A DNA stretch of 33,514 nucleotides from Gammaproteobacteria bacterium (GTDB lineage Bacteria; Pseudomonadota; Gammaproteobacteria; Burkholderiales; Gallionellaceae), in contig JAHJQE010000083.1 in assembly GCA_018819205.1 (NCBI GenBank), forward strand, positions 1 through 33,514, written 5' to 3'. Positions 1 through 33,514 of this stretch are shown here, in pieces. The notes below the pieces were generated by a model. That model did no database searches. It was not told the DNA's origin and worked only from the letters and a program-made list of their open reading frames with translations. Both the position numbers and the translations under genes were made by a program. Within the stretch, counting starts at the first letter, position 1. Each line of letters opens with the position of its first letter.

Positions 1-713
1 CCGTACATCATGTCGTAGGCAAGTGCGCCCTGTTTGAACAAGGCTTCCGGCAAGGGCGGCATCTCATTTTTCAAGCCGCTCGAAGTCGCGTTGACTACGA
101 AATCGAATGCCTGGGTGGATAGCGTTGCGTAGCTGTCGATGAAATTGGGCAGGCCATGGCCGAGGCCGCTTTCCACATATACCTCGCGCTTCAGGAAAAC
201 CTGCAGTCCATGACTCAATTCCTGAGCCTTGCTGGCAGTACGGTTGTAGATGAAGATGTTTGCGCCTGCTTCCAGCAGCGGCAGCGCCACGCCCCAGGCT
301 GCACCGCCCGCCCCCAGCAGCAGCAGGTCACGTCCATGCAACGGGCAGGCCAGATTCTGCTCTATATCGCGGACCAGCCCTGCACCATCGGTGTTGTCCG
401 CGAAGAGGAGGCCGCCTTGGTCGAAGCGGAACGTGTTGACCGCCTTGGCAGATTGCGCGCGTTCACTGAGACGCACATGTTGTCTGGGGTCTTTTGCCAA
501 TTCGAACGCTTTAAACTTGAACGGCACGGTGACATTGCACCCCTTGAAACCTTCTTCGCGCAGCCGCTCGATGGTCGCAACAAACCCGTCCAGCGGCGCT
601 TCGACCCGAACGTAGTCGATATGTTGTCCGGTCTGCTGGGCGAACATGCGATGGATGTCCGGTGATTTGCTGTGAGAGATGGGGTTGCCGATAACGGCGT
701 ACAGGTCGGTCAT
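1..713 (-). CDS. aroE: Shikimate dehydrogenase, C-terminus cut by window edge
   Basis: Shikimate dehydrogenase reduces 3-dehydroshikimate to shikimate with NADPH in the aromatic amino acid pathway (cytoplasm). I translated the minus strand from the ATG at 711-713. It begins MTDLYAVIGNPISHSKSP, which carries the shikimate-binding NPxxHSxSP signature. NVTVPFK, with the catalytic lysine, follows near residue 65, then NTDGAG near residue 110, a GAGGAAWG nucleotide-binding loop near residue 135, and VNATSSGL. The reading frame is open to base 1, so about 237 residues are visible and the last 30-40 are outside the window. It lies 12 bases after gspN on the same strand and may be read from the gsp transcript. 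The ribosome-binding site is weak. Confidence 0.95.
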   Translation of the reverse strand, partial: MTDLYAVIGNPISHSKSPDIHRMFAQQTGQHIDYVRVEAPLDGFVATIERLREEGFKGCNVTVPFKFKAFELAKDPRQHVRLSERAQSAKAVNTFRFDQGGLLFADNTDGAGLVRDIEQNLACPLHGRDLLLLGAGGAAWGVALPLLEAGANIFIYNRTASKAQELSHGLQVFLKREVYVESGLGHGLPNFIDSYATLSTQAFDFVVNATSSGLKNEMPPLPEALFKQGALAYDMMY

Positions 714-725
714 ACTTAGTTCGGC

Positions 726-1484
726 TCAGGGCAGGGCGACGGATTGAGGCATCAGTGCGAGAGTATAAATCCCTGGGCGGGTTTCTGGGCCTATGTAATG
801 CAGCAATTCGTTCAACTCATCCTCAGCGCCGGCTGCAGCCTGGGCCGTGCCGCTGATCTGCACGCCCTTGGATGGATCGAGTTGCCCGCGCGCCTGCATC
901 TGCAGTTTCCCGCCCTGTGTGCTGAGGTTGGCTGCAAGCTTTTGTCCATCACCCTGCAACACGATGCGGTAGTCACCCAGCGGTGCGATGGGCGACAAGC
1001 CGGAAGCCGCATTTAGCCAATCGACCGTGATTTGGCCGAGCAGGCCGCGCGCATCCAGCTGTAGATGCCCGGCGTGGGCCTGCAAAGCACCCTGCAGACG
1101 ATAAGGATGCAGTTGCGGTGCAGCCACCTCGAGTAGCGCAGCCGGCAGATCCAGGCGCAGATGTTCGATGTCCAGACGTGCAAGCAACGGCCGATATTGC
1201 AACGACATCGGCTCGTAGGTGCCCGCCTGCAGTTGCATGGCAGCGCGCCAGGGTTGCAAGTGCCAGTGATAAACGCCCAGGGAGCGGATGCCGGACGAGT
1301 TCTGGAAAAGGAGGATGCCGGAACCTTGCCATAACGAGCCCTGGGTGCGTGCCAGCATGAGTTGCCCACCGGAAGCACGTTCCACTACATGCCCCATCAG
1401 GGTTGAGGGCGCCAGCGCGAGCAGGGCTGCAATAAAGACCGCACTGAACAATAGCGTCAGCGCAAGACGGCGACGCAAGCTCAC
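726..1484 (-). CDS. gspN: Type II secretion protein GspN
   Basis: GspN is an accessory inner-membrane or periplasmic T2SS protein found in only some systems. A GTG start at 1482-1484 gives 252 residues beginning VSLRRRLALTLLFSAVF, a basic patch followed by one membrane segment (about residues 6-25). The rest is periplasmic, beta-rich and typical of GspN: a GHVVERASGG stretch, then LGVYHWHLQPW. I chose GTG over the upstream ATG at 1610 because the longer version adds 42 low-complexity residues that are only a shadow of gspM. With GTG the gene overlaps the gspM stop by four bases (GTGA), matching the coupling of its neighbours. It is the last gsp gene; aroE follows. Confidence 0.85.
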   Translation of the reverse strand: MSLRRRLALTLLFSAVFIAALLALAPSTLMGHVVERASGGQLMLARTQGSLWQGSGILLFQNSSGIRSLGVYHWHLQPWRAAMQLQAGTYEPMSLQYRPLLARLDIEHLRLDLPAALLEVAAPQLHPYRLQGALQAHAGHLQLDARGLLGQITVDWLNAASGLSPIAPLGDYRIVLQGDGQKLAANLSTQGGKLQMQARGQLDPSKGVQISGTAQAAAGAEDELNELLHYIGPETRPGIYTLALMPQSVALP

Positions 1485-1984
1485 AGGTCGGCCCCGTTGC
1501 TGAGCGTGGCCTGTACCTTGATGTTGCCTGGAACGGGGGCCGCTGAAAGCATGGCCGTCTCGACCCGGATGTGCTGGGTGCGCTCCAGTGTACGCAGCCA
1601 TTGCAACCATAACTCGAATGAGAGGCTTTCAGAGCTGATATGCACGCTGTTCTGCTCGGCAGGGGTGACGACGAAACTCAAACCGGATTCCTTCGCGCTG
1701 TTATCAATTGCGGAGCGCAACGCATTGCCATCCAGCACTGCAAGTTGGGCACGCTGACGAAGGTTCTGTACTTCACCGGCCTGCATGCTCATCTGCGATG
1801 CCTGGGCACGCAATTGAGGCAACGTCGCTTTCAGTTTGGGTAATGCGTCGTGTGCGGGTTGCCATAACAGACCATAGGCCAGCAGCGGCAACAGTATCCA
1901 AGCCCCGCGGCGGATGGACCACTGCTCGGCGGCACTGAGCGTGTCCCAGTGTGCGTATTTCAATTTGGCTATCTGTGTCCTCAT
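1481..1984 (-). CDS. gspM: Type II secretion protein GspM
   Basis: GspM is a bitopic inner-membrane protein that pairs with GspL in the T2SS assembly platform. The 167-residue product has a basic cytoplasmic tail, a membrane segment near residues 29-45 (GAWILLPLLAYGLLW) and a heptad-rich stretch (KLKATLPQLRAQASQM...). A small ferredoxin-like periplasmic domain follows (AIDNSAKESGLSFVV to the end). Length and layout match the family. It overlaps gspL upstream by ATGA and gspN downstream by GTGA. Function is assigned from layout and operon position, because GspM sequences are poorly conserved. Confidence 0.88.
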   Translation of the reverse strand: MRTQIAKLKYAHWDTLSAAEQWSIRRGAWILLPLLAYGLLWQPAHDALPKLKATLPQLRAQASQMSMQAGEVQNLRQRAQLAVLDGNALRSAIDNSAKESGLSFVVTPAEQNSVHISSESLSFELWLQWLRTLERTQHIRVETAMLSAAPVPGNIKVQATLSNGADL

Positions 1985-3189
1985 CGCACACCTCCTGCAG
2001 AGACGCGCAGTTGTATAGAGAGTGCGTCGCCTGCAACCTGGGTGTTGGTCACCTGTGCAGACAACCCCGCCTCGGCCAGACGCTGGTGCAGCAGATCGAG
2101 CGGGCTCGATCCGCTCAGGCGCATCTCAATATCCAGTTTGCCGGTTTCATAGCGCAAGGTGTTCACGGTACGACCGGGAATGTCCTGGGTGGCGACCGAG
2201 AACTTTTCCAGCAAAGGCAGGAAGTCGGCATCATCCTCGACACCTGCCGCATGGCGCAGGCGAGAGACGTTGCGTCGCATTTGCAAAGGTGCGTCTACCA
2301 CGACTGCATCGGCACCGAAGGTCTCACGGAAGGTGTCGGTCATGGCCGATGCCAGTTGGTGTTTTTCACTTGCCAGTACTGCCCACTCCAGATTGGTCAG
2401 TACGGTCTCCACGCCGAGCAGCAGCAGTGCCGCCATAAACGCCGGGCGTAGTCTGGGCCAAAGTTCATCGATGCGCGGGGGCGGTGCGAATTTCCCCCAC
2501 ATCAGATTCGGTGCTTCGCTTGGGATGTCCGCCTTGCGCCAGTCGAAGTGCTGATGCTCGAACAATACCGGTACCTTGATACCCCAGTTCGGTGCCTGGA
2601 CATCGCTGCCCAGTGTGAACAGGCGCATGGCGGCCGGTGCATGCTGTTGTAATCGCAACAGCAAGGAAAGCGGTATGCGCGTGTCTTCCCCGCCATCCAG
2701 TGCGCCGCCCAGATATCCGCCCGCGGCCATGAATCCTTGCGTGCCATCCCATGCCACGCTCCATTCATCGTTGCGCAACGGCAGCAGGCAGAATTCCGGC
2801 ACGACTCGACGCATGCGCATTTTTGCAGTGCCGCAAGCAGCCAGGAAACGTGACAGCCAGCCTTTGTCCAGTGCATACAGCACGGTGCGGCCATCCGGCA
2901 ACTTGCTGCCGGGGGTGACGTGGATCGAGCTTGCGTCCTCCAGCAGACAGTCTTCCAGCGCGTAGGGCAGCGCGGTCTCCAGTTTGTTGCGTTTCAGTTT
3001 GGGCAATTCAGCTGTGGTTGATAGCACGCGGTCGGCGGCGACGATGGCGACTGCTTCGTCAGCCTGCGGCATGGAAGCCAGTGTGCCGGTGCCGCTGTCA
3101 CGCAGATTACCGTCGTCATCGAGCAGTGCCCATGCGCAGTTCGAAGCGGCGTCCTGCCAGTGAGCTGTGAGATGGATGCGCAGTTTCAT
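1981..3189 (-). CDS. gspL: Type II secretion protein GspL
   Basis: GspL anchors the ATPase GspE to the inner membrane. The 402-residue protein starts MKLRIHLTAHWQDAASNCAWALLDDDG, an actin-like cytoplasmic fold whose beta-strands continue through VAIVAADRVLSTTAELPKL and ALPYALEDCLLED. A membrane segment lies near residues 248-268 (RPAFMAALLLLGVETVL), followed by the periplasmic ferredoxin-like domain (LRYETGKLDIEMRLSGSSPLDLL). Length is normal. The start ATG overlaps the gspK stop and the stop overlaps the gspM start, both as ATGA, so synthesis is coupled to its partners. Confidence 0.93.
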   Translation of the reverse strand: MKLRIHLTAHWQDAASNCAWALLDDDGNLRDSGTGTLASMPQADEAVAIVAADRVLSTTAELPKLKRNKLETALPYALEDCLLEDASSIHVTPGSKLPDGRTVLYALDKGWLSRFLAACGTAKMRMRRVVPEFCLLPLRNDEWSVAWDGTQGFMAAGGYLGGALDGGEDTRIPLSLLLRLQQHAPAAMRLFTLGSDVQAPNWGIKVPVLFEHQHFDWRKADIPSEAPNLMWGKFAPPPRIDELWPRLRPAFMAALLLLGVETVLTNLEWAVLASEKHQLASAMTDTFRETFGADAVVVDAPLQMRRNVSRLRHAAGVEDDADFLPLLEKFSVATQDIPGRTVNTLRYETGKLDIEMRLSGSSPLDLLHQRLAEAGLSAQVTNTQVAGDALSIQLRVSAGGVR

Positions 3190-4100
3190 TGCAGACTCTT
3201 CCTGACTTGTTCCGCCCAGTTGCCGTCGCGTTTCAACAGAGCGTGCACGGACGACTCTCCTTCACCCTGGGTGGCGTATCCGGTCACCATGAAATATTTG
3301 CTGCTCACGCTGAGATTCTCCGATCCGGTCCGATTGATATGCAGTTGTTGCATGAAGTCATTCACACTATTGAAAGGCGTCGCGCTTATCTGCTGATGGA
3401 TACGCCGCGCATCTTGCAGACTGAGTCCCGGCAGCACCGAGATCAACACCTCGGGCGGTGCGAAGTTCACATTCACCGGTGTGTTCGATTCCGGCAGGAC
3501 ACTCACATACGGTTCCAGACGCTTGATGATACTGGCATCGTAACCTTTCACCCAGACCAGCTCGCCGATATCCGACAGCATCCTGTTCGCGCAGCGGTAG
3601 GGGCGCTCACGACTCATGTAAAAATCATCCTCCGCTCCGTTCGCCAAGGTATCGCTATTCGCATCCAGCCAGTCCACCAGCGTACTGCCCAGATCCTGCG
3701 GCAATCCCAATGTGTCGAGGAGACGCTGGAAGTGCGCCACATCCAGTGTGCTTGCCACCCCGTTACGCACCAGATTGTTCAGATTGAACAGTCCCTGCTG
3801 GTCGTGGATCGCGCCGCGCACCTCGCCGCCTTCCAGTTGCACAGCCGGCAAACGCATCGCCCACATCTCTTTGCCGTGATCGAGTCCCCGGCTGACAGAA
3901 GCGTCGTCCGCCAGCACGGCACGCGCCCAGTCTATCCCGGCTTCGGCGATGCGCCGCGCCTGGGCGCGATCACGCCCGTTCTCCATTGCGCGCTGCCAGA
4001 AACCTTGCTGCTGCGCCACGAATGCTGCGATGGTGGTTGCCATCGCCACGATCAGCAACACCATCACCAATGCCATGCCTGTTTGCTTGCGTCTGTTCAT
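3186..4100 (-). CDS. gspK: Minor pseudopilin GspK
   Basis: GspK is the largest minor pseudopilin and caps the tip of the T2SS pseudopilus with GspI and GspJ. An ATG at 4098-4100 gives 304 residues: MNRRKQTG|MALVMVLLIVAM, a prepilin peptidase site followed by the hydrophobic helix. Position +5 is valine rather than glutamate, which is the known hallmark of GspK. A long alpha domain follows (NLNNLVRNGV..., DWLDANSDT, NGAEDDFYM), then TPVNVNFAPPEVL and a helix-hairpin-helix-like SLQDARRIHQQI. A longer reading frame begins at 4211, but its extra 37 residues lie over gspJ and do not look like protein. It overlaps gspJ (upstream) and gspL (downstream) by ATGA. Confidence 0.94.
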   Translation of the reverse strand: MNRRKQTGMALVMVLLIVAMATTIAAFVAQQQGFWQRAMENGRDRAQARRIAEAGIDWARAVLADDASVSRGLDHGKEMWAMRLPAVQLEGGEVRGAIHDQQGLFNLNNLVRNGVASTLDVAHFQRLLDTLGLPQDLGSTLVDWLDANSDTLANGAEDDFYMSRERPYRCANRMLSDIGELVWVKGYDASIIKRLEPYVSVLPESNTPVNVNFAPPEVLISVLPGLSLQDARRIHQQISATPFNSVNDFMQQLHINRTGSENLSVSSKYFMVTGYATQGEGESSVHALLKRDGNWAEQVRKSLQ

Positions 4101-4702
4101 CGCAGCGAGAATAGCCGGGTCAGTTTTTCGCCACTCTTCAATACCACCATCACCTCCAAAGCTTTTGGGGTATCCGCATCGGGTATTCTGGGAGGCCACT
4201 GCATTTCCCAAACGAGTCGGCTGGACAGGTAGCGCAGATTGAATTCGTCCACGTCATCCAGCACAGCATCCACAGTCGGCGCATTGTACGGGGCGCTATC
4301 CAGCATCGTCCAGCGCAGCAACTCGATCTTGTTCTGTCGCAGCCGGTAGCCGATACGCTGCGGTGGAAGCGGTGCGCCGGAGGCATCAAAACCGCCATGG
4401 CGAGTGAAGGTCAGCTGTGCGTTTTCCAGACTGCCGGTGCTGGATGATGAGCCTGTCCAAGCTGGCGCTTCAGCACCGTTCGCTGTGCGCACCGGACGCG
4501 CCAATACCTGCGCCGTCTCACCGTCCAGTCGCGCGAAGAACCGTTCCAGCGCCTGCCATTTGCGCGTCTCATGATCGAGCTGGGTGCGTGTCTGTGTCAC
4601 TGCGTTCAAACCGCGATACGCCGTAACGGCCAGCAGGGCGAACACGAACAGGGCGACCAGCAGTTCAACAAGGGTGAAGCCGGCATGGCGTTTGACTCTC
4701 AT
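4097..4702 (-). CDS. gspJ: Minor pseudopilin GspJ
   Basis: GspJ is a minor pseudopilin of the T2SS tip complex. The 201-residue product opens MRVKRHAG|FTLVELLVALFVFALL, a full type IV prepilin signature with Glu at +5 and the peptidase site after Gly8. The globular part contains RLDGETAQVLARPVR and IGYRLRQNKIELLRW, typical of GspJ. Length is in the family range. It sits in the chain G-H-I-J-K with four-base overlaps to gspI and gspK. Confidence 0.94.
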   Translation of the reverse strand: MRVKRHAGFTLVELLVALFVFALLAVTAYRGLNAVTQTRTQLDHETRKWQALERFFARLDGETAQVLARPVRTANGAEAPAWTGSSSSTGSLENAQLTFTRHGGFDASGAPLPPQRIGYRLRQNKIELLRWTMLDSAPYNAPTVDAVLDDVDEFNLRYLSSRLVWEMQWPPRIPDADTPKALEVMVVLKSGEKLTRLFSLR

Positions 4703-5070
4703 CGTTTGAACTGCACCAGGTAACCCGACAGCTCGCGCAAGGAATGCGTCCTGTCATACGGGGCATATACGTTCACCACGATGCGACGCATGGTGGGATT
4801 GGGGGTGGCGATGATCTCTTCGCGCCACGGGTAGGACAGATCGGACTGCACTTCTTCGCCGTTCTGAATGCCGGTGGGCAGCCAGTCGCCGCGCGCCTGA
4901 TGCAGTGCCAGTCTGTTCTGAGCGACCCAGTCGGCGACGACGCGTGTGCGCAATGCCTCCACATGCTGGACACTGGAACTGGTGGTGCGCGACACGGCTG
5001 CCATGGCGATGGCGAGGATGGCGAGCGCGACCAGCACTTCGAGCAGGGTGAATCCACGCTGGCCTCTCAT
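4699..5070 (-). CDS. gspI: Minor pseudopilin GspI
   Basis: GspI is the small minor pseudopilin that nucleates the GspI-J-K tip. The 123 residues start MRGQRG|FTLLEVLVALAILAIAM, a clean prepilin peptidase site with Glu at +5. The rest shows the usual family run ADWVAQNRLALHQA, then a short C-terminal beta domain (RRIVVNVYAPYD). It overlaps gspH and gspJ by ATGA. No oddity was seen. Confidence 0.94.
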   Translation of the reverse strand: MRGQRGFTLLEVLVALAILAIAMAAVSRTTSSSVQHVEALRTRVVADWVAQNRLALHQARGDWLPTGIQNGEEVQSDLSYPWREEIIATPNPTMRRIVVNVYAPYDRTHSLRELSGYLVQFKR

Positions 5071-5537
5071 GGCGCCCCCCTCGCAGCGACTGTTACCTTG
5101 CCCAGTCCGTTGCCGACGACATCGGCAAGCGACCCCGTACTGCGCAGGCTGACACGGAATTTCCGTGCGACCAGTTCCGGGCTGAGTATGAGCAACGCCC
5201 CCGGTTCGAGCCGGCGGCCGTCGAAGCTGATTTCAGTTATATGTATCCCTTCAGGTAATACGCGCGGATGCAGCAGATTGTCGCGTTCAATGCGAATCCA
5301 ATCGCCTTCTCTGTTGCGTTCCCAGAACCGGTAGCTGTTCCCGGAGCCGGACCATGCCAGCGATTTTCCGCCTGCCTGTGTTGCCATTGCACCGTTCTCC
5401 ATCAGAAAAGCGAGACGCTGCGACTCTTCGCGCAACACTGATTCTGCACTCGGCATCAACTGCAGTGTGGCCATACTCAGCATGATGCCGGCGATCACCA
5501 GCGCGACCAGCATCTCCAGCAGCGTGAAGCCGCGCAT
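5067..5537 (-). CDS. gspH: Minor pseudopilin GspH
   Basis: GspH is a minor pseudopilin joining the tip to the GspG shaft. The ATG at 5535-5537 gives 156 residues beginning MRG|FTLLEMLVALVIAGIML, an unusually short leader (three residues) before the peptidase site. The remaining fold has LAFLMENGAMATQAGGKSLAW and a C-terminal beta part (LILSPELVARKFRVSL). A longer frame up to 5720 only shadows gspG and is rejected. It follows gspG by 14 bases and overlaps gspI by ATGA. The first 12 or so codons are repeated in a relic at 7600-7635. Confidence 0.92.
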   Translation of the reverse strand: MRGFTLLEMLVALVIAGIMLSMATLQLMPSAESVLREESQRLAFLMENGAMATQAGGKSLAWSGSGNSYRFWERNREGDWIRIERDNLLHPRVLPEGIHITEISFDGRRLEPGALLILSPELVARKFRVSLRSTGSLADVVGNGLGKVTVAARGAP

Positions 5538-5551
5538 GGGATAGTCTGGAA

Positions 5552-5998
5552 TCAGTCCTGCCACGAGCCGATGTCGGCGTCGCTGCCTTCGCCGCCGCTG
5601 GCGCGGTCGGCACCCAGGCTGAACACGTCGATCACGCCGTGCAAGCCGGGTTGCAGATATTGATAAGGCGTACCCCATGGGTCTTTCGGCACACGGTCGA
5701 GATAGCCTTCGCTCTTCCAATTGTTGGGGATGGGCGCGATGGTGGGTTTCTTCACCAGTCCAGCCAGTCCCTGTTCGGTCGAGGGGTGACGGCCGTTGTC
5801 CAGTTTGTACAGATTGAGCGCCTGCGAGATGGTGGCGATGTCCTGTTTCGCGGCCGTGATGCGCGCCTCGTCCGGTCGGCTCATCACCTTGGGCACGACC
5901 AAGGCGGCCAATACGCCGATGATGAGGATGACCACCATCAGTTCGATCAGGGTAAAACCCGAATGTCGAGTATGACTGTAAGCAGGATTAGATTTCAT
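5552..5998 (-). CDS. gspG: Major pseudopilin GspG
   Basis: GspG forms the shaft of the T2SS pseudopilus. The start ATG at 5996-5998 gives 148 residues: [34 protein letters not shown], with the peptidase site after Gly14 and Glu at +5. Family signatures follow: [13 protein letters not shown], the QALNLYKLDNGRHPSTEQGL core, [13 protein letters not shown], and a calcium-loop end (LGADRASGGEGSDADIGSW). A GGAAAG sequence lies 8 bases before this ATG. A possible upstream start at 6043 has no such support. Unlike in the textbook order, gspG is not next to gspF. A terminator, a lipoprotein gene and a broken second gspG lie between them, so it needs its own promoter or readthrough. Confidence 0.96.
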   Translation of the reverse strand: MKSNPAYSHTRHSGFTLIELMVVILIIGVLAALVVPKVMSRPDEARITAAKQDIATISQALNLYKLDNGRHPSTEQGLAGLVKKPTIAPIPNNWKSEGYLDRVPKDPWGTPYQYLQPGLHGVIDVFSLGADRASGGEGSDADIGSWQD

Positions 5999-6053
5999 CT
6001 GGCATGCTTTCCAATAGTTGATTGACACTTGCGAGTCTAGCAAATTGCACCCA

Positions 6054-6087
6054 TAAAAAAGCCCCTTCCTGCGAGAGGAAGGGGCTG
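6054..6087 (-). terminator. Intrinsic terminator after the 6099-7343 lipoprotein gene
   Basis: Read on the minus strand, AGCCCCTTCCT, loop CTCGC, AGGAAGGGGCT is a perfect 11-bp stem followed directly by six T. It lies 12 bases after the lipoprotein stop codon and 56 bases before the gspG start. It should therefore end the lipoprotein transcript and separate it from gspG-N. Confidence 0.92.
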
Positions 6088-6098
6088 ATCTGGAAAGT

Positions 6099-7343
6099 TT
6101 AATACTGGCGATAGAAGTTGATGGTGTCTCCTGGGTTCGGCCAGTTGGTGGTGATCGTCATCGTATTGCCGCTGATAGCGATCGGGAAGGTGGCTGGCGT
6201 ACCGATATCACCGATGCCTGAACCTGTCCCGGGACCGTTGTCATCATAGGTCAGAGTGATGGTCACGGTTCCGCTGCTGTCGGCAGTGGGACTCAGGCCG
6301 GTGACAGTGAAAGTACCGTGCTCCAAGCCGTTCGGCGATGCGGAATCGTTCTCGACATAAGTAACATCTCCGGTCGAAGTCAGAACCAGCATGGACACAC
6401 CGTTATTGGCCGGATCAATGGATTTCCATGTGCCGACATAGCCTGCAGTGTTCGAGGGAAGACGGGTGAAGGTGTCGATCGCACCACCGGGATAAGTGAT
6501 GAGCGCGTTATTGCCGACATTGGAGTAGCTGACTGTCAAAGGATTGGCGATGCTGCTGATGCCGCCTGCAGCGCCGTTCAAATCGGTAACTACGGTCAAA
6601 GTGAGCTGGGTAGAGGTGAAGGAGTAGGTGCCGTATTCCATGCCGCTGCCATTGCCGGCGCCCAGCGCAGGGTGGAAGACTGCATAGGCAAAAGTGCCAT
6701 CAGGGAAGAAGTGGATGCCGGCATAGTTGACCAACGGGGCCGCAGCGACACTGGCTGTGAGGGCCCAGGTGCCGACGACCCCGCCACCCAGTGTGTTCAG
6801 CATATGCGTCTGTGCAACGGCGGAAGTCGGCATGGTCACGCCAGCGAAGGCACCGGCGAAAGCGGTGTCAAGGACGGCGGTGTTGGCGAAGTCAGCGATT
6901 GAAGGCGCAGCGGCAGCAGCCGAAGCGGGGATGGTGATGCCGTTCGCAGGATTCCCATCGCTATCCAGTGCCTGTAGCACGCGGGCGATGTTGATCGCTT
7001 TCAGATCGAGCGGACTGATGGTGTTAACCAAGTCCATCGGCGACACGCGCGCTCTGGCCGGGGCGGCGGGAAGCACCATGCTGCCGATCGAGAAAGTGAC
7101 GTTCTCCCCGGCAAGATACTTGAACTCGCCATTGGCATTGGTCGTGCCGTTCTGGGTGGCGGTCTGGTAGTTGATGTTGGCGACTGGTGCGTCGATGAAG
7201 ACGCCAGTGAGCGGAGTCGGTGCCGGTGTCGAAGGAACAGCGGTGGAACTACTGCTGCCGCCTCCACATGCGGACAATGTTGTCAGAACGATGCTGCTGC
7301 CAAGTACGAGATATGCCGGGGTACTGCTAAGTCGGAACGCCAT
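6099..7343 (-). CDS. Putative surface lipoprotein with two repeated beta units
   Basis: I do not recognise a named family. The 414 residues begin with a lipoprotein signal ending LTTLSAC (lipid on Cys26), then a Gly/Ser/Thr/Pro linker. Residues about 45-185 form a domain with GVFIDAPVANINYQT, TNANGEFKYLAGENVTFSIG and a helical part. The same pattern opens the PhoX-like lipoprotein at 8068-10428. Residues about 187-295 and 301-412 look like two copies of one beta-barrel-like unit: VGTW..., GMEYGTYSF..., DLNG in the first and VGTW..., GLEHGTFTV..., DDNG in the second. The start is supported by AGGAG eight bases upstream. It has its own sigma70-type promoter and terminator inside the gsp locus. 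A role as a T2SS client or surface protein is inferred from location only. Confidence 0.85.
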   Translation of the reverse strand: MAFRLSSTPAYLVLGSSIVLTTLSACGGGSSSSTAVPSTPAPTPLTGVFIDAPVANINYQTATQNGTTNANGEFKYLAGENVTFSIGSMVLPAAPARARVSPMDLVNTISPLDLKAINIARVLQALDSDGNPANGITIPASAAAAAPSIADFANTAVLDTAFAGAFAGVTMPTSAVAQTHMLNTLGGGVVGTWALTASVAAAPLVNYAGIHFFPDGTFAYAVFHPALGAGNGSGMEYGTYSFTSTQLTLTVVTDLNGAAGGISSIANPLTVSYSNVGNNALITYPGGAIDTFTRLPSNTAGYVGTWKSIDPANNGVSMLVLTSTGDVTYVENDSASPNGLEHGTFTVTGLSPTADSSGTVTITLTYDDNGPGTGSGIGDIGTPATFPIAISGNTMTITTNWPNPGDTINFYRQY

Positions 7344-7440
7344 TCTTGCTTCTCCTTTGTTGGTGGACGATGGTTTCCTCCTGTTTGCTTCTGTGCGATG
7401 GCTTTTCGATTCGCATCAAGGTGCGTGCCATTCTGACTGT

Positions 7441-7469
7441 ATTAGAAAAAATCATTTATGCGCTGTCAA
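7441..7469 (-). promoter_or_regulatory. Sigma70-type promoter for the 6099-7343 lipoprotein gene
   Basis: On the minus strand, TTGACA (7464-7469) is separated by 17 bases from TCTAAT (7441-7446). The -35 is perfect and the -10 matches five of six. It implies a leader of about 90 bases before the ATG at 7343. The leader holds a second AGGAGG (near 7380) with no start codon behind it in register. This is the strongest promoter-like sequence within the gsp region. Confidence 0.75.
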
Positions 7470-7551
7470 CGAAATATCCTGACGTCTCTCCAAGAGCGGA
7501 TTGTGTCCACTTAGTCTGAAGAATGTGAATACAGTCATTCATGCTGAATCA

Positions 7552-7635
7552 TCACTTCACCATCTGGTTCATCTGGATGATGGGCAGCAGGATCGCCAGA
7601 GCAATCAGCATCTCCAGCAGTGTGAAGCCGCGCAT
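7552..7635 (-). pseudogene. Relic: gspH 5' end fused in frame to gspF 3' end
   Basis: Bases 7555-7599 match the last 45 coding bases of gspF (10533-10577) exactly. Bases 7600-7637 match the first codons of gspH (5500-5537) with a few changes. The join falls in a stretch where gspF and gspH resemble each other (GATCRCCAG). The result is an open 27-codon frame: ATG at 7633-7635, start MRGFTLLEMLIALAI, then the GspF end LLPIIQMNQMVK and TGA. It keeps a prepilin peptidase site and one hydrophobic helix but no globular domain. It is most simply a deletion scar from a tandem duplication. Expression is unknown. Confidence 0.85.
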
Positions 7636-7649
7636 GGGATAGTATGGAA

Positions 7650-7900
7650 TCAGTCTTGCCACGAGCCGATGTCGGCGTCGCTGCCTTCACCGCCGCTGGC
7701 TCGGTCGGCACCCAGGCTGAACACGTCGATCACGCCATGCACGCTGGGTTGAAGATATTGATAGGGCGTACCCCATGGGTCTTTCGGTACGCGGCCGTGA
7801 TGCGCGCCTCGTCCGGTCGGCTCATCACCTTGGGCACGACCAGCGCGGCCAGTACGCCGATGATGAGGATGACCACCATCAGTTCGATCAGGGTGGAACC
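7650..7900 (-). pseudogene. Decayed second copy of gspG
   Basis: This stretch repeats both ends of gspG and lacks the middle. The C-terminal part (7650-7790) encodes [19 protein letters not shown] to IGSWQD and the N-terminal part (7797-7900) encodes [17 protein letters not shown] to ARITAA, in different frames. Comparing landmarks, 157 bases are missing at 7787-7795 relative to the intact gene, which breaks the frame. By eye I count 11 differences over about 185 bases in the C-terminal part and adjoining gspH start. The residue after the cleavage-site glycine is Ser instead of Phe. Without the middle (core helix and loop) it cannot make a pseudopilin. Bases 7901-8006 upstream show no recognisable gene. 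Confidence 0.9.
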
Positions 7901-8006
7901 GAGATTGCGGCTGGGTGATTCCGTTGAGTGGGATTCCGAAATTTGATGACCTGCGCGAGTTAAACAATTCTCTTCATGCAAAGGGGGGCAGTATTACGTC
8001 AGCCAT

Positions 8007-8042
8007 AAAAAAAACGCTCCGGCAGCCTTGGCTACCGGAGCG
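8007..8042 (-). terminator. Intrinsic terminator after the PhoX-like gene
   Basis: On the minus strand, CGCTCCGGTAGCC and GGCTGCCGGAGCG pair over 13 bp (one T-G wobble) with a two-base loop, followed by eight T. It lies 25 bases after the stop of the PhoX-like gene and should block most readthrough from gspC-F towards the gspG side. Confidence 0.92.
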
Positions 8043-8067
8043 ATAATGCGTCAAACAGATTACAGCT

Positions 8068-10428
8068 TTACTGCATGGCAGGCAGGCCGCTCAGATAGCC
8101 AACTTCAGCTTTGTCAGTGTTGATTAGCGGCAGGATGCGCGCATGCACGGTCGGATTGGTTCCATTCAGGTCGCCCGCATGCTGGTAGTTGCTCATGATA
8201 TAGGCGCGTCCGTTCAGGTTCTCCACAACTTGCAAGCCAGTGGATTCCGCGCCCATCGGCAGCGACAGGATGCGCACCAAGTTACCGGTGTCGATGTGGT
8301 AAGCCCACAGGTAGTTGTTGACGTGGTTGGCGGAATCCTCACCAATGAACAACACGCGCATCTTTTCAGAGAACCACACGTTGTCCGGGCTGGCGATGCC
8401 GTTCAAGTCGGACTTGTTGCCGTCCGCATCGGCAGCGATGTCTTTGCCAACGACGAGCGCCTTCATGAGCGTCGGAACGAAGTTGCTGTTGATGGCAGTG
8501 CCGTTCGAATCCGCTTGGCCGCTTTGCAACGTCAACTCGTACACCGCGCCGGATGAATTCTTCTTCAGGCGGATGTCGTTGACCGGCTCTGAGGCGCTGA
8601 CTGTGACGGATTCCATACCTTTGGTCATACGGGTCATGGCAGCATAGGCCTTGTTGTCCTTCGCGTTGTAGGCAACTCCCTCATACTTTTCGAATTCCGT
8701 CGTTGCGCCCAGCATCGCGGCATAGCGGCGGGTTTCGAGGAAGGCAGCCAAGGTGGCGATAGGGACGCCGGTGGTGCCGAAGGTGCCGGTCTTTAGTTGC
8801 AGGTATTCGACCTTGGCGACTTCATGTCCGGTCTTGATGGCGGTGAATCCGGCTGCCGCCACATCGGAAGTCAGGAACAGGTCGCTGAAGGTGACTCCGG
8901 CATCGACAGCCGCCTTGATGTCGGCATGCGTGGCATGGCCAAGGTTGACCCAGGACAGATAGGCTTCGCCACCGTCCGTGCCGGTGGGGGACATCTGGTT
9001 CCATTTGGCGGCATACAACGAGCCTGCGGACAAGTCGCCCGGATTGTCCGCGACAAACATTGTCAGGCTGGTGTAGGTGCCGTCGTCTCCCTGAATAGCA
9101 GTACGCGAGTCGCCGAACATCTGCACCTTCTCACGCGCCAGGCGACCCAGCGTGTACCACTTCTCAACTGTGGATGTGCCGTTGCTTGCGATGGTGACTT
9201 CCGGCACGCGACCGTATTGATAAGGCGATGCAGTGGCTTCACCGTAAATGGTGCGGAACGCATTCATGCGGGAGGTGTATTCCATGGACAGACAGGAGCC
9301 ACCGACCAGGGCGGCATAGGTCGCATCGACTTCGCAACGCGCATCAGGCTCGTACTCTTCAGAGCCGAGGTGTGTGTTCCATGGCGAGCGGCTACCGGCA
9401 CAGGGGATCCACAGGCCGTTCACTGCAGAGAAATCGACTTGAGAGATGGAATCGACCGTGAGCTTGCCGTCGGTGCTGGACTGGATCAATTTCGACACGG
9501 TCATCAGCATCGGCTGCTTGCCGTACCAGTTGGTGCCGGTGCTGTCGTTGTTCTCATATTCGAAATGCGTCACAAGATAAGGGGTGCCGCCGATATCCAT
9601 CAGGGAGTTGGCATCGGGCGTCTGGGGAATGATCGGTTTGCCGTTCGCATCATTGACTACTGTGCCGGTTTTGGTGTGCACGGCAGCAGCAGCCGTACCG
9701 TCGATAGTCTTGCCGGTGTCGATGTTGCTGAACAAATTGACGTAGGACAGCGGGTAAGTCGTGACCGAACCATCGGTATAAGTCACTTGCACGGACGATG
9801 TCGTATATGCGATAGCCCGGTTCGCATCAGACAGGCCGGTGATATCGGTCGGAGTGAAATTCACCGATTTGACTTTGGCTGGGGCATTGAGCAAGTGTGT
9901 GGTGACGTTATGTATTGGGGTCGGAGTCAGGCCGGCACCCGTCAGAAGGGTGCTCGCGGCAGCCAGCGAGTCCACAGTACCGGAGGTCGCCAGTTTGGAA
10001 GCATTGGCCGAAACGTCGATATGCGTATCGGTGGTGGAAGCCCCGGCCACTGTCTGGATCACTTGCGCAACGGCTAGCGCCTTTTGGTCTACTTCATCCA
10101 TAACTCCGGCCAGATCCTTAGGGCGCAACACTTTTTTTCCGTTCTCAGTGCTTAGAGCGGAACCATCCATGTGCACCGCACCAAGGTTCACTTGGCCGAT
10201 CTTGAAGCTGACCGTGTCGCCATCAGCGTATGTGAATTCTCCGTTTGTTCCGGTGACACCTGAAGCGCCGCTGGTCGTGCTGTAGCTCACGCCTTTGACA
10301 TAGGAATCCGACAGGATGCCTGTCAGTGAGGTGCTGCCGCTCGTGGTATTGCTCGAACCGGAGCCGCAACCGGCAAGCAGCAGGGCAGACAGCACGGCCA
10401 GATATACAGCGTTATTGCGCATTTCCAT
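8068..10428 (-). CDS. PhoX/DUF839-like outer-membrane or secreted lipoprotein
   Basis: The 786 residues start at the ATG at 10426-10428, with GGAGG five bases upstream; an in-frame TTG at 10440 is less likely. A lipoprotein signal ends LLAGC (Cys21). Residues about 35-185 repeat the N-terminal domain of the 6099-7343 lipoprotein (LTGILSDSYVKGVSY, TNGEFTYADGDTVSFKIG). From about 270 onward it resembles PhoX/DUF839 beta-propellers: IPCAGSRSPWNTHLGSEE near 342-358 corresponds to the CAGG-TPWGT-L-EE motif. It is followed by TEFEKYEGVAYN and SPDNVWFSEKMRVLFIGED. PhoX enzymes are Ca/Fe phosphatases, and a PhoX-type phosphatase (UxpB) is a known T2SS substrate in Pseudomonas putida. Phosphatase activity and T2SS export here are inferences. 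It follows gspF by 101 bases and ends at a strong terminator. Confidence 0.85.
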   Translation of the reverse strand: MEMRNNAVYLAVLSALLLAGCGSGSSNTTSGSTSLTGILSDSYVKGVSYSTTSGASGVTGTNGEFTYADGDTVSFKIGQVNLGAVHMDGSALSTENGKKVLRPKDLAGVMDEVDQKALAVAQVIQTVAGASTTDTHIDVSANASKLATSGTVDSLAAASTLLTGAGLTPTPIHNVTTHLLNAPAKVKSVNFTPTDITGLSDANRAIAYTTSSVQVTYTDGSVTTYPLSYVNLFSNIDTGKTIDGTAAAAVHTKTGTVVNDANGKPIIPQTPDANSLMDIGGTPYLVTHFEYENNDSTGTNWYGKQPMLMTVSKLIQSSTDGKLTVDSISQVDFSAVNGLWIPCAGSRSPWNTHLGSEEYEPDARCEVDATYAALVGGSCLSMEYTSRMNAFRTIYGEATASPYQYGRVPEVTIASNGTSTVEKWYTLGRLAREKVQMFGDSRTAIQGDDGTYTSLTMFVADNPGDLSAGSLYAAKWNQMSPTGTDGGEAYLSWVNLGHATHADIKAAVDAGVTFSDLFLTSDVAAAGFTAIKTGHEVAKVEYLQLKTGTFGTTGVPIATLAAFLETRRYAAMLGATTEFEKYEGVAYNAKDNKAYAAMTRMTKGMESVTVSASEPVNDIRLKKNSSGAVYELTLQSGQADSNGTAINSNFVPTLMKALVVGKDIAADADGNKSDLNGIASPDNVWFSEKMRVLFIGEDSANHVNNYLWAYHIDTGNLVRILSLPMGAESTGLQVVENLNGRAYIMSNYQHAGDLNGTNPTVHARILPLINTDKAEVGYLSGLPAMQ

Positions 10429-10529
10429 TTCAGCCTCCAAGGTTGGGTGTGGGGAAGCAGCAGATTAGAGAGCGCAAATAACAGTGGAGTGAATTTTGTA
10501 TTGCAGAAGTGTTCAGGAAATATGTCGGC

Positions 10530-11753
10530 TTACTTCACCATCTGGTTCATCTGGATGATGGGCAGCAGGATCGCCAGCACGATCAGCAACACCACCGCAC
10601 CCATGAACAGGATCAGCAAGGGTTCGAGCAGGGCGGTGAGGGCGGTTGTGAAGCCGGCGACTTCCTGCGTCTGCTGCTTGGCGACGCGATCCAGCATGGT
10701 GTCCAGACGGCCGCTCTGTTCACCGCTGGCGATGAGATGCACCAGCACCGGCGGGAACAGACCTGAGGCGGCGAGCGCGCGGCTCAGTGTCACGCCTTCG
10801 CGTACTTTTGCAGCGGCCTCTTCCAGTGCCCGCTGCATGGGCAGGTTGCTCATCACACCGCAGGCGGCATTGAGTGCGGTGAGCAGCCCGACACCGCTTC
10901 CGACCAATATGGACAGTGTGCTGGCCATGCGTGCGGTGTTGCTGCCGCGTATCAGTTTGCCCATTACAGGCAGGCGCAACAGTTTTAGATGCAGTTGGTA
11001 GCGCAGCGCGTCCAGTCGCAAGGCTCGTTGGGCAAGGATGCCGCCGATCACGGTAAGCGCGATCAGATACAGCCAGGTGGCGGACAGGAAATCGCTCAGT
11101 GCGATCAGCGCCCTGGTCAACAAGGGCAATTCCTGCCGTGTCTGCTGGAACACTTCCACCACGGGTGGCACCACGAACAACAACAATCCGCCGACCACCA
11201 GCACTGCGACGAAGATGACGATGGCGGGGTACACCATCGCCAGACCGATCTTCTGCTGCAGGGCTTGCTGACCTTCCGAATAGGTCGCGAGCTTGTCCAT
11301 CACCGTGTCGAGTTCGCCGGACTCTTCCCCGGCTCGGATCAGCGCGCGGTGGATGTCCGGGAAAGTGTCGCGGTGTTTTTCCATCGCGCGTGCCAGCGTG
11401 CTGCCCGCCAGCACTTCCGAACGCAGAGCGGCGACCACTTGCCGCATGGCCGGGTTACCGCCTTGCTCGATCAGCACTGCCAGCGCCTGCTCCAGTGGCA
11501 GGCCAGCTTCAAGTAGTGTGGCGAGTTGGCGCAACATGAGGCTGACTTCGGACAGTGGGATACGCTTGCGGAACGGTAGTCTGATGTTGCGTGTAGCGCT
11601 TTGTTCAGGTGTGTCCGTCAATGCGTTCAACTCGACCACGAACAGGCCGCTCTCCCGCAAGGCGGCACGGGCCAGTCGGGCAGAGTCGGCTTCGATCATG
11701 CCGCTGTTGGGTTTGCCTGCCGGGTCGAGTGCCTGGTAATTGAAAGCAGCCAT
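10530..11753 (-). CDS. gspF: Type II secretion inner-membrane platform protein GspF
   Basis: GspF is the polytopic core of the T2SS assembly platform. The 407 residues start MAAFNYQALDPAGK, the usual GspF N-terminus. Two T2SSF repeats follow, one at about 70-195 (LMLRQLATLLEAGLPLEQAL) and one at about 270-400 (RMASTLSILVGSGVGLLTAL). Membrane segments occur near 165-190 (YPAIVIFVAVLVVGGLLLFVV), 215-240 and 375-400 (LLILFMGAVVLLIVLAILLP). It starts 10 bases after gspE. The last 45 coding bases recur exactly at 7555-7599. Confidence 0.96.
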   Translation of the reverse strand: MAAFNYQALDPAGKPNSGMIEADSARLARAALRESGLFVVELNALTDTPEQSATRNIRLPFRKRIPLSEVSLMLRQLATLLEAGLPLEQALAVLIEQGGNPAMRQVVAALRSEVLAGSTLARAMEKHRDTFPDIHRALIRAGEESGELDTVMDKLATYSEGQQALQQKIGLAMVYPAIVIFVAVLVVGGLLLFVVPPVVEVFQQTRQELPLLTRALIALSDFLSATWLYLIALTVIGGILAQRALRLDALRYQLHLKLLRLPVMGKLIRGSNTARMASTLSILVGSGVGLLTALNAACGVMSNLPMQRALEEAAAKVREGVTLSRALAASGLFPPVLVHLIASGEQSGRLDTMLDRVAKQQTQEVAGFTTALTALLEPLLILFMGAVVLLIVLAILLPIIQMNQMVK

Positions 11754-11763
11754 CCTGAATGCC

Positions 11764-13254
11764 TTAGTCGCGCGTGGCGCGTATCACTTCTTCGACCGAG
11801 GTGTCGCCGGACATCACCCAGCGCAATCCGTCGTCGCGCAGATTCTTCATGCCGTGTCGCACGGCGTGGTCGCGCAACTGCTGTTCGCTTGCGCGGCTGT
11901 GGATCATGCTGCGCAGGGTGTCATCGACTTCCAGCAATTCGTAGATGCCGGTCCGGCCGCGATATCCGGTGTGATTGCATGTCGGGCAGGCACTGGGGCG
12001 ATACAGCACTTCGGGCCTGCCGTGCGCGGCGAGCAGCGCGAGTTCGGTCTCGTCCGGCGTATACGCTACCCGGCAGTCCGGACACAGACGGCGTACCAGT
12101 CGCTGCGCGAGCACGCCGACGATGCTGGAAGACAGCAGGAAAGGTTCGACGCCCATGTCGGTGAGACGGGTGACCGCACTGACGGTGTCGTTGGTGTGCA
12201 GGGTCGCCAGCACCAGATGGCCGGTGAGACTGGACTGCACGGCGATCTGTGCGGTCTCGAGGTCGCGGATCTCGCCAATCATGATCACGTCCGGATCTTG
12301 GCGCAGGATGGCGCGCAGGGCGCGCGCGAAGCTCATGTCGATGCGCGGGTTGACCTGGGTCTGGCTGATGCCATCGAGGTCGTATTCCACCGGGTCTTCG
12401 ACAGTCATCACGTTGGTGACGGACGAATCGATGCAGGACAGTGCTGCATACAAAGTCGTCGTCTTGCCGGAACCGGTGGGGCCGGTGACCAGTACGATGC
12501 CGTGCGGCTGGCTGGTGAGTCTCTGCATGGCGTCGAGTGTCGCCTTGCTCATGCCGAGTCGGGTCAGATCCAGACGGCCCGCTTCCTTGTCGAGCAGACG
12601 CATCACCACGCGTTCACCATGACCGGTGGGCAGGGTCGAGACGCGCACATCGACCGGGCGTCCCGCCAGTCGCAAAGCGATGCGTCCGTCCTGCGGCAGG
12701 CGCTTCTCGGCGATGTCGAGGTCGGCCATCACCTTGATGCGTGATACCAGTGCGGCGTGCAGTGCGCGGTGCGGTTCGGCGATATCCTTGAGTGTGCCGT
12801 CGAGACGGAAGCGCACCACCGAACGCGTCTCGAACGGTTCGATGTGGATGTCGGAAGCATTGTCGCGCACGGCCTGCGCCAGCAGCGCGTTGATCATGCG
12901 GATCACCGGTGCATCATCCTCCGATTCCAGCAGGTCGGTGGACTTGGGCAGGTCGTGCAGCAGCATCGACAAGTCCATGTCCTGCTCGGCATCGTCCAGC
13001 AGCGTGGCGGTGGAGTCCTCCGCCTGCGAGTAGGCGTTGCTGAGGATACGCTCGAAGTCTTCCGCTTCCACCAGCGTGGTTTCGACCGGTAGCGCAAGCT
13101 GGCGCATCACTTCGGCGATTGCCTCCGGCCTGGCATCGCTGCGTACCGCCAGCGTGGCGAGACCGTTGCAATCGGTCAGCACCACCCCCTGTGCTTTGGC
13201 GAAGCTGTAGGGCAGGCGGCGCGCGGCGCGGCGGTTGATCGCGGGCTGGCTCAC
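11764..13254 (-). CDS. gspE: Type II secretion ATPase GspE
   Basis: GspE is the cytoplasmic hexameric ATPase that drives pseudopilus assembly. The 496 residues include an N-terminal N1E-type domain that docks to GspL (FAKAQGVVLTDCNG...). They also carry Walker A GPTGSGKTTTLYAAL near residue 259, an aspartate box (MTVEDPVEYDLDGISQ), Walker B MIGEIRDLETA, and a histidine box ATLHTNDT. A tetracysteine zinc site (CPDC...CPTC) lies near 400-430. The start is GTG at 13252-13254, overlapping the gspD stop (GTGA). Length is normal. Confidence 0.97.
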   Translation of the reverse strand: MSQPAINRRAARRLPYSFAKAQGVVLTDCNGLATLAVRSDARPEAIAEVMRQLALPVETTLVEAEDFERILSNAYSQAEDSTATLLDDAEQDMDLSMLLHDLPKSTDLLESEDDAPVIRMINALLAQAVRDNASDIHIEPFETRSVVRFRLDGTLKDIAEPHRALHAALVSRIKVMADLDIAEKRLPQDGRIALRLAGRPVDVRVSTLPTGHGERVVMRLLDKEAGRLDLTRLGMSKATLDAMQRLTSQPHGIVLVTGPTGSGKTTTLYAALSCIDSSVTNVMTVEDPVEYDLDGISQTQVNPRIDMSFARALRAILRQDPDVIMIGEIRDLETAQIAVQSSLTGHLVLATLHTNDTVSAVTRLTDMGVEPFLLSSSIVGVLAQRLVRRLCPDCRVAYTPDETELALLAAHGRPEVLYRPSACPTCNHTGYRGRTGIYELLEVDDTLRSMIHSRASEQQLRDHAVRHGMKNLRDDGLRWVMSGDTSVEEVIRATRD

Positions 13255-15272
13255 GGCAGATTCGGTTCGGTACCTGCGATGGCGGGTGATGCGCTACTGG
13301 TATCGATCGCGCCGTCCACCTTGAGCGAAGGCATCTTCCCAGTGTCGTCGTCCGGCAGCATCAAGTGATCGCCGAGGCGCGCATCTTCGCGCGTCTTGCC
13401 GATCTGTTCGTAACGCTTGCTGGAAAACTGTTGTGCTGCGTCCGCCTGATACATGATGTATGGGCGGATGAACACCATCAGATTGGTCTTGGAGCGCTGG
13501 CGCGTCTCGTAGCGGAACAGATTGCCCAGCAAGGGGATGTCGCCGAGGATGGGGGTCTTGCTCTGCACGTTGTTGATCGAATCCTGGATCAGGCCGCCCA
13601 GCACCACGATCTGGTTCTCGTCCACCAGGATGCTGGATTCGATAGAACGCTTGTTGGTGGTGATGCCGTTGGCCGCCGTCAGTGAAGAGGAAAGCACGCT
13701 CGATACTTCCTGATACACCTGCAGCTTCACCGTTCCGCCCTGCATGATCTGCGGTTTGATCTTCAGCGTCAGGCCGACATCCTTGCGTTCGATGGTCTGG
13801 AACGGATTGGCAGCGGTGCTGCTGGAGCCGGTATTGGTATAGGAACCGGTGATGAAAGGCACGTTCTGGCCGACCACGATCTTGGCCTCTTCGTTGTCCA
13901 GCGTCATCAGGTTGGGTGCGGACAGGATGTTGGCATTGGTGTCGCTCTCCAATGCCCGTGCCAGCATGCCGAGATTGAGGACTTTCGTGCCGTCCAGCAG
14001 CGTGGTGGTGCCTTTCACGATGCCGACGTTCAACCCCTGGCCTACAGTCGTGACATCAGCCGCAGCACCGATGATGTTGTTGGTGGTGCCGAAGTTGGTG
14101 CCGCCGATGATATTGCTGCCCGGCTTGTTGATGCCGTTGATGCTCTGCCACTGGATGCCGAATTCGGCGGCCTTGTCGGCCGTGACCTCGACGATGAGTG
14201 CTTCGACGAACACCTGCGGGCGGCGCACATCAAGTTTCTCGATCACGGCGCGGATGTTGTTATAGACCGGTTCGGAAGCGGTGACGATCAGGGTGTTGGT
14301 GGCGGCATCGGCCTGCACGACGGCGCCGCTGCTGGTGGCATCGTTCGTCGCAGGCTTGAACGCAGCCTGTCCTGTGGGGACAGGGGCGGCGGTCGCCGTC
14401 CCGCTCAGGATCGCATTCAGCGTCTGTGCGAGTTTGGGAGCCTCGGCATTCTTCAGTGTGATGACATGGATGTTGCCCGGTACGCTCGACGCACTGTCCA
14501 GACTGGCGACCAGCCGTTTCACGCGCTCGATGCGCCCCGGATTGTCCGAGCGCAGCAACAGCGCATTGGTGCGGCTGTCGGCGGTCAGTACGAAACGCTG
14601 GTTGTCGTCGCCCGGCTGTGTATTGGTCGCTTCCGGCATCAGTTTGTTGATGAGGTTGGCTAGGTCGATGGCAGAGGCGTGTCTCACTGGAATGACCAGC
14701 GGCAAGTCATTGCCGGCCTTGTCGATGGAGGCGATCAGTTTTTCGATACGGCTGATGCCGCTGGCATAGTCGGTGACCACCAGCGCATTGCTGGCCGGGT
14801 ACGCGACCACGATGTTGTTGGGCGCGACCATGGGGCGCACCACATTGACCAGTTGCGAGGCGGATTCGTTCTTCAGTATGAATACGCGCGTGACCAGTTT
14901 GTCACCTTTGCCCTGCGGCGAAGCGAGGGTGTCCACATGCAGCTTGGCATCGGCTTCGGGAATGATCTTGGTGATGCCGGAAGATTCCACCGAAGCATAG
15001 CCTTGCATACGCAGCGCGGAGAGCAGGATGTTGTATGCCAGATCGGCAGAGACCGGCGTGGCGGAGACGATATTGAGGGTGCCTTTAACACGCGGGTCGA
15101 CCAGGAAATTCTTGCCGGATATCTGCGAGATGGCGCGGATGACTTCCTGGATGTCGGCATTCACGAAATTGAGCGAGACCTGCCCGTCGTTCTGTTCCGC
15201 ATGCAAAGGCAGGGCCATGCAGAGGGCGAGGCTACCGGTCAGTAGCAGTTGACGCATGAAGCGTGTGATCAA
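13251..15272 (-). CDS. gspD: Type II secretion outer-membrane secretin GspD
   Basis: GspD forms the outer-membrane channel. The 673 residues have a signal peptide ending LPLHA (about residue 25), then the N0 domain (VSLNFVNADIQEVIRAISQI) and N1-N3 domains (VFILKNESASQLVNVVRPM; VIPVRHASAIDLANLINKL; VITLKNAEAPKLAQTLNAI). The secretin barrel core contains VGQNVPFITG, DVGLTLKIKPQI, LVDENQIVVLGGLIQDS and LGDIPLLGNLF. I chose TTG at 15270-15272 because AGGGGA lies five bases before it and it overlaps the gspC stop (TTGA). An ATG at 15257 lacks a ribosome-binding site. The N3 region carries an Ala/Thr/Pro-rich insert (about residues 292-318). Confidence 0.97.
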   Translation of the reverse strand: MITRFMRQLLLTGSLALCMALPLHAEQNDGQVSLNFVNADIQEVIRAISQISGKNFLVDPRVKGTLNIVSATPVSADLAYNILLSALRMQGYASVESSGITKIIPEADAKLHVDTLASPQGKGDKLVTRVFILKNESASQLVNVVRPMVAPNNIVVAYPASNALVVTDYASGISRIEKLIASIDKAGNDLPLVIPVRHASAIDLANLINKLMPEATNTQPGDDNQRFVLTADSRTNALLLRSDNPGRIERVKRLVASLDSASSVPGNIHVITLKNAEAPKLAQTLNAILSGTATAAPVPTGQAAFKPATNDATSSGAVVQADAATNTLIVTASEPVYNNIRAVIEKLDVRRPQVFVEALIVEVTADKAAEFGIQWQSINGINKPGSNIIGGTNFGTTNNIIGAAADVTTVGQGLNVGIVKGTTTLLDGTKVLNLGMLARALESDTNANILSAPNLMTLDNEEAKIVVGQNVPFITGSYTNTGSSSTAANPFQTIERKDVGLTLKIKPQIMQGGTVKLQVYQEVSSVLSSSLTAANGITTNKRSIESSILVDENQIVVLGGLIQDSINNVQSKTPILGDIPLLGNLFRYETRQRSKTNLMVFIRPYIMYQADAAQQFSSKRYEQIGKTREDARLGDHLMLPDDDTGKMPSLKVDGAIDTSSASPAIAGTEPNLP

Positions 15273-15838
15273 GGCAATCCCCTATGATTGTTCTGCAGCA
15301 CTTGTTTCATCATGGTCTGTTGTTCGGGTGTCAATTGGTCCAGTGCAGGAGCATTGGCAGAAATCAGCGCTTCTGCCTGTCCTGCACCGACAGATTGCAC
15401 GGGGGTGATGCCGTCCGTTGCCGAGACCGCACTCAGATCGACGCGCTGTCTGACGCCGTTGCGCTCAAGTATCACGTGATCGGCGTTTGTCTCGATCAGA
15501 CGCACGCCCCGTGCGACTTCACTGCCCAGTCCCACACCGCGTTGGCCAGAGGGGGTCTGCATCACCGCAAAGCCGCGCGTGCTGTGAGCGAAGATGCCGA
15601 CCGGCCGGATGTTATCCAGCGATGCTGTTGTGCTACCGGTAGAGTTTGCAGTACCGAACAATTGTCCGGTTCGGTTGGAAAGCGGAATGGCGGTGTTGCC
15701 GGGAAGCGCTCGATCGGCAGGCGCGAACAGCACCCATGCGTGCTGTGCCAGCAACAACATCGCGAGCAGCCCCCCCCATAGTGGCCAGTTGAGCCAGAGT
15801 CGGGCGGGTGCTGTAAAGAACTTTCTTCCCAACAACAT
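15269..15838 (-). CDS. gspC: Type II secretion protein GspC, short form
   Basis: GspC links the inner-membrane platform to the secretin. The ATG at 15836-15838, with AAGGGA six bases upstream, gives 189 residues; a start at 15874 is less likely. A membrane segment lies near residues 17-40 (WPLWGGLLAMLLLAQHAWVLF). The homology region that binds GspD N0 follows (LDNIRPVGIFAHSTRGFAVM..., VGLGSEVARGVRLIETNADHVILERNGVRQRVDL). No PDZ or coiled-coil domain follows, so it is the short form, smaller than the PDZ-bearing GspC of enterobacteria. First gene of the gsp set. Confidence 0.92.
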   Translation of the reverse strand: MLLGRKFFTAPARLWLNWPLWGGLLAMLLLAQHAWVLFAPADRALPGNTAIPLSNRTGQLFGTANSTGSTTASLDNIRPVGIFAHSTRGFAVMQTPSGQRGVGLGSEVARGVRLIETNADHVILERNGVRQRVDLSAVSATDGITPVQSVGAGQAEALISANAPALDQLTPEQQTMMKQVLQNNHRGLP

Positions 15839-15864
15839 GCGGTATCCCTTTATTGCGGAGGGCG

Positions 15865-15870
15865 AATATA
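15865..15870 (-). promoter_or_regulatory. Possible extended -10 promoter for gspC
   Basis: On the minus strand, TGCTATATT forms an extended -10 (TATATT at 15865-15870) about 27 bases before the gspC ATG. No convincing -35 is visible at 17 bases, which is tolerated with an extended -10. The gap between the znuB-like stop and gspC (15839-15906) contains no clear terminator, so readthrough from the metal-uptake operon is also possible. Confidence 0.4.
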
Positions 15871-15906
15871 GCACAGCTCCTACGCGGTGGTTGCCTTCCG
15901 GGCGGG

Positions 15907-16662
15907 CTAGGTCGAGCCTGAATCGCTACGCGCCATGAGCAGAGAAAAACCGCCGACGATTGCCATAGCCCACACGATGGCGGCACCCGCTGGCAAGTCG
16001 AACCAGACCGACAACAACAGGCCGAGTGCATAACCTGCGATGCCAAGTGCAAAGGCATGCCCTGCGCGCCGCCGGGTGCGGCTATGCGTCGCCAGCGCAG
16101 GCACGATCAGACTGGCGAACACCAGATAGATACCAACCAGTTGCACGGAGGCGGTGATGGCGAGGGCGAACAGTGCGTAGAAACCGAACTCGCCCATGCG
16201 CTGGCGGAACTGTTGCCAGACTGCAAGCAAAGCGGCGCTGAGCAGGGCGGTGCTGATGAGTTGCTGGTTCTCCACCCACAGGACCTGTCCGACCAGCAGG
16301 TCTTGCAGATGTTCGCCCGCATGCACGTCGCGACTCAGCAGCAGGATGCCGAGGCTGGCGGCGAGCACGAAGGTGAGTCCGATGGCGGCTTCTTTCACAT
16401 GCGGCACGCGCCGTTCTATCCAGGCCAGCAGGGCCGCACCGCACAGCGCACTGCTCGCGGCGACCAATTGCACCAGCAGCGGCTGCCCCAGCAGTCCCAA
16501 CAACTCGGCGATGATCACACCCAGCCCGGCGATCTGCGCCACGGCGAGGTCGGCGAAGACCACGCCGCGTTGCAGGATGCGCATACCGAACGGTATGTGT
16601 GTGGACAGCACCAGCAGACCGGCGATAAAAGCGGGCAGCAGGATGTCGAGTTCTAAGTTCAT
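15907..16662 (-). CDS. Metal (Zn/Mn) ABC transporter permease, ZnuB type
   Basis: Inner-membrane permease of the ABC-3 (ZnuB/MntB) family. The ATG at 16660-16662 gives 250 residues with seven or eight hydrophobic segments. Typical stretches are LQRGVVFADLAVAQIAGLGVIIAELLG, VKEAAIGLTFVLAASLGILLLS, LVGQVLWV, and ASVQLVGIYLVFASLIVPALAT, which is the conserved ABC-3 signature. The longer frame to 16788 adds 42 residues over the upstream gene and is rejected. It overlaps the znuA-like gene by ATGA. Its usual ATPase partner is absent from the window. Confidence 0.88.
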   Translation of the reverse strand: MNLELDILLPAFIAGLLVLSTHIPFGMRILQRGVVFADLAVAQIAGLGVIIAELLGLLGQPLLVQLVAASSALCGAALLAWIERRVPHVKEAAIGLTFVLAASLGILLLSRDVHAGEHLQDLLVGQVLWVENQQLISTALLSAALLAVWQQFRQRMGEFGFYALFALAITASVQLVGIYLVFASLIVPALATHSRTRRRAGHAFALGIAGYALGLLLSVWFDLPAGAAIVWAMAIVGGFSLLMARSDSGST

Positions 16663-17555
16663 TGCAGTCCCTTCAGCAAACGCGCGATCGTGTCGTCGAA
16701 CAATCCATACAAGTCTTGCGCAGCGTCGCTGCCGCCCACGGTGTAGGGCAGTTCCACAGCAGCGATATGTGCGCGTTGCGCGATCCATGCCGAAGGACGT
16801 TCACTCTGGTAGGCGGCGCGCAGCACCATTCGGGCAGGATGCTGCTGCAAAGTGTCCAAAACCTGTGACAGCCAGGCGGCGCTGGGCTCCATGCCTGGTT
16901 TGGGTTCCAGCACCGCCACTTCGTGCAGCCCCAGCCAGTTGGACAGATAAGGAAAGCCCTTGTGTTGCACCACGACGGCGACACCTTTGAGCGTGGCGGC
17001 CTGTAGTTCCCAGCGCGCGAGTGCGGCACGCCAACGCTGTTCGAACGCGCCCAGTCGTTGTTGATAGAGCGCTTTGTTGGCAGGATCGCGCTGCATCAGC
17101 TTCTGTGCGAGGGAGTTGGCGATGGGCAGGAAGTTGCGCGCGTCGGTCTGGATGTGCGGATTGCCTTGTGCGTGCACATCGCCGTCGCTGCGATCCAGAC
17201 GGGTCGGCACTTCCAGCATGTGCACCGCCATGGCGGCTTCGAAATAGCCCGCGCCACCCGGTTGCACCTCAGCATTGCCCGATTCGCGCAACACCACCGG
17301 CAGCCAAGCCATCTCCAGTTCCGCACCGGTGCACACCACCAGATCGGCGCGGCGTGCCTTGGCGATCAGGCTGGGGCGCGCTTCGATGCGGTGCGGATCC
17401 TGCAGTGCACTGGTCGCGGTGTAGATATCGGCCCCGTCTCCGGCCAGTTCTCTTGTGAGCGCCGCCCATTCGGGTTCGCAGGCGAACACGTTGAGGGCGG
17501 CATGCGAAAGGCTGCTGAGTGAAAGCAAAATGAGAGTGATGATCATCTTGTACAT
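16659..17555 (-). CDS. Periplasmic metal-binding protein, ZnuA type
   Basis: Substrate-binding protein of a cluster A-I metal ABC transporter, probably zinc. The ATG at 17553-17555 is preferred (298 residues) because AGGAG lies six bases upstream, whereas the ATG at 17561 directly abuts it. A signal peptide ends SSLSHA, giving a mature start ALNVFACEPEW. Likely metal ligands lie in DPHRIEARPS (near 54), NPHIQTDARN (near 131) and VQHKGFPYLSNWLGL (near 196), plus a late acidic residue. The His-rich loop common in ZnuA is missing. It follows the beta-barrel gene by nine bases and overlaps the permease gene. Confidence 0.88.
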   Translation of the reverse strand: MYKMIITLILLSLSSLSHAALNVFACEPEWAALTRELAGDGADIYTATSALQDPHRIEARPSLIAKARRADLVVCTGAELEMAWLPVVLRESGNAEVQPGGAGYFEAAMAVHMLEVPTRLDRSDGDVHAQGNPHIQTDARNFLPIANSLAQKLMQRDPANKALYQQRLGAFEQRWRAALARWELQAATLKGVAVVVQHKGFPYLSNWLGLHEVAVLEPKPGMEPSAAWLSQVLDTLQQHPARMVLRAAYQSERPSAWIAQRAHIAAVELPYTVGGSDAAQDLYGLFDDTIARLLKGLQ

Positions 17556-17564
17556 ATCCATCTC

Positions 17565-18752
17565 CTAGTAGCTGTGCGCGCCGTGTGCGCCCAGGCTCAT
17601 GAGGTATTGCAGGAAGAGCTGGTTGTCCGGCAGGCCCTGGCGCGAGTTGTCGTGCGCCAGTTGCAGGCGGATACGCGAGAACTCGCTGGGGCTGTAGTCC
17701 AGCATGAAGGTGGTGCGGTTCGGTTTGAAGGCGTAGTCGGCGATGATGTTGGCTGCATTCGCAGCACCCACGCTGGCGATGCCGGGATCGAGACTGTCGT
17801 AGCGCAATGCTGTGCGCCAGCGCGGCATGAACTGATACACGCCTTGCACATACCAGCCGCTTTGCGTGACGGCATAGCTGTCGGTGATGTTCGCGCCCGT
17901 GGTGTCGTAACTCAGCTCGCCGTTTTCGCTGCGGCGGAAATATTCCCCTTGCAGTTTCAGATAGCGTTCCTGGATGTTGCCGTTGGGTGCGTATTTCCAC
18001 ACCAGGTCCAATCCGGCGGTGCGGCTGTTACCAGTGAAGGCGGTGCTCACGCTGTTGCCGTTCAGGTTGGGCACATCGTCGCTGCCGCGCTCGACAGCAC
18101 GCGTGCGGTGCAAAGAAAAACCGGCACGCCAGCTCTGTTCGATGCCGATGTCGTCGCCCACATGCACGAACAACACACCCGCACCGCTGCCGTTCTTGAC
18201 CCGTTCCGTACCGGGGAAACCGCGGCCTTTGCCGGCTTCGACGCCGAGTTCGATGAACATCTCGGTCGGAGCCAGCCATTTCAGTTGCACGCCGTCCTCG
18301 CCCAACTGGTTCTCCCATAGCGAGGCGTACACCAGCGGCTGGTCGACGAAGTCCCAGGCGTGCGCGTGTTGCTCGTTGAGATAACCGAGGCCGGAAAAGA
18401 AGCGGCCGAATTTGAGCCTGAGGCCGTCGCCGAGCGAAGTGGTCTGCACATAGGCGTTCTCGACGCTGACGCCGCCGGCCGGGTCGAGCGCGAGCGTGGC
18501 GGCGCCGCGAAACTGCGGGTCGATGTTGGCGGAGATACCCATCTCCGATTCGCCGAGGTTGAAGCCCTGCTCGTGGCCAGGGTTGGGGTTCATGGCGAAG
18601 CCGGTGGCGTGCGTAGCGGGGTCTTGTTGCAGACTACCGTAGGTGCCGGACAGGATGAGTGAGAACGCCGGATTGAAAGCGGATTCATTGCTGGCGGCGT
18701 AGCCGGATTGGCATAGCAGCATCGCGCCGCACAGACTGATGGTTCTGAACAT
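17565..18752 (-). CDS. Outer-membrane beta-barrel protein, probable metal-linked porin
   Basis: The 395 residues have a signal peptide ending SGYA|ASNESAF, then alternating amphipathic strands through the C-terminus (FSLILSGTYGSL..., AATLALDPAGGVSVENAYVQ..., LRLKFGRFFSGLGYLNEQHAHAWDF). Many strands end in aromatic residues, typical of an outer-membrane barrel. The final residue is Tyr rather than the more common Phe. Several histidines sit in predicted loops and at the C-terminus (GAHGAHSY). AAGGAG lies six bases before the ATG. Its place directly before znuA-like and znuB-like genes suggests metal passage across the outer membrane. That role is inferred. Confidence 0.75.
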   Translation of the reverse strand: MFRTISLCGAMLLCQSGYAASNESAFNPAFSLILSGTYGSLQQDPATHATGFAMNPNPGHEQGFNLGESEMGISANIDPQFRGAATLALDPAGGVSVENAYVQTTSLGDGLRLKFGRFFSGLGYLNEQHAHAWDFVDQPLVYASLWENQLGEDGVQLKWLAPTEMFIELGVEAGKGRGFPGTERVKNGSGAGVLFVHVGDDIGIEQSWRAGFSLHRTRAVERGSDDVPNLNGNSVSTAFTGNSRTAGLDLVWKYAPNGNIQERYLKLQGEYFRRSENGELSYDTTGANITDSYAVTQSGWYVQGVYQFMPRWRTALRYDSLDPGIASVGAANAANIIADYAFKPNRTTFMLDYSPSEFSRIRLQLAHDNSRQGLPDNQLFLQYLMSLGAHGAHSY

Positions 18753-18779
18753 GGTTCACTCCTTAGAATGGATGGACAT

Positions 18780-18802
18780 CCCTCGGCGCATGGTGCCGAG
18801 GG
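18780..18802 (-). repeat. Perfect 8-bp hairpin between DUF2946-like and barrel genes
   Basis: CCCTCGGC and GCCGAGGG flank a seven-base loop. It lies in the 61-base gap before the barrel gene and has no T run, so it is not a standard terminator. It may stabilise or process the message. Confidence 0.6.
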
Positions 18803-18813
18803 CGGATCGGGAT

Positions 18814-19125
18814 TCAGGCGGAGTGAGGCGGGGCGCGGGCGGCGAAGGCCGCGAGGGTGATCGTGAGCGGATCGTTGCAGGTGCGTTCATACGATGCGGT
18901 GAACGACGCGGTGAAATCGAAATGCACAACATTGCTGCCGACGGCGCTGCCGATCTGCGCATAGGCGATACACAGTTCGCATTGCGGGTCGTGCGGTAGC
19001 GACTGGTCTGGTGACTGTTCGTTCAGCGTGTGCGCGATGCTGTGCATGGCTGCTCCCTGTTGTACGAACAACAGGGAGAAGGCGAGCAACAGCAAGGTCA
19101 GCAGCCGGCGAGACATGGTGCGCAT
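18814..19125 (-). CDS. Small DUF2946-like secreted protein
   Basis: The ATG at 19123-19125 gives 103 residues (MRTMSRRLLTLLLLAFSLLFVQQGAAMHSIAHTLNE as start, written here only as MRTMSRRLL...QQGAAM). It has a clear signal peptide or membrane anchor, then HSIAHTL, a CELC pair in PQCELCIAYAQIGSAVG, and a C-terminal ARAPPHSA. A His cluster followed by CxxC is what DUF2946 family proteins show, often beside metal-handling genes. A longer frame begins with TTG at 19152 and is not favoured. It starts 13 bases after the tonB-like stop, in the same operon. Function unknown; metal binding is a guess from His/Cys content. Confidence 0.65.
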   Translation of the reverse strand: MRTMSRRLLTLLLLAFSLLFVQQGAAMHSIAHTLNEQSPDQSLPHDPQCELCIAYAQIGSAVGSNVVHFDFTASFTASYERTCNDPLTITLAAFAARAPPHSA

Positions 19126-19138
19126 GCTAATCAAAGCC

Positions 19139-20005
19139 TCACTTGGCTTCAAGCCGGTCGCTGGTGGTAAAGGTCCAGGTGCGGGTGATGCCTAGCACGT
19201 CGATTTCCTTTTGGATATCGGGCGGGAAGGGGGCATATGGACCTGCCAGCTTGACGATGCGCCGGGCAGCGGCATCAAGGATGCGCTGCCCGGAAGAGCG
19301 ATTGATCTCGATACTTTCCACACTGCCGTCCGCGCGGATGTTAACCGTCAGGGTGAGGCTGCCATAGAGCTTCTGGCGTCGTGCCGCTTCGGGGTAGTTC
19401 AGGTTGCCGATGCGTTCGACCTTGGCGCGCCAGTCCTCGACATATTGCGCATATTTGTACTCTTCGGTGCGCGCGCCTATGAATTTGCGTTTGGGCAGTT
19501 TCTCGTAGAGCGAGATGTTCTTGCTGATCTCGGCTTCCAGTCTGGCAATCTCAAGAGATCGCTGCACCAGATCCTCGCCGCTCTTGCTGCTTTCCTTGGG
19601 CTTCGGCGCTTTCTTCGGTTGTTCCACCCGGTAGTCACTCTTGCTCTTGGTAAGGAGTGACTTCATTTCCTGTTCAAGTGCCTTGACCCGTTTGGCGGCC
19701 TGCTCCGGGGTGTAGCGCGTGTCGTTGCTGATCACCGGGAACGGTGTCCCGGCGCGCATGTCTTCCGGTGTGTTGCCGCCCCCGTCCAGATTGCTCTGCG
19801 CATAGGCATTGGCCTTGTTCGGTTTGTTGCGCGACTGGCTGTTGACCAGAGTGACTTCCAGCGGCTCCAACCGTTTCGCCATGGTCTTGGCGTCCGGCAC
19901 GGTGAAGGTGATGCCGAACAGCACGAAGGCATGCAGCAGCAAGGAAAAGCCAGTGGCGAACGAAAGGCGTTCGCGCAGCATAGCCATGAGCAAGTAATGC
20001 TTCAT
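19139..20005 (-). CDS. TonB-family energy transducer
   Basis: The 288 residues show the TonB plan: a short cytoplasmic end, a signal-anchor helix at about 16-36 (FATGFSLLLHAFVLFGITFTV, with the conserved SxxxH pattern), a charged Lys/Pro-rich spacer (VEQPKKAPKPKESSKSGED), a coiled-coil-prone stretch (QRSLEIARLEAEISKNISLYEKL), and the C-terminal TonB box-binding domain. That domain contains NYPEAARRQKLYGSLTLTVNIRADGSVESIEI, with YP and G-L-V motifs. It overlaps the rnb stop by ATGA. ExbB and ExbD partners are not adjacent; TolQ and TolR in the window are their homologues but belong to the Tol operon. Probably powers outer-membrane metal import with the genes that follow. Confidence 0.9.
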   Translation of the reverse strand: MKHYLLMAMLRERLSFATGFSLLLHAFVLFGITFTVPDAKTMAKRLEPLEVTLVNSQSRNKPNKANAYAQSNLDGGGNTPEDMRAGTPFPVISNDTRYTPEQAAKRVKALEQEMKSLLTKSKSDYRVEQPKKAPKPKESSKSGEDLVQRSLEIARLEAEISKNISLYEKLPKRKFIGARTEEYKYAQYVEDWRAKVERIGNLNYPEAARRQKLYGSLTLTVNIRADGSVESIEINRSSGQRILDAAARRIVKLAGPYAPFPPDIQKEIDVLGITRTWTFTTSDRLEAK

Positions 20006-21849
20006 GCCTCACCGGCGACGACCGCGACGGGACGCGCTTCGAAGTTGAGGTCGAGCAGATCGACAGACACGATCTCCAGTGTCACCTGCGTGTTGGGTGG
20101 CGTTTCGGGCAGCGCGGAGACGCGGCCGACCAGCGGGATGTCCACGAACTTGACCAGGTTCTCGCGCAGCACCACCGCATCAAGCTGGGAGATACGCTCC
20201 TGTTGCAGCCAGCGCAGGCACCAGTAGCGTTCCATGTTGCGCTGGAACTCGTTGTAGGTGGTGTAAGCGGTGTCGAAATCGCGCAGGATGGCGAACAGCG
20301 CGGTGTCGTTCTTTACGTAGGCGGGTGCTTCGCCGCGCAATACACTCATGATCTGGCGCTGGTTCACTAGGTCGACATAGCGGCGCAACGGCGAACTGGA
20401 CCATGCGTAATGCGCCACGCCCAATCCCTGGTGCGGTGCGGCGACGGTACTCATCTTCACCTTGCCGTTGTTCTGTGTGCGATAGATGCCGGCGACGCCG
20501 TTGTCGTCCAGCAGCTTGCCCCAGCTGCTGTTGGCCAGGATCATCAGCTCCGACACCACCTTATCGATAGGTGAGCCGCGCAGGCGGTGACCGATGCTGA
20601 CGCGGTCGTTTTCGATGCTGAACGTGTAGTCGATCTGCTGCTGGTTGTTGTCGGAAGATTTGCCGCGCCCGGCTTCCAGCTTGTTGGCGAAGTCCCACAG
20701 CAGTTCGAGCTCGGGGCCGTAGCTATAGTCGAACTGGCGTGCTGCCACGGACGCGTCGTTGAACAGGGGTTCCAGCGTGTCATGGCGCAGGTTGGCGGCG
20801 ATGTGCAGACGTTCGATGCGGCTCTCGCTGTCCACGATTTCCAGCGTTTCGTTCACTTCTATATATAGAGACAGTGCCGGGCAGACCTTGTCCGCGCATA
20901 GCGTGAATGCTTGCACTACGTTGTCCGGCAGCATGGTGATCTTGTCGCCCGGCATATACACGGTGGACATGCGTTGCGCGGCAATGGCGTCTATCTCCGA
21001 TCCGGGCGCGATACCCAGCGCAGGTGCTGCGATATGGATGCCGATGCGATGGTTGCCGTTCGCCAGCGTTTCGATCGAGAAGGCATCGTCGATCTCGGTG
21101 GTGGTGGCATCGTCGATGCTGAAGGCATTGACCGCCGCCTTTGGCAGTTCGGGGTGCTCTGCTACGGTCACGTCAGGGAAGCCGGTGCCGCGCGGAAAGT
21201 TCTCGAACAGGAACTTGTTCAGATGGAAGTCGTGCGAGGAGGGTAGTGCCCCGCAGCGTTCCAGCAGATGAGCGGCGGAAAGATGCGTGGCGGCACAGGC
21301 CGCTTCCAGCGCCTTGACCTCTATGGTGTTGCGATCCGGGTGGTAAAGCACCATCCTGAGTTGGTCGGAGAATTCGGCAGGTAGCCTGAACTGGGTGAGC
21401 TCATCCGTGTAGTGCGCTTGCAGTTCCGCCTGGATGCGCTTCTTCTCCACGCTGGCCAGCGCCGCTTTCAGTGCGTCCGGCGGTGCGGCTTTGTAGCGTC
21501 CCTTGCCCTTCTTGTAGAAATGCATGGGCGAACCGTGCAGGCGGATCAGGGCGCCGGCCGCTTCGACGGGGGTGGGGGTATGCCCGTAGTAATCCTGTGC
21601 CAATTCCTCGAATGCGAACTCGTCCGGCGGGCAGGCTTCCCACAGAAAATCCAGATCAATATCGTTGGCGGCCTGTTCAGCCTGGGTCATGAATTCGCTC
21701 AGGCCCGGCTGGGCGAAGCGCAGCATGACGTTGGCGGCTTTGATCTTGCAGCGTTTTCCGTGGAGGTTCTCGACCTGCAGGGAGGTGGTGTTGTCGGTCA
21801 TGATGCTGCCGACCTTGAAACTGCCGTCTTCTTCGTAGAATATGTTCAT
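20002..21849 (-). CDS. Ribonuclease II-family exoribonuclease
   Basis: A 3'-5' exoribonuclease of the RNB family, cytoplasmic. The ATG at 21847-21849 gives 615 residues, MNIFYEEDGSFKVGSIM. The N-terminal cold-shock-like part is followed by the RNB catalytic core: AFSIDDATTTEIDDAFSIE supplies the metal-binding aspartates near residue 245, and RIGIHIAAPALGI follows. Later come STVYMPGDKITMLP, ELMILANSSWGKLL, YRTQ and YAWSSSPLRRYVDLVNQRQI, the conserved RNB end. The frame can be extended to 22026 but those residues overlap the divergent promoter area. A TATAAT -10 lies 28 bases upstream. It could be called rnb or rnr; the length and missing C-terminal basic tail favour an RNase II-like enzyme. 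Confidence 0.92.
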   Translation of the reverse strand: MNIFYEEDGSFKVGSIMTDNTTSLQVENLHGKRCKIKAANVMLRFAQPGLSEFMTQAEQAANDIDLDFLWEACPPDEFAFEELAQDYYGHTPTPVEAAGALIRLHGSPMHFYKKGKGRYKAAPPDALKAALASVEKKRIQAELQAHYTDELTQFRLPAEFSDQLRMVLYHPDRNTIEVKALEAACAATHLSAAHLLERCGALPSSHDFHLNKFLFENFPRGTGFPDVTVAEHPELPKAAVNAFSIDDATTTEIDDAFSIETLANGNHRIGIHIAAPALGIAPGSEIDAIAAQRMSTVYMPGDKITMLPDNVVQAFTLCADKVCPALSLYIEVNETLEIVDSESRIERLHIAANLRHDTLEPLFNDASVAARQFDYSYGPELELLWDFANKLEAGRGKSSDNNQQQIDYTFSIENDRVSIGHRLRGSPIDKVVSELMILANSSWGKLLDDNGVAGIYRTQNNGKVKMSTVAAPHQGLGVAHYAWSSSPLRRYVDLVNQRQIMSVLRGEAPAYVKNDTALFAILRDFDTAYTTYNEFQRNMERYWCLRWLQQERISQLDAVVLRENLVKFVDIPLVGRVSALPETPPNTQVTLEIVSVDLLDLNFEARPVAVVAGEA

Positions 21850-21876
21850 GGGGGAGTACTGAAAAGATTGCGGCGG

Positions 21877-21882
21877 ATTATA
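21877..21882 (-). promoter_or_regulatory. Sigma70 -10 element upstream of the RNase gene
   Basis: Minus-strand GGTTATAATCC contains a perfect TATAAT at 21877-21882. No good -35 is present at 17 bases (GGAAGTTC is the nearest). It would start a leader of about 20 bases and drive the RNase-tonB-barrel-znuAB run. The same bases look like half of a Zur-type GTTATA site, but no clear full palindrome is present. Confidence 0.45.
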
Positions 21883-21976
21883 ACCTGCCCTCCGGCGGCG
21901 AACTTCCATCCTGTTCGTCTGTCCATGCTCCCGACGCCTGCTTGCGGGCGTATCCAACAACTCACCAGGAGAAGTT

Positions 21977-22465
21977 ATGAAGAATATCGTTGCATTGATC
22001 GTGGCGGGCGGTCTGATGGCGCTCACCCAGCAAGCCTATGCCTGTCCGGGCAAAATGCATGGCCCGAACGATGCCTGCCCGAAGGGTGGTGGCATGGTGC
22101 AGCAGATGGACAAGAATGGCGACGGAGCCGTCAGCCTGAAGGAATTCAGTACTTTCCATGCGGAACGTTTCAAGGCCATGGACACCAACAAGGATGGCAA
22201 GGTCACCAGCGAGGAACTGGATGGTTTGCATCAAGGGATGCGCAGTCAGATGAAAAGCATGCGTCACATGAGCTTCGAGCAGATGTTCGATGCGGCCGAC
22301 ACCGACCAGGATGGCGCCTTGAGCAAGGCAGAGGCCGAAAAGGGTATGCCTATCCTGTTTGCGCGTTTCGACGAGAATGATGCCAACAAGGACGGCAAGA
22401 TCACCAAGGATGAAGTGATGCGCGACCCGCGTCCCATGCGCGGGCCGGGCATGATGGGCAACTGA
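21977..22465 (+). CDS. Periplasmic four-EF-hand calcium-binding protein
   Basis: The 162 residues start MKNIVALIVAGGLMALTQQAYA|C, a signal peptide, after AGGAG five bases upstream. Four canonical EF-hand loops are visible: DKNGDGAVSLKE (45-56), DTNKDGKVTSEE (69-80), DTDQDGALSKAE (108-119) and DANKDGKITKDE (135-146), each with acidic residues at positions 1, 3, 5 and 12. Met-rich segments separate and end the pairs (MRSQMKSMRHM; RPMRGPGMMGN) and could bind metal or partners. Two cysteines lie near the mature N-terminus. It is read divergently from the RNase gene and ends at a bidirectional terminator. The specific role is unknown. Confidence 0.9.
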   Translation: MKNIVALIVAGGLMALTQQAYACPGKMHGPNDACPKGGGMVQQMDKNGDGAVSLKEFSTFHAERFKAMDTNKDGKVTSEELDGLHQGMRSQMKSMRHMSFEQMFDAADTDQDGALSKAEAEKGMPILFARFDENDANKDGKITKDEVMRDPRPMRGPGMMGN

Positions 22466-22485
22466 TCCTGATTCGGTTGCAGCAA

Positions 22486-22515
22486 ACAAAAGGGCCGGTG
22501 AGAACCGGCCCTTTG
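22486..22515. terminator. Bidirectional intrinsic terminator
   Basis: AAAGGGCCGGT and ACCGGCCCTTT form an 11-bp stem with a four-base loop, flanked by A and T on either side. It lies 20 bases after the EF-hand stop and 18 bases after the end of the convergent cytochrome gene, so it serves both. Confidence 0.85.
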
Positions 22516-22533
22516 CAATGGTGCGTCAGAGGA

Positions 22534-22851
22534 TTACTTGGCGGCGAGGATGTGGGCCACCATGGCCTTGATGTCCTCGTCGGAAGCCTTGGCTGGTGTG
22601 GCCGGCATCGGCATGGTGCCGAAGCTGCCGGCCCCGCCTACGCGCACCTTCTTCTCCAGCATGGCCGCTGCACCGGCATCGCCCGCGTATTTTGCGGCGA
22701 TCGCCTGCAAGGATGGCCCAACTGTCTTCTTGCTAAGTTGATGGCAGGTGCCGCAGTTGTTCTTTTTCATCAGCGCTGCGCCGTCATCGGCCAAGACTGG
22801 TGCAGACAACATCAAGCCAGCGGTCAGCATCAGTGCGTGTTGGACTTTCAT
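22534..22851 (-). CDS. Small periplasmic class I cytochrome c
   Basis: The 105 residues have a signal peptide ending APVLA (about residue 21), a heme motif CGTCH at 33-37, and HQLSKKTVGPSLQAIAAKY. The distal ligand is probably Met82 in GTMPMPATP, and a C-terminal helix is present (ASDEDIKAMVAHILAAK). This is the cytochrome c551/c552 plan, a soluble one-electron carrier. AAGGAG sits six bases before the ATG. It stands alone, convergent with the EF-hand gene and divergent from yebC. The 154 bases between 22852 and 23005 hold an inverted repeat GCTATT-GCG-AATAGC (22923-22937), and I saw no convincing promoter there. Confidence 0.93.
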   Translation of the reverse strand: MKVQHALMLTAGLMLSAPVLADDGAALMKKNNCGTCHQLSKKTVGPSLQAIAAKYAGDAGAAAMLEKKVRVGGAGSFGTMPMPATPAKASDEDIKAMVAHILAAK

Positions 22852-23005
22852 GATCTACTCCTTCAGGTGGTTAACAAAACGACTGCGGCCATTCTACTCC
22901 CGATTTTTTTCGGCGTGAAAGAGCTATTGCGAATAGCGGAGCATTTGGGTCGGACAAGGCGCAGGTGTTACCATGCGCGCGGCAAATTCAGCATGGGGAA
23001 GCATC

Positions 23006-23731
23006 ATGGCAGGACACAGTAAATGGGCGAACATCCAGCACCGCAAAGGTAGGCAGGACGCCAAGCGCGGTCAGATATTCACGCGCCTGATCAAAGAGAT
23101 CACCGTTGCATCTAAATTGGGCGGAAGCGATCCGGACACCAATCCACGTTTGCGTCTGGCGATGGAAAAAGCCTACGACCAGAACATGCCCAAGGACAAC
23201 GTCGAGCGCGCCATCAAGCGCGGTGCCGGCGAACTGGAAGGTGTGGATTACATGGAACTGCGCTATGAAGGTTACGGCATCAACGGCGCGGCGGTGATGG
23301 TCGATTGCATGACCGACAACAAGACCCGCACCGTGGCCGATGTACGTCATGCCTTCACCAAATACGGTGGTAACCTGGGCACTGACGGATCGGTGGCGTT
23401 CCTGTTCAAACATTGCGGCCAGATGATCTTCGCACCTGGCACCGATGAGAATGCACTGATGGAAGTGGCGCTGGATGCGGGTGCTGAAGATATCGTCAAC
23501 AACGACGATGGCAGCATCGAAGTCATTACGTCCCCCAATGATTTCGTGGCGGTGAAGCAGCGTCTGGAAAGCGCCGGTTTCAAACCCGAGATGGGCGAAG
23601 TCACCATGAAGCCCGAGAACGAAGTGAATTTCACCGGGGACGATGCGGTGAAGATGCAGAAACTGCTGGATGCACTGGAAGACGTGGGTGACGTGCAGCA
23701 GGTCTACACCAATGCGGTGATCGAGGACTGA
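23006..23731 (+). CDS. yebC: YebC/PmpR-family regulator or translation factor
   Basis: The ATG at 23006-23008, with GGGGAA five bases upstream, gives 241 residues beginning [18 protein letters not shown], the family signature; the longer frame from 22973 is not needed. The protein is full length, with [33 protein letters not shown], the central [17 protein letters not shown] and an acidic end ([12 protein letters not shown]). YebC proteins were described as DNA-binding regulators, and some help ribosomes through proline-rich stretches. Which applies here cannot be told. The gene commonly precedes ruvC, as it does here. Confidence 0.96.
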
Positions 23732-23856
23732 TGCGCATCCTCGGCATCGATCCCGGCCTGCGTATCACCGGTTTTAGTTTCGACATAACTTGCCTGCGCA
23801 AGTTAGTCTGCCCTGAAGCCCGTCACCTGCATCTCAGTTTGAGGTGCAGCGCATGA
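23731..23856 (+). pseudogene. Relic ruvC 5' end forming a 41-codon leader ORF
   Basis: ATG at 23731-23733 overlaps the yebC stop (TGATG). It opens [15 protein letters not shown], the exact start expected of RuvC, then leaves homology after GGTTTT (23775). It continues for 26 unrelated codons to TGA at 23854-23856. That stop overlaps the start of the intact ruvC (ATGA). The intact gene repeats the same 15 residues with different codons, though ATCGATCCCGGCCTG is identical in both (23746-23760 and 23874-23888). The unrelated part contains a perfect hairpin AACTTGC-CTGC-GCAAGTT (23787-23804). It may be a scar of gene replacement or partial duplication that now couples yebC to ruvC translation. 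Confidence 0.8.
23827..23849 (+). promoter_or_regulatory. Hairpin covering the ruvC ribosome-binding site
   Basis: CTGCATCTCA (23827-23836) can pair with TGAGGTGCAG (23840-23849), ten pairs with one T-G wobble and a three-base loop. The second arm contains GAGG, the ribosome-binding site of ruvC. A ribosome finishing the leader ORF would open it. Formation is predicted by eye only. Confidence 0.55.
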
Positions 23857-24380
23857 CAATAAGAATTTTGGGTATCGATCCCGGCCTGAGAGTGACGGGT
23901 TTTGGTGTCATCGACAAAGAAGGTCAGAAGTTGCATTACGTCGCCAGCGGCTGCATCAAGACGCCCGCGGGCGAGTTGCCGGAAAGACTGAAAGTCATCC
24001 TGTACTCGCTGAGCGAGGTCATCGTGCAACATCGACCGGAGCTGGCGGCGGTGGAAAAGGTGTTCGTGAACGTGAACCCGCAATCTACCCTGCTGCTCGG
24101 GCAGGCGCGTGGTGCGGCGATATGCGCGGCAGTGCAGGCGGATCTGCCGGTAGCGGAGTACACGGCATTGCAGATCAAGCAGGCGGTAGTCGGAAACGGC
24201 CATGCCGACAAGGAGCAGGTGCAGGCCATGGTGCAACGCTTGCTGAATCTGTCCGGTACGCCCAGCCCGGATGCGGCGGACGCGCTGGCCTGCGCCATCT
24301 GCCACGCGCATGGCGGCATGGGTGGATTGGGTGCACACGGAACCAAGGGATATCGAGTACGGGGAGGAAGGCTGGTATGA
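23853..24380 (+). CDS. ruvC: Holliday junction resolvase RuvC
   Basis: RuvC cuts Holliday junctions after RuvAB branch migration. The ATG at 23853-23855, with GAGG eight bases upstream, gives 175 residues; a GTG at 23844 is an unlikely alternative. The four catalytic acids are in place: Asp9 in [14 protein letters not shown], Glu68 in AAVEKVFV, and Asp140 and Asp143 in [31 protein letters not shown] is also typical. The first codons (ACA ATA AGA ATT TTG) are AT-rich against GC-rich neighbours. It overlaps the leader ORF before it and the prenyltransferase gene after it by four bases. Confidence 0.96.
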
Positions 24381-25327
24381 CACAACCGCTGGAGCCGACG
24401 CTGGAGTTGTATGCCAATCCTGCGGCGCGTTACTTTGCTGCAACCCGCCCCGCATTTTTGACCGCCAGTCTGATGGCATGTCTGATTGGCCTGGTAATCG
24501 CCTGGCACGGCGGTCTTGCTTTTGACATCCCGCTCGCGCTGGTCACCCTGCTGTTCGCCCTGCTGGCGCATGCCGGAGTGAATGTGCTCAACGATTACTA
24601 CGATGCACTCAACGGTACCGACGCGCAGAACACCGAGCGTATCTTCCCATTCACGGGCGGTAGCCGTTTCATCCAGAACGGTGTGCTGAGCCTGACGCAG
24701 ACGCGCAATTTCGGTTTTTCACTGATGACGGGTGTTGCTGCTGCCGGTCTATGGCTGATGGCGCGTACCGACGCGCAACTGATGTATATCGGACTGGTTG
24801 GACTTTTCATCGGCTGGGCGTATTCCGCGCCGCCTTTCAAACTGGTCGGTCGCGGTCTGGGCGAGTTCTGTGTGACGGCGGGCATCCTCTCTATCACGGT
24901 GGGCGCGGATTTCGTGCAGCGCAAAGGCTTCGATATGACACCGTTCGTGGCGGGGCTGTCTTATGCCTTGCTCACGGCCAATCTGCTCTATATCAACCAG
25001 TTCCCGGACCGTAAGGCAGATATGGCTGCTGGCAAGTTGCACTGGGTCGCCCGGCTGGAAGTGAGCAAGGCGCGCTGGGGTTATGTGCTGATCGTGGCGC
25101 TGGCGTATATATGGCTGGTGGCTAGTGTGCTGGTCGGCTGGCTGCCCATGATGTCGCTACTGACGCTGTTTGCTTTGCCGCTGAGTTTCAAGGCGTCACA
25201 AGAATTGATGCAGCATGCGGCCCAGCCGCAACGATTGGCGGACGCGATCAAACTCACCATCGCCGCGATGATGGCGCATGGTGCGCTGCTGTCGCTGGCA
25301 TTGATATTCAGTAAAGGAAATACATGA
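24377..25327 (+). CDS. UbiA/MenA-like membrane prenyltransferase
   Basis: The ATG at 24377-24379 gives 316 residues with eight or nine membrane segments. Two aspartate-rich motifs define the superfamily: [11 protein letters not shown] (near residue 75), with the downstream [11 protein letters not shown] typical of the MenA branch, and [10 protein letters not shown] (near 215). These enzymes join a polyprenyl chain to an aromatic acceptor at the inner membrane. The closest-looking branch is 1,4-dihydroxy-2-naphthoate prenyltransferase, but no other men genes are visible and the acceptor is unknown. It is coupled by ATGA to ruvC before and ruvA after, so it is transcribed as part of the ruv operon. 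A longer frame from 24122 lies over ruvC and is rejected. Confidence 0.88.
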
Positions 25328-25905
25328 TAGGAAGACTGAGCGGCACGCTGCTGGAGAAGACCCCGCCGCAGATATTGCTGGATGTGCAAGGCGTCGGCTA
25401 CGAGGTGGATGTGCCGATGAGCACGTTCTACAACTTGCCCGGGTTGAATGAAAAAGTGGTGCTGCATACCGAGTTCATCGTGCGCGAGGATGCGCACTTG
25501 CTGTTCGGTTTCCTGACGCAGGAAGAACGCATCGCCTTCCGCCAGTTGCTGAAGATCAGCGGCGTCGGCCCCAAGCTGGCCTTGTCGGTGCTGTCCGGAT
25601 TGAGCATGAGTGATCTGGCCGCAGCCGTGGCGAACAAGGATGCGACGCGTCTGACCAAGATACCCGGTGTGGGCAAGAAGACCGCCGAGCGCCTGTTGCT
25701 GGAGCTGCAAGGCAAATTCGTGGTGAGCGCCGGCAGTGCGTCATCTTCGGTAGCGCTGGAGACCGCGGGCAATGACATCGTCAATGCTTTGTTGGGCTTG
25801 GGTTACAAGGACAAAGAGGCGGAATGGGCGGCCAAGCAATTGCCCAAGGATGTCGGGCTCTCGGACGGCATCCGCCAAGCGCTTAAGTTATTATCCAAGG
25901 CATGA
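25324..25905 (+). CDS. ruvA: Holliday junction DNA helicase subunit RuvA
   Basis: RuvA binds the Holliday junction and loads RuvB. The 193 residues start [12 protein letters not shown], domain I (OB fold). They continue with the helix-hairpin-helix pair ([38 protein letters not shown]) and, after an Ala/Ser linker, domain III ([23 protein letters not shown]), which contacts RuvB. Length is normal. Overlaps by ATGA with the prenyltransferase gene and with ruvB. Confidence 0.97.
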
Positions 25906-26957
25906 TCCAGCACGACGACCTTTCCGCCCCACCGCGCATCATCTCGGCTGCGCCGGCCTCTCCGCAGGAGGAGGCGCTGGAGCGCGCGCTGCGTCCCAAG
26001 CAGCTCGACGAGTATGTGGGGCAAGAGAAGATACGCGGGCAGCTGGAAATATTCATCCAGGCTGCGAAAAAGCGCAAAGAACCGCTCGATCATGTGCTGC
26101 TGTTCGGTCCGCCGGGACTGGGCAAGACCACATTGGCGCAGATCATCGCGCGCGAGATGGGCGTCAATATTCGTCACACTTCCGGTCCGGTGCTGGAGCG
26201 TGCGGGTGACCTTGCCGCATTGCTGACCAATCTTGAGCCGCACGATGTGCTGTTCATCGACGAGATACATCGTTTGTCGCCGGTGGTGGAGGAGATACTG
26301 TATCCCGCGCTGGAGGACTATCAGATCGACATCATGATCGGCGAGGGGCCGGGCGCGCGTTCGGTTAAGATCGATCTGCCGCCGTTCACACTGGTGGGGG
26401 CAACTACGCGCGCGGGTATGCTGACCAATCCGTTGCGCGACCGCTTCGGCATCGTGGCACGGCTGGAGTTCTACACGCCACAGGAGTTGCAGCGCATCGT
26501 CACGCGTTCGTCTGGCCTGCTGGAGCTGCCCATCTCGCCCGATGGGGCGCTGGAGATCGCCAACCGTTCGCGCGGCACGCCGCGTATCGCCAACCGTCTG
26601 CTGCGCCGTGTACGCGACTACGCTGATGTGCGAGCCGACGGCAATGCCACGCGCGAGGTGGCTGATGCCGCGCTGACCATGCTGGACGTGGATTCGCGCG
26701 GGCTGGATGTGATGGACAGGAAACTGCTGCAGACCGTGATCGAGAAATTCATGGGCGGGCCGGTCGGTGTGGACAATCTGGCCGCTGCTATCGGTGAAGA
26801 GCGCGACACCATCGAAGATGTGCTGGAACCTTACTTGATCCAGCAGGGTTATCTGCAGCGCACGCCGCGCGGCCGCATGGCGACGGCCAATGCCTATCAG
26901 CATTTCGGTCTGGCGGTGGTGAAGAGCGGCAGCAACAAGGAGTTGTGGGATGAGTAA
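25902..26957 (+). CDS. ruvB: Holliday junction DNA helicase motor RuvB
   Basis: RuvB is the AAA+ ring motor of branch migration. The 351 residues show [15 protein letters not shown], Walker [10 protein letters not shown] (69-77), Walker [12 protein letters not shown], sensor 1 in [11 protein letters not shown], the arginine finger region NPLRDRFGI, and sensor 2 [19 protein letters not shown]. The winged-helix C-terminus is [18 protein letters not shown]. It starts inside the ruvA stop (ATGA). The last eight bases overlap ybgC. Confidence 0.98.
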
Positions 26958-27357
26958 GTCGCACAAACCGTTCACCTGGCCGGTGCGCGTCTACTATCAG
27001 GATACGGATGCGGGCGGCGTGGTGTATCACACCAACTATGTGAACTTTATGGAACGCGCGCGGACTGAGTGGTTGCGCACTTTCGGTCACAGCAATGCAG
27101 GGCTGATGCAAGAGTTCGGCGTGATGTTCGTGGTGCGCTCGATCAAGATCGATTACCTCAAGCCCGCATTGCTGGACGATATGCTGGAAGTGACGGCACA
27201 TCTGCACAAGGTCGGGCGCAGCCAGATGACATTGGCGCAAGAGGTCAAAAGAGGTGGAGAGATACTGACGCAGGCCGATGTGCATCTGGTATGTGTAGGT
27301 AGAGATAGCTTCAAACCGGTCAGCGTGCCGGAAATGTTACGCAAACAATGGGATTGA
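26950..27357 (+). CDS. ybgC: Acyl-CoA thioesterase YbgC, Tol-Pal associated
   Basis: A hotdog-fold thioesterase of 135 residues. The active-site loop is [28 protein letters not shown], with the catalytic aspartate near residue 19. It is commonly the first gene of the tol-pal operon, as here, and acts on acyl-CoA or acyl-ACP near the membrane. It overlaps ruvB by eight bases and ends four bases before tolQ, so the ruv and tol operons are fused without a gap. Confidence 0.95.
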
Positions 27358-27361
27358 ATTC

Positions 27362-28039
27362 ATGGATCTGATACGGGACTTGTCTCTGGTGCAACTCATC
27401 AGCAATGCCAGCCTGCCGGTGCAGCTGGTGATGGGCTTGCTGTTGAGTGTGTCGCTGATGTCATGGTGGTACATCTTCCTCAAGATGTTCGCCGTACGCG
27501 CGGCGAAATCGCAGACGCGCGAGTTCGAGGACGCTTTCTGGGGTAATCCGAACCTGGTTGCTTTATATCAACAGGCAAGCAGCAAATTGCGCCATGATCA
27601 GGGCGCGCTGGAGTATATCTTCGCTGCGGGTTTTGCAGAATTCGTCAAACTGAAGAAGACGCAGGGTGTGGATAGTGCCGCCCTGATGGAAGGTACGCGC
27701 CGGGCGATGCGTGCTCGATACCAGCGCGAGATGGATCATCTTGAGTCGCACCTGTCTTTTCTGGCGACGGTCGGCTCGGTCAGTCCCTATGTCGGTCTGC
27801 TGGGCACGGTGTGGGGCATCATGAACGCGTTCCGCGGCTTGTCCAGCGTGGGGCAGGCGACATTGGCACAAGTGGCGCCAGGCATCGCCGAGGCGCTGGT
27901 GGCGACTGCGATGGGGCTGTTCGCAGCTATCCCCGCCGTGGTGGCATACAACCGTTACGTGCATGATGTGGCGCGTCTGTCGTCCCGTTTCGAAAGCTTC
28001 ATCGAAGAATTCTCCAACGTGTTGCAGAGGCAACCATGA
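27362..28039 (+). CDS. tolQ: Tol-Pal proton channel subunit TolQ
   Basis: TolQ forms the inner-membrane proton channel with TolR and drives TolA. The 225 residues have three membrane helices: about 17-40 (LPVQLVMGLLLSVSLMSWWYIF), about 133-155 (LSFLATVGSVSPYVGLLGTVWGIM, with the conserved G-LGTVWG) and about 168-190 (APGIAEALVATAMGLFAAIPAVVAYN). This is the MotA/TolQ/ExbB plan. It ends in CCATGA, where a short unexplained ORF begins before tolR. Confidence 0.97.
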   Translation: MDLIRDLSLVQLISNASLPVQLVMGLLLSVSLMSWWYIFLKMFAVRAAKSQTREFEDAFWGNPNLVALYQQASSKLRHDQGALEYIFAAGFAEFVKLKKTQGVDSAALMEGTRRAMRARYQREMDHLESHLSFLATVGSVSPYVGLLGTVWGIMNAFRGLSSVGQATLAQVAPGIAEALVATAMGLFAAIPAVVAYNRYVHDVARLSSRFESFIEEFSNVLQRQP

Positions 28040-28188
28040 CGCGGTGCGCGATAGCGGCGGGGGCGGGACAACATGGTTGCGGTGAAGGCTCACGCGCGAT
28101 GCGCGTTATGCCGGAACCAATGGCTGCGTTGCACCGCCAACTGCACTTTTCTGATTTGCTGCTAAACGTAACTGAGGTGCAGCCATGA
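28036..28188 (+). CDS. Unrecognised 50-codon ORF between tolQ and tolR
   Basis: An open frame of 50 residues starts at the ATG overlapping the tolQ stop (ATGA) and ends in a TGA overlapping the tolR start (ATGA). The protein (MTRCAIAAGAGQHGCGEG...LLLNVTEVQP) has no signal peptide or motif I recognise. The DNA is structured: ACGCGC-GAT-GCGCGT (28092-28106) sits inside a wider pairing TGGTT...AACCA (28074-28119). CTGCAC (28141-28146) can pair with GTGCAG (28177-28182) over the tolR ribosome-binding site. It may be a leader that keeps tolR coupled across an insertion rather than a functional protein. Confidence 0.4.
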   Translation: MTRCAIAAGAGQHGCGEGSRAMRVMPEPMAALHRQLHFSDLLLNVTEVQP

Positions 28189-28604
28189 TGAATTCACGTC
28201 GTGTCGCGCATCGACCGTTGAGTCAGATCAATGTGGTGCCATATATCGATGTGATGCTGGTGCTGCTGGTGATCTTCATGGTCACGGCGCCGATGATGAA
28301 TCCCGGGCAGATAGACCTGCCCAGCGTGGGCAAGTCGCTGGCGCCGCCAGTAGCACCGCTGGAAGTGATGATCAAGAAAGATTCGACGCTGGTGCTGCGC
28401 GATCATACGCAGGGTGGCGTCGAGAAACCTGTATCGAGGGATGAGTTGACGGCGCTGATCAAACAGAAGCTGGCGAAGAATCCCGAGCAGTCTGTGGTGA
28501 TCTCGGCCGACAAGAAGGTACGTTATGAGGAAGTCATCAATGTGATGGATATGCTGCAGCAGCAGAACGTCAAGAAAGTCGGACTGCTCACCAAGGTGCG
28601 ATGA
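28185..28604 (+). CDS. tolR: Tol-Pal proton channel subunit TolR
   Basis: TolR pairs with TolQ in the proton-driven motor. The 139 residues include the membrane helix INVVPYIDVMLVLLVIFMVTAP (about 14-35), whose aspartate is the proton-carrying residue. A periplasmic domain follows (LPSVGKSLAPP..., KNPEQSVVISADKKVRYEEVINVMDML). Two ATGs stand together (28185 and 28188). GAGG lies seven bases before the first, and the first overlaps the stop of the preceding small ORF. It overlaps tolA by ATGA. Confidence 0.96.
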   Translation: MMNSRRVAHRPLSQINVVPYIDVMLVLLVIFMVTAPMMNPGQIDLPSVGKSLAPPVAPLEVMIKKDSTLVLRDHTQGGVEKPVSRDELTALIKQKLAKNPEQSVVISADKKVRYEEVINVMDMLQQQNVKKVGLLTKVR

Positions 28605-29305
28605 GCGAGACACTCCACTACCGTGACACCTACCGTTTTTCTGCCGGCGTGCTGGCAATGGCGGTGCACGTGGCGTTCTTTTCCATGCTGGTGCTGGGTG
28701 TGCGCTGGCAGACCCAGCATCCAGACAGTTTTTCTGTTGAATTATGGGATAGTTTGCCTGAACAACAGCCGGTTGAAGCGCCGACAGAGGTAGTCGCGGC
28801 CAAGCAGGCGGTGGAGCAACAAGCAGCAAGGCCGTCTACCCCGCAGAAGGCGGATATCGAGTTGCGTGATAAAAAAGCACGCAATAAATCACAGCCCAGT
28901 GCAAAGGAACTACGTCGGCAGAAGCTGATCGAGGAACAACGTGTGATGGAAGCATATGTCGAGAAGCAGCGCTTGGCTGAGCGTGAGCGAGTGCGCGCAG
29001 AAGTGCTCGCTGCCACATCTGCCGAGATGGGACGTTATCAGGACATGATACGCAGCAAGATCAGGCATAACATCGTAATGCCACCTGATGTACTGCCATC
29101 CGCTGCTGCCGAATTTAAAGTGACGCTGCTGCCGGATGGTTCGGTGCTGGATGCAATATTGCTGAAGAGCAGCGGCAATGCGGCCTATGACGAGGCGACC
29201 GAACGCGCGATATACAAGGCACAGCCTTTGCCGATACCGAGCGATCCGGTGCTGAAGAAGCGCTTTCGCGAATTACGCCTGACGATCAGGCCGGAGGATA
29301 GATAA
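28601..29305 (+). CDS. tolA: Tol-Pal envelope-spanning protein TolA
   Basis: TolA connects the TolQR motor to TolB/Pal across the periplasm. The 234 residues have a membrane anchor near 13-33 (AGVLAMAVHVAFFSMLVLGV), then a Gln/Lys/Ala-rich helical domain (QAVEQQAARPST..., KELRRQKLIEEQRVMEAYVEKQRLAERERVRAEVLAA). The C-terminal TonB/TolA domain contains IRHNIVMPPDV, FKVTLLPDGSVLDAILLKSSGNAAYDEATERAI. The helical domain is short compared with E. coli TolA (421 residues in all), as is usual in this class. Confidence 0.94.
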   Translation: MSETLHYRDTYRFSAGVLAMAVHVAFFSMLVLGVRWQTQHPDSFSVELWDSLPEQQPVEAPTEVVAAKQAVEQQAARPSTPQKADIELRDKKARNKSQPSAKELRRQKLIEEQRVMEAYVEKQRLAERERVRAEVLAATSAEMGRYQDMIRSKIRHNIVMPPDVLPSAAAEFKVTLLPDGSVLDAILLKSSGNAAYDEATERAIYKAQPLPIPSDPVLKKRFRELRLTIRPEDR

Positions 29306-29308
29306 GGA

Positions 29309-30562
29309 ATGAGACGCTGGATTCTGTTGTATTTGATGATTCTTTCGGCACCGGTGCACGCGGTGCTGAACATCGAGATCACCGGTGCGGGTGAGCATCA
29401 GACCCCAGTCTCGCTGGTGCGGTTTGCCGGTGATGCCGCGATCGCGCAGAGTTTGCTCGCTCTGGTGGGGAGTGACTTGGCCCGCACCGGTCTGTTCAAA
29501 TTGATCGATCCGGCGGGTAAATCTCCGCATGAACCGCGCGATATCAGACCAGCCGAGTGGCTGGGCGTGGAAGCGGTGCTGATAGGCAGCATCCAGTCTC
29601 AGAGTGAAGGAAAGATCTCAGTTGAATTCCGTCTGTTTGACCTGGTGCGGAACGCTGAACTGATGTCGCAAGTGGTGACGGCCAAAGAGGATCAGGTGCG
29701 GGCAATCGGACACCGCATCGCGGATCTCGTATATGAGCGCCTGACCGGCAGCCCGGGAGTGTTCAGTACGCGCATCGCCTACGTCAGCCGTGATGAGGGG
29801 GTCTATCGTCTGGTCGTGGCCGATAGCGACGGAGATAACGAACAGGCGCTGCTCACCTCAAGAGAGCCCATCATGTCGCCAGCCTGGTCTCCGGATGGAA
29901 GGCAGATCGCTTACGTCAGTTTCGAGAAGCGACGCGCCATGGTCTATGTGCAATCACTGACCACCCGCCAACGCAAACTGATCGCGGATTTTCCTGGCAG
30001 TAACAGTGCACCGGCCTGGTCTCCGGATGGCATGCAGATCGCCATGGTGCTGACACGCGATGACGCTTCGCAGATATATCTTGCCAACAGCAATGGCAGC
30101 CACCTGCGTCGCATCACCCATAGTGATGCAATCGATACCGAACCGTCTTTTTCTCCCGATGGTAAATCCCTGCTCTTCACCTCCGATCGAGGCGGTAGTC
30201 CGCAGATATATCGCGTGTCGATCGACAGCCGTGATGTAGAAAGGCTGACCTTTGAATCGGGCAATGCCTTCTCGCCCCGCTTCCATCCTGATGGCAACAG
30301 TTTTGTGTTTGCGCATTTCAACGAGGGCATCTTTCATATCGCCGTGCACGATATGGAAAGCAGACAAACTCAGATACTTACAGCCGGCGGATGGGAGAAA
30401 AAGCCGAGCTTTGCGCCCAACGGCAAGATGATCCTGTTTGCAACCGAGGTGCAGGGTCGTGGTATATTGGCAACCGTTTCAAGCGATGGCCGTGTGAAGC
30501 AGAAGATGGTTGCCCAGCGCGGGGATATCCGCGAACCAATGTGGGGCCCGTTCCTGAAATAG
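29309..30562 (+). CDS. tolB: Tol-Pal periplasmic beta-propeller protein TolB
   Basis: TolB binds Pal and TolA in the periplasm. The 417 residues begin with a signal peptide (MRRWILLYLMILSAPVHA), then an N-terminal alpha/beta domain (LNIEITGAGEHQTPVSLVRF). A six-bladed propeller follows, with repeated SPDGR-type turns: SPAWSPDGRQIAYVS, SAPAWSPDGMQIAMVL, EPSFSPDGKSLLFTSDR, SPRFHPDGNSFVFAHF and KPSFAPNGKMILFATE. It starts four bases after the tolA stop. Length is normal. Confidence 0.97.
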   Translation: MRRWILLYLMILSAPVHAVLNIEITGAGEHQTPVSLVRFAGDAAIAQSLLALVGSDLARTGLFKLIDPAGKSPHEPRDIRPAEWLGVEAVLIGSIQSQSEGKISVEFRLFDLVRNAELMSQVVTAKEDQVRAIGHRIADLVYERLTGSPGVFSTRIAYVSRDEGVYRLVVADSDGDNEQALLTSREPIMSPAWSPDGRQIAYVSFEKRRAMVYVQSLTTRQRKLIADFPGSNSAPAWSPDGMQIAMVLTRDDASQIYLANSNGSHLRRITHSDAIDTEPSFSPDGKSLLFTSDRGGSPQIYRVSIDSRDVERLTFESGNAFSPRFHPDGNSFVFAHFNEGIFHIAVHDMESRQTQILTAGGWEKKPSFAPNGKMILFATEVQGRGILATVSSDGRVKQKMVAQRGDIREPMWGPFLK

Positions 30563-30585
30563 ATAATTAAGAAGGAGTACGCGAG

Positions 30586-31143
30586 ATGAAGAAACTGATC
30601 CTCAGTGTGTTGTTGTTGAACCTGCTGGCTGCATGTGGCAGCAATCCACCGAAAGAAGAGGCCATGGCGCCAGCTACTTCTGCAGCTGTTTCTGAAGCTC
30701 CTGCAGCAGCAGCTGCTGCAGATGCGACCGCTGTTGATGCGCAAGCTGCTGTTGATGCGCAAGCTGCTGCCGATGCACAAGCTGCTGCCGATGCTAAAGC
30801 TGCCCTGATGGAAAAGAATAGCGTGTACTTCCCGTTCGATGTGGATGCTGTGCAGGATGCGGATCGTGAAACCATCATGAATCATGCTGAGTATCTGGCG
30901 AGTCATCCCGATGCCAAGGTGCGTGTAGAAGGCAACGCAGATGAGCGCGGTAGCAGCGAATACAACCTCGGTCTGGGTCAGCGCCGTGCCAAGAACACCA
31001 AGCGTGCACTGGTGTTGGGCGGTGCTTCGGACTCGCAGATCGAGACAGTCAGCTACGGCGAAGAGAAGCCGCGTTGCAGCGAGCATAACGAAGCTTGCTG
31101 GTCTCAGAACCGTCGCGCCGACATCAACTACAGCGCGCAGTAA
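30586..31143 (+). CDS. pal: Peptidoglycan-associated lipoprotein Pal
   Basis: Pal anchors the outer membrane to peptidoglycan. The 185 residues have a lipoprotein signal ending LLAAC (Cys18), an Ala-rich linker with four six-residue repeats (VDAQAA, VDAQAA, ADAQAA, ADAKAA), and an OmpA-like domain. That domain has SVYFPFDVDAVQD, VRVEGNADERGSSEYNLGLGQRRA and ENRRADINY-type end (QNRRADINYSAQ). The residues that bind diaminopimelate are in place (Asp and Arg in NADERG and RRA). AAGGAG is eight bases upstream. The linker is longer than in E. coli Pal. Confidence 0.97.
   Translation: MKKLILSVLLLNLLAACGSNPPKEEAMAPATSAAVSEAPAAAAAADATAVDAQAAVDAQAAADAQAAADAKAALMEKNSVYFPFDVDAVQDADRETIMNHAEYLASHPDAKVRVEGNADERGSSEYNLGLGQRRAKNTKRALVLGGASDSQIETVSYGEEKPRCSEHNEACWSQNRRADINYSAQ
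30733..30804 (+). repeat. Four tandem 18-bp repeats in pal
   Basis: The unit GTTGATGCGCAAGCTGCT occurs twice exactly (30733-30750, 30751-30768), then twice with changes (GCCGATGCACAAGCTGCT, GCCGATGCTAAAGCTGCC). It keeps frame and encodes the six-residue Ala/Gln/Asp linker repeat. The two identical copies suggest recent slippage. Confidence 0.93.
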
Positions 31144-31145
31144 AC

Positions 31146-31916
31146 GTGAAGATTGCAGCCTCCCGTTTGTTGGGCGGTCTGTTGCTGGTGTGTAGCCCCG
31201 CTTATGCGGGGCTGTTCGCTGATGACGACGCACGGCAGCAGGTCAGGAAACTGGAGGCTCGCATCGTCACTCTGGAGAAGAAGCTCGCCGAGATAGAGTT
31301 GCAGAACAAGCTGGCAGTTCGCTCCTTCCTGAATTTGCAGATGCAGCTTGAGATGCAGACCGGCGAGATGCGCAAACAGCGCGGCCTGTTCGAAGAGTTC
31401 GGGCATGCTCAACAGGATGCGGAGAAGCGGCAAAAGGATTTCTACATCGACCTGGACTCACGCATGCGGCAACTGGAAGCAAGTGCTGTCGGGGCTCAGC
31501 GTGCAGTGCCTGCAGCTTCATCCGAAGAGGGGGGCGACCAGACAGGCGAGAATCGTGCATTCGAAACAGCCTATGGCTTCTATCGTGCGGAGAGTTATCG
31601 TGAGGCAGCGCTTGCTTTCCGTGATTTCCTGCGACAGTACCCGCAATCAGTACATGAAGCCAATGTGTATTACTGGCTCGGTAACGCCAATTTCCTCTCT
31701 CGTGAATACGCCAGCAGTTTTGCGGCCTATCGCGATCTGCTGACCAAGTATCCCGATCACCCGCGCGCACCAGAGGCCATGTTGAATATGGCTGAATGCC
31801 AGTTGTCACTCAAGAAGAAATCTGCTGCTCGCAGTACCTTGAAGAAACTCATCTCACAGTTTCCGGGGAGTGACGCCTCGGACAAAGCCAAAAAACGTCT
31901 GGCCACCATCAAGTAA
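31146..31916 (+). CDS. cpoB: Tol-Pal accessory protein CpoB (YbgF)
   Basis: CpoB coordinates peptidoglycan synthesis with Tol-Pal during division. GTG at 31146-31148, two bases after the pal stop, gives 256 residues with a signal peptide ending CSPAYA. A coiled coil follows (DDARQQVRKLEARIVTLEKKLAEIELQNKL and on, about residues 26-110). A C-terminal TPR-like array follows: AFETAYGFYRAESYREAALAFRDFLRQYP, ANVYYWLGNANFLSREYASSFAAYRDLL, and MLNMAECQLSLKKKSAARSTLKKL. A frame from 31095 begins inside pal and is not favoured. Length is normal. Confidence 0.92.
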   Translation: MKIAASRLLGGLLLVCSPAYAGLFADDDARQQVRKLEARIVTLEKKLAEIELQNKLAVRSFLNLQMQLEMQTGEMRKQRGLFEEFGHAQQDAEKRQKDFYIDLDSRMRQLEASAVGAQRAVPAASSEEGGDQTGENRAFETAYGFYRAESYREAALAFRDFLRQYPQSVHEANVYYWLGNANFLSREYASSFAAYRDLLTKYPDHPRAPEAMLNMAECQLSLKKKSAARSTLKKLISQFPGSDASDKAKKRLATIK

Positions 31917-31929
31917 TTCGCTGTAGTTC

Positions 31930-32586
31930 ATGACACTCGAATCCAGTAGCACGCTGCGTATCAGCGAAATATTCCTCTCGTTGCAAGGTGAGAGCACCCG
32001 GATCGGCTTGCCGACCGTATTCGTGCGTCTGGTCGGATGTCCGCTGCGCTGCGAATACTGTGACAGTGCGCATGCTTTCAGCGGCGGGAAGAGCATGTCG
32101 GTGCAGGCGGTTCTGGATGCGGTGGCAAATTTCGGAGCGCATTATGTGTGCGTGACCGGCGGTGAGCCGCTGTCGCAGAAGCATAGCCTGATGCTGTTGA
32201 GTGCATTATGTGATGCCGGTTATTCAGTTTCACTGGAGACCAGCGGGGCATTGGACGTCAGCGGCGTTGATGTGCGTGTGATGAAGGTGCTTGATATCAA
32301 GACGCCAGGTTCCGGCGAGGAGAGCAAGAACCTCTGGGATAATCTGCAGTATCTCACCGGGAATGATGAGATCAAATTCGTGCTGTGTGACGAGGCTGAT
32401 TATCAGTGGGCGAAACAGGTGCTGAGCGACCGGGATTTGGCGCGTCGATGCGAAGTGCTGTTCTCCCCGGTCCATGATGGATTGGCAGCGCGTGATCTGG
32501 CGGAATGGATATTGAGAGATCATTTGCCGGTGCGTATGCAGGTGCAGTTGCACAAGATATTGTGGGGTAATGAGGTGGGGCGTTGA
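31930..32586 (+). CDS. queE: 7-carboxy-7-deazaguanine synthase QueE
   Basis: A radical SAM enzyme making 7-carboxy-7-deazaguanine from 6-carboxytetrahydropterin in queuosine synthesis. The 218 residues contain the substrate loop FLSLQGEST, the iron-sulfur motif CPLRCEYC (three cysteines), and the SAM motif TGGEPL. LETSGA and [11 protein letters not shown], typical of QueE, are also present. It starts 13 bases after cpoB and overlaps queC by four bases (TTGA). Confidence 0.97.
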
Positions 32587-33263
32587 GCGAAAAACGAGCG
32601 GTCGTGCTGTTATCGGGTGGCCTGGATTCCGCCACTGTGCTGGCACAGGCGCGCGCGCAGGGGTTCCAATGTCATGCACTGAGCGTCGACTATGGTCAAC
32701 GCCATCATGCGGAACTTGCGGCTGCGCAGCGCGTGGCTAGAGAACTGGGGGCATCTGAGCACCGGGTCATCAATATCGATCTGACAGCGTTTGGCGGTTC
32801 GGCCCTGACCGATGCCAGCATCGCTGTGCCGGAAGCAGCCACGAGCGGGATTCCGCTAACCTATGTGCCTGCGCGCAATACCATCATGTTGTCGCTTGCA
32901 CTTGCTTGGGCAGAAGTGCTGCAGGCACAGGATATTTTTATCGGCGTGAATGCCGTGGATTACTCCGGTTATCCGGATTGCCGCCCCGAATTCGTGGATG
33001 CGTTCGAGCGCATGGCGAATCTCGCGACCAAGGCGGCAGTGGAAGGCAAAGCATTGAAATTGCATGCGCCGCTGTTGCATCTGAGTAAGGCGGAGATCAT
33101 TCAGGCAGGCGTGAAGCTTGGCGTTGATTACGCGCTGACCGTTTCATGTTATCAGGCAGATGAGTCGGGGCGTGCTTGTGGACGCTGTGATTCTTGCCGT
33201 TTGAGGCAAGAAGGGTTTCGTGCAGCTCAAGTTGAGGATCCGACGCGATATCAAAATGCTTAA
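32583..33263 (+). CDS. queC: 7-cyano-7-deazaguanine synthase QueC
   Basis: QueC converts 7-carboxy-7-deazaguanine to preQ0 using ATP and ammonia. The 226 residues start at TTG (32583-32585) overlapping the queE stop, with GAGGTGGGG upstream. The PP-loop SGGLDSAT is at 11-18, followed by [41 protein letters not shown] and a C-terminal zinc site ([17 protein letters not shown]). The ATP pyrophosphatase fold is complete. Other queuosine genes (queD, queF, tgt) are not in the window. Confidence 0.97.
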
Positions 33264-33277
33264 ATCGCATTTGATGC

Positions 33278-33296
33278 TTTGACTATCGAGGTCAAA
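33278..33296 (+). repeat. Inverted repeat overlapping the tRNA promoter -35
   Basis: TTTGAC (33278-33283) and GTCAAA (33291-33296) flank seven bases. The left arm contains most of the -35 hexamer. Could be a weak operator or chance; no regulator was identified. Confidence 0.4.
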
Positions 33297-33306
33297 CCCG
33301 TATAAT
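33279..33306 (+). promoter_or_regulatory. Sigma70 promoter of the tRNA operon
   Basis: TTGACT (33279-33284), a 16-base spacer, then a perfect TATAAT (33301-33306). The following GCGCGCTC is a GC-rich discriminator, the usual mark of stringently controlled stable-RNA promoters. The first tRNA begins 18 bases after the -10. Confidence 0.88.
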
Positions 33307-33324
33307 GCGCGCTCTCTTTTTACC

Positions 33325-33400
33325 GGGTCGGTAGCTCAGCCGGTAGAGCAGCGGACTTTTAATCCGTTGGTCCCGAGTTCGAATCTCGGCCGACCCACCA
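33325..33400 (+). tRNA. tRNA-Lys (anticodon UUU)
   Basis: A complete 76-base cloverleaf: acceptor GGGTCGG pairs with CCGACCC, D arm GCTC/GAGC, anticodon loop CTTTTAA (anticodon at 33358-33360), T arm with GTTCGAATC, and encoded CCA at the end. All stems pair by eye. Confidence 0.98.
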
Positions 33401-33415
33401 GTTTCATGCGTTACC

Positions 33416-33491
33416 GCCGCTTTAGCTCAGTTGGTAGAGCAACCGCCTTGTAAGCGGTGGGTCGCCGGTTCGACTCCGGCAGATGGCTCCA
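33416..33491 (+). tRNA. tRNA-Thr (anticodon UGU)
   Basis: A cloverleaf of 76 bases with encoded CCA. D arm GCTC/GAGC, anticodon stem ACCGC/GCGGT, loop CTTGTAA (anticodon TGT), T stem GCCGG/CCGGC with TTCGACT. The acceptor is weak: GCCGCTT against AGATGGC gives four standard pairs, two G-T wobbles and one C-A mismatch (position 5 with 68). G1-C72 and C2-G71, important for threonine identity, are kept. Confidence 0.92.
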
Positions 33492-33494
33492 CTT

Positions 33495-33514
33495 CGGGGA
33501 GTAGCTCAGTTGGC
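33495..33514 (+). tRNA. Partial tRNA cut by window end
   Basis: CGGGGAG, TA, GCTC, AGTTGGC is the 5' acceptor and D arm of a third tRNA, starting three bases after the tRNA-Thr CCA. The anticodon is beyond the window, so identity cannot be given. Confidence 0.7.

Follow-up and report, generated by a model that had tools for sequence, protein, structure and literature searches.

A predicted PhoX-family lipoprotein with an SslE-type domain, encoded inside a GspN-containing T2SS operon in Gallionellaceae

Introduction

To our knowledge, the substrates of the T2SS share no recognised secretion signal. One of them, UxpB of Pseudomonas putida, is a PhoX-like protein that we do not know to be a lipoprotein and for which we know of no SslE-type domain. 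In PulA of Klebsiella, Asp follows the lipid-bearing Cys, and the pulA gene lies at the edge of its cluster and not between the F and G genes. It has been reported that GspN is needed for the T2SS-dependent surface lipoproteins of Acinetobacter and for PulA (Roberts et al., PMC12802150). In the same work, a motif of Gly/Ser or Asn/Asp behind the lipidated Cys proved necessary, though it did not suffice (Roberts et al., PMC12802150). Thus, a further secretion signal must exist, and a distinct one has been postulated (PMC12802150). Another T2SS lipoprotein is SslE of E. coli, in which the NT2 region comprises residues 230-425 (PMC8881592). On the other hand, ElpS of Caulobacter crescentus is encoded beside a T2SS and reaches the surface without it (PMC2996285), so operon position alone is weak evidence for export by the T2SS.

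Here, we analysed a stretch of 33,514 nucleotides (hereafter the window) from a draft genome of 2.15 Mb, which belongs to a relative of the iron oxidisers within Gallionellaceae. A sequence-only reading of the window had described a lipidated PhoX-type propeller with an extra N-terminal domain, encoded directly after gspF. We refer to this protein as LIPO1 and to its N-terminal domain as the N-domain.

Results and discussion

The LIPO1 gene and its operon

The minus strand of the window carries a complete operon in the order gspC-D-E-F, a slot, then gspG-H-I-J-K-L-M-N (Table 1). With this gspC-N set and a PF01203 match over the cut-off, the genome has a T2SS that includes GspN. The LIPO1 reading frame is intact and occupies exactly 8068-10428 on the minus strand, with an ATG start, a GGAGG site upstream and a gap of 102 bp from the gspF stop. 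Full-length orthologues were present in six species of the genus including that of the window, the five others being 78-82% identical to it. Since all six keep the whole of LIPO1 at the same place, neither the domain pair nor the gene position is due to chance.

Table 1. Features of the window and of related loci (positions without a locus handle refer to the window)
Feature	Position	Strand	Basis
gspN (lipoprotein-specific T2SS component)	726..1610	-	Pfam T2SSN PF01203, 1.2e-24, over cut-off
gspM, L, K, J, I, H	1481..5720	-	gene order and sequence; syntenic in relatives
gspG (major pseudopilin)	5552..5998	-	sequence; syntenic in relatives
LIPO2, second predicted lipoprotein (LSAC, then GGGSSSS), same N-domain type	6099..7343	-	N-domain profile, identity to LIPO1 domain, NCBIfam SslE
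Remnant block: gspG fragment, gspG/gspH junction fragment, gspF 3' end	7554..7900	-	blastn
Strong predicted intrinsic terminator after LIPO1, ahead of the remaining operon	8015..8042	-	12-bp stem and T8
LIPO1, PhoX-type predicted lipoprotein, 786 aa	8068..10428	-	PF05787 2e-15, PhoX fold match, five same-genus orthologues 78-82%
PhoX-like beta-propeller, residues ~186-786, with C343, E358, E433, D449, K581, E583	8071..9873	-	3zwu alignment, homologue invariance, Foldseek
SslE-NT2-type domain, residues ~36-181, beta-sandwich and helical tail	9886..10323	-	SslE profile match, NCBIfam SslE models, model pLDDT
LIPO1 lipobox LAG-C (Cys21), then GSGSSN sorting stretch	10366..10377	-	sequence; motifs compared with PMC12802150
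gspF	10530..11753	-	sequence; 83-88% identical in 13 same-genus operons
gspE, gspD, gspC	11764..15874	-	TIGR02533 and TIGR02517 over cut-off; GspC below cut-off
Di-haem cytochrome c peroxidase (MauG-type) lipoprotein, C-GGGSEAS	L012 6144-7361; L013 6316-7542	-	between LIPO1 and gspG, two relatives
Multihaem cytochrome, 9 CXXCH	L012 10253-12499	-	between gspF and LIPO1; Pfam MtrC/MtrF domain II/IV 1e-9
Competibacteraceae PhoX-like lipoproteins	L148, L149, L151, L153, L156, L166		N/D-rich stretch, no N-domain

The LIPO1 leader (MEMRNNAVYLAVLSALLLAGC) contains no twin arginine and hence no Tat signal peptide, which is usual though not defining for PhoX. It does contain a lipobox, LLAG-C21 (MEMRNNAVYLAVLSALLLAG followed by Cys), and LIPO1 is probably lipidated at Cys21. 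The residues after the Cys are GSGSSNT (CGGGS, counted from the Cys, in most orthologues) and are Gly/Ser- or Asn/Asp-rich at positions P2'-P8', as in the published motif (PMC12802150). Both the lipobox and a Gly/Ser-rich stretch were found in 6/6 orthologues. The N-domain, of about 150 residues, comes next, and the PhoX-fold propeller fills the C-terminal ~600 residues. Thus, the layout described in the sequence-only reading was borne out by the reading frame, the lipobox, the PF05787 match and the match to SslE. LIPO1 is real, intact and conserved; by prediction it belongs to a known type of T2SS surface lipoprotein, and the novelty here lies in a PhoX enzyme combined with an SslE-type domain.

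The terminator behind LIPO1 is found in 6/6 genomes with compensatory changes in its stem, and the sequence upstream of the gene is partly conserved. These features imply that LIPO1 may close a gspC-F unit or be transcribed from its own promoter. A terminator-like hairpin (11 bp, T5) was also seen at 6060-6086, after LIPO2 and just before gspG, so that both cargo genes end in predicted terminators inside the gsp operon. The neighbours of the operon (a TonB-like gene, a porin, ZnuA and an ABC permease) seem to agree with what has been published on the T2SS cluster of Sideroxydans ES-1, the first gene of which is TonB-like (PMC3770913). By sequence reading, the region 19139-33263 contains a TonB-like gene, an RNase II-like gene, cytochrome c, YebC-like, ruvA-ruvB, tol-pal, queE and queC.

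A PhoX-type propeller with conserved metal-site residues

Pfam PF05787 (PhoX) matched LIPO1 with 57.3 bits (cut-off 24; E 2e-15), leaving the N-terminal third of the profile unmatched. A structure model was built from an alignment of 83 rows, 27 of which were short N-domain rows partly misaligned along the chain, and reached a pLDDT of 91 and a pTM of 0.89; an earlier model from 9 near-identical sequences (pLDDT 43) was discarded. The best PDB matches of the model in Foldseek were Pseudomonas fluorescens PhoX structures (4a9v, E 5e-18; 3zwu, 1e-17), and the next unrelated fold followed at 2e-6. Identity to PhoX in the structural match is only ~16%. In the alignment with 3zwu, PhoX residues C179, E194, E273, D292, R385 and E387 correspond to C343, E358, E433, D449, K581 and E583 of LIPO1, and these six positions of the metal and phosphate site were invariant in 56/56 homologues, from Gallionellaceae to Bacillus. 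The Fe-binding thiolate of PhoX is presumably that of C179, and the ligand roles of the site residues are in part what we take the PhoX structure to indicate. The Cys of the IPCAGS motif, named as a possible ligand in the sequence-only reading, is C343, the counterpart of C179. That PhoX binds Fe through a thiolate has been described (PMC4223295).

As judged from the modelled fold and the aligned metal-site residues, there is a strong case that LIPO1 is a PhoX-family enzyme, and it is probably active as a phosphatase. It is unlikely, in our estimation, that the propeller has some activity other than that of a phosphomonoesterase, although the low identity to PhoX and the unmatched part of the profile would fit such a divergence, since all six site positions are kept over so wide a range of bacteria. 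The one replacement among them, R385 by Lys, is conservative and has also been reported in Psip1, an active phosphatase (PMC11098088). LIPO1 shares the propeller fold and the Fe/Ca-site residues with P. fluorescens PhoX (3zwu, 4a9v), and differs from it in its predicted lipidation, in predicted Sec rather than Tat export and in the additional SslE-type N-terminal domain, besides the low identity. If exported by the T2SS, LIPO1 would resemble UxpB, which we take to be a PhoX-type enzyme exported in this way.

The N-domain is related to a region of SslE

No Pfam family covers the N-domain of LIPO1. When a profile of this domain was compared with the PDB, its sole sequence relative was SslE (AcfD homologue 23px, E 3.8e-10) at SslE residues 286-337, which fall inside NT2, and NCBIfam SslE models matched 8/8 members. 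The pLDDT across the domain was about 80-98, mostly >88. The domain is unrelated to PhoX; we rejected the idea that it is part of PhoX, as soluble relatives and Bacillus homologues do without it. LIPO1 resembles SslE/YghJ in the NT2-region domain, the lipobox and the T2SS association; in SslE, on the other hand, NT1 precedes NT2, and the enzyme part of LIPO1 is PhoX. Neither the M60 mucinase nor the NT3 part of SslE was matched by LIPO1, which does not belong to the SslE/AcfD metalloproteases, with NCBIfam scores of 23 bits against a cut-off of 3000 and 20 against 800 and no M60 Pfam match.

Only two copies of the domain were found by profile search in the genome of the window, in LIPO1 and LIPO2. 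In 35 domain proteins from other genera it nearly always comes immediately after a lipobox and a stretch that is mostly rich in G/S/D/N; most of the exceptions have missing or broken N-termini. The passengers vary, and include GH16/CBM, beta-propellers, 5'-nucleotidase, PAF-acetylhydrolase-like and RHS proteins. None of these 35 genes adjoins a gsp operon (0/35, with one gspE-like match near L106), so the in-operon location is special to the clade of the window. The frequency of the sorting motif compared with background lipoproteins of the same loci gave p=0.13, with a background of 17 proteins, several of which are themselves of the target type.

Distribution of the N-domain and GspN

To compare the domain with GspN, 276 genomes were drawn evenly over the class, and GspN was counted when over the cut-off. 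The N-domain was found in 30 of them, GspN in 132 and GspL in 169. Among the 169 GspL-positive genomes, the domain was present in 28/131 with GspN and in 0/38 without (p=4e-4); the same comparison gave 21/78 versus 0/25 when collapsed to families (p=0.001), and 7/22 versus 0/12 within the genus (p=0.03). Two domain-bearing genomes of the class sample, G142 (gene broken) and G186, lacked both GspN and GspL. Thus, the N-domain tracks GspN and not the T2SS in general. Since it was never found in sampled T2SS genomes that lack GspN, it is a candidate address label for surface display, and it may be the extra secretion signal postulated previously (PMC12802150).

Alternatively, the domain could be a generic spacer or glycan-binding module and no signal, its link to GspN arising because GspN genomes display more lipoproteins. 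This explanation has to be taken seriously and falls only a little short of probable: the domain is fused to many different passengers, some lipidated relatives lack it, and in SslE it is preceded by NT1. However, its nearly constant place as the first domain after the lipobox is not what such a module would lead one to expect, and PhoX, another exported family, served as a control in the same GspL-positive genomes and had no GspN bias (50/131 with GspN versus 15/38 without; p=1).

We also followed the LIPO1-type enzyme beyond the genus. Full-length fusions with the N-domain occurred in GspN-positive genomes in 16/16 cases, the window's included. Six relatives from Competibacteraceae, encoded in genomes that are also GspN-positive, are lipidated and PhoX-like and have an N/D-rich stretch behind the Cys, yet lack the N-domain; the N-domain is thus not essential to the lipidated type. 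Soluble Gram-negative homologues came mostly from genomes without GspN, and soluble relatives in the genus of the window (L014-L016) have neither lipobox nor N-domain and lie away from gsp genes. In plain counts, 21/23 versus 1/9 related lipidation to GspN within the enzyme family. A tree-aware test of this relation was not significant, with only 3-5 independent changes, and the pattern is therefore merely consistent with the GspN link and not independent support for it.

A second T2SS context near the Competibacteraceae genes was considered and rejected: behind their gspE/gspF-like neighbours lie genes for a prepilin peptidase and a CoaE-like protein, which makes this the pilB-pilC-pilD set of type IV pili. 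In L148, L149, L151 and L166 the PhoX-like gene is divergent from the pilB-like genes, with pilC and pilD-like genes next where read.

The gspF-gspG slot

The description of the slot in the window can be extended, as it also holds a remnant block (7554-7900) and the LIPO2 gene (6099-7343). The N-domain profile, which was built partly from LIPO2, matched LIPO2 at 6789-7235 (E 4e-54), an independent NCBIfam SslE match gave 8.6e-5, and the N-domains of the two proteins are 31% identical. The remainder of LIPO2 weakly resembles Lipocalin_4, with a score that does not reach the Pfam cut-off. The two lipoprotein genes are separated by fused pieces that are 91-95% identical to the intact gsp copies: by blastn, 7790-7900 corresponds to 5849-5959 (95.5%), 7591-7801 to 5493-5703 (91.5%) and 7554-7616 to 10532-10594 (92%). 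These gspG, gspH and gspF remnants suggest a history of duplication and deletion in which two 'F-cargo-G' arrangements became fused.

LIPO1 was present in 6/34 genomes of the genus searched, and lay between gspF and gspG in 6/6; in seven operons of the same type in the genus, gspF and gspG are adjacent and LIPO1 is absent. In two relatives a MauG-type lipoprotein gene lies in the slot as well, one of them also with a multihaem cytochrome gene (Table 1). A 2017 survey of Fe(II) oxidisers reported no MtrC or OmcA homologues (PMC5566968). The best reading is that LIPO1 is one of several clade-specific cargoes of the slot. It is possible, though in our view rather doubtful, that the Gallionellaceae slot serves as an evolving site for cargo, at which NT2-domain fusions are gained, lost and stacked, with the domain as a portable lipoprotein secretion signal.

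Some further arrangements were seen in the genus. The relative L011 encodes, at 13097-14062 on the plus strand between gspI and gspJ, a 321-aa repeat protein (ASVSGGQxNTASG, beta-roll). Other members (L057-L063) have a second gspC-F type, ~66% identical, with gspG/gspH just upstream of gspC and not after gspF in two operons; a C-GGGGSS lipoprotein is encoded near gspF in L060 and L063.

A possible route to the cell surface

We consider it fairly probable that LIPO1 is a Sec-exported, lipidated PhoX-family phosphatase which the GspN-containing T2SS delivers to the external side of the outer membrane; held there by its lipid, it would liberate phosphate from organic esters. Along this route, LIPO1 would be exported by Sec and lipidated at Cys21, and the Gly/Ser stretch after the Cys would allow it to avoid the Lol pathway and to be recognised by GspN. 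The SslE-NT2-type N-domain would act as a folded secretion signal read by the T2SS, which would push the folded protein through GspD. LIPO1 would then stay anchored to the surface by its lipid and free phosphate outside the cell. A Sec-exported PhoX would acquire its iron in the periplasm and not in the cytoplasm, which is plausible for iron oxidisers (for the Tat argument on PhoX iron uptake, see PMC4223295).

Several parts of this proposal were computed directly, namely the gene, its lipobox, the PhoX fold, the metal-site residues, the identity of the domain, the conserved slot, GspN in the operon and the association of domain and GspN. The lipidation of LIPO1, its surface location, its dependence on the T2SS and GspN, its activity and the signal role of its N-domain are inferred. 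That the SslE-NT2-type domain is the distinct signal so far missing, portable between lipoproteins and acting with the post-Cys motif in their transfer to the surface by GspN and the T2SS, is conceivable but, by a clear margin, less likely than not. The idea of a T2SS-lipoprotein module in the gsp operon is supported with regard to the fold, the lipidation signal, the slot (6/6), GspN and an N-domain shared with SslE and, among T2SS genomes, confined to GspN-bearing ones. The T2SS need not be dedicated to LIPO1: in the window or its relatives, the same slot houses genes for no fewer than two further lipoproteins and for a multihaem cytochrome.

LIPO1 might also be a periplasmic protein that is encoded in the gsp operon by coincidence. 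In Pseudomonas, Gly-rich sequence behind the Cys also serves as a signal for retention in the inner membrane (PMC12802150), the conserved upstream block and terminator of LIPO1 may mark a separate unit, and in other genera the genes of full-length homologues lie apart from gsp genes. We nevertheless judge such a location improbable, if not negligibly so, in view of the slot conserved in 6/6 genomes and occupied by other lipoproteins in relatives, and of an N-domain common to the T2SS lipoprotein SslE and confined to GspN-positive genomes among T2SS-bearing ones.

The comparison with ElpS raises another possibility, in which LIPO1 arrives at the surface independently of the T2SS, whose only cargo would be a protease that sets it free afterwards. 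ElpS, like LIPO1, is a lipoprotein encoded beside gsp genes; it is induced by phosphate starvation, linked to phosphatase activity and still surface-located in a gspC-N deletion, although, in contrast to a LIPO1 phosphatase, it was reported not to be itself a phosphatase (PMC2996285). For LIPO1 such a route seems very unlikely, given that surface localisation of InvL and PulA needs GspN (PMC12802150), that the N-domain tracks GspN rather than the T2SS generally, and that no protease gene was seen in the gsp operon of the window. If exported by the GspN-containing T2SS, LIPO1 could be compared with two other groups. InvL and other GspN-dependent lipoproteins of Acinetobacter share with it the lipobox, the Gly/Ser or Asn/Asp stretch and GspN in the T2SS, and differ in the passenger (PMC12802150); PulA would be comparable as a surface lipoprotein enzyme encoded in a gsp region, with a need for PulN, and is a different enzyme (PMC12802150).

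Biological significance

The locus points to a small foldable domain that occurs in a known T2SS lipoprotein and in dozens of different proteins and, among sampled T2SS genomes, only in GspN-bearing ones. The most interesting part is this testable link between the N-domain and GspN. Searching for the domain is an easy route to candidate surface lipoproteins of environmental bacteria, iron oxidisers included, and the surface phosphatases and cytochromes of iron oxidisers matter for phosphate and iron cycling.
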